From positions 1-47,057 of the IMG/VR virus record IMGVR_UViG_3300043496_000088: a stretch of DNA of 47,057 nt; one strand, written 5' to 3'. Below the pieces are notes generated by a model. That model ran no database searches. It saw nothing but the letters and a program-made list of their open reading frames with translations, and was not told where the DNA came from. Of this stretch, positions 1 through 47,057 are shown one piece after another; the first letter of the stretch is position 1; each line of letters opens with the position of its first letter. The translations under genes were made by a program, and so were the position numbers. Origin of the DNA: a virus.

Positions 1-13
1 GGGTGAGGGGGCG

Positions 14-226
14 TCAGGCATTGCGGAACTTCGCGAGGGTTTCGATGATGGCGTTGACGGACTTCTTGCCGAGGCCGGGGATGGTGTAGAGTTGGGCCAC
101 GGTCATGCAGTCGAGGGTGTAGAGGGTTGGGTTGTTGGCCCACCGGCTCAACCGCCACTGGATGCGGGAGTTCTCGTTGGTAAACACGATGTCCTTCGCG
201 TGGAGTTGGGTGAGGTCGGCCATCAC
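14..226 (-). CDS. RNA polymerase alpha-CTD-like helix-hairpin-helix protein
   Basis: 70 aa. The C-terminal half (about residues 20-66) matches the fold pattern of the bacterial RNA polymerase alpha C-terminal domain: an arginine-led first helix, then IPGLGKKS followed by a helix. This corresponds to the alpha-CTD segment that carries the Gly-Lys-Lys-Ser DNA-contact residues. The Asn before that Gly in E. coli alpha is Gly here. A plain HhH DNA-binding protein is the alternative reading. The phage product lacks the alpha N-terminal assembly domain, so it could act alone as a DNA-binding or RNAP-modulating factor (inference). The start is ATG at 226, with a second ATG directly after. The gene overlaps its upstream neighbour by 4 nt (ATGA). 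A partial copy reappears at 46944-47057 because of the circular overlap. Confidence 0.7.
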   Translation of the reverse strand: MMADLTQLHAKDIVFTNENSRIQWRLSRWANNPTLYTLDCMTVAQLYTIPGLGKKSVNAIIETLAKFRNA

Positions 227-543
227 TCCACCTCGCCCATCAGGGCCTCACCCGCAGCGGCTTCCACCGCGCTGAGGAGGTTGGAGAGGAGGGTTTGGAC
301 GTGGGGGTTGGAGGTGTCCACGTTGGCCAGGAGGTTGGTGTGGCGGGTGAGGCGCTTCGCGGACATGGTGTAGAGGGCTTCATAGGTGATGACCTCGTAG
401 CTCAGGCCCTCGATGGCGATGTCCTCGATGGTGTCGCCGCCCTCGGGTTGGCCCACGTCTGCCCTAGCGGTGGGGACGTAGACCCCCGTGAGGTGGAGGA
501 TGAGTTCCACCGGGAGGGAGGCGGTGAGGGGTTGAATGGTCAT
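223..543 (-). CDS. Hypothetical protein, 106 aa
   Basis: I do not recognise this protein. It is soluble, with no membrane segment. The N-terminus is hydrophobic and beta-like (residues 8-24), the middle is acidic, and the C-terminus is predicted helical. It starts at ATG 543, which directly abuts the stop of the upstream gene, and overlaps the alpha-CTD-like gene by 4 nt, so it lies within one translationally coupled leftward operon. Confidence 0.8.
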   Translation of the reverse strand: MTIQPLTASLPVELILHLTGVYVPTARADVGQPEGGDTIEDIAIEGLSYEVITYEALYTMSAKRLTRHTNLLANVDTSNPHVQTLLSNLLSAVEAAAGEALMGEVE

Positions 544-800
544 CAGATGTCGTCCAGGGAGATTTCGGTGGGGGGCTTGTCGAGTTTCGCGGCCTCCTGG
601 GGCTCCTGCTTCTCCGCCTTCGTGCGCGTGGCCTTGGGCTTGAGGGACTTCGCGGCCTCATCCGAGGTGAAGGCGTTGCGGCGGCGGTGGAGTTCCTGGA
701 TGGCCAGGAGGACTTCGGCCTCGGTGCGCTCCAGGGGGTCGCCCTCGAAGATTAGGGCGAGGGCGTCGGGGGAGGGGGTTGAGAGCGGGGAGGTGGTCAT
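543..800 (-). CDS. Hypothetical protein, 85 aa
   Basis: Small soluble protein. Residues 15-40 form an acidic-to-basic helix ending in a Arg-Arg-Arg run, followed by a Lys-rich linker and an acidic tail (ISLDDI). Similar short proteins occur in leftward clusters of other podoviruses, as I recall; no function is assigned. ATG 800 was chosen because it overlaps the stop of the upstream gene as ATGA, whereas the open frame extends much further upstream without a plausible start. Confidence 0.75.
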   Translation of the reverse strand: MTTSPLSTPSPDALALIFEGDPLERTEAEVLLAIQELHRRRNAFTSDEAAKSLKPKATRTKAEKQEPQEAAKLDKPPTEISLDDI

Positions 801-1015
801 TGGGGAGGCTTCCGTTGGGTGAAGCCTGAGGCTTCCAGGGTGTCCCAAAAGTTGACGGCGAGGCTGTTGGCTTCGGCCTCGGAGGCAAGGCCCACGACAT
901 GGAGGATGACCGCGAAGGAGCCGTCGAAGCCTGTGCCGAGTTCGATCCAGAAACCTTTGGAGGCGTCCTCTACGTGGACGAGGCGGTTGACGGTGGAGGG
1001 TCGGTCGGGGATCAT
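797..1015 (-). CDS. Hypothetical protein, 72 aa
   Basis: Unrecognised small soluble protein with alternating hydrophobic strands in residues 20-45 (FWIELGTG, FAVILHVVG) and a C-terminal helix. It is coupled to the upstream AAA+ ATPase gene by an ATGA overlap and to the downstream gene by another 4-nt overlap, so it probably belongs to the same leftward transcript. Confidence 0.75.
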   Translation of the reverse strand: MIPDRPSTVNRLVHVEDASKGFWIELGTGFDGSFAVILHVVGLASEAEANSLAVNFWDTLEASGFTQRKPPQ

Positions 1016-2469
1016 TTAGGCTCTCCCTTAGTGTTGAGTTCCGCCAGGAACGCCTTCTGGAACTCCTCCATCGCGTAGGCGTGTTCGAGGTCCTTGTTCT
1101 CGGTGAACAGGTCGGACACGGCCTTGAGGACGTCCTCCGGGGTGATGCCGGTGGGCTCCGTGCCCCCGGCCTTGACGTCCCGGGAGAAGGCGTGCCGGGT
1201 GGCGCGGGCGGGGATAGAGGCCGCCATGGCTCCCGAGATGATGTGCTCAAGGAGGAAATGCCGGTCCTTGGTTTCTAGCTTGAGGTTGTCGAAGGTGAGG
1301 CCTTCGGAGGAGTCCTTGAGCCTGAGGCGTACCGCGTGGGCATCGGTGATGACGCGCGAGGGGTCGAACAGGGCCTCCAGGGCGTAGGTGACAAGCTCCC
1401 CCACCTCACCGGAGAAGAACTTGCCGGTGAAGTTGTTGAGTAGGATGGTCTCGACGGCTTCCCGGGTGGGGCGGGCAACCTTGATCTTGAAGTCGCAACG
1501 GCCATCGCGCAGGAGGGCCGAGTCAATGGCCTCCGGGCGGTTGGAGGCGAGGAGGAGGAAGGCCCCGGACTCCCTCATGCCGTCCATTTCCGTGAGGAAT
1601 TGGGCCACTTGGGACTCCTCCCACGGGGCAACACGGCGGGCGCGCCCGGTGCGGTCGGGGAGGATGACCTCGGCCTCGTCGATGAAGATGAGGAGGGGGT
1701 GCTTGTGATGGGCGCTGTACTCCCGGGCGAACGCGAAGATGTCGCGGATGCGGGCCTCGGTCTCCCCCACGTACATGGTCTGGAGTTCGGGGCCGGAAAG
1801 GGAGATGAACTCGACGGCGGCCCCGTAGAGTTGGACCATCTCGGCGGCTGCGGCCTTCGCGAACATGGTCTTGCCGCAGCCGGGGGGGCCTGAGAGGAGC
1901 GCGCCACGCGGGGCCTTCATGGAGTAGGCCTCGTACAACTCCTTGTGCAACACCGGGGCTTGGATGGCCTCGCGCAGGAGCGTTAGGGCCTCATCGTTCC
2001 CGATGATGTCGGTGAAGGCTTGGGTGGGGGCCGGGATGATCCATTGTTTGACCTTCTCCCGGGCGGCGCGGTAGGTTTGAGGAGGGAGGGTGGATTTGGG
2101 GTTTGAGGCGAGGCTGGGCGGTTGGGCCTCATCGTAGCCCACGAACGAGTTGACCATACGCATAGCCTCAGCCATGCGCGATGCGGTGGAGGTGTCGAAG
2201 GAGATGTAGGAGGAGTCCGGGGGGAGGTTGGCGAAGGGGTTGAAGGTGTAGGGGTCCGCCCCCCGGTTGATGCCGTTACCAATTGAGTTGGCCGTGTCCG
2301 GGTTGCAGATGGCACAGCCGGGGTCGCCGCAGCCTCGCAGTTGGTGTTGGCGGCGCTCGTACTCCCGGCGCTCCGCGTCACGGTCGCGCATACGCTTCCC
2401 ATCAGGGCCGCGCATGGGCCCTCTGCGGGGGTCGTAGGAGGAACCGTAACGGTCATCGTCACGTGACAT
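1012..2469 (-). CDS. AAA+ ATPase
   Basis: 485 aa. The AAA+ core contains Walker A GPPGCGKT (about residues 194-201), Walker B LLIFIDEAE (259-267), a sensor-1 Asn within ASNRPEAID (about 310), and candidate arginine fingers in LLRDGRCD (321-324). This is the FtsH/Cdc48-like classic AAA layout. There is no zinc-protease motif (HExxH), so it is not an FtsH protease. The N-terminus is Arg/Asp-rich with three closely spaced cysteines, CGDPGCAIC at 47-55, a possible metal site. It is likely a hexameric remodelling ATPase acting on protein or nucleoprotein; the target is unknown. The ATG at 2469 has AAGG 9 nt upstream and is preferred over an in-frame TTG at 2478. Confidence 0.9.
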   Translation of the reverse strand: MSRDDDRYGSSYDPRRGPMRGPDGKRMRDRDAERREYERRQHQLRGCGDPGCAICNPDTANSIGNGINRGADPYTFNPFANLPPDSSYISFDTSTASRMAEAMRMVNSFVGYDEAQPPSLASNPKSTLPPQTYRAAREKVKQWIIPAPTQAFTDIIGNDEALTLLREAIQAPVLHKELYEAYSMKAPRGALLSGPPGCGKTMFAKAAAAEMVQLYGAAVEFISLSGPELQTMYVGETEARIRDIFAFAREYSAHHKHPLLIFIDEAEVILPDRTGRARRVAPWEESQVAQFLTEMDGMRESGAFLLLASNRPEAIDSALLRDGRCDFKIKVARPTREAVETILLNNFTGKFFSGEVGELVTYALEALFDPSRVITDAHAVRLRLKDSSEGLTFDNLKLETKDRHFLLEHIISGAMAASIPARATRHAFSRDVKAGGTEPTGITPEDVLKAVSDLFTENKDLEHAYAMEEFQKAFLAELNTKGEPK

Positions 2470-2596
2470 GGGGCGCAACCTTATGTGGGAGAGGCCCGCA
2501 ACGGGGGCAGGACTTGGGGCGGAGGGTGTTGGGGGTATGGTTGGGGAGCTTGAGGGTGGTGAGCGGGCGGTGGGAGCATTTGGGGCAGGTGGCCAT
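2459..2596 (-). CDS. Small zinc-ribbon-like peptide, 45 aa
   Basis: ATG at 2596 opens a 45-codon frame with CPKC at residues 4-7 and CPRC at 30-33, the four-cysteine arrangement of a small zinc ribbon, in an otherwise basic, Pro-rich peptide. It fills the only gap between two leftward genes and overlaps the start of the AAA+ gene by 11 nt. The ribosome-binding site is weak (AAGGA about 16 nt upstream), which lowers confidence. Confidence 0.5.
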   Translation of the reverse strand: MATCPKCSHRPLTTLKLPNHTPNTLRPKSCPRCGPLPHKVAPHVT

Positions 2597-2602
2597 GGGA
2601 AG

Positions 2603-2884
2603 CTAGTCCGCGTCCTTCATGTACTTGTCCCACTTATGCGGGGGGATGCCGGACATAAGGAACTCGCGCTCCGGGGCGGTGAGTTGGGGCATGGCGGTTT
2701 GGATGTGTTCTCCAGCCTGCCAGCGGTCCCATTGCTCGCGGGTGATGTTCTCCACGCCCTCAACGTCCTGCACCTCCATGATGTGTGCGTTGCCTGTGAG
2801 GGGGGAGTAGATTTTGACAGCCAGGAGGCGTTGTTCGTCGTGGGACCAGTAGACTTCGCGGGCGGGTTGGATCATGCCGGGCAT
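2603..2884 (-). CDS. Conserved phage hypothetical protein, 93 aa
   Basis: The C-terminal segment LTAPEREFLMSGIPPHKWD (about residues 68-86) is a signature I recall from many short phage proteins of unknown function. The N-terminal part is beta-like and begins after MPGM. ATG 2884 has GAGG 8-9 nt upstream and is preferred over the ATG three codons later. No membrane segment is seen. Confidence 0.85.
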   Translation of the reverse strand: MPGMIQPAREVYWSHDEQRLLAVKIYSPLTGNAHIMEVQDVEGVENITREQWDRWQAGEHIQTAMPQLTAPEREFLMSGIPPHKWDKYMKDAD

Positions 2885-2890
2885 TGGGGG

Positions 2891-3094
2891 TTACCTCGGG
2901 TCAAATTGCTTGAGGCCGTTGAGTTCGTTGAGGACGAGGCGAAGGTCCTCACGGAGGGAGAACTCGGCTGTGGGGTAGACGGTGGTGAGGCGTTCCCCTA
3001 GGGCAAGCTCCGTTAGGCGTTCCTCAGCGTCGAACAAACCGATGGTGTGGCGGGGAACGTCGTCGGTGTCGTCAACGTCTTCGTTCGTTTGCAT
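2891..3094 (-). CDS. Hypothetical acidic protein, 67 aa
   Basis: Unrecognised. The N-terminal 14 residues are strongly acidic (Asp/Glu), followed by an amphipathic helix-rich C-terminus. Translation starts at ATG 3094, with TGAGG 9 nt upstream. That ribosome-binding site lies at the end of the left arm of the long inverted repeat at 3103-3220, so translation may be controlled by RNA folding. Confidence 0.75.
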   Translation of the reverse strand: MQTNEDVDDTDDVPRHTIGLFDAEERLTELALGERLTTVYPTAEFSLREDLRLVLNELNGLKQFDPR

Positions 3095-3102
3095 GGGCTT
3101 GG

Positions 3103-3220
3103 CCTCAATTTAGGTGGACAGCTAGCGCGGGGGATGGTTGCGGGGTTCCCCTTGTTAATACCCCGGAGGCTGGGGGTGCGCGATGCCTCGGGGCCGTCTA
3201 GCTGTCCGCCTAAAGTGAGG
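3103..3220 (-). repeat. Long inverted repeat A, possible structured leader
   Basis: Arms at 3103-3125 and 3198-3220 are reverse complements over 23 bp with 2 mismatches. Between them lies a second hairpin (3161-3170 with 3185-3193, one bulge) and GGGGTTCCCC at 3142-3151. In leftward RNA the 3' arm contains the GAGG ribosome-binding site of the gene starting at 3094, so the closed stem would hide it. It could instead be a DNA dyad such as an operator or replication site. Confidence 0.7.
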
Positions 3221-3235
3221 AGGGAGGGAGGTTTG

Positions 3236-3279
3236 GGGAGGAGGGGGTTTCGCCCTGGGGTTCCACACCCCCTCCTCCC
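3236..3279. repeat. Strong GC hairpin, 12-bp perfect stem
   Basis: GGGAGGAGGGGG at 3236-3247 pairs perfectly with 3268-3279 across a 20-nt loop. Neither side is followed by a T-tract, so it is not a textbook intrinsic terminator. It lies between the stop of the gene ending at 3389 and inverted repeat A, the same relative position that true terminators occupy beside repeats B and C. Confidence 0.65.
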
Positions 3280-3312
3280 TGTCACCTTCAGGCAGATAGG
3301 TTCAGCCTGTAT

Positions 3313-3334
3313 AACTCTTGCATATGCAAGAGTT
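3313..3334. promoter_or_regulatory. 22-bp perfect palindrome, candidate operator
   Basis: A perfect dyad with half-site AACTCTTGCAT, centred on CATATG, in the non-coding gap 3095-3388. Perfect 22-bp symmetry without a loop fits a dimeric DNA-binding protein site better than an RNA hairpin. On the minus strand it is followed directly by TATACA, which could be a -10 element, so an operator overlapping a leftward promoter is possible. The phage encodes several candidate small DNA-binding proteins. Confidence 0.55.
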
Positions 3335-3388
3335 GCCGCCCGCTCCTGTGGAACTTAGGACACCAGGGCACAGGCGGCGGATGGGGGG

Positions 3389-3883
3389 TTAGATCAACTC
3401 CTCGCCAACGGTGGAGGAGGCCTCGGTGTGTGGTGCGGGGGGTTGAACCGGAGGGGCCGGCAGGGCCGCAGCCTCGTTGAGGTTCAGGTCCTTGAAGGAG
3501 ACCTTGCTAAGGCCCATGGCGTCCTTGAGTTCGGTCTTGAGTTTGTTGGTGTGGGCCTCCTGCACGCGCCCGACGATCTGGCGCTCGGTGTCGAGGATGC
3601 GCTTGTGCTGTTCGTGGGGGACCGGGCCGACCACCCAGCCCCACATGTCGGCCCCTTCGAAGTTCACGGGGACATCGGCCACGCCGATTTTCTTCACCTT
3701 CGCCACGGTCATCCCGTGGCGGGTGTTGGTGGTGACGATCACGAGGTCATCGACCTTGATGTTGGGGTCGAGGCATTTGAAGAAGGTGGTGCCTGAGTTG
3801 TTCTTGTAGTTCTCGGGGTCGTATTCGACCATACACGGGCGGATGGAGTCCTCAACGAGCATCACGGAGGCGGTGGGGTTCAT
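3389..3883 (-). CDS. Hypothetical protein, 164 aa
   Basis: A beta-rich N-terminal domain (residues about 1-85) contains KVDDLVIVTT, then RHGMTVAKVKKI, resembling the PriA-N-like/SH3-type small domains seen in several phage proteins (weak similarity). A helical stretch follows (100-130), then a Pro/Ala-rich C-terminus. ATG 3883 is preceded by AGGACAATCCAG. It stands alone between two regulatory-looking non-coding stretches, so it may have its own promoter. Function unknown. Confidence 0.8.
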   Translation of the reverse strand: MNPTASVMLVEDSIRPCMVEYDPENYKNNSGTTFFKCLDPNIKVDDLVIVTTNTRHGMTVAKVKKIGVADVPVNFEGADMWGWVVGPVPHEQHKRILDTERQIVGRVQEAHTNKLKTELKDAMGLSKVSFKDLNLNEAAALPAPPVQPPAPHTEASSTVGEELI

Positions 3884-4002
3884 CTGGATTGTCCTGTTGG
3901 TGGGCCGGGGGGAGGGAGGGAATGACTTCAGTTCGTCGCGGGGTCTCAGGTTCCTTCACCGTGGAGTGCCCTTGGAACCTGGGGCGCGGGAACTATACTC
4001 GT

Positions 4003-4036
4003 CCGGCCATATGGCCGGTCGTCTACCTATAGACGA
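4003..4036. promoter_or_regulatory. Palindrome cluster upstream of the 3389-3883 gene
   Basis: CCGGCCATATGGCCGG (4003-4018) is a perfect 16-bp palindrome. Directly beside it TCGTCTA (4019-4025) pairs with TAGACGA (4030-4036) over a 4-nt loop. A further 8-bp inverted repeat CAGGTTCC (3947-3954/3974-3981) lies toward the gene. On the minus strand TATAGT occurs at 3992-3997 as a possible -10 box without a clear -35. Read together these look like an operator/promoter region. Confidence 0.5.
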
Positions 4037-4086
4037 TCCGCTCCCCTAGGCTAGGTGGGGTCACGGAGGCCTCAGGGAGGGAGGGG

Positions 4087-4302
4087 TTAGACTGGGACCT
4101 TGCGCTTGCGCCCACCGCCCTTGGAGGCCGCGCCGCCCTTGGCCCCAGCGGAGGCCGAGAGTTCGCGGTTGACGGCGAAGGAGCGCTTGTGGGCGGGGAC
4201 TGCGGAGCCCCCCTTAGTGGCGAGTTCAACCCGGCGCTCGAAGGACATCGCGCCGAAGCCTCGGATTTGCCGCCCGGTGAGGGGGTTAATGGGGTAGGCC
4301 AT
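4087..4302 (-). CDS. KGG-motif stress-type protein
   Basis: 71 aa. It contains GFGAM..ERR.ELATKGG (residues about 17-33) followed by VPAHKRSF..NRELSASAGAKGG, the KGG repeats of the con-10/general-stress protein family, and ends in a highly basic tail (KGGGRKRKVPV). Such proteins are small, disordered and of unclear molecular role; the basic tail suggests nucleic acid binding. ATG 4302 has AAGGA 7 nt upstream and a sigma70-type promoter 27-54 nt upstream, so an upstream extension of the frame was rejected. Confidence 0.85.
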   Translation of the reverse strand: MAYPINPLTGRQIRGFGAMSFERRVELATKGGSAVPAHKRSFAVNRELSASAGAKGGAASKGGGRKRKVPV

Positions 4303-4328
4303 GAGGGGTTCCTTGCGGGTAGAGGTAG

Positions 4329-4356
4329 ACCATACCATCGGGAGGAGCATAGTCAA
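4329..4356 (-). promoter_or_regulatory. sigma70-type promoter for KGG gene
   Basis: On the minus strand TTGACT (4356-4351), 16-bp spacer, TATGGT (4334-4329). It is correctly placed 27 nt before the ATG of the KGG gene. Confidence 0.6.
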
Positions 4357-4427
4357 GCCATATATGTAGTAGCTTGAGCATAAGTCGGGCACTAGATATA
4401 GCTAATACCCGACCTCCGCACTAGGAA

Positions 4428-4658
4428 TTAGAAGTCCAGATCGCAGGTCTTGTTGACCTCAACGGGGATGTCCCACCTCCGAAGGACCTCGGCCAGGGCC
4501 TCGGCCTGAGGCTCCGTCATGCGGGCCTGTGTGCGCTTGGGGAGGGTGGGGTCAATGTGCTTCATCAAATCGTGGAACTCCTTCCTCTTGGGGGCGGGGA
4601 GGCGGTAGCTCACGTTGACGGTGTAGTAGTCGCGGGAGAATTGAACTTGACGGGACAT
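4428..4658 (-). CDS. Hypothetical protein, 76 aa
   Basis: Unrecognised soluble protein. The N-terminal strands (QVQFSRDYYTVNVSYRL) are followed by basic helices (KRKEFHDLMKHI; EALAEVLRRWD). It begins at ATG 4658 with GAGGAG 7 nt upstream and is headed by the best sigma70 promoter in the window (4684-4712), suggesting early, high expression by host RNA polymerase. Confidence 0.8.
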   Translation of the reverse strand: MSRQVQFSRDYYTVNVSYRLPAPKRKEFHDLMKHIDPTLPKRTQARMTEPQAEALAEVLRRWDIPVEVNKTCDLDF

Positions 4659-4683
4659 TGGTGACTCCTCTAATTGATGAGGT

Positions 4684-4712
4684 AGTCTAACACGAACTCA
4701 ACGAGATGTCAA
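4684..4712 (-). promoter_or_regulatory. Strong sigma70-type promoter
   Basis: Minus strand TTGACA (4712-4707), 17-bp spacer, TAGACT (4689-4684), 26 nt before ATG 4658. The -35 is preceded by AAACCCC, an extension also found at the promoter near 9518. Confidence 0.75.
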
Positions 4713-4743
4713 GGGGTTTATTTTGGGCCAAACCTCCGAACGG

Positions 4744-4914
4744 TTAGGCTCTCGGGAGGCCCTTGCGCCGCACCGCCTCACAGTACATGTGGAGGATGTC
4801 GCGCACGGCGGGGTTGACGCCCTTCGCGCCGTGGAGGGCTTCGAGGAGGTCTAGGTCATCCTCCCGGATGCGCCACTTGACGAAGCGCACGGGGACCTTG
4901 AGCTTAGCGGGCAT
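4744..4914 (-). CDS. Ribbon-helix-helix-like DNA-binding protein, 56 aa
   Basis: A short strand-like N-terminus (KVPVRFVKWRI) is followed by EDDLDLLEALHG and a second helix NPAVRDILHMYCEAVRR. This is the strand-helix-helix layout of Arc/MetJ/CopG repressors, of typical length for that class. It is a candidate for binding the short perfect palindromes at 3313-3334 or 4003-4018 (inference). ATG 4914 overlaps the upstream gene by 11 nt; the longer frame has a less typical N-terminus. Confidence 0.65.
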   Translation of the reverse strand: MPAKLKVPVRFVKWRIREDDLDLLEALHGAKGVNPAVRDILHMYCEAVRRKGLPRA

Positions 4915-5185
4915 TGGGGGGCGGCTCCGTCTCGGGCTCGGGGAGCACTCCCTCGTCACCTTCGGGGTTGACGATCCACAGGTGGTTCTGGGGGCCTAGG
5001 CCGTTAGCCTCGCCGGGAGGGGGAGTGCGGACTTGGAGGGAGGCGAGCCGGGGGTCCTTCATGCGGGCGCGGACCGCGTAGAGGGAGGACTTGAGGCGCG
5101 TTGGGGAGGGCGTGCGGAGCCAGATGCCCAAGGGCTCCGCTAGGGCGGCATACCAAAAGGAGGCGAGTTCGGTTGTGGAGGGCAT
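4904..5185 (-). CDS. Hypothetical protein, 93 aa
   Basis: Unrecognised. The helical N-terminus has aromatic residues (ASFWYAALAEPLGIWL), the middle is basic, and the C-terminus is Pro/Glu-rich. ATG 5185 overlaps the stop codon of the upstream small gene (TAATG). Confidence 0.75.
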   Translation of the reverse strand: MPSTTELASFWYAALAEPLGIWLRTPSPTRLKSSLYAVRARMKDPRLASLQVRTPPPGEANGLGPQNHLWIVNPEGDEGVLPEPETEPPPNAR

Positions 5186-5340
5186 TAGGTTGCGGCCTCG
5201 GTGTCCACGATGTAGCCGTCGAGGTGCATGGAGGTTAGGGCCTCGACGGCTTCGGCCTGAGTGTCGTATGTGGAGAGGAGAGAGCCGTCCTCCATGCCCT
5301 CATCCTCCTCCATGTAGACATAGACCGCATAGCGTTTCAC
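5185..5340 (-). CDS. Small protein, 51 aa, GTG start
   Basis: GTG at 5340 with GGGAGGGGG upstream opens MKRYAVYVYMEEDEGM and runs 51 codons to a TAA that overlaps the next ATG. An N-terminal strand, an acidic loop and the helix TQAEAVEALTSMH suggest a small alpha/beta fold like those of phage inhibitors or regulators. The tight spacing and good ribosome-binding site support it as real. Confidence 0.7.
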   Translation of the reverse strand: MKRYAVYVYMEEDEGMEDGSLLSTYDTQAEAVEALTSMHLDGYIVDTEAAT

Positions 5341-5342
5341 GG

Positions 5343-5474
5343 CTACCCCCTCCCGATGAGTTTACGGAACAGGCGGACCCATTGCCACCGCCAACCGGGG
5401 ACGTGCCGCCCGTTGATGACCATGAAGTCCCTGTGTTGGCCCTTGCGGGGTGGGAGGTAGGCGCGGAGGTCCAT
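5343..5474 (-). CDS. Small basic protein, 43 aa
   Basis: ATG 5474, AAGG 8 nt upstream. Very basic and Trp-rich C-terminus (VPGWRWQWVRLFRKLIGRG): a cationic amphipathic helix of the type seen in membrane-active or nucleic-acid-binding peptides. It lies 2 nt upstream of the GTG-started gene with which it shares the operon. Function unknown. Confidence 0.65.
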   Translation of the reverse strand: MDLRAYLPPRKGQHRDFMVINGRHVPGWRWQWVRLFRKLIGRG

Positions 5475-5488
5475 GGGAGGGAGCTACC

Positions 5489-5671
5489 TTAGGCGGCCAA
5501 CAGGAGGGGGGTGTGGGACCCCTCCTGAAGGGCGGACAGGAACAGGGCCAGGGAGTTGGCGCGGATGAGGCGACCGTCCACGTAGGCCGCGAACACAACG
5601 TCGCCGTCCTCGGTGGGCTCATCCCACTGGAGGATGCGGGCGCGGTATTGGTGTTCGATGAAGTCCTTCAT
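5489..5671 (-). CDS. Hypothetical protein, 60 aa
   Basis: Starts at ATG 5671 with AGGGAGG 7 nt upstream; an upstream extension of the frame would run through the terminator at 5715-5749 and is not credible. It is acidic in the middle (DEPTEDGD) and ends in a hydrophobic helix (SLALFLSALQEG). It is the first gene after that terminator, so it needs its own promoter or read-through. Confidence 0.7.
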   Translation of the reverse strand: MKDFIEHQYRARILQWDEPTEDGDVVFAAYVDGRLIRANSLALFLSALQEGSHTPLLLAA

Positions 5672-5714
5672 GTTGGCCTCCCTTGGCCGGGGTTGGGGGC
5701 CTACGCCCTCACTT

Positions 5715-5749
5715 AAAGGAAAAGGCCCCTGGAGTTTCCTCCAAGGGCC
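5715..5749 (-). terminator. Intrinsic terminator (GAAA loop)
   Basis: On the minus strand an 11-bp stem (5749-5739 with 5734-5724, one wobble) closes a GAAA tetraloop and is followed by TTTTCCTTT. It lies 73 nt past the stop of the 216-aa gene. Confidence 0.85.
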
Positions 5750-5821
5750 CTCCCCCTTGCGCGAAGGGTGGTACGGGAGGCGGGGGGATGCGAGCCGCCC
5801 ACCCAACGCGAGGCTTGAGGC

Positions 5822-6472
5822 CTACTCGGCGGCGGCGGCGACCTCCGAGGTGTCGTCGGCGGGGACTTCGCCGGAGAGCAGGTCGTCCTCCGCGTCGTCT
5901 TCCGCCTTGGCGAGCATGGCGGTGGCGGTCTCGGTGAACTCATCGCGCTTGGCCTCGATGTTCTGCGCGAGCAGTTCGGCCCAACGGGACTTGAACTTGG
6001 TGCCGTCCTGCGCGGCGGCCTTGTAGAAGTTGGCGACCTTGAGGCCCTTGCGGACCATGCGGGCCTTGAGGTCTTCGGCGGCCAGGAACATGATGGTGCG
6101 GGAGAGGGGCGAGGAGCCTTCGCCGCTGCCGCCACCGCGCGAGGTCACGCCGAGTTCGTATCCGGCGTACTTCTCCGCGAACTTGGCCGCGTGATCCCAG
6201 CCGAGGACGGAGACGTCTTCAGCGGGCTTGAAGTCCTTGGCCTTGCCTCCCGCTTCCGTGTGAGCCTTGAGGGCCGCTTCGTTGTGGGCCTGCATGGCGC
6301 GGCGGATGTCGCCGGAGTAGGCGTTGCCGATGACCGAGGCCACGTTGGAGTTCATCCAGTTGGCCTCGTTGGCGGTGAGGGTGTGACCGGCGGCGAAGGG
6401 CGCGGGGACTTGGAACGTGATGTCGTAGAACTTGCGCTCGATGGTGGGGGTTTCGGAGGTGTAGGAGGGCAT
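5822..6472 (-). CDS. Conserved phage protein, 216 aa, highly expressed context
   Basis: The N-terminal part contains FYDITFQVPAPFAAGHTLTANEANWMN (residues about 14-40), a pattern I recall from a family of abundant podovirus proteins of unknown function that carry a Val-Pro...Gly-His..(L/T)..EA..(L/M)N signature. The rest is helical and charged, ending in a run of acidic and Ala residues (pI low). It has its own promoter (6525-6553), a ribosome-binding site (AGGA, 9 nt) and its own GAAA-loop terminator: a monocistronic, strongly expressed unit. ssDNA/nucleoid binding or a structural role are both possible. The longer upstream frame crosses the promoter and is rejected. Confidence 0.85.
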   Translation of the reverse strand: MPSYTSETPTIERKFYDITFQVPAPFAAGHTLTANEANWMNSNVASVIGNAYSGDIRRAMQAHNEAALKAHTEAGGKAKDFKPAEDVSVLGWDHAAKFAEKYAGYELGVTSRGGGSGEGSSPLSRTIMFLAAEDLKARMVRKGLKVANFYKAAAQDGTKFKSRWAELLAQNIEAKRDEFTETATAMLAKAEDDAEDDLLSGEVPADDTSEVAAAAE

Positions 6473-6524
6473 TTGGTTTCGTCCTGGGTTGAGGGCCTGT
6501 GGCCCCGGGGGGTTGATGGAGGGT

Positions 6525-6553
6525 ACTCTGGGACATACAACGCGCGGGGTCAA
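6525..6553 (-). promoter_or_regulatory. sigma70-type promoter for 216-aa gene
   Basis: Minus strand TTGACC (6553-6548), 17-bp spacer, CAGAGT (6530-6525); the -10 is a poor match. The distance to ATG 6472 is about 52 nt. Confidence 0.5.
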
Positions 6554-6590
6554 GTGAAAAATGCGCGCGTGGGGGAAAATGTTGGGGGTG

Positions 6591-6692
6591 TCAAGGGAGG
6601 CGTGAGATGTTCCCAACAGCCCACACAACTCCGACGATGACGACGGCGAGAATGGTTAGGATGATTAGGCCGATAATGTCTCCGTGGGGCAT
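6591..6692 (-). CDS. Single-span membrane peptide, 33 aa
   Basis: MPHGDIIGL then an uninterrupted hydrophobic stretch (ILTILAVVIVGVVWAV) and a short basic tail. One transmembrane helix, N-out or N-in not determined. It fills the gap between two flanking genes in the leftward series. The ribosome-binding site is weak. Confidence 0.55.
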   Translation of the reverse strand: MPHGDIIGLIILTILAVVIVGVVWAVGNISRLP

Positions 6693-6716
6693 GGCAGGTG
6701 GTCCCTAGGCGAGCCG

Positions 6717-6803
6717 TTAGAGGTTCCGGGCGATGAGGTCTCCAATGATAGCGCCGACTGCGGCGGCCAGGACGATAGAGAGGTAGAAGAGGAAGACTTC
6801 CAT
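6717..6803 (-). CDS. Single-span membrane peptide, 28 aa
   Basis: ATG 6803 with AAGGA 7 nt upstream. Starts MEVFLFYLSIVLAAAVGAII and ends GDLIARNL: one transmembrane helix with an Asp/Arg C-terminal end. The good ribosome-binding site and its position among similar peptides support a real gene. Confidence 0.65.
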   Translation of the reverse strand: MEVFLFYLSIVLAAAVGAIIGDLIARNL

Positions 6804-6812
6804 GGGGGGTCC

Positions 6813-7241
6813 TTAGAGGTCGTCGAGGCCGATGGCCGTGAGGTTGAGGTGGGAGGTGCGGCGTTCGATGGCGGCCTCCTGGGATCGGGCGTAATCGGCC
6901 TGCTTGGCGGCCTCCATTCGCCGCTGGGCGGCTAGAACGGCCCGGCCCTTAGGATCGAGCGACGCGGCTAGAACGTCCTCCCTAGGGTCTAGAATCCGCC
7001 GTATGAAGCCGGGTTCCGCGCGCTCCTGCCTGAGGCATTCGCCTAGTACCCTCGGGTCCGCGTGGACCGCGAGCATAAGGCCGTAGGCGTGGAGGGCGAA
7101 GAGGTCATCGGCGGGGAGGTGGAGGATGAAGGGAACGCCGATGGTGCCAAGGCCGGTGTCGAGGCATCGGACCTGGGCGGGGACGGAGGTTCGAAGGTCC
7201 ATGATGATGGCGGGGGTGAGGGGGGAGGTTGAGGCGGTCAT
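6813..7241 (-). CDS. Hypothetical protein, 142 aa
   Basis: Unrecognised soluble protein. The N-terminal half is hydrophobic and mixed (VPFILHLPADDLFALHAYGLMLAV), the C-terminal half is Arg/Glu-rich helical (residues 95-130). It is coupled by ATGA overlap to the upstream membrane peptide gene. Confidence 0.8.
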   Translation of the reverse strand: MTASTSPLTPAIIMDLRTSVPAQVRCLDTGLGTIGVPFILHLPADDLFALHAYGLMLAVHADPRVLGECLRQERAEPGFIRRILDPREDVLAASLDPKGRAVLAAQRRMEAAKQADYARSQEAAIERRTSHLNLTAIGLDDL

Positions 7242-7363
7242 TCCCCCGGCTCCTGTTGGCCCTTAGTCCCCCGGATGAAGGATTGGGTGGCGAGGGTTGC
7301 GCCGATGAGCCATGCGGCTGCGCCGAGGAGGGCGAGGAGGTAGGTGAAGGCGTCGGGGGTCAT
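7238..7363 (-). CDS. Single-span membrane peptide, 41 aa
   Basis: MTPDAFTYLLALLGAAAWLI begins a transmembrane helix of about 20 residues (6-28) followed by a charged tail (RGTKGQQEPGE). ATGA overlaps on both sides show coupled translation with its neighbours. Confidence 0.7.
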   Translation of the reverse strand: MTPDAFTYLLALLGAAAWLIGATLATQSFIRGTKGQQEPGE

Positions 7364-7497
7364 TTGGGGGCTTCCCGTTTAATGAGGTCGTTGGCGAGGC
7401 GGGTGACGTGTTCGGGGGGTGGGGCGCGGTCCCCGAACTTGCGAAGGATTAGCGCGCGAATGCGCTTCTCGGCGGCGGGGAGGGTGAGGGCCTTCAT
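7360..7497 (-). CDS. Small basic helical protein, 45 aa
   Basis: MKALTLPAAEKRIRALILRK and a second helix after a Pro-rich turn (PPPEHVTRLANDLIKRE). No membrane segment. ATGA overlaps with the genes on both sides. Unknown function; two helices of this size could dimerise or bind RNA/DNA. Confidence 0.65.
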   Translation of the reverse strand: MKALTLPAAEKRIRALILRKFGDRAPPPEHVTRLANDLIKREAPK

Positions 7498-7712
7498 TTG
7501 AGGGGGTTGCGTCCTTCGGCGCGGGAGAGGGTGTGTTCGGCGTAGGTGATGGCTGAGCCTAGGGCGTTGACGGATATGTTACGGTTGACCATCCGCCGCT
7601 TGGTGAGGATTAGAACACCAAGCACGGTCTCAAGGCAAGCGTGGAGTTGTTCCGCGTTGTCGTGGAGGAGTTGTTCCCGCCGCATGGCCTCAAGGGTGGA
7701 GGGGGCGCGCAT
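7494..7712 (-). CDS. Hypothetical helical protein, 72 aa
   Basis: All-helical by composition, with LHDNAEQLHACLETVLGVLIL in the middle. ATG 7712 overlaps the upstream stop as ATGA, which is preferred over an upstream in-frame start. No recognised family. Confidence 0.75.
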   Translation of the reverse strand: MRAPSTLEAMRREQLLHDNAEQLHACLETVLGVLILTKRRMVNRNISVNALGSAITYAEHTLSRAEGRNPLK

Positions 7713-8116
7713 CAGTGAGGCCCCCCGAAGAGAAGCCACAGGGCGAAGGTGATGAGGGCGACCGTGCCGATGAGGTTGGACAGGATGTCCAGCCGGGTGC
7801 GGGAGGGAGTTGGCCTCCAGCCCTCATAGGCCGGTTGGGGGACGAGGTTCCCTCGGGTGTCGCGCTTGGTTTTGGGTTGTTCGTTCACGGGAGGTTGCTC
7901 CTTGCCGTGGATGAAGATGTTGAGGGCTTCGAGGTGGGCGAGGTCATCGGGGGTGGGATGCGGGGGGTTGAAGCACACACAGCCGTCGCGAGGGACCGCG
8001 CACAGGCAATAGGTTCCGAGGGTGCAGCCGGAGGGCGCTAGGCTCGCGTGGCGCGTTGGCCAAGGCATGCCGTCCTCTTTGCCTGCGTCATATGAGGGAG
8101 GGAGGTCGCGGGGCAT
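7712..8116 (-). CDS. Cysteine-containing tail-anchored membrane protein, 134 aa
   Basis: The N-terminal soluble part has five closely spaced cysteines (residues about 31-48, including CTLGTYCLCAV and CVCF), then a charged linker, then a C-terminal transmembrane helix (about 110-130, LIGTVALITFALWLLF). This layout fits a C-tail-anchored inner-membrane protein with a cytoplasmic metal-binding or redox-sensitive domain. It could act in superinfection exclusion or host membrane takeover (inference only). Confidence 0.75.
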   Translation of the reverse strand: MPRDLPPSYDAGKEDGMPWPTRHASLAPSGCTLGTYCLCAVPRDGCVCFNPPHPTPDDLAHLEALNIFIHGKEQPPVNEQPKTKRDTRGNLVPQPAYEGWRPTPSRTRLDILSNLIGTVALITFALWLLFGGPH

Positions 8117-8120
8117 GAGG

Positions 8121-8249
8121 CTAGTCCTCCGGGGGGCTTGGCATGTTGAGGGCCACTAGGACCCAGACGAGGGCAACGCCGATGAAGGTGGCCAGGGCGA
8201 TGCCGATGACGGAGAGGGCGAACAGGGCCGTGTCAATGAGGGTGAGCAT
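8121..8249 (-). CDS. Single-span membrane peptide, 42 aa
   Basis: MLTLIDTALFALSVIGIALA opens a long hydrophobic segment (residues 8-35) ending in NMPSPPED. Lies between the cysteine-containing membrane protein and a small basic ORF that overlaps it by 17 nt. Confidence 0.65.
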   Translation of the reverse strand: MLTLIDTALFALSVIGIALATFIGVALVWVLVALNMPSPPED

Positions 8250-8349
8250 TGGGGTGGCTCCACTTGGGCCCTGCGAGGGACACCGGCTTGCGGGAGGTGC
8301 GAAGGGCGAGGGCGGCTAGGGCACGCTTGAGGGAGGGTGAGGAGGTCAT
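8233..8349 (-). CDS. Small basic protein, 38 aa
   Basis: ATG 8349 with AGGACTAGGCC upstream. Basic helix (SLKRALAALALRTSRKPV) and His-rich end. It overlaps the downstream membrane peptide gene by 17 nt in another frame. Moderate confidence because of its size. Confidence 0.5.
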   Translation of the reverse strand: MTSSPSLKRALAALALRTSRKPVSLAGPKWSHPNAHPH

Positions 8350-8352
8350 GGC

Positions 8353-8550
8353 CTAGTCCTCCACGCCACAGGCGGCCAGGAAGCGCGAGCGGTTGAAGTT
8401 GGGGTTGGTGGAGGCCAAGGCGTCGGCCGTGTCCTCACAGATGGCGCGGCCCTCCTCCTTCATATACCACGGCCCGCTTGGGGAGTTGGAGAAGCGGGAA
8501 ATGGATTTGTTGAGGGCGTTGGCGATGACTTCGAAGTGACGGCGTTGCAT
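8353..8550 (-). CDS. Conserved phage hypothetical protein, 65 aa
   Basis: Carries a widespread small-phage-protein pattern: MQRRHFEVIANALN at the N-terminus, then a helix with conserved Asp/Ala, and NPNFNRSRFLAACG at the end. I recall this from many siphovirus and podovirus early regions; the function is not known. About 65 aa is the usual family length. Confidence 0.85.
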   Translation of the reverse strand: MQRRHFEVIANALNKSISRFSNSPSGPWYMKEEGRAICEDTADALASTNPNFNRSRFLAACGVED

Positions 8551-8553
8551 GGG

Positions 8554-8820
8554 TCAAATGTCCTCTGCTTGTTTCGCGTGGGTGGGGTTAAGGGTTACAC
8601 GTTCGAGGGCGAGGAGTTGGGCCTTGAGGGCCTTCCAGCCTCCAGAGGAGATTAGACGCATCTCCGCTTGAAGGTCAACCTCTAATTTGAGGGCGCAGCA
8701 TGTGGCTCCAAGCATGAAGGTTTTGGCGAACATGTCGCGTTGCTTCCCCCTCGCGCCTGTACCCTCCACGAACATGACACAGGCGCGAAGGTTGGCGAGG
8801 TGAAGGGCGGCGGGGTTCAT
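8554..8820 (-). CDS. Hypothetical protein, 88 aa
   Basis: Unrecognised helical protein with CVMFVEG, ATCCALKLEVD and a Trp (SSGGWKALKAQLLAL). ATG 8820 overlaps the upstream stop (ATGA); the longer frame upstream has no better start. Confidence 0.7.
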   Translation of the reverse strand: MNPAALHLANLRACVMFVEGTGARGKQRDMFAKTFMLGATCCALKLEVDLQAEMRLISSGGWKALKAQLLALERVTLNPTHAKQAEDI

Positions 8821-9026
8821 TGGAACACACCAATGAGCGCGCGGTTTTCCTTCGCTTGGAGTTGGAAGGTACGGGCCATGGCGTGAAGGTAGGCCATGCG
8901 GTGCGCCCAATACTCCAGGGCGCACCAAGCGGCGTCACGTTCGAATTGTTCCGCTGCAACCTCCAGCGCGTGAGCTACCGTGTGGCGCTCGCTAGGGGTG
9001 AGGCTTGAGGGTTTGCGTTGGCGCAT
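8817..9026 (-). CDS. Hypothetical helical protein, 69 aa
   Basis: Basic N-terminus (MRQRKPSSLTPSER) followed by two aromatic-rich helices (HALEVAAEQFERDAAW; YWAHRMAYLHAMART). ATG 9026 with AGGA 8 nt upstream is preferred over a TTG seven codons earlier. A GC hairpin (9055-9093) lies about 30 nt upstream in its leader. Confidence 0.7.
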   Translation of the reverse strand: MRQRKPSSLTPSERHTVAHALEVAAEQFERDAAWCALEYWAHRMAYLHAMARTFQLQAKENRALIGVFQ

Positions 9027-9054
9027 GTGAGTGGTTCCTAGTGGCAATCAATGA

Positions 9055-9098
9055 ACGGGGCGGGCCATATGACGGCATTTCTCGCCGCCCCGTCTTTT
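9055..9098 (+). terminator. Possible rightward terminator inside the leftward block
   Basis: ACGGGGCGG (9055-9063) pairs perfectly with 9085-9093 and is followed on the plus strand by TCTTTT. No rightward gene lies before it, so it may stop antisense transcription, or instead act as a leader hairpin for the leftward gene starting at 9026. Confidence 0.4.
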
Positions 9099-9244
9099 GA
9101 GTGTCACGCCTTGGGCTTTACCCCTGTGGGCGCATGTTGGGCCTCCTGTGTTGGTGAATGGCGTTGCGGCCACCAGCTTACACCCCTTAGGCTCCCTACG
9201 CTTTCGCGCGGGAGCCGGTAGGAGGGAGTGAGGTTGTGGGGGGA

Positions 9245-9457
9245 TTAGTCGATGACAAACCCGTCACTGTTGAAATTGTCTTGGTCGATGTAGTCGTAGA
9301 GGCGGAACCCGATCTTAATGGGGATGCGGAATTCGTTGGGGCGCGTCTTCCAAGTCTTAGTCGCCCCGTTGCGCTTGATTTGCCACAACCTCCCGTTGGT
9401 CATGCGCGCCTTGAGTTGGTGACGGTCAAGGGCGGTTTCGATTTGTTCGCGGGTCAC
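9245..9457 (-). CDS. Conserved phage hypothetical protein, 70 aa
   Basis: MTREQIETALDRHQLKAR, then NGRLWQIKRNGATKTWKTRP and FRIPIKIGFRLYDYID. This follows closely a small family I recall from many GC-rich phages (residue pattern WKTRP.EFRIP.K.G.R.Y). The predicted fold is one helix plus beta strands with many basic residues; a nucleic acid role is possible. The start codon is GTG at 9457. Its own promoter overlaps the stop codon of the upstream gene. Confidence 0.85.
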   Translation of the reverse strand: MTREQIETALDRHQLKARMTNGRLWQIKRNGATKTWKTRPNEFRIPIKIGFRLYDYIDQDNFNSDGFVID

Positions 9458-9490
9458 TGGAGTTGTCCCTAGTTCGTTGGTGTTGAACTA

Positions 9491-9518
9491 ACTCTAATCC
9501 CTCCATTGAGGAGGTCAA
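9491..9518 (-). promoter_or_regulatory. sigma70-type promoter overlapping upstream stop codon
   Basis: Minus strand TTGACC (9518-9513), 16-bp spacer, TAGAGT (9496-9491). Preceded by AAACCCC as at 4712. The TGA stop of the 205-aa gene lies within the -35 box. Confidence 0.6.
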
Positions 9519-10132
9519 GGGGTTTTTTTCGTTCCCCCAAACATTTCTGCTGCACTAGCTGGAGGGGGAGCCGTCACAGGGTCAACCTTAGGCTCCCCTC
9601 GCACCTGTGAGGGGTGGAGGGTGAACCATGGGTTCCCCTCATCGTCGATGAAGCAATCGGGGATGACGCTCACGCAGAAGTCATACTCCTCCTGTGTGAT
9701 GTCGTGGGGGAACCTCTGCGCCTTGCCGAACAATTCCCCCCAACGCTTCATCTTGGGGTCGAGGGTGGCCACAGGATCACCCTTGCCTGTGGTGATATGA
9801 ACACCGGCGAGGAGGTCATGGGCGTGTAGGAGGGAGACTGTCCAGCCCGCGCCGTTCGCCAACGGCTCACGCACACAGGCGAGCTTGTCATATGGTCCCT
9901 GTGCGGAGGTGTCGAGGAGTAGCGCGCTCTCCTCCCGGTAATGCATCCGCCTCGCCCTCGCCCTGAAGGCCGTGAATGTGGTTTGAAAGCTCCTCGCCTT
10001 GTGGGCGCAAGCCTCAAGCCCGATGTCCTCGGCAAGCCATGTGAGGGTGAGGCCATCGGCCTCATTTAGCGCGAGGTCCGCTAGGTCTTTGACGCTTGAG
10101 GAGGAGGGAGTGATTGCGCGTTGGTGGCCCAT
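9515..10132 (-). CDS. Hypothetical protein, 205 aa
   Basis: Unrecognised. The N-terminal third is helical and Ala/Glu-rich (residues 14-60), the middle holds GWTVSLLHAHDLLAGVHITTG, and the C-terminal third has an aromatic segment ending FVSVIPDCFID-like followed by WFTLHPSQ and a Pro/Ala linker. No signal peptide or membrane segment. ATG 10132 lies about 80 nt after inverted repeat B, which could carry its transcription or translation control. Confidence 0.8.
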   Translation of the reverse strand: MGHQRAITPSSSSVKDLADLALNEADGLTLTWLAEDIGLEACAHKARSFQTTFTAFRARARRMHYREESALLLDTSAQGPYDKLACVREPLANGAGWTVSLLHAHDLLAGVHITTGKGDPVATLDPKMKRWGELFGKAQRFPHDITQEEYDFCVSVIPDCFIDDEGNPWFTLHPSQVRGEPKVDPVTAPPPASAAEMFGGTKKTP

Positions 10133-10210
10133 GGGGGCGTTGCTCCTGAGGGTGAACTGAGGGCTCAGGATAGCATGGGTCGCCCGATGCGTCTACGTCT
10201 GCAAGCCGCC

Positions 10211-10349
10211 TGTATCGGTGTCAAGCGTAGTCTCCGAGGGGTCCGCTCGGGAGGCCTGAAAAGACGTTCATAAAAAAAAATATATATCAAATCACGTTTT
10301 CGCGAGGTCCCGAGGCGATCCCCCAGAGACTACGCTTGACGCCAATACA
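10211..10349. repeat. Long imperfect palindrome B with AT-rich centre
   Basis: Arms 10211-10234 and 10326-10349 are reverse complements over 24 bp with 2 mismatches. The match continues imperfectly inward (GTCTC, then GGGG.TC.GC.TCGGGA, then GAAAA.ACG) almost to the centre. The centre (about 10269-10294) is a run of nine A followed by TATATAT, striking in a GC-rich genome. The layout fits a replication origin, a dyad regulatory site or a long RNA hairpin. Confidence 0.7.
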
Positions 10350-10365
10350 AGCGCGCCCGAGACAT

Positions 10366-10396
10366 CAAAAAGGCCTCCCGTGTGAGGGGAGGCCTT
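10366..10396 (-). terminator. Intrinsic terminator after 87-aa gene
   Basis: Minus strand 10-bp perfect stem (10396-10387 with 10379-10370), 7-nt loop, followed by TTTTT. Ends the monocistronic unit starting at 10689. Confidence 0.9.
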
Positions 10397-10425
10397 GGGG
10401 GCGTTGGTGTTGGTGTAGCGCTCGC

Positions 10426-10689
10426 CTAGTCGTTGAAACTGTCCTCATTCCACACGGTCCGCGATGCGTGCGAGTGCTGAACCCATTGGAACCCGTTGGC
10501 GATGCCGAAGATGGGGTCGAAATCCACCTCGCGCCCGTTGGGGAGGAAGCACACATCCACCGCGTAGAACTCATTGCTCTTGACAGCCTTGGCGAAGGCG
10601 CGTTCGGCGAGTTCCACGCTCTTGTGGGTGGAGCGCACGTGCGCCCGTTCATCCCCGTGTATCCGTACCACTTCCCACTTATCAGTCAT
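10426..10689 (-). CDS. Hypothetical protein, 87 aa, own transcription unit
   Basis: MTDKWEVVRIHGDERAHVRS.., alpha/beta pattern with helices SVELAERAFAKAVKS and strands FYAVDVCFLPNG. It is flanked by a sigma70-like promoter (10720-10748) and an intrinsic terminator, so it is the first early gene next to the divergent region and probably among the first expressed. Early single-gene units of this kind often encode host-takeover or anti-defence proteins, but nothing in the sequence identifies which. ATG 10689 with GGGAGACAAGACC upstream. Confidence 0.85.
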   Translation of the reverse strand: MTDKWEVVRIHGDERAHVRSTHKSVELAERAFAKAVKSNEFYAVDVCFLPNGREVDFDPIFGIANGFQWVQHSHASRTVWNEDSFND

Positions 10690-11158
10690 GGTCTTGTCTC
10701 CCGTTGGTGTTGAGGCCTGATCTGACACGCGCTCTAGCGCCTTGTCAACGCACATTCATACGTTCCACCTCACTCAATTCCCCCACAATCGCGGGTGTTA
10801 TGTGAAATCCACCATGAACACAGCGCGAACAAACACCCCCAAACCCAAGGCCCAAAGACGAACTCCAGCACCAGGGAGGGAGGCACCCCTCCCCGCCGCA
10901 TACCCCCTATGCATCGTGGGGGGAGGAGGTTGACCTATGTGCGGGTTCGTGGAGGTTGACCATCCAACAGCGTTCCCGCTCCGTCCCACTCCTTCTAGAC
11001 CGCGCGCACCCGCCCGCGCGCGCGAATAGTCGCACAGGGGCCCCACGTCAACCCCCAAAGCGATTTCTCTTGCCCTCCCTCCCCCTAGGCCCCACAGTGG
11101 CCCCATCGCCCTCCCCCGCCACGGGCCGCAGCCCGTTTCTTGGCCATACTACCTCCTC
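10690..11158. other. 469-bp non-coding region between early and late blocks
   Basis: I see no credible gene here. It holds the leftward promoter at 10720-10748, a GGGAGG-CACC-CCTCCC hairpin (10878-10893), two direct copies of GGAGGTTGACC (10925-10935 and 10951-10961), an alternating CG/GC tract (about 11000-11026), and a short ACGGGC hairpin (11121-11136) just before the small terminase gene. Its position beside terS makes it the likely home of the packaging site and late promoter, neither of which I can define. Confidence 0.6.
10720..10748 (-). promoter_or_regulatory. sigma70-type promoter for 87-aa gene
   Basis: Minus strand TTGACA (10748-10743), 17-bp spacer, TCAGAT (10725-10720), about 31 nt before ATG 10689. 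Confidence 0.65.
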
Positions 11159-11812
11159 ATGCCCAACACCGCGCTTTCCCCCGCCGAATTTGAAGAACTC
11201 CTCGACTCCGGGGGGTTTTCGGACGCTTTTGCCTCGAAGGCGAACAAGCGCCAGCCCCTGGATATGGTGGTGGAGGATTGGGGGCCTTTGGATGGCCAAC
11301 ACCTTGAGGCCCAGCGTGCACATGAGGCCTCAGGCGCAACCTCCGGCATGGCCTTCAACCAAACCGCCAAGCGCCTCCGCCACACTCACCACCGCCTCGC
11401 GCAACTCATCGCCTCGGGGATGCCGATGGTGAAAGTGGCGGCCATGACGGGCCGGAGCCCTCAGAACCTCGCGCACCTCGTCAACGATCCGGCCTTTGCC
11501 GAACTCGTCACTCACTACAAGGGCGTGGTGGACGATGAGTTCCAGGACTTCACCTCCGCAGCCGCCGCCCTCTCCATGGACATGTTGGGGGCCCTTCAGG
11601 AGATGCTGGACGAGGCCCCCGAGAAGTTCGGTCCCGGCCATCTCATGGACGCCATCAAGCTCCTGGCCGACCGCACGGGCCACGCGCCTGTGACCAAGAA
11701 CCTGAACCTCAACGTGAACCTCGGCCTCGGGGACCGCCTCAGGGCCGCCCGGGAGCGCGCGGACGCCGCTGACCTCCAGACCGCTACCCTCCTGCCTCGC
11801 GAAGGGGAATAG
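11159..11812 (+). CDS. terS: Terminase small subunit (likely)
   Basis: 217 aa. The central part (about residues 74-115) has a helix-turn-helix pattern: HHRLAQLIASGMPMVKVAAM, then TGRSPQNLAHLVNDPAFAEL. This is typical of small terminase subunits that recognise the packaging site, with NDPAF and the following HYK characteristic. A helical oligomerisation region follows, then a strand-rich segment (NLNLNVNLGLGD). It sits immediately before the large terminase (stop to start gap 2 nt). No Shine-Dalgarno site is visible before ATG 11159; ACCTCCTC precedes it, so leaderless or atypical initiation is possible. It probably assembles as a ring at the packaging motor. Confidence 0.75.
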   Translation: MPNTALSPAEFEELLDSGGFSDAFASKANKRQPLDMVVEDWGPLDGQHLEAQRAHEASGATSGMAFNQTAKRLRHTHHRLAQLIASGMPMVKVAAMTGRSPQNLAHLVNDPAFAELVTHYKGVVDDEFQDFTSAAAALSMDMLGALQEMLDEAPEKFGPGHLMDAIKLLADRTGHAPVTKNLNLNVNLGLGDRLRAARERADAADLQTATLLPREGE

Positions 11813-11814
11813 CC

Positions 11815-13350
11815 ATGGAGGAGGGGGCTCCCGACACCGAACTGCTTGAGTTCCTCGGGACCTTCGCCCGGCGTCCTCGTGCCTTCGTCTACGCCATGTT
11901 CCCGTGGGGGGAAGAAGGCGAACTCATCAAGCGGAAGGGGCCCGAGAAGTGGCAGGATGAATTGCTCTCCTACATGGAGGCCAAACTCATCGAGAGCCTG
12001 TCCCTCCCAGAGCAAATCCTCGCTGAAGCCCTCCAGATCGCCACCAAGTCGGGCCACGACATCGGCAAATCCGCCCTCGTCTGTTGGCTCATCCTCTGGG
12101 CCATCTCCACCCGCGAGGACACCAAAGGCGTTGTCACCGCCAACACCGAGAAGCAACTCCGCCTCAAGCTCTGGACCGAACTCTCCAAGTGGCACCGCCT
12201 GTTCCTCGGCAAGCAGTTCTTCAAAGTCACCGCCACCTCAATCCAAGCCACCGACCCCGACCGGGAACGTGAGTGGCGCATTGACGCCATTCCGTGGTCC
12301 GAGGACAACCCCGAGGCCTTCGCGGGCCTCCACAACTACGGCAAGCGCATCATCGTCATCTTCGACGAGGCCTCCGGCATTGTGGAGAAAATCTGGGAGA
12401 CCATCGACGGGGTGATGAACGAACTCCACACGGAACTGATCTGGATTGCCACCGGGAACCCCACGCGCAACACCGGGCGGTTCCGGGAGTGCTTCGACCC
12501 CCACGGCCAGGGCCAGTTCTGGAAGACCTTCACGGTGGACTCCCGCGAGGTGAGCTTCACCAACAAGGAGCGGATCGAGAAGCAAATCCAACTGTGGGGG
12601 CTGGACAGCGACTACATCAAGGTCCGGTGGCTCGGCCAGTTCCCCTCAGCCTCCGCAGCCCAACTTATCCCCTCCGACATCATCTCCGCTGCCATGAACA
12701 GGGAGCCTACCATCCTCTACGGCGAGGCCCTCATCATGATGGTGGACGTGGCCCGGTATGGGGACGATGAGTCGGTCATCGGGTTCAGGAAGGGTAAGGA
12801 TGCCAAGTCAATCCCCATGCGGCGATACCGCGGACTCAACAACGTGGAACTTGCCACAGAAGTGGCCAACCTCATCGGCCTTCATGGCCCCGACGCCGTT
12901 CTCGTGGACGGTGGAGGCGTTGGCGGCGGGGTCATCGACTTCCTCCGACACCTCGGGCACCACCCCCTCGAAGTTCAGTTTGGAGCATCGGCAAGTGTAC
13001 CCCTCGGAGGAGAGATAGCCGCCAACAAACGGGCCGAAATGTACCTCTCCCTCCGCACTTGGCTCCGCGAGGGCGGCTGCATCGAGAACTCCCAAGACCT
13101 CATGCGCCAACTCATCTCCGTCGAGTACACCCACTCGAAGGCCAAGAACATGCGGGAGGCCATCGTCCTCACGCCCAAGGAGGAGATGGAAGACTCCCCC
13201 GACATGGCCGACTGCCTCGCCATCTCCTTCGCCTTCCCGATCTCCGCCAAGCGGTTCAAGGGCGCGGCCAAAGCCGCCACCGACTACGACCCGCTGTCCC
13301 AAGCCGCCTTCCAAGCCACCATCCCCGAAACGGAGGCATCATACCATTAA
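11815..13350 (+). CDS. terL: Terminase large subunit
   Basis: 511 aa. ATPase domain with Walker A TKSGHDIGKS (77-86) and Walker B IIVIFDEAS (179-187), coupling motif ATGNPT (about 212-217). The C-terminal RNase H-like nuclease has acidic residues at MMVDVARYGDDE (Asp311), VLVDGGGVG (Asp365) and DMADCL (about 463-466). It pumps DNA into the prohead and cuts concatemers. The length is normal for the family and all expected motifs are present. AAGGGG lies 8 nt before the ATG. Confidence 0.97.
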   Translation: MEEGAPDTELLEFLGTFARRPRAFVYAMFPWGEEGELIKRKGPEKWQDELLSYMEAKLIESLSLPEQILAEALQIATKSGHDIGKSALVCWLILWAISTREDTKGVVTANTEKQLRLKLWTELSKWHRLFLGKQFFKVTATSIQATDPDREREWRIDAIPWSEDNPEAFAGLHNYGKRIIVIFDEASGIVEKIWETIDGVMNELHTELIWIATGNPTRNTGRFRECFDPHGQGQFWKTFTVDSREVSFTNKERIEKQIQLWGLDSDYIKVRWLGQFPSASAAQLIPSDIISAAMNREPTILYGEALIMMVDVARYGDDESVIGFRKGKDAKSIPMRRYRGLNNVELATEVANLIGLHGPDAVLVDGGGVGGGVIDFLRHLGHHPLEVQFGASASVPLGGEIAANKRAEMYLSLRTWLREGGCIENSQDLMRQLISVEYTHSKAKNMREAIVLTPKEEMEDSPDMADCLAISFAFPISAKRFKGAAKAATDYDPLSQAAFQATIPETEASYH

Positions 13351-13547
13351 TGGGCAAGCCCAAACTCCCCAAGGTCCAGACCCTCCCTCCCCCGCCCACC
13401 CCCGCAGCCCTCCAGCCCCCCACCCAAGCTAAGGGGGGCAACAACACCTCACGCGCGTTGGGCGGCACCTACCTCACCTCGGGCACCTCAGGCGGCGGCC
13501 TGCTCACCAAAGGCAAGAAGGCCCTCGTCGGCCTCCTGGGGGGCTAA
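13350..13547 (+). CDS. Small Pro-rich protein between terL and portal, 65 aa
   Basis: MGKPKLPKVQ then a proline run, then GGNNTSRALGG and a C-terminal GLLTKGKKALVGLLGG. A short protein of this type, with a Pro-rich start and an Arg/Gly...LLG end, commonly sits between large terminase and portal genes in this phage group; its role is unknown (capsid portal accessory suspected). The start overlaps the terL stop (TAATG). Confidence 0.8.
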   Translation: MGKPKLPKVQTLPPPPTPAALQPPTQAKGGNNTSRALGGTYLTSGTSGGGLLTKGKKALVGLLGG

Positions 13548-13550
13548 CCC

Positions 13551-15263
13551 TTGATCGACCCGCGCTCCCTCCCCCTCACAACTCAAATCAACCTGCGGGC
13601 CCACCTCGATGGCCTTGTGGCGGGGATGGAGATTGACCGTCGGTCCTTCTGGGTCCACTGGGCCCAACTCGCCGAAATGCTCCTCCCCCGCCGCTACAGG
13701 TGGTTTGTTACCCCCAACCAGATGAACAGGGGCTCCCAAGTCAACCAAGCGATCGTGGACGAAACTGGGGTCATCGCAGCCCGCACCTGCTCCTCAGGCA
13801 TGATGGCGGGCCTCACGTCCCCTACCCGCCCCTGGTTCCGCCTCGGCCTGCATGACCTCGCCGACATCCCTCCCGGCCCGGTGAAGAACTGGCTTGCGGA
13901 GGTTGAGAGGCGGATGATGCGCGTGTTGGGGGAGAGTAACTTCTACCAATCCCTGGGGGTGATGTACCACGACCTCAGCGTGTTCTGCTCCGCCTCCATG
14001 CTCATCTACGACGACCCGGACCAAGTGATCCGGTGCTACAACCCCTGCCTCGGGGAGTTCTACTTCGGCCTCGGCCCGACCAACGCCGTTGACACCCACG
14101 CGCGGAAGTTCCCCCTCACCATCAAGGCCGCGGTGCAACAGTTCGGCCTCAAGGCGCTCCCGGAGTCCGTCCGCGAGGCCTACAAGCAGGGCGGCACCCA
14201 ACTCACCAACGAAATCATCATCTGCCACGTCATCGAGCCCAACGCGACCTTGTGGGCGCAGGGCTCCGCCGAGATGGCCTATGTGGTCCCCAAGTCCTTC
14301 AAATACCGCGAGGCCTACTGGGTCGAGGCCTCCGGCGGCAATGACCTCCTCATCTCCTTGGCGGGCTACCGCGAGAAGCCCTTCGTGGGTGCGCGCTGGA
14401 GCACCACCTCCAACGACGCCTACGGCTCCGCGGGCCCCGGCATGGACGCCCTCCCCGCCTGCCGCCAACTCCAAATCGAGCAACGGCGCAAGGCCGAGGC
14501 CATCGACAAACTGGTCCGCCCCCCGATGGTGGGCTCCGTCTCCATGAAGAACGAGCCGGCCTCCATCCTCCCGGGCGCTGTCACCTACGTAGCCGACCTC
14601 CAGGGCGCAGGCTTCAAGCCCGCGTACCAAGTCGACCCCCGCATCCAAGAACTCGCCGGGGACATCCAAGAGGTCCAACGCCGCATCAAGGACGTGTTCT
14701 ACGTTGACCTCTTCATGATGGTGTCCTCCCTCGACACCGTGAGGACCGCCACCGAGATCGACGCGAGGCGGGAGGAGAAGCTGATCCAACTCGGCCCGGT
14801 GATTGAACGCTTTGAGAACGAGGTCCTCGACCCGATCATCGACCGCGTGTTTGCCATCATGGCGCGCAAGGGTCTGTTCCCCCCGGCGCCTGAGGGCCTG
14901 AGCGGCGAAATCGACGTCCAGTACATCTCCATGCTGGCCGAGGCCGCCACAGCCACCGCCACCTCCTCCCTCGAACGCATGCTCCAACTCGCCGGGAACC
15001 TCGTGGCCGTGCAACCCGACATCATGGACAACATCGACACCGATGTCACCATCGAGGTCTACGCCGATTACATCAAGGCCAACCCGAGGACCATCCGCTC
15101 CCGTGAGGATGTGGACGCCATCCGCGCCGCGAGGGCCAAGGAACAGCAAGCCGCGATGGCTGCGGAGGCTACAGCCGGCCTTGTGGGCGCTGGCAAGACC
15201 CTCAGTGAAACCCAACTCGGAGGGGGCCAGAACGCCCTCGACGCTGTATTGGGGAACGCCTGA
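13551..15263 (+). CDS. Portal (head-to-tail connector) protein
   Basis: 570 aa, the usual size of the Pfam Head-tail_con podovirus portals. Recognisable features include WAQLAEMLLPRRYRW near residue 36, SSGMMAGLTSPTRPWFRL (about 82-99), and the C-terminal region with TATEIDARREEKLIQLGPV (about 401-419) and a Glu/Ala-rich tail. Twelve copies form the channel at the capsid vertex. The start is TTG at 13551. It overlaps the next gene by one base. Confidence 0.95.
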   Translation: MIDPRSLPLTTQINLRAHLDGLVAGMEIDRRSFWVHWAQLAEMLLPRRYRWFVTPNQMNRGSQVNQAIVDETGVIAARTCSSGMMAGLTSPTRPWFRLGLHDLADIPPGPVKNWLAEVERRMMRVLGESNFYQSLGVMYHDLSVFCSASMLIYDDPDQVIRCYNPCLGEFYFGLGPTNAVDTHARKFPLTIKAAVQQFGLKALPESVREAYKQGGTQLTNEIIICHVIEPNATLWAQGSAEMAYVVPKSFKYREAYWVEASGGNDLLISLAGYREKPFVGARWSTTSNDAYGSAGPGMDALPACRQLQIEQRRKAEAIDKLVRPPMVGSVSMKNEPASILPGAVTYVADLQGAGFKPAYQVDPRIQELAGDIQEVQRRIKDVFYVDLFMMVSSLDTVRTATEIDARREEKLIQLGPVIERFENEVLDPIIDRVFAIMARKGLFPPAPEGLSGEIDVQYISMLAEAATATATSSLERMLQLAGNLVAVQPDIMDNIDTDVTIEVYADYIKANPRTIRSREDVDAIRAARAKEQQAAMAAEATAGLVGAGKTLSETQLGGGQNALDAVLGNA

Positions 15264-15598
15264 TGGCCGACGCCTTCATCCAGGGTGAAAAACTCGCGGC
15301 CCGCCAACAGGCCAAGGCCTTCGAGGGCACCCGCGCCCGCAAGACCTCCATCGAACTCCTCATGTCCACCGTGATGGGCCGCCGCTTCGTGTGGGACGAA
15401 CTCTCCGACGCGAACGTGTTCGCCCAAACCTTCATCCAAGGCTCCCCCGATGGCACCGCCTTCATGGAGGGCAAGCGGGCCGCCGGGAACCGGCTCCTGA
15501 TGGACGTCATCAAGTACACCCCTACCGGCTACCTCCAAATGACGCGGGAGAACAATCCCGGCGTCGAACTCCAGGAACAGGACGACGACAATGGTTGA
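15263..15598 (+). CDS. Bbp19-like phage protein, 111 aa
   Basis: Residues 32-95 follow the pattern I know from Bordetella phage BPP-1 Bbp19: GRRFVWDEL, VFAQTFIQGSPDGTAFMEGKR, GNRLLMDVI..TPTGYLQMTREN. Small conserved protein encoded beside portal and scaffold; the molecular role is not established to my knowledge. The start overlaps the portal stop (TGATGG). Confidence 0.8.
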   Translation: MADAFIQGEKLAARQQAKAFEGTRARKTSIELLMSTVMGRRFVWDELSDANVFAQTFIQGSPDGTAFMEGKRAAGNRLLMDVIKYTPTGYLQMTRENNPGVELQEQDDDNG

Positions 15599-16274
15599 TA
15601 CCCCGACACCGGACTCCTCCACCCCCGCACCTGAGGGTGAAGCGCCCGCTCCCCCCAACCCTCTCGCAGGCTCCCCGCTTGGTGAGGCCCCGGCCGAGGA
15701 GGCTCCTGCTGAGGAAGCCCCGGCTGGAGAGTCCACCGAGGCGGCGCCTGACTCCGAGGAACCCAAGGAAGGCGAGGAGGGCTCTGACACCCTCACCGCC
15801 GACTCCTACACTTTCACCTTCCCCGAGGGTGTCACGGTCGATGAAACCGCGGTTAACACGTTCAAGGAAACTTTGGCCAAGAGCCAAGTCCCTCCTGAAG
15901 TGGGCCAAAACCTCATCGACATGCACGTCGCGGAGTTGAACCGTTCCGCCGAGGCGTGGGCCACCGCCCAAACCGAGGCCTGGAACACAACCCTTGATGA
16001 GTGGAAGGCGTCCATCAACGCCGACCCCGAACTCGCGGGCTCCAAGAAGGCCGAGGTAACTGCCTCCATCGCCAACGCCTTCGACCTCTACGGCTCCCCG
16101 GAGGCGCGTCAAGCCTTCGACCTCACCGGAGCCGGCTGGAACCCCTCGATCATCAAGTTCATCCACAAGATGGCATCGGCTTTGGCGGAAGGCACCAGTG
16201 TCCCCGCCCAGGGCCCCGCGACTAAGAGGGGCGGCACTGCCGCCGAAACCCTTTACCCCAACGCTGAAGGATAA
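15591..16274 (+). CDS. Scaffold / capsid assembly protein (likely)
   Basis: 227 aa. A very acidic Pro/Ala/Glu-rich N-terminus (residues 1-66) precedes a helical region: YTFTFPEGVTVDE, then KETLAKSQVPPEVGQNLIDM and DEWKASINADPEL. It ends in a basic stretch (TKRGG). The position directly before the major capsid gene, the size, and the acidic helical character fit an internal scaffold that guides prohead assembly. No protease motif seen. Confidence 0.8.
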   Translation: MVDTPTPDSSTPAPEGEAPAPPNPLAGSPLGEAPAEEAPAEEAPAGESTEAAPDSEEPKEGEEGSDTLTADSYTFTFPEGVTVDETAVNTFKETLAKSQVPPEVGQNLIDMHVAELNRSAEAWATAQTEAWNTTLDEWKASINADPELAGSKKAEVTASIANAFDLYGSPEARQAFDLTGAGWNPSIIKFIHKMASALAEGTSVPAQGPATKRGGTAAETLYPNAEG

Positions 16275-16280
16275 CACTCC

Positions 16281-17330
16281 ATGGCTCTCCTAACCCCCGG
16301 TTCGTTCACCTACGCTGAATGGGCCCTCCGTCACGACAAGGATGGAAAAATCTCCACCCTCGTCAACATGCTGTCCCAGTGCAACAGCGTCATCGACGAC
16401 ATGCTCACCGTCGAGTGCCAGAGCGGCAACGCCTTCGAGTTCACCCAAGTCGTCAAGCTCCCCACCCCCAGCCGCCGCATCTACAACTCCGGCGTTGCGC
16501 GCAGCCAAGGCGGGGTCGCCAAGCTCGTGGCCACCTGCTCCCAGTACGCCGACTGGGCCACGATCGACAAGGACCTTGCGGAACTCGGCGGCAACCTCGC
16601 CCAACTCCGCGCGAACGAGGTCCAACTCCACATGCAGGGCTTGGGCCAACAACTGGCCTCGGACCTGTTCTACGCCAACCGCTCGACCGACCCCACGGCC
16701 TTCACGGGCTTCGCCAACATCTACAACACCGTGAACCCGGCGACGTCCCCCATCGCCAAGAACGTCCTCGACTGCCTGGGCACCGGCAACACCAACACCT
16801 CCCTGTGGCTCATCAACTGGGGGCCGACGGCCATCCATGCGATCTTCCCCAAGGGCACGCAAGCCGGCCTCGAACACCGGGACATGGGGATGCTCCCCAT
16901 CACCGATGGCGCCACCCCGGCCCAAGAGTTCCTGGCCTACCGGGACTGGCTCTCGTGGAAGATTGGCCTCGCCATCCACGACTGGCGGCAAGCCGTTCGC
17001 GCGTGCAACATCGACGTTGCGGCCCTCAACACGGGCGGTGCTGCCAACCTCATCACCATCCTGGCGAAGATGGTGCACCGCCTCCCGGTCCAGCCCTCCG
17101 GCGTCGGCCCGGTGAACACCTCGGACTCCACCCCCGACAAGATCGTCATGGGCCGCCCGGTGTTCTACGCCAACCGCTCCATCCTGGAGTACCTGGACAT
17201 CCAAGCCGCCAACAAGTCCAACGTGCTCCTCCAACAACGGGAATGGGACGGCATGACGGTGACGACCTACCGTGGCATCCCCATCCGCTGCGTGGACGCG
17301 CTGCTCGACACCGAGTCCCGTGTCGTCTAA
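16281..17330 (+). CDS. Major capsid protein
   Basis: 349 aa, HK97-fold by context. The sequence pattern ECQSGNAFEFTQVVKLP.., RRIYNSGVARSQGG, then ANRSTDPTAFTGFANI and GPTAIHAIFPKGTQAG is the one I associate with BPP-1/P22-unrelated podovirus capsids. The C-terminal part has WDGMTVTTYRGIPIRCVDALL, a typical late beta strand region. The codon choice is strongly GC-ending, as expected of the most expressed gene. Preceded by the scaffold gene and followed by the cement protein. Confidence 0.93.
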   Translation: MALLTPGSFTYAEWALRHDKDGKISTLVNMLSQCNSVIDDMLTVECQSGNAFEFTQVVKLPTPSRRIYNSGVARSQGGVAKLVATCSQYADWATIDKDLAELGGNLAQLRANEVQLHMQGLGQQLASDLFYANRSTDPTAFTGFANIYNTVNPATSPIAKNVLDCLGTGNTNTSLWLINWGPTAIHAIFPKGTQAGLEHRDMGMLPITDGATPAQEFLAYRDWLSWKIGLAIHDWRQAVRACNIDVAALNTGGAANLITILAKMVHRLPVQPSGVGPVNTSDSTPDKIVMGRPVFYANRSILEYLDIQAANKSNVLLQQREWDGMTVTTYRGIPIRCVDALLDTESRVV

Positions 17331-17367
17331 GCCCTCCCGCAACCCCCAAATTTAAGGACCCCCTCCA

Positions 17368-17835
17368 ATGATCGACCTGAACCTAGTCTTCGACGGAACC
17401 GTTTCCGCCGCCGGTGTGCCCTCCGGGGTCGCCGTCACCGTGGACCGCGTTTCCACCAACGTCATCGACATGCTGGCCAACCGGGATGTGGGGGCGGGAG
17501 ACGACCTCGAACTCCACGTCCTCGTGACCCAGAACTTCGCCACCACGGTCTCCATGCAGATCGCCTACCAAACCTCCGCTGACAACGTGACCTTCGTGGA
17601 CATCGTGCTGTCCCCGGTGATCCTCCTGGCCAACCTGATCGTCGGCGCCCCCATCTTCCGCTACAAGGTGCCGCCGTTCCAACTCAATGACACCGGCACC
17701 CCCAACCGCTACCACCGCCTGAGCTACGACATCTCCACGACGGCCACCGCCGGCGCGGTGTTCTCGTACATGACGGGTGGGGGCGACCGCCAAGTCTTCA
17801 ACGCCTACCCGGCGAACTACTCCGTCGCCTCGTAA
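17368..17835 (+). CDS. Bbp16-like capsid cement protein
   Basis: 155 aa. The strand-rich sequence with STNVIDMLANRDVGAGDDLELHV near residues 28-51 matches the pattern of BPP-1 cement protein Bbp16 (S.NVID.G..R..G.G), and RYHRLSYDIS near 110 matches its conserved RLNY-like strand. The jelly-roll proteins of this family sit as trimers or dimers on the outside of the capsid and stabilise it. Spacing of 37 nt after the capsid gene with its own ribosome-binding site. Confidence 0.85.
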   Translation: MIDLNLVFDGTVSAAGVPSGVAVTVDRVSTNVIDMLANRDVGAGDDLELHVLVTQNFATTVSMQIAYQTSADNVTFVDIVLSPVILLANLIVGAPIFRYKVPPFQLNDTGTPNRYHRLSYDISTTATAGAVFSYMTGGGDRQVFNAYPANYSVAS

Positions 17836-17865
17836 CCCTCCAGCCGCAGGAAAGGAGAACTTCCA

Positions 17866-18237
17866 ATGGCTAAGTACGAAGTCAACACCAAGACCTTCAT
17901 CGCCCCCTTCCTCCTCGTAGAGGGCCAACGCATTACCGTGGCGGACGATTTCGTCCCCGGGCCGCACCTCACGCCCCTGGACGCCGCCGCTGAACGTGCG
18001 ATGGACAAATACTACGAGGCCAACCCCGGCGCTTCCCTGCACCCCATCATGGACCTGCCCAGTGCAGGCATCACGGTGGACAGTGTTCCCGAGGCTCGGG
18101 ACCGTGACCTCGATCTGAGCCTCGCCGAGGCGGTCCACTCCAAGCCGGAGGATGGGGAACGGCCCCCGCCGCCGAAGGGCACCAGCGGTGTGGCCTCTCC
18201 GGTCACGCCTCCCAAGCCCGCCGACGACAAGAAGTAA
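17866..18237 (+). CDS. Head-module protein, 123 aa
   Basis: N-terminal small domain (YEVNTKTFIAPFLLVEGQRITV) like the short beta domain of other phage head accessory proteins, then an acidic middle and a disordered Pro/Lys-rich tail (RPPPPKGTS, PPKPADDKK). GAAAGGAGAA lies upstream. It is the last gene before the terminator at 18246, so it closes the capsid transcription unit. Function unknown. Confidence 0.75.
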   Translation: MAKYEVNTKTFIAPFLLVEGQRITVADDFVPGPHLTPLDAAAERAMDKYYEANPGASLHPIMDLPSAGITVDSVPEARDRDLDLSLAEAVHSKPEDGERPPPPKGTSGVASPVTPPKPADDKK

Positions 18238-18245
18238 GCGTAAGG

Positions 18246-18271
18246 GGGAGGGGCTTCGGCTCCTCCCTTTT
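18246..18271 (+). terminator. Intrinsic terminator (TTCG loop) after head genes
   Basis: GGGAGGGGC (18246-18254), TTCG loop, GCTCCTCCC (18259-18267), then TTTT. Nine base pairs with one G-T. It separates the capsid genes from the secreted-protein cassette and could lower downstream expression. Confidence 0.9.
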
Positions 18272-18296
18272 CCTCATTCCTAAGGACCCTCCTCCA

Positions 18297-19607
18297 ATGA
18301 AGCGCATACTCGCATCCCTGGCGCTCCTCTTCGGCCTCGCCGTTGCGGGAAGCGCTTTCGCCCTGGACCCGAACCAGTGCGCCAACATTCCCAACGGCTT
18401 CGTGCGTGATGGGAACACCAACTGCGGGCGGATGATGACCGTCAACGCCGACGGTTCCATCAACACCACCGGCTCATTCTCCGGCTCCATCGCCCCGTTC
18501 ACTCCCACCTCCGCCACCTCCAACACCTCCCTGGCCGTCACCACCGCCAGCGCCAATGTCGCGCTCCCCGCAGGGACGACTGTGGTGGTACAGAACACCG
18601 GGGCCAACACGGCCTTTGTCACCTTCTCAGTTGGTGCGGGAACGGCTACTACCTCCGGGTACCCGGTCCTGCCTAACACCAACGCAGGCTTCGCGGTTGG
18701 TTCCAACACCTTCATCAACGCTATTACAGCAGCCTCCACCACCACCATCTTGGTCTCAGGGGGCACCGGCTTCCCGGCCATCGCGGGTGGTGGGTCTGGG
18801 GGCGGAGGGGGAGGCGGTGGAGCCGTCACGGTGGCGGATGGGGCAGATGTGACCCAGGGGGCCTTGGCCGATGCCGCCTGCGCCACAGACAACGGCACCT
18901 GTTCCATCAACGCGGTCATCAAGCGCAACAACCAACGCGCCACCTCAATCATCACGGCCCTTGGCTCGCCCTTCCAAGCAGGGGGCTCCATTGGCAACAC
19001 CTCCTTCGGTATCAGCGGCACCCTCCCGGCCTTCGCGGCACCTCCCGCTGTCACCTGTTCCCTGTGCTCCACCTCGGCCCTCCAGTCCGCCGTGGCCGTC
19101 ACCGCCGGGGCCGTGCAGGCTAACCGGATGGTGCCCTACACCCCCGCTGGCGCTGCCATCGACCTCTCGACCCCATCCTCCCTCATGGGCGTGGACGGCA
19201 CTAACATCGCCACCGCAGCCAACCCCGTCCCCAACTCCATCAACGCAACCACCTCAGGAGGCTGCACTCCCGGAGGCCTCATCTCCACAGCCTCCACGAA
19301 CTCCACAAACATCAAGGCCTCAGCGGGGAAACTCTGCGGGGGCACGGTCATTAACACCACAGCCACCGTGGCCTACGTTCGCTTCTACAACCTCGCCGCC
19401 GCCCCTACCTGTTCCTCCGCCACCGGGGCCATCGGCGTCGCCTACCCCATCCCGGCCTCAGCTTCCGGCGCGGGCACGGTGCTTGACGTGGGCCCTTGGG
19501 GCGTGGACTTCACCACAGGTATCGGCTTCTGCATCACCGGCGGCGGCTCCTCCACCGATAACACCTCCGCAGTCGCAGGTGTTTATCTCAACTACGCTTT
19601 CAAGTAG
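18297..19607 (+). CDS. Signal-peptide-bearing phage structural-like protein, 436 aa
   Basis: The first 22 residues form a classic Sec signal peptide: MKRI, a hydrophobic core (LASLALLFGLAVAG), and SAFA before LDP. The mature part is Thr/Ser/Asn-rich and beta-like, then a run of glycines (about residues 162-173), then VTVADGADVTQGALADAAC and a helix (INAVIKRNNQRATSI). That last pattern I associate with phage tail/virion proteins. The C-terminal part has paired cysteines and strand-rich repeats. So it combines an export signal with virion-like modules. It may be an exported surface protein, or a virion protein whose N-terminus only mimics a signal. Good ribosome-binding site (AAGGA). Confidence 0.8.
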   Translation: MKRILASLALLFGLAVAGSAFALDPNQCANIPNGFVRDGNTNCGRMMTVNADGSINTTGSFSGSIAPFTPTSATSNTSLAVTTASANVALPAGTTVVVQNTGANTAFVTFSVGAGTATTSGYPVLPNTNAGFAVGSNTFINAITAASTTTILVSGGTGFPAIAGGGSGGGGGGGGAVTVADGADVTQGALADAACATDNGTCSINAVIKRNNQRATSIITALGSPFQAGGSIGNTSFGISGTLPAFAAPPAVTCSLCSTSALQSAVAVTAGAVQANRMVPYTPAGAAIDLSTPSSLMGVDGTNIATAANPVPNSINATTSGGCTPGGLISTASTNSTNIKASAGKLCGGTVINTTATVAYVRFYNLAAAPTCSSATGAIGVAYPIPASASGAGTVLDVGPWGVDFTTGIGFCITGGGSSTDNTSAVAGVYLNYAFK

Positions 19608-19616
19608 GAGTTCCCC

Positions 19617-20369
19617 ATGAAGCGCCTGCTCCCCCTCCTTACTCTCGCGTGGGCGCTCCTAGGGGCTCCCGCCTTCGCGGCTCCGGTGTCCCTGGGCCTC
19701 CAACTCTTCGCGGCCAACACGGGGTCCTCCCAGTCCCTCACTACCACCGCCGCCTGCCCCGCCGGGAACTACATCTGGACCTTCTCAGTCTCTAACACCT
19801 CCACAGCGGTCTACTCCTTGGCCCCAGTGGACTCGGCTTCCAACACATACACTCTTCTTACCCTCACCAACATTGTCAACAACAACCGTTCGCGGCCCTC
19901 ATACAGCAAGCTCACCACCACCCTCCCTTCTGGCGGCACCATTACCTTTACCTATAATGATGCCACCGCCCGCCACTGGATTGGGGCGGTGTGTCTTGAC
20001 GGCCTTACGGCCTCTGCCCTCGACCTCAACGTCACGGGCACCACAGCCCAAAACGCCGCCCCAACCCTTACCACAGGCACCTTCACTCAACCCACCGAAG
20101 TCGTCCCCCTCTTCCTCTTCGTCAACGGGGCGGCCTCAGGAGGGGATACCGTGACCCTGGACCCCGCATGGACCCTTCTCCAGTCGGTCAACTCGACCGA
20201 CTTTATCATGATGGCCTACCGCACGGTGTCGGCTACAACCCCCATCACCTACACGGGCTCAATCGCCCCCAGCGCCCTACGCTCCTGGGGCATCGCCTAC
20301 ACCTCCTTCGTACTCGCAGCCGCAGGAGGCACGACTCCCCGGCTCCTAACCCTTGGTGTTGGCCAATGA
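19617..20369 (+). CDS. Secreted beta-sandwich-like protein, 250 aa
   Basis: Starts MKRLLPLLTLAWALLGAPAFAAP: a textbook Sec signal peptide with cleavage after AFA or FAA. The mature protein is almost all alternating polar/hydrophobic strands, Thr/Ser/Asn-rich, with two cysteines (ACPAG near 47, VCLDG near 125). This is typical of jelly-roll or concanavalin-like phage receptor-binding or decoration proteins. It follows the previous gene by 9 nt with AGGAG and overlaps the next gene by 4 nt (ATGA). Confidence 0.8.
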   Translation: MKRLLPLLTLAWALLGAPAFAAPVSLGLQLFAANTGSSQSLTTTAACPAGNYIWTFSVSNTSTAVYSLAPVDSASNTYTLLTLTNIVNNNRSRPSYSKLTTTLPSGGTITFTYNDATARHWIGAVCLDGLTASALDLNVTGTTAQNAAPTLTTGTFTQPTEVVPLFLFVNGAASGGDTVTLDPAWTLLQSVNSTDFIMMAYRTVSATTPITYTGSIAPSALRSWGIAYTSFVLAAAGGTTPRLLTLGVGQ

Positions 20370-22111
20370 AGCTCCTCGCCCTCGCTCTTCTGACCCTAAC
20401 GGCTCTCACCCCGGTTCCATCCCATGCCGGTCCCCTGGGCCTCAAGGGCCACGCGGCCACAGGGGGAGGCTCCATCCCGATTACCTTTGGGGACAAAACC
20501 CCATCCGGCTACGGCTGCGTGGACCTAACCGTCCTCCTGCCCACCTTCGGCACCATCACCATCACGGCACTAACCAACGGCCTCGGCAACCCCTCCACCG
20601 ACTTTACCATCACCTCCCCCAACCTCTTGTGCCCCTCTGGCACCTTCGCGGCGAAGAAGTTCTACACCGGCCCTTATGCTGGAACCCTCTCCGATGGCAC
20701 CCTGTCTCAAGACATCGCCATCCCCATTCTCCCCAACACCGCCTTCATCCGAGCGAAGGTGACGGATGCGAACAACTCATCGGAATTGGATGATTTGTTG
20801 AACTTTGGCGCAGCCGACAACAGGTCCCTCAAGCTGGGGGACACCGTGTACGGACGTGATGGTTGGTGGAACCCTAGCTCTGCGGGCTGGCGCATTCGGC
20901 CCCCGGCGGGAGGCTACGGCGCGGGCACCGGCTCAACCATCACCATCCGCTCTGAGACCGTGGATACTGCAATGGACTCCAACGGGAACCCCCGCCTCCA
21001 GCACGGGTTCAAAATTGGAGGCATTCAAATGGACGCGGCGGTGGTTGGTCCCGGCCCGATGCCCTTCACCTTCCGAGACATCTGGTTCTTCTCCAACGTC
21101 CCGGTTCCTACCCTTTCCTCCGCGGCCCTCCTAAGCGCCACCTCTACCGGCTATGGCATAAGCGCCTACAACTCCCGGTTCGAGATTGGACCTCTTAACA
21201 CTGGGGCCCCCAATCCTACCCGTGTGAACTACGTCGGGTTCCTCTCCGGTAACACGGCCAACGGCACCCCCAACCTCACGGTCGCCGATCACAACCATTT
21301 CATTGGCCTCGGGAAGTCCCTCTCAGGGAACCACGCTACCTTCACCTGGAATGTGATTGAAGACGGCTACGAGGACGCGATGGCGAACTCCGATGGCCCG
21401 AACTACATTGAGTACAACTTCGCCTTCAACTTCCATAAGGTTGCAGGCACTCACGCGGACGCCTCCCAGAACGGCGGCACCCTCTCCGCAGGCACGGACT
21501 ACGGGCGCAGCAACTACAACATCTTCGTCCGCAACGTGAGCACCGGCGATCCCAACGATCTCTCGGGCGGGGTGTTCAACGATGACACCAACAGCCCCAG
21601 CTATTTCGTCAACGCCGAGGTGAAGAACAACATCATGGCGTTCCTGGGCGCCAACATGGTGTTCATGCACACTTTCAACAATCCGATCATCCGCTTCAAC
21701 ACCCTCCTGGCTAACCAGCCCAACGCCAACTCAACGACGGGTAATATCCAGGTCCATAACGGCACGGACGCGGTGGTTGAGCGGAACATCACCAACGCGA
21801 CCCCCAGCACCGCGAGCCAATTTGGCACCGTCACCCTTCTCTTCAACACGGCTATTAGTGCCTCCAGCTTCCCGGCGTATCAAGCAGCCTTCCCGGCTCT
21901 CGTCAACCCGATGGTGGACATGAACAACCGGGCGCAGGCTTTGGCGAAGTTCACGCCTAACCCAACGGGTGTGAGCCTCAACGGCGATGGGAGCTTCTCA
22001 GGAGCCCTCTTCCCCGCCTGTCCCGGTCAAGCCAACGGTGCCTGGAACGACGGGACGGTGTGGAACTGCGCCAACCCGACGTGGCTCGCTGATCACCCTC
22101 CGGCTCAATAG
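20366..22111 (+). CDS. Secreted right-handed beta-helix protein, 581 aa
   Basis: The start ATG 20366 was chosen inside a longer frame because it overlaps the upstream stop as ATGA and opens a Sec signal peptide (MKLLALALLTLTALTPVPSHA). Residues about 280-520 show the short repeating coils of a parallel beta-helix (NHFIGLGKSLSGNHATFTWN.., NPIIRFNTLLANQ.., DAVVERNITNATPS), as in pectate lyases and tailspikes. The C-terminus has two cysteines around a Trp-rich end. It may degrade or bind a host surface polysaccharide. No catalytic residues can be assigned. Confidence 0.8.
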   Translation: MKLLALALLTLTALTPVPSHAGPLGLKGHAATGGGSIPITFGDKTPSGYGCVDLTVLLPTFGTITITALTNGLGNPSTDFTITSPNLLCPSGTFAAKKFYTGPYAGTLSDGTLSQDIAIPILPNTAFIRAKVTDANNSSELDDLLNFGAADNRSLKLGDTVYGRDGWWNPSSAGWRIRPPAGGYGAGTGSTITIRSETVDTAMDSNGNPRLQHGFKIGGIQMDAAVVGPGPMPFTFRDIWFFSNVPVPTLSSAALLSATSTGYGISAYNSRFEIGPLNTGAPNPTRVNYVGFLSGNTANGTPNLTVADHNHFIGLGKSLSGNHATFTWNVIEDGYEDAMANSDGPNYIEYNFAFNFHKVAGTHADASQNGGTLSAGTDYGRSNYNIFVRNVSTGDPNDLSGGVFNDDTNSPSYFVNAEVKNNIMAFLGANMVFMHTFNNPIIRFNTLLANQPNANSTTGNIQVHNGTDAVVERNITNATPSTASQFGTVTLLFNTAISASSFPAYQAAFPALVNPMVDMNNRAQALAKFTPNPTGVSLNGDGSFSGALFPACPGQANGAWNDGTVWNCANPTWLADHPPAQ

Positions 22112-22123
22112 GATTGATCCCCG

Positions 22124-22885
22124 ATGACCTCTCCCATCGAAATCTCCAACCGGGCCCTGAGTGAACTCGGAGGACGGGCCACAGTGGCCTCCTTCTCCGA
22201 GGGCTCCAAGGAGGCCCGCGCTTGCGCCCTGTGGTACGACCCTCTGCGGAAGCAACTCCTCCGCGCGGCTCCCTGGGGCTTCGCAAGGAAACAGTTCGTA
22301 CTCTCCGAACTCGGCAACGCGCAGGACAACACCTCCCCCTACCCGTGGGGGTTCAAGTACACCTACCCCTCCGACGCCCTGAGGGTCCGGTACATCCTCC
22401 CACCCGGCCCGAACTTCAACCCCGCCACCGCCATTCCGGGAACCCAAGTCGCCTTCTGCGGCCTCGGGCCCTCCCGCTCCAACCGCTTCATCATCGCGCA
22501 GGACATCGAGCCCTCCCTCCTCAACTCCCGCAAGGTGCTCCTGGCCAACCTCCAGTACGCCCACGCGGTCTACGTGGCGGATGAGACGAACACGGAGATG
22601 TTCGAGGACGACTTCGCGCAGGCCCTGGTGAGCGCCATGGCGGCCAAGATGTGCATGGCCATCACGGGGAATGTGAACATGAGGGCCGGGTTCATTGAGT
22701 CGGCGCAGATGGCTATTACCAACGCGCGGGTCACGGACGGGAATGAGGCCATCCCCACCCTCGACCACACCCCCGACTGGATGGCGGCGCGGAATGACGG
22801 CTGGGGCCCGGTGTCCACCTTCTCGGCCCCGATGGGCGTTGGGGACTGGAACGTGGGTTGGTCCGACATGAACTGGGGGATGTGA
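22124..22885 (+). CDS. Head-tail adaptor (T7 gp11-like tail tube protein A)
   Basis: 253 aa. The opening pattern PIEISNRALSELGGRATVAS, SEGSKEARACALWYDPLRKQLLR and APWGFARK is the adaptor signature (N.AL..LG..R......G..EA......Y...R...L....W.FA). It links the portal to the nozzle. Stop followed at once by the next gene (ATGTGAGTTG). Confidence 0.9.
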   Translation: MTSPIEISNRALSELGGRATVASFSEGSKEARACALWYDPLRKQLLRAAPWGFARKQFVLSELGNAQDNTSPYPWGFKYTYPSDALRVRYILPPGPNFNPATAIPGTQVAFCGLGPSRSNRFIIAQDIEPSLLNSRKVLLANLQYAHAVYVADETNTEMFEDDFAQALVSAMAAKMCMAITGNVNMRAGFIESAQMAITNARVTDGNEAIPTLDHTPDWMAARNDGWGPVSTFSAPMGVGDWNVGWSDMNWGM

Positions 22886-22886
22886 G

Positions 22887-25451
22887 TTGGCCCAATCTGT
22901 AATCCAACCGTCCTTCTCCGCCGGGGAACTTTCCCTCAACCTCTTCGCCCGCGTGGACCTCGACAAATACCACGTCGGGGCCGCCTTGATGCGGAACTTC
23001 TTCGTGGACTATCGCGGGGGCGCGAGCACCCGCCCAGGCACGGAGCTTGTGGATCGCACCAAGAACCCTAATGTCCCCGGGAGGCTGGTCCCCTTCATCT
23101 TCTCCCAGGAGCAGTCCTACGTCCTCGAACTCGGGGACTTCTACATGCGCTTCATCGCCAACGGAAGCCAACTCCTCCGCCCCGCCACCAACATCACCTC
23201 CATCGTCTTCGCGCCCATAGGCCAGTTCGACTCCGCGGCCCACGGCCTCACGACCGGCCAGACCGTGTACATCACGGGCATCGGGGGGATGGACTACCTC
23301 AACAACCGCTCCTACATCGTGTTCGTCATCAACCCCGGGCGGTTCAGCCTCACCACTCTGGACGGGGTGCCGGTCAACACGGTGGCGGGCGGGTACACCG
23401 GCGGGGGCACCGTGGCGGCGGTGTACGAGATCGCCACCCCCTGGAGCTACATCGACCTGCCGAAGCTCAAGTTCGTGCAGTCCGCCGATGTGATGACCTT
23501 CACGCATCACCTTTACCCCATCCAGAACCTCTCGCGCACAACGCCCTCCACCTTCACCCTAACCCCCGAGGTCATCGGCTCGACGGTCCCGGCTCCCACC
23601 GGCCTCACGGTGGTCCCTACAACCCCCGGTCCCCTCACCTACGGCTACCTAGTCTGCGCCGTCTCGGCCTCCGGGGAGCGCAGCCTTCCCTCCGCTGGGG
23701 CCTCAGCCGACTCCGACCCGTTGGACCAAAACACCGGGGTTGTGGAACAACTTTCCTGGGACCCGATGCCCGCTGCGGACCACTTCGACATCTTCAAGGC
23801 CGGCCCGGTGCCAACCGGCTCCCCCTTCCCAACCTACTACGGCTACATCGGCTCATCCGCCACCAACACCTTCGTGGACAACAACATCGGGCCGGACTAC
23901 AACAACTCGCCCCCGACCTTCAAGAACCCCTTCGCGGGGGGCCAGAACCCAGGCTGCGTCACCTACTACCAACAGCGGAAGGTATACGCCAACCTCCCCA
24001 TCAACCCGCAGGAGATGGACTTCTCCCGGGTGGGGCAGTATTCCAACTTCGACACCTCCTTCGGGGTCCTCGACTCCGACGCCATCCAAATCTCCATCGC
24101 CTCCCGGCAGGTGAATGAGATTGTGTCGATGGTGTCCACCGCCTCAGGCCTCGTGGTCCTCACCTCCGGCGGGGCCTTCCAAGTCTCGGGCGGGGCCCCC
24201 ACAGCCGCCGTCACCCCCTCAAACATCGTGGCCCTGCCTCAGGCCTCCAGCGGCACCAACGACCTGCCCCCCATCGTGGTGAACTACGACATCCTGTTCG
24301 TGCAGAACAAGGGAGCCATCGTCCGCGACCTCGCGTACAACTTCTACCTCCAAACCTTCTACGGCTTCGACCGCAGCGCGCTGTCCAACCACCTCTTCTT
24401 CGGCCACCAACTGAAGGAGTGGGCGTGGGCCGAGGAGCCGTTCAAGATCATCTGGGCCACGAGGGATGACGGGAAGCTCCTCTCCCTCACCTACGTCCCC
24501 GAGCAGGAGGTGTATGGCTGGGCCCAGCACGACACCCAAGGGGTCTTCGAGTCCGTGTGCAGCGTGCCTGAGGGCATGGAGGACGCGGTGTACTTCATCG
24601 TCCAACGCTTCGACTCCCAGGGGCGTCAAATCCGCTACATCGAGCGCATGGCCTCCCGCCACTTCATCCGCGTTGAGGACGCTTGGTGTGTGGACTGCGG
24701 CGTGGGTACGCCCCTAAACCGCCCCCACTTCGGGTTCTTCATGAACCAAACCTCTTCGGGGTTTGTGAAGCTGGGAGCGGATACCGGCACCCCCTTCCAC
24801 TCCGGGTGGCTGGGGGTCATCATCTGGTTGGATGTGGGAGGGAAGCTGAAGGTCACTTCTATCCTCTCCTCCACCGAGGTCGAGTGTGAGGTCCTAGAGC
24901 CCGTGGGGAACCAAATCCCGGGGACCGAATCCCCCCGCTACTTCCAAATCCAGGGCCTCACCTGGGGCTACGCGGGAGAGCAGGAGACCTTTGCGGGCCT
25001 TTGGCACCTCGCGGGGCTGGAGGTGAGTGTGCTGGCCGATGGCATGAGCGTGGGGCCCATCAGGGTCACGGACGACGGGCAGATCAGGCTCCCCTACCCG
25101 GCCTCCAAGGTGTGGGCGGGCCTTCCCTTCCAAGCCCAGCTTCAGACCCTCTACCTCGACGTGGGGGAGCCGACCATCCAGGGCAAGAGGAAGAAGGTGT
25201 CGGCTGCGACCGTGAGGGTGGACCAATCCCGCGCGATCCTCATGGGCGAAACCTTCGACGACCTGTCCCCCTTCAAGCCCGACCTCACCGACTACTCCAT
25301 CCCCGAACCGCTGTACTCCGGCGACCAACGCATCATCATCGACGGGAGTTGGAGCGAGACCGGCCAAGTCGCCATCCAAGTCGATGACCCCCTCCCCGCC
25401 ACCATCCTTGGCATCATTCCAGAGGTGACACTTGGCGACACTGGCAGCTAG
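22887..25451 (+). CDS. Tail nozzle (T7 gp12-like tubular protein B)
   Basis: 854 aa. The N-terminus PSFSAGELSLNLFARVDLDKY and FFVDYRGGASTRPGTELV is the conserved start of podovirus nozzle proteins (F..GE.SP.L..R.D..KY...+..N..+...GG...RPG). A hexameric tail tip is expected. The central fibronectin-like segment PTGLTVVPTTPGPLTYGYLV (about 231-250) may be an Ig/Fn3-type domain. The start codon is TTG at 22887. The 3' end overlaps the next gene by 20 nt. Confidence 0.92.
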   Translation: MAQSVIQPSFSAGELSLNLFARVDLDKYHVGAALMRNFFVDYRGGASTRPGTELVDRTKNPNVPGRLVPFIFSQEQSYVLELGDFYMRFIANGSQLLRPATNITSIVFAPIGQFDSAAHGLTTGQTVYITGIGGMDYLNNRSYIVFVINPGRFSLTTLDGVPVNTVAGGYTGGGTVAAVYEIATPWSYIDLPKLKFVQSADVMTFTHHLYPIQNLSRTTPSTFTLTPEVIGSTVPAPTGLTVVPTTPGPLTYGYLVCAVSASGERSLPSAGASADSDPLDQNTGVVEQLSWDPMPAADHFDIFKAGPVPTGSPFPTYYGYIGSSATNTFVDNNIGPDYNNSPPTFKNPFAGGQNPGCVTYYQQRKVYANLPINPQEMDFSRVGQYSNFDTSFGVLDSDAIQISIASRQVNEIVSMVSTASGLVVLTSGGAFQVSGGAPTAAVTPSNIVALPQASSGTNDLPPIVVNYDILFVQNKGAIVRDLAYNFYLQTFYGFDRSALSNHLFFGHQLKEWAWAEEPFKIIWATRDDGKLLSLTYVPEQEVYGWAQHDTQGVFESVCSVPEGMEDAVYFIVQRFDSQGRQIRYIERMASRHFIRVEDAWCVDCGVGTPLNRPHFGFFMNQTSSGFVKLGADTGTPFHSGWLGVIIWLDVGGKLKVTSILSSTEVECEVLEPVGNQIPGTESPRYFQIQGLTWGYAGEQETFAGLWHLAGLEVSVLADGMSVGPIRVTDDGQIRLPYPASKVWAGLPFQAQLQTLYLDVGEPTIQGKRKKVSAATVRVDQSRAILMGETFDDLSPFKPDLTDYSIPEPLYSGDQRIIIDGSWSETGQVAIQVDDPLPATILGIIPEVTLGDTGS

Positions 25452-25860
25452 GGCCTTCCGCCCCGGGGACCACCTCCCCCTCCGCGACCTCGACGCCCAA
25501 GGTGTGGAGATGTTTGGCGTGCGGCCTGAGGAGGCGTTGGAGATTGCGGCGGGGATGAGCACGGAGCATTTCCTCGTGTTCCTCAACGGCCAACCGGCTG
25601 CGGCGTGGGGCTACGCCTCCCACGGGATTGGCTCCGCGACAGCCTACGGGTGGTTGCTCACGTCCCCGTTGGTGGAGGAGTGCCCCCTCCTGTTCCTCCG
25701 GGAGAGTAAAAAGGCCGTCCAATACATCCTGAGGCGCGCTTTACGCCTTGAGGTTACTGTACTTCCGGGGCATACTACTTCGATCCATTGGCTCAAGTGG
25801 CTCGGTTTTCTTCCCTGCGGCGAAACACCACACTTCCTCACCTTTGAAAGGACCCGCTGA
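25432..25860 (+). CDS. Small internal virion / GNAT-like protein, 142 aa
   Basis: Located where T7 encodes gp13 and where related phages encode a GNAT-like virion protein. It has an acidic N-terminus, FLVFLNGQPAAAWGYASHG as a strand pair (residues 45-63), a helix ESKKAVQYILRRALR, then a Trp/Leu strand (SIHWLKWLGFLPCGE) close to the usual end of GNAT folds (IRWLKWLGF). Acetyltransferase activity is not assured since the acetyl-CoA-binding R/Q-x-x-G-x-G/A motif is not evident. TTG start at 25432 with GAGGTG upstream. Confidence 0.7.
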   Translation: MATLAARAFRPGDHLPLRDLDAQGVEMFGVRPEEALEIAAGMSTEHFLVFLNGQPAAAWGYASHGIGSATAYGWLLTSPLVEECPLLFLRESKKAVQYILRRALRLEVTVLPGHTTSIHWLKWLGFLPCGETPHFLTFERTR

Positions 25861-26438
25861 TGGCCTTCCTCGCCGCAATCCCCGCCGCTTTCGCCGCCGT
25901 TGCGGCCTCCTCCGCCACTGCCGCACAAGCCGCCATCGTGGTCTCCACGGTTGCCACCGCTGCATCCGCCGCAACGGCTGGGGTGTCCGCCTACTCCTCC
26001 TACAAGCAGTCCCAGTTCCAAGCCAAGGTGGCCCAGAACAACGCCGAGATTGCCGCCAACAACGCCAAGCAGGCGGCGCAGGCGGGGAGCGTCGCCGAGT
26101 CCGTGAGCCGGATGGCGACCTCGCGCAAGGTCGGTGCGGCCCTGGCGGCCCAAGGCGCAAGCGGGGTGGATGTGGCCTCCGACTCCTCCAGCGACCTTCG
26201 GGGCGCGTTGGTGAACGAGGGGGAACTCGACGCCCTCACCATCCGGCACAATGCGGCCTCTAACGCCCTCGGCTTCATGCAACAGTCGGCGGGCTTTAGT
26301 TCCGAGGCCTCCCTCGACAAGCGGGCGGGCCGGATGGCGGCGGCTGGAGGGGTCCTCAACGTTGGCTCCTCCTTCATCGGCGGGGCCTCCAGCGTTGCCT
26401 CCAAGTACGCTTCCTTCCAGCAATCAGGGGCGATGTAG
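25860..26438 (+). CDS. Internal virion protein, T7 gp14-like
   Basis: 192 aa. An Ala-rich hydrophobic N-terminus (residues 2-45) is followed by a coiled helix (KQSQFQAKVAQNNAEIAANNAKQAAQAGSV-like, many Ala/Gln/Asn) and a Gly/Ser C-terminus. This is the normal composition of gp14-type ejection proteins, which insert into the outer membrane during DNA entry. Gene order gp13-like, gp14-like, gp15-like, gp16-like is kept. Confidence 0.8.
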   Translation: MAFLAAIPAAFAAVAASSATAAQAAIVVSTVATAASAATAGVSAYSSYKQSQFQAKVAQNNAEIAANNAKQAAQAGSVAESVSRMATSRKVGAALAAQGASGVDVASDSSSDLRGALVNEGELDALTIRHNAASNALGFMQQSAGFSSEASLDKRAGRMAAAGGVLNVGSSFIGGASSVASKYASFQQSGAM

Positions 26439-28571
26439 ATGGCGAGCGTTCCAGAGCCCTCGGGCCAGCGCGTCCTCCCTGATGGGGGCCAACAGCCGTA
26501 TCAGAACATTCGGGCCAACCCGGATGCCTTCGGCGCGCCGATTGCTAGGGGCCTCGGGGCTGTGGCCCAAGAGGCGGATCAAGCCTCCAACGTCCTGGCG
26601 CAGCACGCCGAGGTCCTAGCGGGCCTCGACAACAAGGCCAAGTCCGACGAGGCCGCCATCAACGCGACCCAAGCGGCGAATGAAATCTTCACCAAGTACA
26701 CCCTGGATGAGCGGGGGGCTAAGGCGCTCCCGGCCTTCCCCTCCTACGTCGAGGACATCAAGAAGGCCCGGGAGGAAGGTCGAGGCACCCTCACCTCCCC
26801 GATGGCCAAGCAGATGTACGACGTGCAGACCCGACAGGTGGTGGCCAACCTCACGGGCTCCATGTCCCGCTTCGCCGCCGGGGAACAGCGCAAGTACATC
26901 GAGCAAACCTCCATCTCCCTGGAGGCCAACGCCGCCGACCTCATGACCCTGCACCCCGGGGACGCGGGGCTTGAGCAAGCCTACCTTGAGACCTCGGCCC
27001 GGGAGACCAAGTTCCGGGCCCTCAACGCCGGGCTGGACACGCCCGAGGACAACACCAACACCGAGCGGATGCTGAAGGACAGCCGGGGGAAGGTGTACGC
27101 GACGGTGGCCATCAACATCGCTGTCACGGACCCCGCCGGGGCGCAGGACTACCTTGAAGCCCGCAAGGACCTCATGGACCCTCAGGCCTACGCGGCGGCC
27201 CAGATGAAGCTCAAGCCCGCTGTCATGGCCAACGACGCGGCCAACGACGCGCAGGCTGCGGTGGGTGAGGTGTTGGGCGGCGGGACTGGGGGGCCCTCAG
27301 GCTTCGCCAAGTTCGACACCCCTGAGGCTGGGATGAAGGCGGCGGACACCAACCTCCAGTCCTACGGGAAGAAGGGCATCGACTCCATCTCGGAGGTCAT
27401 CAGCCGCTGGGCCCCGCCCTCCGAGAACAACACCGCCGCCTACATCGCCACGGTGGCGAAGGCAACGGGGATTGGGGCGAATGACAAGATCGACCTGGGG
27501 AACCCTGCGGTGCGTTCCAAGCTCCTCGCGGCGATGGCGGTTGTGGAGAAGGGGAAGAATAACAACCCCCTGAACCTGAGGCCTTTGGCGAATGGGAGTT
27601 GGGAGGGCCAGAGCGTGGACAGCGCCTCAGGGGGCGCGCCGACCTCCTCCCAACTCATGGCCAACATGGAGGGGGCCATTGCCAAGGCGGGTGCGAGGGC
27701 TGAGGCCCGCTACCCCGGCAACGCGGTCTACCGCAACCAAGTTGAGGCCCAAGCCATGAGCTTCCTCAACCGCCGGATCACCGCCGCCAAGGACATCGAG
27801 GGCTCTGCGGCCATCAGCCTCCTGAACGTCATCGACGCTGGGGACATTCAGGACATGCAGGGGCTCCTCTCCACCGGGGCCGAGACTATCCAGCAGTACA
27901 ACGCCCTGCCCCCTACGGGTCGCGCCGCGGTTGACAGCGCCCTGCGGCGCAACGCCAACGAACTCACCCTTGAGCGCCAGCAGACCCTCACGACCTACAA
28001 CGGGCTGTGGGCGAACAGGAACAACGACCCCCAAGCCTACCTCAACGCGGACATCAATTCCATGGACCTGAGGGCGAAGGATCGCATCACCGCCCTCAAG
28101 CAACAGCAGGAGTTCAGGGCCAAGCCTCAGGCGATGGTGGACAAGCCGTTTAACTCCATCATCCACTCCCCGGAGTTCGCCTCCGTCCTAGGCACCCTCG
28201 GCATCAAGCGGAGTGAGGGCTCCCTTCAGACGGCGGATTACTCCCACCTACTCGGAGCCGTGGCCGCCGAGCTTGACAACTGGCGGGCCAAGAACCCTCA
28301 GGCCGTCCCCGACACCAAGGCGCAGGCCTCCATCATCGCGCGGGCCACGGCGGCGCAGGGCACCTACAGGGAGACCTTCCTTGGCATCCCGGTCTCAGGG
28401 CCGAAGCCTATTACCGAGGAGAACTACACCGAGGTTCAGGGAGCCTCCCGCGCGTTTGACGTGAGTGAGGAGGACCGCAAGGGGGCCATTGGGTATCTCC
28501 AATCCCAGGGCCTCCCGGTCGATGAAATGTCCATCGCCAAGGTGGTGCACGATGCAAGGGGGACGAAGTAA
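26439..28571 (+). CDS. Internal virion protein, T7 gp15-like, with lytic-domain remnant
   Basis: 710 aa. Mostly helical. Residues about 285-345 contain FAKFDTPEAGMKAADTNLQ, YGKKGIDSISEVISRWAPPS and NNTAAYIATV, a widespread phage virion module. About 40 residues later comes KGKNNNPLNLRPL..GSWEGQ, which resembles the NNPGNIR start of that same module. In the proteins I know, NNPGNIR comes before the FDTPEAG part, so the order appears permuted here. The protein likely forms the periplasmic tube of the ejectosome with the next protein. The start overlaps nothing; the stop forms TAATG with the next gene. Confidence 0.8.
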   Translation: MASVPEPSGQRVLPDGGQQPYQNIRANPDAFGAPIARGLGAVAQEADQASNVLAQHAEVLAGLDNKAKSDEAAINATQAANEIFTKYTLDERGAKALPAFPSYVEDIKKAREEGRGTLTSPMAKQMYDVQTRQVVANLTGSMSRFAAGEQRKYIEQTSISLEANAADLMTLHPGDAGLEQAYLETSARETKFRALNAGLDTPEDNTNTERMLKDSRGKVYATVAINIAVTDPAGAQDYLEARKDLMDPQAYAAAQMKLKPAVMANDAANDAQAAVGEVLGGGTGGPSGFAKFDTPEAGMKAADTNLQSYGKKGIDSISEVISRWAPPSENNTAAYIATVAKATGIGANDKIDLGNPAVRSKLLAAMAVVEKGKNNNPLNLRPLANGSWEGQSVDSASGGAPTSSQLMANMEGAIAKAGARAEARYPGNAVYRNQVEAQAMSFLNRRITAAKDIEGSAAISLLNVIDAGDIQDMQGLLSTGAETIQQYNALPPTGRAAVDSALRRNANELTLERQQTLTTYNGLWANRNNDPQAYLNADINSMDLRAKDRITALKQQQEFRAKPQAMVDKPFNSIIHSPEFASVLGTLGIKRSEGSLQTADYSHLLGAVAAELDNWRAKNPQAVPDTKAQASIIARATAAQGTYRETFLGIPVSGPKPITEENYTEVQGASRAFDVSEEDRKGAIGYLQSQGLPVDEMSIAKVVHDARGTK

Positions 28572-31500
28572 TGGCCGACCCGATTGACTGGGGCGGTTAC
28601 GCCCAACGCAAGGCGCAGGAGAAGGCGGCGATCAATCAGGCGCAGGGGGACGCCGTGAGCCCCCAAGCCGCCATTGATGCCATCCGCATCGCGCCTGAGG
28701 CTCAAGTCCCCCCCGACGTGGGGATGCAGGACCCTGAGCCCCTGGTGGCCCAAGCGCGCCAACGCCAGAACACCTCCCACCTTGAGGCCTCTCCGCCCCT
28801 CACGTCCTTCGTGGCAAGCTCCCCCGCCAAGGCCGCTGCGGTCTCCGACGACTACGGCTCCCTGGCCAAGATCGGCTCCAAGCTCAACGAGTGGAACGCC
28901 ACGGCTACCGAGGACTTCTTTGCCCCCGGGAAAGCCTCGGGCCGCGCCCTCCTCCGTGACGCCCATGACTGGTTCACCTCGGGGCCGGAAAAGTCCCCTC
29001 TCGCCCTGATCCCCGGGTTCAGCGAGAAGGACAAGAAGCTGGGGGGCGTGCTGGCCGACCTGTTCGGGGTGGCGGTGTCGCCAATTACAGGGGCCCTGAA
29101 CGCCGCCGCGCGACCCCTCAGCGCCATTCCCTCCTCCAAGTTGGTGGATGGCAAGTTCGTCCCCCTCACCCAGCCTGAGCGGCAAGCCCAAGCCGCCAAC
29201 ATTCTAGGCACCGCTCTTGCGGGCCTAGGGGCCGGGGGGCTGTTCCGCGCACCCCCCATCCGCCCAGGGCCAGTGAACGAAGGTCTCGTGGGCCAACGGC
29301 TTCGTCTCACTGGCCCGAAGGAGGAGGTCCCGAACGCGGTGTTCGAGGACTTCAAGGCCCCCGGCGTTGAGCCCGCGCATACTCCAGTCTACGGAGCCGT
29401 GGCCGAGATGGACGCGGCCCAGGTGACGCGGTTGCAGGAGGCGGTGGCGGAGAGCCAGACGCACACCAGGGCCCCCGCCCTCATGGAGGACTACCTCGAA
29501 AACCACACGGACGCCGGGGGCCAAGTCGTGGCGGTCCCTGCGGACACGGTTGCCAAGCTGTGGGCCGATGGCCACAACGTCTTCGCGGACCAACAGACCG
29601 CCATTCAGGATGCCCTCATCTCGGGCTCCGACCTCCAAATCCCCCTGTCCACCTACCTCACTGAGACCGCCGGGAAGCCCTTTGCCGAGGACCTTAATGC
29701 GGCGGTGAGGTTTAGGGAGAATGGGGTGAGCATTGAGGAGGTGAAGGACCTCCCGACTGAAACCCCCGGCTACGACGTGTACCACGGCTCCGCTGAACCC
29801 ATTGATGAGTTCGACATCTCCCAAACGCGGGAGGAGGGCGGCTGGTTCTTTAAGGACCGTGCGGCTCTGGAGGACAGCCAGTACGGGCGCAACGGGAGGG
29901 TGGTCTCCACCCACCGCATCAACCCCCAAAAGGTCTACACCCCCACGATGTTCGAGCAGGCGACGGCGGTTGCCGGTGGGGGGTATGATGACTACGGTGT
30001 GGGGGCCCTGCTTAAGAAGGGGGACCAGTTCACGGGGGGTGTGGGCGCGCGCAACGCCATTGCCCGCAAGGCGAAGGAGGCCGGGTACGACGCCATTGAC
30101 TGGTCGGATGCCGGGCACATCACCGTGCTGGATAACAAGGCGTTCGTCCGTAAGCCTAAGGCGAGGGCGGTTGAACTCCCCGAGGATGTGGGGCCGGAGT
30201 TCGCGGAGGGTGTGAGGACTATCGCGGCCAAGGCGGACAGTGTGGTCGAGCAAGTCTTCAAAGAGGCCGCCCTCGACAAACTCTTCCTCAACCCCAAAGC
30301 CGCCGGGATGACCGAGGGCCAGATGTCCCGGTACTCCGCCCGCGTTGAGGAGGCCCAAGCCGCCCTACACGACCGCCTCCTCCAGCGCACCTACAATCAA
30401 ATCCGCCGGGAGCGCACCCCCGAGTGGAAGGAGCAGGTGGTCCAGCGGTTCGCGGAGGCCGAACAGACGGTGGCCGCCGACCCGGCCCTACAGGCCTACA
30501 GCGCCTTACGGAGCGGCAAGGGCACCTTGGGGGAGCCGATCGAGGCTCCCTTCAAGCTCTCCTCTGAGGACCAGATCGCCCTACACGGCAAGGACCAGGG
30601 GCTCCCCTCCTCCATGTTCTCCCGCAACGGCCTGATGGCCGACGATGTGGCGGAACTCCTGGGCTTCCCCAACGGCCTCAAACTCATGGAGTCCTTGGTG
30701 GAGACCCACGCCGCCGTTGGGGACCGCACGGTGAGGGAGTTCGTGAAGGATGAGACGCAGGCTCTTGCGGAGCAGGCGAACAGGGAAACCTTGGGGTACG
30801 ACATCTCGCCCGAGGGGATGCTTGAGGCGGCGAGGGAACTCGTGGCCAGCCCTGAGATTGAGGACGTGTTGATCGACACCCTCAAGGACTTTGCCGCTGA
30901 GCGGGGCCTGCCGTTTGACGCGGCGGCTGTGAAGGACCTTGCGAAGTCTCAGTTTGACAAGCTCCCGGTGAAGGAGGCCATCCGCACGCGAGCCTTCGTG
31001 GACAACATGCGACGCCTCGGGAACAAAGCCGAGGTGGCTCTGATGGACGACAAGGACCTCAAGGCCTTCCAGTTCAAGCAACAGCAACTTCTCCAGTACC
31101 ACCAAGTCGCGATGTCCACCTTCCTCGCCAAGAAGTACGGCATCGCCACGAGGAAGTTCGCCAAACTCGCCCGGCGCAAAACCATCCAGGGGATGGCTCA
31201 ACCCTACCTCGACCAACTCCACTCCTACCTCCCGCGCGTTGGGTTCCCCTCCAAGCGCAACGTCCTCGAACTCGGTGAGGCCCTTGGGGGCGTGACGGTT
31301 GAGGACTTCGTGAGCGCGGTGATCTCCGTCAACTCCGCTTTCCCGGAGGTCCCGCGTACCGAGGGCAACCTCCCCGACCTTCAGGTCCAAGAGTTTTGGG
31401 CCGTGAGAGAGTTCGTGTACGCCATGGACAAGTTCGGTCGGGAGGTGCAGACCCTCAAGACCGTGGATGGGAGGGCGGACTTTGAAGCCACCGTTGAACG

Positions 31501-33682
31501 GTTCCTTGCTAACGCCCCTCCAGCAAAGGGCGGTGGTCCTCCGCGTATGGGAGGCCACAAGAACTTCTACGAGCGGCAGGCCGCCAAGCTCAGGGGCTAC
31601 GACGCCTCCCATCGCAAGATTGCCGACATCGGGGAGTTCTTCGACCGGGGCAAAGCTGATGGCGTCATGGCGCAGGTGCTGGAGTACCCTATTGAGGAGG
31701 CGTCCAACAAGGACGGGAAGCTGAGGAGGGAGACCTATCAGCCGGTGAACGATGCGTTCTATACGATCCCGGAGGCAACGAGGAACACCTACAACGGCAT
31801 CATCCCGGCTGAGGACCACCCGTTCACCGCGCCCGATGGCACGCCGATGGAGCTTCGCAGGGGGGACGTGCCCGCCATCGCCCTGTACGTGGGGCAGGAG
31901 AGCGCGTTGGCGAAACTCGCCGAGGGCTACAACACCACGCCGATGGATGTCCTCCAGTTCCTCGACGAACACATGACGGCCCCTGAGGTCCAGTTCGTGC
32001 AGAAGGTGTGGGACCAGTTTGAGGAACTGAGCGCGGAGGTGAGCGCCGAACTCCGCGCGATGACCGGCACTGGGCTCCAGAAGGAGGCCAACCGCCCCTG
32101 GGTCACACCACACGGGACCGTCAAGGGAGGCTACTGGCCGGTGAGGTACGACAAGGCCCTCGACTCCAGCGCGCTGGACAGGGAGGCTGCACGCGCGGCC
32201 CAAGTCGGCCTCGACCCGGTGAACCAGTTCTTCGCCAACGTGGTCCCCAACAAGGGGTTCAGCGTCCAACGCACGGGCTACAAGGGCCCCGTGCTCATCC
32301 GCCTGAGTGAAGTCGCAGGAGCTTTCGATGCCCACATCAAGTACGCCTCCTACGCGCAAACGGTTGCTTCTATCCGGCGCTTCATCAACGACAAGCGGGT
32401 GCGGGCAACCATCTCCAACCGGATGGGTCCCGAGTATTACGAACAGTTCAACCCCTGGCTGGACGCGATTGTGTTGGACTATACTATCTCCGACAAGGGC
32501 TCCACGGCACTTCAGGCCATAGCCCACCAACTTAGGATCAACACCACCATGTCGGTGTTGGGGTTCTCCTACACTACAGGCATCTCCCAGATTGCGGGCC
32601 TCAGTGGGTCCATGGGAGTCCTCGGGGACAACCTCCTCGACGGCACCCTCCGCATGGCCCACGGGATGGCGAAGTTTGGCCGCATCATGGCCTCGGGTGG
32701 GATGCGCCGGGAGATTTTCGCCAAGTCCGAGTTCATGGCCCAGCGGTTCGGGGAGGTCGAGCCCAACATGGTGGCGGCGATTAATGCCACGCAGGGGCTG
32801 AGCTTCACGGGGGGCAAGGCGGCGCAGGCCTACAAGAAGGTGCAGAACGCGGGGTTGGCCTACATTGGGTGGGCTGAGTTCCTTACGGTGAGTGGCCCAA
32901 CCTGGGTTGCGGCCCGCGAGAAGGCCCTTGGCCAACTCAACATGTCCGAGGGCGACGCCACCCGCTACGCGGATCGTGTTGTCCGTAAGGCGCAGGGCTC
33001 TGGCCGCCGCGTTGACCTCGCAGCCGTCCAGCGCGGTGAGGGCTTCCAGCGTTGGTTCTACATGTTCAACACGTTCTTCAACGCGCAGTACCAACGGATG
33101 ATTGAGACGGGGAGGGAGGCGGGCCAAGGCAACTACGGCAAGGCCTTCGCCCTATTCGCCGGGTTCTTCATCCTTCCCCCGCTCCTGGCCAATCTACTCA
33201 CCAACCACGGGCCGAAGGATGGGAAGGCGGGGACGGTGAGCCGTTGGGCCGCGCAGAGCATCTTCTTCAACCTCTTCCGCCCGATGTACGGGCTAGGCAA
33301 CCTCACCTCCGTCGTGGACCGCAACCTCACCGCGCAGAACGGCAAGTGGACCATGAGGCCCGCGAGGGACTTTGACTTCAGCGCCGACCCGATGAGCCGG
33401 ATGGCTCAGGCAATTGTCAAGGGCGCGGAGAGTTCGGTCAAGTTGGCCCAGGGTAAGAAGGGGGGCCGGCCTGTGCAGAACATCGTCGCAGGCATCGGCA
33501 TCCCCCTCGGCATCCCGGGGTCCGTGCAGATCGGGCGCACCGGGGAGTACATGTACGAACTCACCACCGGGCAGCAGAAGCCTAAGGGCGCAGCCGACAC
33601 CATCAAGGGCCTGCTTGTCGGCCCACAACAATCCCAGGGCAAGACCTCCACCTCAACCCCCCATGGCGGGAGCCACAAATGA
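28571..33682 (+). CDS. Giant ejection protein, T7 gp16-like, with ART-like segment
   Basis: 1703 aa, the longest gene. Residues about 400-530 resemble the ADP-ribosyltransferase of polyvalent phage proteins: YDVYHGSAEPIDEFDIS, GGWFFKDRAALEDS and AKEAGYDAIDWSDAGHITVLDNKAFV. In active members the last strand usually carries a catalytic Glu (..EYVVFDP); here His occupies that place, so activity is doubtful. Residues about 1025-1195 look like a large-polyvalent-protein domain (TYNGIIPAEDHPF; GGYWPVRYDK). A hydrophobic segment (FALFAGFFILPPLLANLL) lies near 1525-1545, as in membrane-spanning ejection proteins. It is delivered into the host with the DNA. No transglycosylase motif like that of T7 gp16 is obvious. 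Confidence 0.85.
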   Translation: MADPIDWGGYAQRKAQEKAAINQAQGDAVSPQAAIDAIRIAPEAQVPPDVGMQDPEPLVAQARQRQNTSHLEASPPLTSFVASSPAKAAAVSDDYGSLAKIGSKLNEWNATATEDFFAPGKASGRALLRDAHDWFTSGPEKSPLALIPGFSEKDKKLGGVLADLFGVAVSPITGALNAAARPLSAIPSSKLVDGKFVPLTQPERQAQAANILGTALAGLGAGGLFRAPPIRPGPVNEGLVGQRLRLTGPKEEVPNAVFEDFKAPGVEPAHTPVYGAVAEMDAAQVTRLQEAVAESQTHTRAPALMEDYLENHTDAGGQVVAVPADTVAKLWADGHNVFADQQTAIQDALISGSDLQIPLSTYLTETAGKPFAEDLNAAVRFRENGVSIEEVKDLPTETPGYDVYHGSAEPIDEFDISQTREEGGWFFKDRAALEDSQYGRNGRVVSTHRINPQKVYTPTMFEQATAVAGGGYDDYGVGALLKKGDQFTGGVGARNAIARKAKEAGYDAIDWSDAGHITVLDNKAFVRKPKARAVELPEDVGPEFAEGVRTIAAKADSVVEQVFKEAALDKLFLNPKAAGMTEGQMSRYSARVEEAQAALHDRLLQRTYNQIRRERTPEWKEQVVQRFAEAEQTVAADPALQAYSALRSGKGTLGEPIEAPFKLSSEDQIALHGKDQGLPSSMFSRNGLMADDVAELLGFPNGLKLMESLVETHAAVGDRTVREFVKDETQALAEQANRETLGYDISPEGMLEAARELVASPEIEDVLIDTLKDFAAERGLPFDAAAVKDLAKSQFDKLPVKEAIRTRAFVDNMRRLGNKAEVALMDDKDLKAFQFKQQQLLQYHQVAMSTFLAKKYGIATRKFAKLARRKTIQGMAQPYLDQLHSYLPRVGFPSKRNVLELGEALGGVTVEDFVSAVISVNSAFPEVPRTEGNLPDLQVQEFWAVREFVYAMDKFGREVQTLKTVDGRADFEATVERFLANAPPAKGGGPPRMGGHKNFYERQAAKLRGYDASHRKIADIGEFFDRGKADGVMAQVLEYPIEEASNKDGKLRRETYQPVNDAFYTIPEATRNTYNGIIPAEDHPFTAPDGTPMELRRGDVPAIALYVGQESALAKLAEGYNTTPMDVLQFLDEHMTAPEVQFVQKVWDQFEELSAEVSAELRAMTGTGLQKEANRPWVTPHGTVKGGYWPVRYDKALDSSALDREAARAAQVGLDPVNQFFANVVPNKGFSVQRTGYKGPVLIRLSEVAGAFDAHIKYASYAQTVASIRRFINDKRVRATISNRMGPEYYEQFNPWLDAIVLDYTISDKGSTALQAIAHQLRINTTMSVLGFSYTTGISQIAGLSGSMGVLGDNLLDGTLRMAHGMAKFGRIMASGGMRREIFAKSEFMAQRFGEVEPNMVAAINATQGLSFTGGKAAQAYKKVQNAGLAYIGWAEFLTVSGPTWVAAREKALGQLNMSEGDATRYADRVVRKAQGSGRRVDLAAVQRGEGFQRWFYMFNTFFNAQYQRMIETGREAGQGNYGKAFALFAGFFILPPLLANLLTNHGPKDGKAGTVSRWAAQSIFFNLFRPMYGLGNLTSVVDRNLTAQNGKWTMRPARDFDFSADPMSRMAQAIVKGAESSVKLAQGKKGGRPVQNIVAGIGIPLGIPGSVQIGRTGEYMYELTTGQQKPKGAADTIKGLLVGPQQSQGKTSTSTPHGGSHK

Positions 33683-36345
33683 CCATCAACACCGAGGTAT
33701 GCTCCATCCGCTACGTCCTCGACGCGGCGCACATGGTCTACACCTACAACTTCCTCATCCCCTCCACGCCGAGTGGCGAGGGGGATGTTCAGGTGTGGCT
33801 CATCGACACCGATGGGAACACGACCCTTGTGCCCTCGACGGAGTACACCCTGAGTGGGCTGGACAATCCCTCCGGCGGGACCATCACCTACCCCTACGGG
33901 TTCGACCCGGAGAGTGAGCATAAGGTGTTGGTGATCATGCGGGATGTGCCGTATGAGCAGTTGACCGCGGTGAGGAACCAAGCGTTCTTCCCCCACACGT
34001 TGGAGGAGGTGGCCGACTACCTCACCATGCAGACCCAACAGTTGGAGGAGAAGGCTGGGCGGGCGATTGAGGCCCCTCCGGGGGATCGGTTCGGGAAGTT
34101 CCTCAAGCCTGCGGCCCTCCGGGCGTTCAAGTTCCTCCAGTTCGACTTCGCCGGGGACCCCATCGCGACGGATGGTACGCCGGTGGGCCCGCCTCCGGGC
34201 ATGTTCTGGCAGGAGCCCTCGAAGGCGGCGGCTGAGTTGGACAACATCCCGATGGTGGTGTACAGTGTGGTCCTCGCGGGGTACTACACACCAGGGGATG
34301 GGGGCGGGGCGCGGTATACGAGGGTTGCCTCCCAGCCTGCACACCCCGGTTGGTTCCAATCCGCCGATGGCGCGTACTGGGAGATCGCGGAGCCCTCGGG
34401 GGTGAATGTCAACATGTTCGGGGCGAAGGGGGATGCGATCCTCCTCACGGACGCCATCACCGCCTCGGGCTCCAACCTCGTCACCTCAGTCTCCGCCAAC
34501 TTCACCGCCGCCGATGTGGGGAAGATGATTGAAATTCCCCTGGCAGGGGCAGGCGGCAAGGGCATCACGACCACCATCTCCTCAGTCGTGGACGCCCACT
34601 CCATCCGCATCGTGGGCAACGCGGGGGTGACGCTGAACCCTGCGCCCCGGCTGTGGTACGGGACCAACGATGTCCTCAACATCCTGAGGGCCACGACCTA
34701 CATCAACTACTTCAAGGGGGGGAGGCTGGAACTCCTCCCCGACCACAACTACCAACTGGACCTCCGGCCCTACGCCTCCGGGGACGCCTTGGCCATCATG
34801 TGGAACATGTTCAACTTCACCTTCGACTTCAACGGAGGGAAGATTGTGGCCATGCGGGACTTCTCGATTGGCGGCACCCCGAATGGCCTGTTCCTCCTCC
34901 ACATCTCGTTCAACCAGAACTTCCAACTCCTCAACGGGAACTGGGAGTTCTACTCCGATGTCACGGCGAGTTCGTTCTCCTACGGCGTGGTGCCGGTGGC
35001 AGGGCACTCCAACTTCAACACCGGGTTCCAGTCGTTCCAGATCGGGGGGCGGATGGGCCTGTGGCTGGCGCAGGACCCGCCGCTGGCGAACCAAGCGCCC
35101 TCCAACATCCTCGACGTCGACCTCGTGACCATCAACACGGCCTACGCCCTTACGCTGTACGAGACAACGGATGTCATTGGGCGGGTGTGGGCCTCGGGCT
35201 CGGAACGCTCCCTGTTCGCGGTGAACATCAAGAACGTGAACCTTGAGATCAGGTCCAACAACGCCAAGGCCGAGGACATCATCATCATCGCGGAGGCCTC
35301 GGAACAGCGGCCCTCGAACTCGATGGAGAATGTGCTCATCAACTACTCCAACCCGGGGCGTACCTCGGCCATCGCCGGCGGGGCCTGCGTCCAACATGTT
35401 ATGAGGACCAACGGGATTGCGGGGGGTGCGGTTAGCTCCAACGTGCGGGTGAACATGGTGGTGAACATGGCGGGGGCGATTGGTGAGGGTGTGGCCTTTA
35501 GCCTGACCCGCCAACTTGAGACCGCGCCGGGAGTGTACGTGTACGACACCGGGCCTGCAAGGGGGCACTTCGTGCAGGGGCTTACCATCACCGGGGTCCT
35601 CCAGGGGTTGACCACCCCACGCGCGGTGGGGCAGTTGGCCATGGACTGGCCGGTGGGGGAGCACATCGACAACCTCACCATCGACATGGTGGCCAATGGG
35701 AGCGGGGGGAGCCTCATCATCGACGGGGCCGCACTGGAGTCCTCCCTCAACCTCTCCCTCTTCGGGCCGAACATCTTCCTTGACTTCAGGAATGTGCCGA
35801 CGGCGTTTGTCGGCCTGAGCCGGGTGGTGGCGGCGAACATCAGGACGGCGGGTGGGGCTGGGAGGCCGAGGCTCACGCAGCCCATGCAAATGTTCGTGAG
35901 GCCCGGGGATGGGGCGGATGGGAGCTTGGGGTTGTTCAACTCCCCGGGGGCGGCCAAGCAGACCCTCCAGGGGGCCATCAATGCGGCCCTGGCCTACGAC
36001 CTCGGGGGGAACTTCATCACCATCAACTTGGCGGATGGGACCTACGCCCCGGCGACCATCATTGGCCGGAGCCCGGGGAGCCCGGGGCCGGGGGGATTGG
36101 TCATCACCGGCAATGCGGGGAACCCGGCGTTGACTAACATCACGGCGACGGGGACTAACAACGCCCTGACGGCGAGGGGTGGGGCCCAGTTGTCCATCCA
36201 GAACCTGAGCTTCACGGTGGGGACTGGGGCCCGCGTTCAGGCCCTGGACTACGGGACCGTCATCTACGTCGGCCCGGGGACCCCCTTCGCCAACGCGGCC
36301 ATTGGGGGCACGAGCCCCACGCAGGCCAATGGCATCCTAACCTAA
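33679..36345 (+). CDS. Tailspike with beta-helix
   Basis: 888 aa. The N-terminal 120 residues are a T7 gp17-type attachment domain (VYTYNFLIPS, EYTLSG, GGTITYP, then RDVPYEQLTAVRNQAFFPHTLEEVADYLTMQ-like, shared by podovirus fibres). After a linker, GVNVNMFGAKGDAI (about 240) opens a right-handed parallel beta-helix typical of tailspike depolymerases, with Asn/Gly-rich coils to about residue 740. The C-terminal 130 residues form a separate Gly/Thr-rich strand repeat (ANIRTAGG to the end) with a second helix start LQGAINAALAYDLGG. It binds and may cut host surface glycans. ATGA overlap with the ejection protein gene. Confidence 0.88.
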   Translation: MTINTEVCSIRYVLDAAHMVYTYNFLIPSTPSGEGDVQVWLIDTDGNTTLVPSTEYTLSGLDNPSGGTITYPYGFDPESEHKVLVIMRDVPYEQLTAVRNQAFFPHTLEEVADYLTMQTQQLEEKAGRAIEAPPGDRFGKFLKPAALRAFKFLQFDFAGDPIATDGTPVGPPPGMFWQEPSKAAAELDNIPMVVYSVVLAGYYTPGDGGGARYTRVASQPAHPGWFQSADGAYWEIAEPSGVNVNMFGAKGDAILLTDAITASGSNLVTSVSANFTAADVGKMIEIPLAGAGGKGITTTISSVVDAHSIRIVGNAGVTLNPAPRLWYGTNDVLNILRATTYINYFKGGRLELLPDHNYQLDLRPYASGDALAIMWNMFNFTFDFNGGKIVAMRDFSIGGTPNGLFLLHISFNQNFQLLNGNWEFYSDVTASSFSYGVVPVAGHSNFNTGFQSFQIGGRMGLWLAQDPPLANQAPSNILDVDLVTINTAYALTLYETTDVIGRVWASGSERSLFAVNIKNVNLEIRSNNAKAEDIIIIAEASEQRPSNSMENVLINYSNPGRTSAIAGGACVQHVMRTNGIAGGAVSSNVRVNMVVNMAGAIGEGVAFSLTRQLETAPGVYVYDTGPARGHFVQGLTITGVLQGLTTPRAVGQLAMDWPVGEHIDNLTIDMVANGSGGSLIIDGAALESSLNLSLFGPNIFLDFRNVPTAFVGLSRVVAANIRTAGGAGRPRLTQPMQMFVRPGDGADGSLGLFNSPGAAKQTLQGAINAALAYDLGGNFITINLADGTYAPATIIGRSPGSPGPGGLVITGNAGNPALTNITATGTNNALTARGGAQLSIQNLSFTVGTGARVQALDYGTVIYVGPGTPFANAAIGGTSPTQANGILT

Positions 36346-36355
36346 GGTTCTATCG

Positions 36356-36376
36356 GGGGAGGCATCCCGCCTCCCC
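36356..36376. terminator. Hairpin between tailspike and lysis-like genes
   Basis: GGGGAGGC (36356-36363), 5-nt loop, GCCTCCCC (36369-36376); ATTCC follows instead of a T-run, so it is at most a weak or factor-dependent terminator. It lies 18 nt upstream of the holin-like start codon. Confidence 0.4.
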
Positions 36377-36394
36377 ATTCCAAGGAGACTACAA

Positions 36395-36637
36395 GTGGCA
36401 GAAGACAACAACCCGAGCGCAGTCCCTGACATCCTCATCAGCCAAGTCCGCATCGCCCTGGTGGCGGTGAGTGGTTGGATGGTGGGCCAAGGGTACATCA
36501 CCGCCGAGATGGGGGCGCAGGTGGGAGGCGCTGCGGTCATCATCGGGACCGCGCTGTGGTCCTGGTACGCGAACTGGAAGAAGAACCAGAAGCTCAAGGA
36601 CGCCATCGCGGCTCCGGTTGGGAAGGCCGCGCCATGA
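36395..36637 (+). CDS. Holin-like small membrane protein, 80 aa
   Basis: An N-terminal acidic stretch is followed by a membrane segment (VRIALVAVSGWMVGQG, residues 19-34), a loop ITAEMGAQ, and a second membrane segment (VGGAAVIIGTALWSWY, about 42-57), then a Lys-rich tail. Two transmembrane helices, Tyr/Gly turn and basic C-terminus agree with the small phage holin family typified by Pam3 gp28. GTG start with AAGGAG 8 nt upstream. It heads the lysis-like cluster. Confidence 0.75.
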   Translation: MAEDNNPSAVPDILISQVRIALVAVSGWMVGQGYITAEMGAQVGGAAVIIGTALWSWYANWKKNQKLKDAIAAPVGKAAP

Positions 36638-36855
36638 GGGGGGCCCTCCTGTGTGTTGCCCTCGCCCTGGGGCTCTCCGGGTGTCAGAGCGTGCTCAAGA
36701 ACCTTGAGACCTGCGAGCGGCATTACGACGGCAACGTGAGCGGGGGGACCATCTCCCCCGCCGTCATCGCGGGCAAGGCCATCATCGACTGTTGCCCGGT
36801 GGGCACGGTTGCGAATGAGGGCCACACCAACTGCGTACAGCCGCCTCTAGCGTAA
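36634..36855 (+). CDS. Lipoprotein, 73 aa, possible outer-membrane spanin
   Basis: Begins MRGALLCVALALGLSGCQSV: a type II (lipoprotein) signal with lipobox LSGC, so Cys17 is the predicted lipid-modified residue. The mature part has more cysteines (CERH; DCCPVG; NCVQ) and lies in the periplasm. In Rz1 outer-membrane spanins a short lipoprotein of similar size fuses membranes during lysis, but those are Pro-rich and this is not. ATGA overlap with the holin-like gene. Confidence 0.7.
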   Translation: MRGALLCVALALGLSGCQSVLKNLETCERHYDGNVSGGTISPAVIAGKAIIDCCPVGTVANEGHTNCVQPPLA

Positions 36856-36868
36856 AAGGACCGCCCAA

Positions 36869-37204
36869 GTGGACACCAATGAAGCGGCCACCATGGGACT
36901 GTTGGGGACTGTTGGGGCGGCGGTACTAGCTGCTTGGGCGGTCTTAAGGGGGAGGGAGAAAAGCCCTCCCGCGGAGAACCAAGCGCAGATCAACGCGGGG
37001 TTCATCGCGTTCATGGAAAGGGCGGATGTGACCATCCTCGATATGGAGCGGAAGGAGAGGGGGTTGAGGCAGTACATCAACCTCCTCGTCCGCATCATGC
37101 AGGAGCGGGGGATTGAGGTGCCCTCGATGGAGCAGGTGTTGGGGGACAAGGAGTTCCTTATCCTACCTGCGAAGAACGGGCACGCGTTTGATAAGGAGAA
37201 CTAG
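36869..37204 (+). CDS. Membrane-anchored coiled-coil protein, possible inner spanin, 111 aa
   Basis: N-terminal transmembrane helix (TMGLLGTVGAAVLAAWAVL, about residues 8-26) then a charged helix (FMERADVTILDMERKERGLRQ) with a low beta tendency: the topology of an Rz-type inner-membrane spanin. It pairs naturally with the adjacent lipoprotein. The end FLILPAKNGHAFDKEN is not typical. GTG start at 36869; the ribosome-binding site is AAAAGGA. Confidence 0.65.
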   Translation: MDTNEAATMGLLGTVGAAVLAAWAVLRGREKSPPAENQAQINAGFIAFMERADVTILDMERKERGLRQYINLLVRIMQERGIEVPSMEQVLGDKEFLILPAKNGHAFDKEN

Positions 37205-37205
37205 G

Positions 37206-37412
37206 ATGAACCTGAAGGAGCAACGGGCCAAGGACCTTGAGGAGGCCCAGAAGAAGGGACCGGATGGGCAGCCGAAGGACTCGGCGGGGAAGGAGGGGAT
37301 GACGGTTCCGGGGGACCTCGACCCTGCCCATGTGGGGAACGCTCCCGGAGGCGTGCCGATGGGGGATAATCCCGACATGAACAAGTCGGCCCCCAAGACC
37401 CCGGAGAAATAG
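37206..37412 (+). CDS. Small hydrophilic protein, 68 aa
   Basis: ATG 37206 immediately follows the stop of the membrane-coil gene with a GGAG-like site in its 3' end. Lys/Glu helix (NLKEQRAKDLEEAQKKG) and Pro/Gly/Asp-rich remainder, predicted disordered. Last rightward gene before the convergent terminator. Unknown. Confidence 0.65.
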   Translation: MNLKEQRAKDLEEAQKKGPDGQPKDSAGKEGMTVPGDLDPAHVGNAPGGVPMGDNPDMNKSAPKTPEK

Positions 37413-37414
37413 AC

Positions 37415-37615
37415 TTAGCCTGCGTCCTGGCTGGCTGAGGTAACTTGGAGGGGGGTGGCAACGCCCCCCTCCCTTTTTATGTGCCGGTGAACTAGGCCCG
37501 CGACGGAGCCTCGCGTGGTGCCGAAGCGTTCGGCGATGATGGAGTAGGGGAGGTTGTAGTTGAGGAGTTTGGCGAGGTGGAGGACTGATTTGAGGGAGGG
37601 GTTGGGCCTAGGCAT
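37415..37615 (-). CDS. GcrA-like helix-turn-helix protein, 66 aa
   Basis: Residues 18-46 (LNYNLPYSIIAERFGTTRGS then VAGLVHRHIKR) fit the helix-turn-helix of GcrA-type or sigma-region-4-like regulators: S.IIAE.FG.TR..V.GLVHR. GcrA is an alphaproteobacterial cell-cycle regulator that works through sigma70 at methylated promoters; the phage copy contains only the DNA-binding part, so it may act as a mimic or simply as a phage regulator. It is the last gene of the leftward block, 2 nt from the convergent 3' end, and overlaps its upstream neighbour by 8 nt. Confidence 0.7.
   Translation of the reverse strand: MPRPNPSLKSVLHLAKLLNYNLPYSIIAERFGTTRGSVAGLVHRHIKREGGVATPLQVTSASQDAG
37447..37478 (+). terminator. 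Intrinsic terminator closing the late block
   Basis: GGAGGGGGG (37447-37455) pairs with CCCCCCTCC (37464-37472) over an 8-nt loop, followed by CTTTTT. It lies inside the 3' part of the oppositely oriented helix-turn-helix gene, at the convergence point of the two blocks. Confidence 0.85.
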
Positions 37616-37940
37616 CCTCGGGCTTCCCGTACAGGCGTTGGTGCATCGCGCGCCGGATCACGGGGTCGAACTGGGCGAGGCGGCGCATGGCGAGGGAGAC
37701 CGGGAGGGGCTCATGGGCCGGTTTATCCTTAGGCTTCGGGCCCGGTGTCACCGCGTACATGGCGGCCTTGTTGGGCTTCCGCTGCGTGAAGTTGGGGCCC
37801 TCTATCCCATGGCGCTTGCACAGGCGGTAGATGGTGTTGACGTGGACCTTGAAGTGCTCGGCCACACCGGGAGGGCCCCAGCCCTGGGTGGCGATTAACT
37901 CCCTCAGGTCCAACAGGTCGATGTCTACTGCCTTGACCAT
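37608..37940 (-). CDS. Helix-turn-helix DNA-binding protein, 110 aa
   Basis: Residues about 11-41 (RELIATQGWGPPGVAEHFKV, HVNTIYRLCKRHG) form a resolvase/Hin-type helix-turn-helix (GVA..F.V...TIY+). The remainder is Pro/Lys-rich. No recombinase catalytic domain is present in 110 aa, so this is a regulator or small structural DNA binder. ATG 37940 has AGGAG 7 nt upstream, better than the alternative GTG. Confidence 0.7.
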   Translation of the reverse strand: MVKAVDIDLLDLRELIATQGWGPPGVAEHFKVHVNTIYRLCKRHGIEGPNFTQRKPNKAAMYAVTPGPKPKDKPAHEPLPVSLAMRRLAQFDPVIRRAMHQRLYGKPEDA

Positions 37941-39232
37941 CACATCACTCCTAGGTCTTTGGAACCCTTGGGGGGTTGGGGAACGTACTCGGCATCCGCG
38001 CCCTCGGTGCCGATGCAGCGGCGGAAGAGGTCTGCGGCGACGGCAATGTCGATCATCCGCATGACGGCGTGGGAGGCGACGCGGGAGGAGAGCCATTTGA
38101 CCAACACGGAGACATGCACCGGCTTGCGGCCGGAACTCATGTAGGCTTGGTGCATGATGTGGCGCATCTCCTCATAGATATGGCCGTCCTCGTGGGTCTG
38201 CATGTCCTTGAAGATTTCGGGCATGTCGAGTTCGGCGGCGAGGAGCCATTCCTTGGCGGTTTGAATGTCCGAGGTGTCGACTTCCATCCTCTCATCCTGA
38301 AGGGCCGAGATCATGCAGAGCTTGGCGAGGTGGGCCCAACGGCGGGTGTGGTAGTGCGTGAGGCGGTTGTGCAGGGGGGCCTCCCTGTCCGCGTGCAGGC
38401 GGAACTCGTACATCTGGGCTTGGGCCTCGGGGGTCCAGATCATCGGGCCCTTGAGGGACTTCAGGGCCTTGAAGCGGTCCACCAGTTCGGCGCGGAGGAC
38501 TTCGTTCGGGTCGGCCTTGCGGAACATGTCCTTGGGGATGACCTTTTGGTCGGAGTACACCATGATGACCCGGGCCATGAAGCCGGAGCCCCAGAGGGCG
38601 TCGGAGATGGTGTTGCCGAGGTTCTGGGTGGCGGTGCCCACGAGCATGGAGATGCCAGGGAAGGGGATGGACTTGCCCTTGTCATGCCCGCGCTTGTGTT
38701 CGTCGTTGACATCACCGCAGTCGTAGAGGTCGGTGAGGAGGCCCGCGAGGGCGGCGTCGTACTGGGACATGAAGTTGGACAACTCCCCGATCCTGAGGGC
38801 CAGGAAGTGGTAGTCCATCGGGATGGCGATGGGGTTCTCGGGCGTGGGGTCGAAGAGGACGGCCTTGCCGGAATTGGCCATTACGTCCAGTAGGCCCTGC
38901 TTGGTCACGTCGTTGGGGGCCAGCGTCACCGCCCCCGACTTGCGGAGGATGGAGCCGCCGGGTGACATGGCGACGGACTTCCCGGTGCCGGGGGGTCCTA
39001 CGAGGAAGACGAACAGGTTGGGGTGCAGGCGCATTTCCCCGAAGTCCGTCCATACCCGGCGCTCCAGGGCCGCCCCTACATCATGGATCGCGGTCCATTG
39101 GCGGAAGACCCGGGGGGCCGGGTGTTCTTTAGTATACTCTAGGCATAGGTCCACCAAGCCAGTCGGCGGGGGAGCTTGCGGCGTTTTGTTTTCTTCGGCG
39201 GTTGTCTTCACCGCCCCACTTACGGAGTCCAT
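37940..39232 (-). CDS. DUF3987-like primase/helicase ATPase
   Basis: 430 aa. Walker A VGPPGTGKS (78-86); downstream ISMLVGTATQNLGN and SGFMARVIMVYSD match the conserved strands of the DUF3987 ATPases that occur with phage polymerases (NTP-dependent primase-helicase partner). Residues about 330-430 are helical, with DMQTHEDGHIYEEMRHI. It likely loads onto or unwinds DNA at replication forks. It begins inside the polymerase gene: the frames overlap by 104 nt. Confidence 0.8.
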   Translation of the reverse strand: MDSVSGAVKTTAEENKTPQAPPPTGLVDLCLEYTKEHPAPRVFRQWTAIHDVGAALERRVWTDFGEMRLHPNLFVFLVGPPGTGKSVAMSPGGSILRKSGAVTLAPNDVTKQGLLDVMANSGKAVLFDPTPENPIAIPMDYHFLALRIGELSNFMSQYDAALAGLLTDLYDCGDVNDEHKRGHDKGKSIPFPGISMLVGTATQNLGNTISDALWGSGFMARVIMVYSDQKVIPKDMFRKADPNEVLRAELVDRFKALKSLKGPMIWTPEAQAQMYEFRLHADREAPLHNRLTHYHTRRWAHLAKLCMISALQDERMEVDTSDIQTAKEWLLAAELDMPEIFKDMQTHEDGHIYEEMRHIMHQAYMSSGRKPVHVSVLVKWLSSRVASHAVMRMIDIAVAADLFRRCIGTEGADAEYVPQPPKGSKDLGVM

Positions 39233-40970
39233 CCGGGTTGCCGTCCTTAAAAGTCCACTTGCCTGGGTCGGGGTCTTTGTCTTCGTAGGCCCAATTGAAC
39301 CCGGTTACGAACTCACCGGGGATGGTTATGGCCTGCTGTTCACCGCCCCTGGTGAACACTATGGGCGCGGACTTGAACTCGTCGTTGACGGCGGCGATGA
39401 CGGAGGGGAGGGGGTGTGTGAGTTTGGTTTGAAATAGGAAGGCGTCGTGGTTTTGCAAGAGGATTTCGATGGGGAGGTGGGATGGGTGGGAGGGGGGGAG
39501 TTTGGATCGTTCCCAACAGCGGTGCATGATGAGGTTGAGGAGGGAGCCGACGGTGCCCTGGGGCACGCAGGCGATGGCCTCGCGGAAGGTGGAGGCTTCA
39601 TTCGGCCTCCCGAAGAACCAGCGGCGTTGACCGTGGGGGGTGTCGAGGAGTTGGTGCTCCGCAATCTGGGCCTTCACCCAACGTTGCCACTCGCGGATGC
39701 CCGGGAAGGCGGTGAAGTAGCGGTGCTGGAAGTCCTCGACGATGTTGAGGGGGATGCCCACTTTGGCCGAGATGCCGTAGGCCGAGCCGTCGTAGTTGGA
39801 GCCGTGGCCGATGCGTTTGGCCACGTCGCGGTAACTGTACTTGAGGCCGGGATAGGACTGGTTGGCTATGGCCCGGTTGGACTTAGGATCGTTGGTCCAG
39901 GAAAATTCTGGCCAAGCCATGCGAACAACTTGGGTGTGAAGGTCCCCGGAGAGGATAGCGTTGAGGTAAGTGCGGTCTCCAGTAACGCGCCAAACCTCTC
40001 CTGCCACCACATAGCTTTCGGCCTGTTCGAGGTCAGTTGACACCATCCTGTAACCATCATCCGCGCAAAACATGCGGCGCATAGACGGAGTGATGTTTTG
40101 GAGGTTGGTCCCTCGGCCCAGTACATTCTTTGAGGAGGACCATCTCCAGTTCTCAGTGGCGGCCACGTTGTATGAACAGCGCATACGGCCATCAGAGTCC
40201 AGGGGCGAACGCAACACAGATAGCATCTTGTCGGCGTCACGGATGGATAGGATGAGGGAGACGAAGGGGGCTGCCAGTCGTACAGGGTATACTGTTCGAT
40301 CTCTAACATCCACCCCCGGTCCTTTAGTTCTAAATCCAGCCCACTTCTTGAGGGCCTTGTCGTTCGCGGTGGGGGTTCGGATGGTTCCCTGGGGGGTCTT
40401 TCGGACCTCCCACTCGACGGGGAACCTGAGGGCTCCGTTGAAGAACGCGAGGACTTGCTTGGGCGAGTTAGCTGAAAGCCCAAGGGGGCGGGTTCGGGCC
40501 TCACGATGCGTGGTGGTGACGTAGCGGGGCTTGAGGGCCTTGCCGGTCTTGGGGGAGATTGGGGTGATGAGGCTTCGGGTCTTGGTGACTTCTTCATAGG
40601 TTTCGGGTCCCCATACTGCATTGGCCAAACGGTCAAGGAGCGTTTGAGCACGGTTACGTAAGGCGGTGTAGCGTTCGGTTTCATCCTGGCGGACCTTGGT
40701 GTTGATGGCCACGCCCCGGTTCATCATGTCGAGGGCCGGGCCCTGCATGGCGCGTTCGAAAGAGTAGGTGAGGCTCGCGTGGGGGGCTGCGTCCACCAGG
40801 GGCTTGAGGCGTTCCCACACGCGGAGGGTGACGGCGGAGTCCAGGGCGTTGTACAGCCAGTGGCCGGTGTTCTTGTCCACCAACGCGCCCCCCACCGGGA
40901 GCTTGCCGTCCATGATGGCGTAGATGTCGCGGGATTGGATTTTGATTACCACGGTTGGGTAGCCTCCCAT
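39129..40970 (-). CDS. polA: Family A DNA polymerase (polymerase domain, exonuclease motif III at N-terminus)
   Basis: 613 aa. Motif A STDLEQAE (311-318, Asp313); motif B RDVAKRIGHGSNY (381-393: Arg381, Lys385, His389, Tyr393); motif C QNHDAFLFQ (506-514, Asp509). The extreme N-terminus has HWLYNALDSAVTLRVW (38-52): YxxxD, exonuclease motif III of Pol I. Motifs I and II are not in this protein but in the UDG-fusion gene at 41572. The residue equivalent to E. coli Phe762 is His389. ATG 40970 overlaps the previous gene and has no clear ribosome-binding site; GTG at 40952 with GGGAGG 10 nt upstream is the other candidate. The N-terminal region before YNALD is short. Confidence 0.93.
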   Translation of the reverse strand: MGGYPTVVIKIQSRDIYAIMDGKLPVGGALVDKNTGHWLYNALDSAVTLRVWERLKPLVDAAPHASLTYSFERAMQGPALDMMNRGVAINTKVRQDETERYTALRNRAQTLLDRLANAVWGPETYEEVTKTRSLITPISPKTGKALKPRYVTTTHREARTRPLGLSANSPKQVLAFFNGALRFPVEWEVRKTPQGTIRTPTANDKALKKWAGFRTKGPGVDVRDRTVYPVRLAAPFVSLILSIRDADKMLSVLRSPLDSDGRMRCSYNVAATENWRWSSSKNVLGRGTNLQNITPSMRRMFCADDGYRMVSTDLEQAESYVVAGEVWRVTGDRTYLNAILSGDLHTQVVRMAWPEFSWTNDPKSNRAIANQSYPGLKYSYRDVAKRIGHGSNYDGSAYGISAKVGIPLNIVEDFQHRYFTAFPGIREWQRWVKAQIAEHQLLDTPHGQRRWFFGRPNEASTFREAIACVPQGTVGSLLNLIMHRCWERSKLPPSHPSHLPIEILLQNHDAFLFQTKLTHPLPSVIAAVNDEFKSAPIVFTRGGEQQAITIPGEFVTGFNWAYEDKDPDPGKWTFKDGNPDGLRKWGGEDNRRRKQNAASSPADWLGGPMPRVY

Positions 40971-41095
40971 GCGGCTTGGAGGGTGGAGAAGGGGCCGATG
41001 AGGAGAACCAGGTCTCTACCCTCCCAAGGGGCTACAGCGTAGAAGCCTGTGGAGTGGAAGCAGCCGGGAGGGAAGTAGATGAAACGGCGCTTCAC
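40946..41095 (-). CDS. Small protein, 49 aa, GTG start
   Basis: MKRRFIYFPPGCFHSTGFYA, then a charged turn WEGRDLVLLIGPF and LQAAWEATQPW. GTG at 41095 overlaps the upstream TAG (TAGTG), the usual coupled arrangement here. It lies between the two parts of the split polymerase. Unrecognised. Confidence 0.65.
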   Translation of the reverse strand: MKRRFIYFPPGCFHSTGFYAVAPWEGRDLVLLIGPFSTLQAAWEATQPW

Positions 41096-41277
41096 TAGAA
41101 GGGGGCTCCGGTCCAGGTGAACTGTTCCGCGAGAACCCAATCCCGGCCCAGCCTCCAGCGAAACACCTTGATGGGGGCCAGCATCGGGCGGCGACCGAGT
41201 TCCTTGAGGATACCGGCGAGGTTGGACACCGAGGTCGTGAACCCGTTGGCGTCGGTGAGGATGATGAGTTCGTTCAT
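41095..41277 (-). CDS. Hypothetical protein, 60 aa
   Basis: [20 protein letters not shown], helix [12 protein letters not shown], then a basic/aromatic C-terminus ([17 protein letters not shown]). Soluble, unrecognised. Overlaps its upstream gene by 4 nt (ATGA) and the following gene by one base; lies in the insert separating the polymerase parts. Confidence 0.75.
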
Positions 41278-41579
41278 GGGAGGCGCACCTTCATGTACTC
41301 AAGCATTTCGGGAAGGAACTCTTCGAGGATGAGGAGCTTGGCCTCCCGGGTGGGTGGGAGGGTCACACCCTCAACGAGTTCGACGGTGTGGAACCTGTGG
41401 TCGCAGGCGGCGCAGACCCGGCGGCGGCGGATGTGGCCCTCGGGGGTCGAGCGGGAGTCGCGCACGTTGGTCTTAGTTGCGCCGCACGAGGGGCAGCAGT
41501 AGCCAACGGCGGGGGGTTTGTCGAGGCGGGGCTTGGCAGGGGGGCGCGCAGGACGCCGGGAGAAGGAGAAGCTAGTCAT
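41274..41579 (-). CDS. NrdR-like zinc-ribbon protein without ATP-cone
   Basis: 101 aa. Residues about 28-66, [16 protein letters not shown].. [19 protein letters not shown], match the N-terminal zinc ribbon of NrdR, the repressor of ribonucleotide reductase genes: CPxC, a DSR motif, RRRR.C..C..RF.T.E. In NrdR an ATP-cone domain follows, of which only a short helical segment remains ([19 protein letters not shown]). So the protein could bind DNA without nucleotide control, or have another DNA-processing role. ATG 41579 overlaps the UDG-fusion stop. Phages with nrd genes would make this obvious, but no nrd gene is present in the window. Confidence 0.8.
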
Positions 41580-42651
41580 CGCGCTTGAGGATTTCCTCAC
41601 GCTTGAAGGTTCGCATGGACTTCCAACTGGGTACGTTGGCGTACACGGAGCCGAGGAAGCCGAGGCCCTTCTTGAGTTCGGAGAAGAGAGAGTGGTGCAT
41701 GAGCATGGTGTCCTCCGTACACGCCCGGGGCCGGATGCCGGGGGGCGCGTGTTGGATGTACTGAAGGTCGTACAGGCCGTTTTGGAAGACCTTGGTGAGG
41801 TCGGCGCGCTCCATCCAACGCTTCACATATCCCCAGGCAAGGGCTTCCTCGCGAGGGGTACTCCAGTAAGACGGACTGTCACCCTCCATCCAGAACGGGA
41901 TGACCAAGCTAATGTCGTTCCGTGGCGCGAAGGATATACACGTAATCTGCCCCCGTTTAGTTTCAATGTCGCAAGCACAGATAGTAGCTCCCACCATATG
42001 CTCTCGGTCAAACTCATCCAGATCATCAAGCGAAGGCGCAATCCAAAGCTCGGAGTTGTCAAAGGAGAAATCGGGAGAGGTGCTTTCGACATGGGCTTTC
42101 TCCAAGTCCGCAAGGCTCACCACCCGTTGGTCCCACTGGCGCAGGACCATGGCGGGGTGGAAGGTGGGGACTACCTTGAGGGGGCGGGACAGGGTGGGGA
42201 TGGTGCAGGTGTGGACGGAGCCTCGGAGGGTGTTGATCCCGAGGCCCAGGCCTAGGGCCCAAGTCGCGGTGTTGCCGAGGGCGATGACCACGTTGGGGTT
42301 GACGGCGGCGAGTTCCTGATGAACTCGGTCAAGTTCATGGCGATGGGCCACGTCAAGGAAGGCGAGGGGGTTGTGGGACAAGGGGCCCAGGTCCCGGAAT
42401 TGAGAAACTTTGTCCTCAGTTCCATACAGTGTGAGGTTGTTGCCCTCAGGCTGGCGAGAGAAAACGTTAGCACGATACGTGTCATCGAGGTTCACTCCGA
42501 TGGTGCGAAGCATCCGGCGCAGTTCGTAGCCGGAGGGGCCGACGAGGGGGCGTAGGGCCTCAGACTCCTTGTCCCCGGGGGCCTCCGCGAGGATGAAGAT
42601 GGACGCGGCGTGCGGGCCGATGGAGGGGACGTGGGGGCCGAAGAGGTTCAT
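41572..42651 (-). CDS. Uracil-DNA glycosylase / 3'-5' exonuclease fusion (N-part of split PolA)
   Basis: 359 aa. N-terminal UDG-superfamily domain: EAPGDKE (23-29), [13 protein letters not shown] (36-48), VVIALGNTA (121-129), [10 protein letters not shown] (164-173), as in families 4/5. C-terminal exonuclease: motif [11 protein letters not shown] (Asp228, Glu230), motif [11 protein letters not shown] (Asn291, Asp295), and [20 protein letters not shown], the region that normally precedes motif III. The motif III Asp is missing because the frame ends about 40 residues later; it is present at the start of the polymerase gene. A complete exonuclease site would need both polypeptides. UDG would remove uracil from template DNA at the fork. 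Confidence 0.85.
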
Positions 42652-42833
42652 GCCGGGGGCCTTTGATAGTAGGAGCGGCCACGCGCCATGGTTATGATGT
42701 GGCGGCGTTGAAGGGCAAGGAATGAGGCGCGCGTTTCCGCGTCGTGGAGTTCAACCTCAATGGCGCGGAGCTTCACCAACTCTTCACGGGAGAGGTAATT
42801 GAGGTATGGAGGGTCGCGGCGATTGGGTCTCAT
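42648..42833 (-). CDS. Hypothetical basic protein, 61 aa
   Basis: Arg-rich (MRPNRRDPPYLNYL..), helical middle (EELVKLRAIEVELHDAETR) and a basic end ([11 protein letters not shown]). Overlaps the UDG-fusion start by 4 nt (ATGA). The start ATG 42833 has GAGGA 8 nt upstream, and that site ends the left arm of inverted repeat C, so its translation may depend on RNA folding. Confidence 0.7.
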   Translation of the reverse strand: MRPNRRDPPYLNYLSREELVKLRAIEVELHDAETRASFLALQRRHIITMARGRSYYQRPPA

Positions 42834-42842
42834 GGGGGTGTT

Positions 42843-42970
42843 CCTCTTTGGTGAGGGGTTGGAGATGACGGGGACTGGGTTGCTATTTCTAGCCGCGTGC
42901 CGCTAATGCCACTGAGGGTCTCACTGTCCGCGCTGCACATTGTCCACGTTCCAACCCCTCGCCAAAGAGG
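42843..42970 (-). repeat. Long inverted repeat C, possible structured leader
   Basis: Arms 42843-42863 and 42950-42970 are reverse complements over 21 bp with 1 mismatch; weaker pairing extends inward (ACG.GGAC). The internal sequence includes GCTAGAAATAGC, a 4-bp stem with GAAA loop on the minus strand. In leftward RNA the 3' arm contains AGAGG, the ribosome-binding site of the gene starting at 42833. The right arm also overlaps the terminator at 42964-42993 by 7 nt. Confidence 0.7.
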
Positions 42971-42993
42971 GAGGGGAACTTGGCCCCTCCCTC
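42964..42993 (-). terminator. Intrinsic terminator after acidic-protein gene
   Basis: Minus strand 10-bp perfect stem (42993-42984 with 42976-42967), 7-nt loop, then TTT. Short T-run. Its 3' arm shares 4 nt with the right arm of inverted repeat C, so the two folds compete at that edge. Confidence 0.7.
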
Positions 42994-43024
42994 CCAGACT
43001 CAGGTGTGCTGTTTCAGGTGGGGC

Positions 43025-43219
43025 TTAGTCCCCGGCGTTGGTGGGGACCTCCCCCTCCGTGCCGTCGCCTTCCTCGGTGTCGTCGTCGTTGGAGTCTTCG
43101 TTGCCCTGGTCGGCGTCGTCGGCGTCTTCGATGTCGAGGATTTCGGAGCCCGGGTCTTCGGTCTGGACGGCATCGTCGTCGAGGTCGATGTCGTCGTTGT
43201 GGTTGTCAGCGTCGGGCAT
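43025..43219 (-). CDS. Extremely acidic protein, 64 aa
   Basis: Counted composition: 20 Asp and 8 Glu in 64 residues, no Lys or Arg, one His. Almost no hydrophobic residues outside a short ILDIED stretch, so it is predicted unfolded in isolation. Such charge density is typical of DNA-mimic inhibitors and of the acidic tails of ssDNA-binding proteins; the SSB-like gene lies just upstream. ATG 43219 has CTGGAGAGACCCTA upstream (GGAGAG 8-9 nt). The role is inferred only from composition and context. Confidence 0.7.
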   Translation of the reverse strand: MPDADNHNDDIDLDDDAVQTEDPGSEILDIEDADDADQGNEDSNDDDTEEGDGTEGEVPTNAGD

Positions 43220-43296
43220 TAGGGTCTCTCCAGTTTGGGTGAAGGTTGGTGGTAGCCCACCGGCCCGGCCACTTGGGGGCAGGTCGCGCCCTACTC

Positions 43297-43317
43297 TACG
43301 CTACTGGTACGCTACTG
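43297..43317. repeat. Tandem TACGCTACTG repeat, two copies
   Basis: TACGCTACTG occurs at 43297-43306 and 43308-43317 with an 11-bp period, overlapping the stop codon of the SSB-like gene. On the minus strand the second element creates TAGAGT, a possible -10 box for the acidic protein, without a good -35. Confidence 0.4.
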
Positions 43318-43791
43318 AACTTCCGCGTCCACCGGCAACACCTTCTTGATGTTGGCGAAGAACTGGCCTTCTTCCTTGCCCGGGCGGGGCTCGTTGTAGA
43401 CCAGCACTTCCTGGTCAATGAGCATGGGCAGGAGGTCGGAGAGTTGGAGGCCCTGGACGGGGAGCTTGCAGGTTTCCTCCGCCAGCCGGCGGAGCATGAC
43501 TTGGCCGGTGGAGTCGGGGTCGTTGAGGGAGTAGTCCTTGGTCACGGTCTTGTTGACCTCGGAGCCCTCAGCGAAGCCGTCGCCGAACTCCACGTCATCG
43601 GAGGCGCCGGTGATCTTGAAGGTGAGTTCGACCACCGGGGTCTTCGGGCCGCCGGAGGCCTTGTCGTAGTCCCGTTCCGCGCCCTTCCAGCTTTTGATGC
43701 TGGCGAAGTAGTGGCCGAGGGGGAGGGACGGGATGGACTTCGGGATCGACTCGACGTCAACGGAGAGGTATTTGGAAAGATCGAGGGGCAT
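43312..43791 (-). CDS. ssDNA-binding-like protein
   Basis: 159 aa. Begins MPLDLSKYLS, followed by strand-rich, OB-like repeats (GHYFASIKSWKGAERDYDK; TPVVELTFKITG; TVTKDYSLND) and ending LVYNEPRPGKEEGQFFANI. A short protein of this type is usually encoded next to Sak4-like ATPases in phages and is taken as their single-strand-binding partner. No classical acidic SSB tail at its own end; the following acidic protein may supply that function. ATG 43791; AGGA 10 nt upstream. Confidence 0.65.
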   Translation of the reverse strand: MPLDLSKYLSVDVESIPKSIPSLPLGHYFASIKSWKGAERDYDKASGGPKTPVVELTFKITGASDDVEFGDGFAEGSEVNKTVTKDYSLNDPDSTGQVMLRRLAEETCKLPVQGLQLSDLLPMLIDQEVLVYNEPRPGKEEGQFFANIKKVLPVDAEVQ

Positions 43792-43794
43792 AAG

Positions 43795-44670
43795 TTATGC
43801 GTCCTGTGCTTGGGTTGGAGCTTCAGTTTGCTCGGGTGCGGGAGGAGAGGGTTCCTCTTTCGCGGGGGTCGGGGAGGTGGTGTTGGATGGTCCACTTCCC
43901 AGAATGTCTTTGAACAGTTGGGCCATGCCGGTGTCGATCGGGTACTCCGGCTTGACGCCCTTGGGGTTCTCGTTCTTCACCTCCACGATGCCCTGGGGCT
44001 GGGTGGAGATGATGCGCCGGGTGGCGGGGCCTTGGCCCTTGGTTCGGGTGAGGATGATAGTGTTGAAGTTCACCGCGATGGAGTTGGAGATTTCCTGGCC
44101 CTTGGCGTTGGGCAGGCCTCGGGCCTCGGTCTGGAGGGTTTCGTCGCCCTCCTTGTATTTGATGTGGGTGTTGATGATGACGTGGCAGGGGTAGTCGGCG
44201 GCGGTGATCATGTCCACGAAGAGCTTCACCGAGTCCGCCATCCAGCCGTAGTCGGCGAGTTGGGGGCGTTGGTTGAGGCGGCCCGCTAGGGCGAGGCCTT
44301 CGTTGAACGCGGCCTCGGAGCCCTTGGTGAGGGTGTCCATGACGATGACGTCGCGGGGGGTGAAGTTGTCGGCGTTCCAGGCTTCGAGGGCCTTGCCTGC
44401 GCCCTTCCATGCGGTCATGGGGGCTTGGAGTTTGGGCACACCGTTCTTGAGGGTGATCTTGTCCCGGAGCGGGGCGACGTGGACGTTGGATGTCCAAAGG
44501 TCCTCCCGTCCCATGTCGGTGAGGATGCGCCGGATGATCTTGGAGTTGTTGTCGAAGTCGAGGATGTAGAGGTGGTAGCCCGCGAGGACGAGGGAGACGA
44601 GGCAGCCGGTTTTGCCTGCGCCCGACATGCCGAGGTTGAGGAGTTTGACTGTATCGGGGGTGTCGGTCAT
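43795..44670 (-). CDS. Sak4-like recombinase ATPase
   Basis: 291 aa. RecA-fold P-loop ATPase: Walker A GMSGAGKT (14-21), then ILDFDNN (36-42), Walker B DVIVMDTLT (107-115), and a later strand CHVIINTHIKY. AAA_24/Sak4 proteins are the RecA-like, single-strand-annealing recombinases of many phages. The C-terminus (about 250-291) is a Pro/Glu/Ala tail. It overlaps the upstream gene by 4 nt. Likely drives phage recombination with the Cas4-like nuclease and SSB-like protein. Confidence 0.85.
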   Translation of the reverse strand: MTDTPDTVKLLNLGMSGAGKTGCLVSLVLAGYHLYILDFDNNSKIIRRILTDMGREDLWTSNVHVAPLRDKITLKNGVPKLQAPMTAWKGAGKALEAWNADNFTPRDVIVMDTLTKGSEAAFNEGLALAGRLNQRPQLADYGWMADSVKLFVDMITAADYPCHVIINTHIKYKEGDETLQTEARGLPNAKGQEISNSIAVNFNTIILTRTKGQGPATRRIISTQPQGIVEVKNENPKGVKPEYPIDTGMAQLFKDILGSGPSNTTSPTPAKEEPSPPAPEQTEAPTQAQDA

Positions 44671-44855
44671 TGGGAGGCTCGATGCTGGTCAATGAGGTTG
44701 TCGATGTGGGTTCCCACCTCCTCGATGGTCCTCCAAGTGCCTTCGCAGACGCGGGTGCGCGGGCCGTCCACTGTCTCGATGGTTTCGAGAAGGCGGAAGC
44801 GGTTGAGGGTAGTGGGTGGGATGTGTTGCTCGACGATGAGGAATAGATGTTTCAC
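44667..44855 (-). CDS. Hypothetical protein, 62 aa, GTG start
   Basis: MKHLFLIVEQHI, strand, then RFRLLETIETVDGPRTRVCEG and a helix WRTIEEVGTHIDNLIDQ. Small alpha/beta protein coupled to both neighbours (GTGA at its start, ATGA at its end). Unrecognised. Confidence 0.75.
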   Translation of the reverse strand: MKHLFLIVEQHIPPTTLNRFRLLETIETVDGPRTRVCEGTWRTIEEVGTHIDNLIDQHRASQ

Positions 44856-45136
44856 TGGGGGTTCTCTAGGTCAATCTCGCCCAAGACAACGGCGGTGACG
44901 GCCCGCATGTTGCCGAGTTGGATGTTGCTGTGGACCATCTCCGAGATGGACTCGGAGGTGTAGCACCGGGAGTCCTGCATCGCGATGAGTTGGCCCACGA
45001 GGATGCAGAGGATGGCGAGTTGTTCGATGGGGTCGAGGTTGTCGAAGGGGGCCATGGCCGCGATGATGGCGAGGCGGAACTCCTCATGGAGGGGTGAGGG
45101 CTCCGTGGTTTGGAGGAGGTCGGAGTGGGTGAGCAT
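44852..45136 (-). CDS. Hypothetical helical protein, 94 aa
   Basis: Amphipathic helices, one quite hydrophobic (DPIEQLAILCILVGQLIAMQD, residues about 35-55) but interrupted by charged residues, so probably not membrane-spanning. ATG 45136 is joined to the upstream stop (TGATG). Unknown. Confidence 0.75.
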   Translation of the reverse strand: MLTHSDLLQTTEPSPLHEEFRLAIIAAMAPFDNLDPIEQLAILCILVGQLIAMQDSRCYTSESISEMVHSNIQLGNMRAVTAVVLGEIDLENPQ

Positions 45137-45405
45137 CAGGAGTCCATCCTTCCGGGGATGATGAGCTTGGGGGCCAACATGGGTTGGTCGTCATCGACGG
45201 AGACCTCAACCCGCGTGAGGGTGAGGGAGACGAGGAGCATCTTGCCGGGCTCGGCCTCAACGCCGGAGAAGAGGGCGGCGGGGACGGACATTTTCCACTT
45301 GCCATCGGGGGAGGCGAGGTCGATGTCGTTGGAGGCGAGGCCTACGAGGCCCTGAACCGTGAGGGCCACGGTTTGGGCTGAGGATTGGATGATGAGGCGG
45401 CTCAA
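45136..45405 (-). CDS. Hypothetical protein, 89 aa, TTG start
   Basis: Beta-rich: SRLIIQSSAQTVALTVQGL, then KWKMSVPAALFSG, KMLLVSLTLTRVEVSVDD. The TTG at 45405 was chosen because it overlaps the upstream stop (TTGA) and has GGAG 8 nt upstream, while the ATG six codons earlier has no ribosome-binding site. Unrecognised. Confidence 0.65.
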   Translation of the reverse strand: MSRLIIQSSAQTVALTVQGLVGLASNDIDLASPDGKWKMSVPAALFSGVEAEPGKMLLVSLTLTRVEVSVDDDQPMLAPKLIIPGRMDS

Positions 45406-45578
45406 CGAAGTTTCTCCAAACATGCGGGGCAGGTGGTGATGCTGCGGTAGGGGGTCCAAAGGGTTCCGGCGACGGAGGTGTCGCAGAGGTTGTATGGCTT
45501 ATTGCCCTTCCACGCGCGGAAGTGGATGGGAAGGGGCGCGTGGTCGAGGAAGGGCTCGGGGGAGTTGCGGATGGTCAC
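45402..45578 (-). CDS. Small putative zinc-binding protein, 58 aa, GTG start
   Basis: GTG at 45578 overlaps the upstream TGA (GTGA). The C-terminal half has NLCDTSVAGTLWTPY and TTCPACLEKLR: a CPxC plus upstream Cys pattern of a small zinc-binding protein found in other phages. The longer upstream frame reads through the neighbouring gene and is rejected. Confidence 0.65.
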   Translation of the reverse strand: MTIRNSPEPFLDHAPLPIHFRAWKGNKPYNLCDTSVAGTLWTPYRSITTCPACLEKLR

Positions 45579-45802
45579 GGGCCAACACGTTCCTTGAGGG
45601 CGTTGTTGAGGGAGCGGAGGAGCAAGAGGATTTCCCAAGCACGGTTCTTGGCCTCGGAGGTGGAGGAGGGGGAGTTCATGATGTTTTGCATCCAAGCTTC
45701 CGCGTGGGCCACGCCTCCGAGCTTCATGTTGTGGGTATGGACCCACTGACGCTTGCGGGAGAGTTCGGGCTTGTCCGCAAGGCGGTCTCCGGTGCGCTTC
45801 AC
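45575..45802 (-). CDS. Hypothetical protein, 75 aa, GTG start
   Basis: Begins MKRTGDRLADKPELSRKRQW, then HTHNMKLGGVAHAEAW and a helix AWEILLLLRSLNNALKERV. GTG 45802 overlaps the stop of a membrane peptide gene (GTGA). Helical, soluble, unrecognised. Confidence 0.65.
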   Translation of the reverse strand: MKRTGDRLADKPELSRKRQWVHTHNMKLGGVAHAEAWMQNIMNSPSSTSEAKNRAWEILLLLRSLNNALKERVGP

Positions 45803-45867
45803 GAGTTCACCCACACGATGAGGGCCACGAAGGCCATGAAGGCGATGCATAGGATGGCGATTTTCAT
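45799..45867 (-). CDS. Membrane peptide, 22 aa
   Basis: MKIAILCIAFMAFVALIVWVNS: almost entirely one transmembrane helix. It is coupled by 4-nt overlaps to genes on both sides (ATGA at the start, GTGA at the end). Very short, but its position in a gapless operon supports it. Confidence 0.55.
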   Translation of the reverse strand: MKIAILCIAFMAFVALIVWVNS

Positions 45868-45950
45868 TTGGAGTCCCTTCCGGCGAGGTATCCCATGAAG
45901 TAGATGATGAGGACGGCCACGAACGCGGCGACGATGCGCGAGAGGTCCAT
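45864..45950 (-). CDS. Membrane peptide, 28 aa
   Basis: MDLSRIVAAFVAVLIIYFMG then YLAGRDSK: one transmembrane helix and a charged tail. The start overlaps the stop of the Cas4-like nuclease gene and the stop overlaps the next ATG. One of several tiny membrane proteins in the leftward block. Confidence 0.6.
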   Translation of the reverse strand: MDLSRIVAAFVAVLIIYFMGYLAGRDSK

Positions 45951-46951
45951 CAGATGTCCCCCCGTGCGTCCAGGGGGTTCCAAGTACGTTTCACGAAGTC
46001 CTCCTTGAGGTGCGCGGCCCGGTGGGAGGGGCTTACCGCGCACACCTTCTTAAAGGAGCAGAGGAAACAGGACTTGTCGTTCATGGGCCAGTAGTTGGCC
46101 TCGGCGTACTGGTGGGCCAGGGTGATCCAACGCTTGGTGTCCTCCATCCACTCGGCCAGGACGCCGGGGGGACGCGGGACTTGGAAGGTTTTGAACCGGG
46201 TGAAGTTCACGCCGATTTGGGCGGCCTTGACGAGGACTCCGCGCACCGGGTTGGCCAGGACGATCTTGCCCGCCACGGAGTACAGGGACATTTGGTTGTT
46301 GGGGGTGTACTGGGAGGCGTAGTTGGCGTCGAGGGCGGATTTGGTGGTCTTGTCATCGCGGACCCAGAGGTCGCCTTCGGCCTTGACGACTTCATCGAGG
46401 TGACCACTCAACGTCACCAACTCGCCCCTGATCTCCGTGAAGGGGAAGTTGAAGGAGAGTTCCACCGCAGGCTTTCCGTTTGCGAGGATGTGGGTCTTGA
46501 AGGGGGAGGTCAGGCGTTCCTCCACGTTCCACACGAGGGACCGAATGAGGGTGTAGCGATTCTTGATGTTGGAGTCGGGGTGGGCCTCATCGTGCCAGGG
46601 GGTGAAGTGGTTTTGGCCGCAGGTGCAAGCGGCGTCGTAGGGGGGCATGGAGGTGGGGCAGTCGGGGTCGTGGTGGCGTTCGCCCGAGGCCTCCAGGGCC
46701 CACTTCACCATCGCGACCGTGGAGTCCTGGTGGGAGGCTCCCTTGGCCCGCGCGTGGGCGTAGCGTTCGACACCTCCGGCGTAGAGGCCGCCGAAGACGA
46801 GGTGCAGGCCCTTGTTCCGGGGCTCCCAGCCTTGGAGCATTTGGTACTGGTACAGGCGGGGGCAGGTCTTGAGCCAACCGAGGGAGGTGGAGTCCCACGA
46901 GGTTTGGAAGGTGGGGAGGGTGGGGGAGAAGGGTGAGGGGGCGTCAGGCAT
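45950..46951 (-). CDS. Cas4-like PD-(D/E)XK nuclease with Fe-S cysteines
   Basis: 333 aa. Nuclease motifs: VELSFNF (Glu164), SGHLDEVV (Asp186), WVRDDKTTK (Asp199-Lys201), and Q...Y (Gln220, Tyr224). Cysteines at 30 (LKTCPRLYQY) and 295/298/304 (CFLCSFKKVC) match the four that bind the 4Fe-4S cluster in Cas4/AddB-type nucleases. Likely a 5'-3' or bidirectional exonuclease making 3' ends for the Sak4-like recombinase. CACTCG-like extra cysteines at 98-111 are unexplained. This gene runs into the alpha-CTD-like gene across the circle junction. Confidence 0.9.
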   Translation of the reverse strand: MPDAPSPFSPTLPTFQTSWDSTSLGWLKTCPRLYQYQMLQGWEPRNKGLHLVFGGLYAGGVERYAHARAKGASHQDSTVAMVKWALEASGERHHDPDCPTSMPPYDAACTCGQNHFTPWHDEAHPDSNIKNRYTLIRSLVWNVEERLTSPFKTHILANGKPAVELSFNFPFTEIRGELVTLSGHLDEVVKAEGDLWVRDDKTTKSALDANYASQYTPNNQMSLYSVAGKIVLANPVRGVLVKAAQIGVNFTRFKTFQVPRPPGVLAEWMEDTKRWITLAHQYAEANYWPMNDKSCFLCSFKKVCAVSPSHRAAHLKEDFVKRTWNPLDARGDI

Positions 46952-47057
46952 TGCGGAACTTCGCGAGGGTTTCGATGATGGCGTTGACGGACTTCTTGCC
47001 GAGGCCGGGGATGGTGTAGAGTTGGGCCACGGTCATGCAGTCGAGGGTGTAGAGGGT
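46931..47057. repeat. 127-bp terminal duplication of bases 1-127
   Basis: Bases 46931-47057 are identical to 1-127. A length of 127 is the standard k-mer overlap of circular contigs from short-read assemblers, so the genome is circularly permuted or circular and 46,930 bp long. A true terminal repeat is less likely because the point lies inside an operon. Confidence 0.9.

Follow-up and report, generated by a model that had tools for sequence, protein, structure and literature searches.

A position-conserved locus of predicted Sec-exported, fibre-like proteins between the head and tail genes of a BPP-1/epsilon15-type podovirus

The window, that is, the whole 47,057-nucleotide stretch of DNA analysed here, has identical ends over 127 bp (positions 1-127 and 46931-47057), which makes the record appear complete, as a circularly permuted (or circular) genome. 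Gene calling by ORF tiling on both strands gave 64 tiled ORFs of at least 50 amino acids. A GP7-family capsid protein, a Bbp16 cement protein, a Head-tail_con connector and the phrog_394 and phrog_376 tail proteins were found in order, placing this soil-type bacterial virus among the BPP-1/epsilon15-type podoviruses; in Bordetella phage BPP-1, Salmonella phage epsilon15 and BcepC6B the GP7 capsid, Bbp16 cement, connector, adaptor and nozzle genes stand in the same order. Three adjacent, tightly spaced genes at 18297-22111, here called P1, P2 and P3, follow the small post-cement gene and precede the tail adaptor, and thus lie between head and tail genes as an earlier note on this DNA had it. 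The features of the region are as follows.

16281-17330, + strand: major capsid protein of the BPP-1/epsilon15 type, left flank (Pfam GP7, 1e-91; PHROG major head protein)
17368-17835, + strand: cement protein of the Bbp16 family, left flank (Pfam Bbp16, 2e-13)
17866-18237, + strand: small post-cement protein, last gene before the module (weak phrog_590 match, PHROG 0.0057; syntenic homologs in L014 and L059)
18245-18276, + strand: hairpin of the intrinsic-terminator type (18245-18268) with a U-run, ahead of the module (10-bp stem, UUCG loop, -19.3 kcal/mol, z = -2.9)
18297-19607, + strand: P1, 436 aa, predicted exported fibre-like modular protein with 10 Cys in the mature part (homologs in L014, L017, L098 and L145)
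18297-18362, + strand: predicted P1 signal peptide, 22 aa (rule score 4.82; reads MKRILASLALLFGLAVAGSAFA^L)
18363-18476, + strand: conserved N-terminal part of P1 past the cleavage site (CxN..RDGxTNC..VNxDGSINTTG), shared with P1 of G002
18477-18821, + strand: middle domain of P1 with a Gly-rich linker (homolog in L138, phmmer 1.3e-5)
19266-19604, + strand: predicted C-terminal beta-sandwich domain of P1 with a Cys pair (model pLDDT 67-83 over the domain)
19617-20369, + strand: P2, 250 aa, predicted exported, with 2 Cys (its C-terminal TP..LTLGVGQ recurs in an exported Gly-rich protein of L017)
19617-19679, + strand: predicted P2 signal peptide, 21 aa (rule score 4.33; reads MKRLLPLLTLAWALLGAPAFA^A)
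20366-22111, + strand: P3, 581 aa, predicted exported, with 4 Cys and an HxDxxQ motif (35-37% identical to a homolog in the corresponding position of G001)
20366-20428, + strand: predicted P3 signal peptide, 21 aa (rule score 4.26; reads MKLLALALLTLTALTPVPSHA^G)
22124-22885, + strand: tail adaptor, right flank (phrog_394, 2.5e-44)
22887-25451, + strand: tail nozzle, right flank (phrog_376, 1.6e-180)
33679-36345, + strand: separate, non-exported tail spike or fibre without a signal peptide, with an N-terminal tail-protein domain and a pectin-lyase-like part (phrog_1640, 2e-15; phrog_32881, 1e-13)

Among the 64 tiled ORFs, the signal-peptide rule was passed by P1, P2 and P3 only, and the probability that three such genes would be adjacent by chance is 0.0015. 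The test was our own rule-based scorer and not SignalP, with a cut-off of 3.9 in the statistics; it missed PhoA among seven positive controls. By this rule P1-P3 have the sequence hallmarks of Sec substrates of SPase I, namely a positive n-region, a hydrophobic core and an AxA-like cleavage site, whereas the capsid and cement proteins on the left and the adaptor and nozzle proteins on the right fail it. Rule-based prediction thus bears out the earlier observation of three consecutive Sec signal peptides with none in the flanking head and tail proteins, and the terminator that had been placed between the capsid genes and the module is real. A similar hairpin precedes the module at the same place in the related phage G002 as well (-18.1). 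P2 has an AGGAG site upstream, and P3 starts at 20366 (the longest-ORF start at 20168 is not the true start), where its start codon overlaps the P2 stop by 4 nt (ATGA); from this site and this overlap, P1-P3 look co-translated.

The phage-virion-like modules ascribed earlier to P1 are supported. Its N-terminal 60 residues are common to G002, with the middle and end of the protein diverging. The homolog of its middle domain in L138 is a stand-alone, non-exported protein of 101 aa at the same locus. The C-terminal domain, shared with L017, has significant Foldseek neighbours that all come from the viral library, the named ones being phage proteins; matches of this model in the PDB were not significant, and neither were those of the P1 profile. 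Homologs of this domain with 33-43% identity occur in the Caulobacter phages KSC (gp046) and S2B (gp004), but these proteins, unlike P1, are non-exported, lack the Cys pair and are encoded near terminase or lysis genes. The Cys pair (PTC...FCITG) is found in four of four exported members (window, L017, L098 and L145) and in neither of the two non-exported ones.

The folds proposed for the other two proteins, a beta-sandwich in P2 and a pectate-lyase-like beta-helix in P3, were not confirmed: P1-P3 have no match in Pfam and no significant match in PHROG, no homolog of P3 was found in the PDB, where its profile gave no significant match either, and the structure model of P3, built from two sequences, reached a pLDDT of 32. 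The likeness of P2 to the L017 protein is limited to the LGVGQ-type C-terminal end. HxDxxQ is present in all three third-position proteins, namely P3 (20366-22111), the protein at 6381-8912 of L014 and the third gene product of G001 (L059/L013), where it is possibly an active-site or metal motif. The third gene of G002 was considered as a P3 homolog and rejected, as profile comparison detects none; HxDxxQ is all that the two have in common, and they are otherwise unalignable.

The same locus was compared among relatives. G002 (IMGVR 3300049830_000163; capsid 64% identical to that of the window) and G001 (3300025924_000010; nozzle 60% identical) are complete or near-complete phages, and each carries exactly three signal-peptide genes in the interval from the head genes to the tail adaptor. 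In G002 the third product begins MLKHLFPFILGFCLVTDCADA^Q and fails the strict rule. G001, which has the same 127-bp end overlap as the window, has its module split by the contig ends, and its second gene scores 3.7, under the 3.9 cut-off. Module contents differ among the window, G001 and G002. In dozens of environmental relatives (L016, L017, L048, L072, L096, L129, L146 and others) one to six signal-peptide genes occupy the locus, while L022 and L138 have non-exported proteins there. Relatives lacking the cassette, with which a comparison had been proposed, do exist: no signal-peptide module stands at the locus in the environmental L018, L021, L126, L130 and L140 or, outside this group, in the annotated records of the BPP-1-type phages BcepC6B and Shamal, and in the last two, unlike in the window, the adaptor directly follows the small post-cement gene. 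The idea of an inserted cassette needs correction: judged from these comparisons, the module is a position-conserved, content-variable locus of a lineage and not a stray or chance insertion.

Isolate phages offered few counterparts. Among those searched, neither P2 and P3 nor exported relatives from other loci had a match, P1 was matched in its C-terminal domain alone by the two Caulobacter phages, and module genes were not found in any isolate whose virion proteome is known. Near the cement gene, signal-peptide proteins of about 140 aa with four Cys were also observed (L016 1376-1795, L096 2787-3230, L129 1149-1598 and others; 18 matches).

Exported proteins of Gram-negative bacteria favour an even number of cysteines (PMC7678975). 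By this criterion the cysteine counts of P1-P3 after signal-peptide removal are all even (10, 2 and 4, respectively). In the discovery set (the first 14 loci), the mature part had an even count in 20 of 20 Cys-bearing signal-peptide ORFs, as compared with 63 of 122 non-signal ORFs. The rule was then held fixed for two further sets: in Set A (77 loci, nozzle profile) 36/40 clusters were even against 143/301 controls, and in Set B (55 loci, fibre motif) 50/58 against 68/123. Taken together, 86 of 98 clusters, formed at 50% identity and not fully independent, were even, against about 50% in non-signal ORFs (combined Fisher p = 5e-13). Furthermore, where the signal peptide itself holds an odd number of cysteines, 28 of 30 Cys-bearing proteins are even in the mature part (the cleavage site of one, L148, is doubtful), a pattern difficult to account for without removal of the peptide. 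The parity statistics and the gene position led us to reject chance or miscalling as the source of the signal peptides, and the predicted export, cleavage and oxidative folding of the module proteins are statistically well supported.

A similar association was seen in the fibre motif GDN[ST]xxxA[ST]TAFV. Its Cys form lies in signal-peptide proteins in 17 of 22 cases by the rule, with three more visibly so, and its non-Cys form in 4 of 85; the Cys-positive TTAFV loci were mostly picked for the cysteine, which makes this a case-control comparison. The string NACASTAFV, usually as CPTRPxGD[NS][ST]NACASTAFV directly past the signal peptide, occurs in 56 viral contigs (L147-L202) whose proteins have very different C-terminal parts, and by motif and predicted signal peptide these proteins form a large exported, fibre-like family. 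For one of its members isolate phage records gave no match, and the motif was not found in 385 genomes of one class.

Other exported proteins of the set point to fibres or spikes as well: that of L016 has a PHROG tail-spike match, that of L048 a pectate-lyase-type domain (Pect-lyase) and that of L017 a weak Gly_rich_2 match. Among pairs of proteins, mostly of one motif-selected family, that have their first 70 mature residues in common, 892 of 939 match over less than 30% of the rest. Such a conserved N-terminus with a variable remainder, seen also between P1 of the window and P1 of G002, is, as far as alignments can tell, the pattern of virion-anchored receptor-binding proteins. Tail spikes and fibres with TTAFV, LRADGTW or pectate-lyase modules share this architecture and module vocabulary with the exported family, which differs from them by the signal peptide and the paired cysteines (e.g. 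SNACASTAFV versus STKIATTAFV). In Cobetia phage Carin1 the corresponding cement-connector interval encodes gp39 and gp40, the latter being a structurally validated head spike base, but, unlike the module proteins, these are without a signal peptide. The P1 middle domain was considered as a head-spike base, for which no support was obtained: no relation was detectable to Carin1 gp40, to the RcGTA head spike base or to entries of the PDB.

The reading that we favour, at a probability of roughly 0.45, is that P1-P3 are fibre or spike proteins that would leave the cytoplasm by Sec, acquire disulfides on folding in the periplasm and join virions at lysis. The late, translationally coupled module would make three fibre- or spike-type proteins, whose Sec signal peptides would direct them out of the cytoplasm and then be cut off. 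The mature proteins would pair their cysteines in an oxidising compartment (periplasm, DsbA-type) and, thus folded and stabilised, would presumably wait there until lysis, when they would bind the finished virions released from the cytoplasm and form accessory fibres or spikes beside the ordinary tail spike made in the cytoplasm. Docking would fall to the conserved N-terminus past the cleavage site, and binding or degradation of polysaccharide to the variable remainder. We infer attachment at lysis from the type of modules, the position of the genes and the conserved N-termini, and it also counts in favour that the same locus holds the head spike base in Carin1 and non-exported proteins in L022 and L138; on the other side, binding after lysis must work at dilution. 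Since the non-exported spike at 33679-36345 is already present, the module is not required as the sole receptor binder.

The exported, oxidatively folded proteins may instead act off the virion, being freed at lysis or leaking earlier, and degrade or bind polysaccharide, clear capsule or matrix, or serve as soluble decoys. The HxDxxQ shared by the P3-like proteins of all three three-gene modules, the pectate-lyase-type domain in L048 and the signal peptide itself, natural on a secreted protein, agree with such a role; however, a cytoplasmic enzyme would be freed by lysis anyway, the modules look more like structural fibre parts than complete enzymes and the fold model of P3 is poor, so that this explanation is possible but doubtful. 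A role in blocking the receptor from inside, by periplasmic or surface proteins directed against superinfection or against re-adsorption of progeny to the dying cell and its debris, is unlikely. Fibre-like modules could bind the same receptor, and the classical signal-peptide-bearing proteins of phages are exclusion proteins (Llp of T5, Cor of phi80 and N15), but those known are single, small and early or lysogenic, whereas here up to six modular proteins, some of them large, are encoded in a late virion operon behind the capsid genes.

Still less probable are ordinary cargo genes (morons) taken from a host and exported for host fitness, unrelated to virion biology. The slightly lower GC3 of P1-P3 (0.76-0.80, against 0.81-0.91 in other late genes) and the variation of content among relatives would fit them, but the position is conserved, there is homology to phage fibre modules, and a search for host homologs, made with one motif in the 385 genomes of one class, gave none. 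Hydrophobic N-termini left uncleaved, as virion anchors or as segments inserted into a membrane during infection, would suit genes of a virion operon and were the outcome that the earlier note set against export; they are disfavoured by the cysteine parity, which fits the mature part and not the precursor, and by the canonical n-h-c regions with AxA-like sites, and we regard them as very improbable.

Host Sec or membrane targeting with a periplasmic destination is familiar from pIII of filamentous phages, from Llp, Cor and SieA, and from SAR endolysins and spanins, but to our knowledge no known Sec-exported phage protein belongs to a set of modular fibres or spikes encoded among the late head-tail genes of a tailed phage; the open literature searched gave no description of an exported fibre or spike module. 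Tailed phages are understood to assemble in the cytoplasm. A conserved late-operon module of exported, disulfide-patterned, fibre-like proteins would imply either a second assembly compartment or phage effectors acting at the cell surface before lysis. Some tailed phages may have virion parts made outside the cytoplasm, as the many relatives with exported genes at the same place suggest. The broader proposal, that a widespread set of soil tailed phages adds Sec-exported, periplasm-folded fibres or spikes at lysis, so that each virion would draw on two assembly compartments, cytoplasm and periplasm, is put forward tentatively, at somewhat less than even odds. A signal peptide combined with an even mature Cys count could mark such proteins in the genomes of phages that have not been cultivated, and spikes stabilised by disulfides would make attractive tools.

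Two further observations were made elsewhere in the window. The product of 28571-33682 is an ejection-type protein of 1703 aa that matches LPD22 and, weakly, ART-PolyVal (ADP-ribosyltransferase of polyvalent proteins), which suggests an enzyme injected along with the DNA. On the - strand, at 39132-42651, the DNA polymerase match is divided between two ORFs (39132-40970 and 41575-42651) that are separated by others, perhaps owing to an intron, an intein or an insertion.
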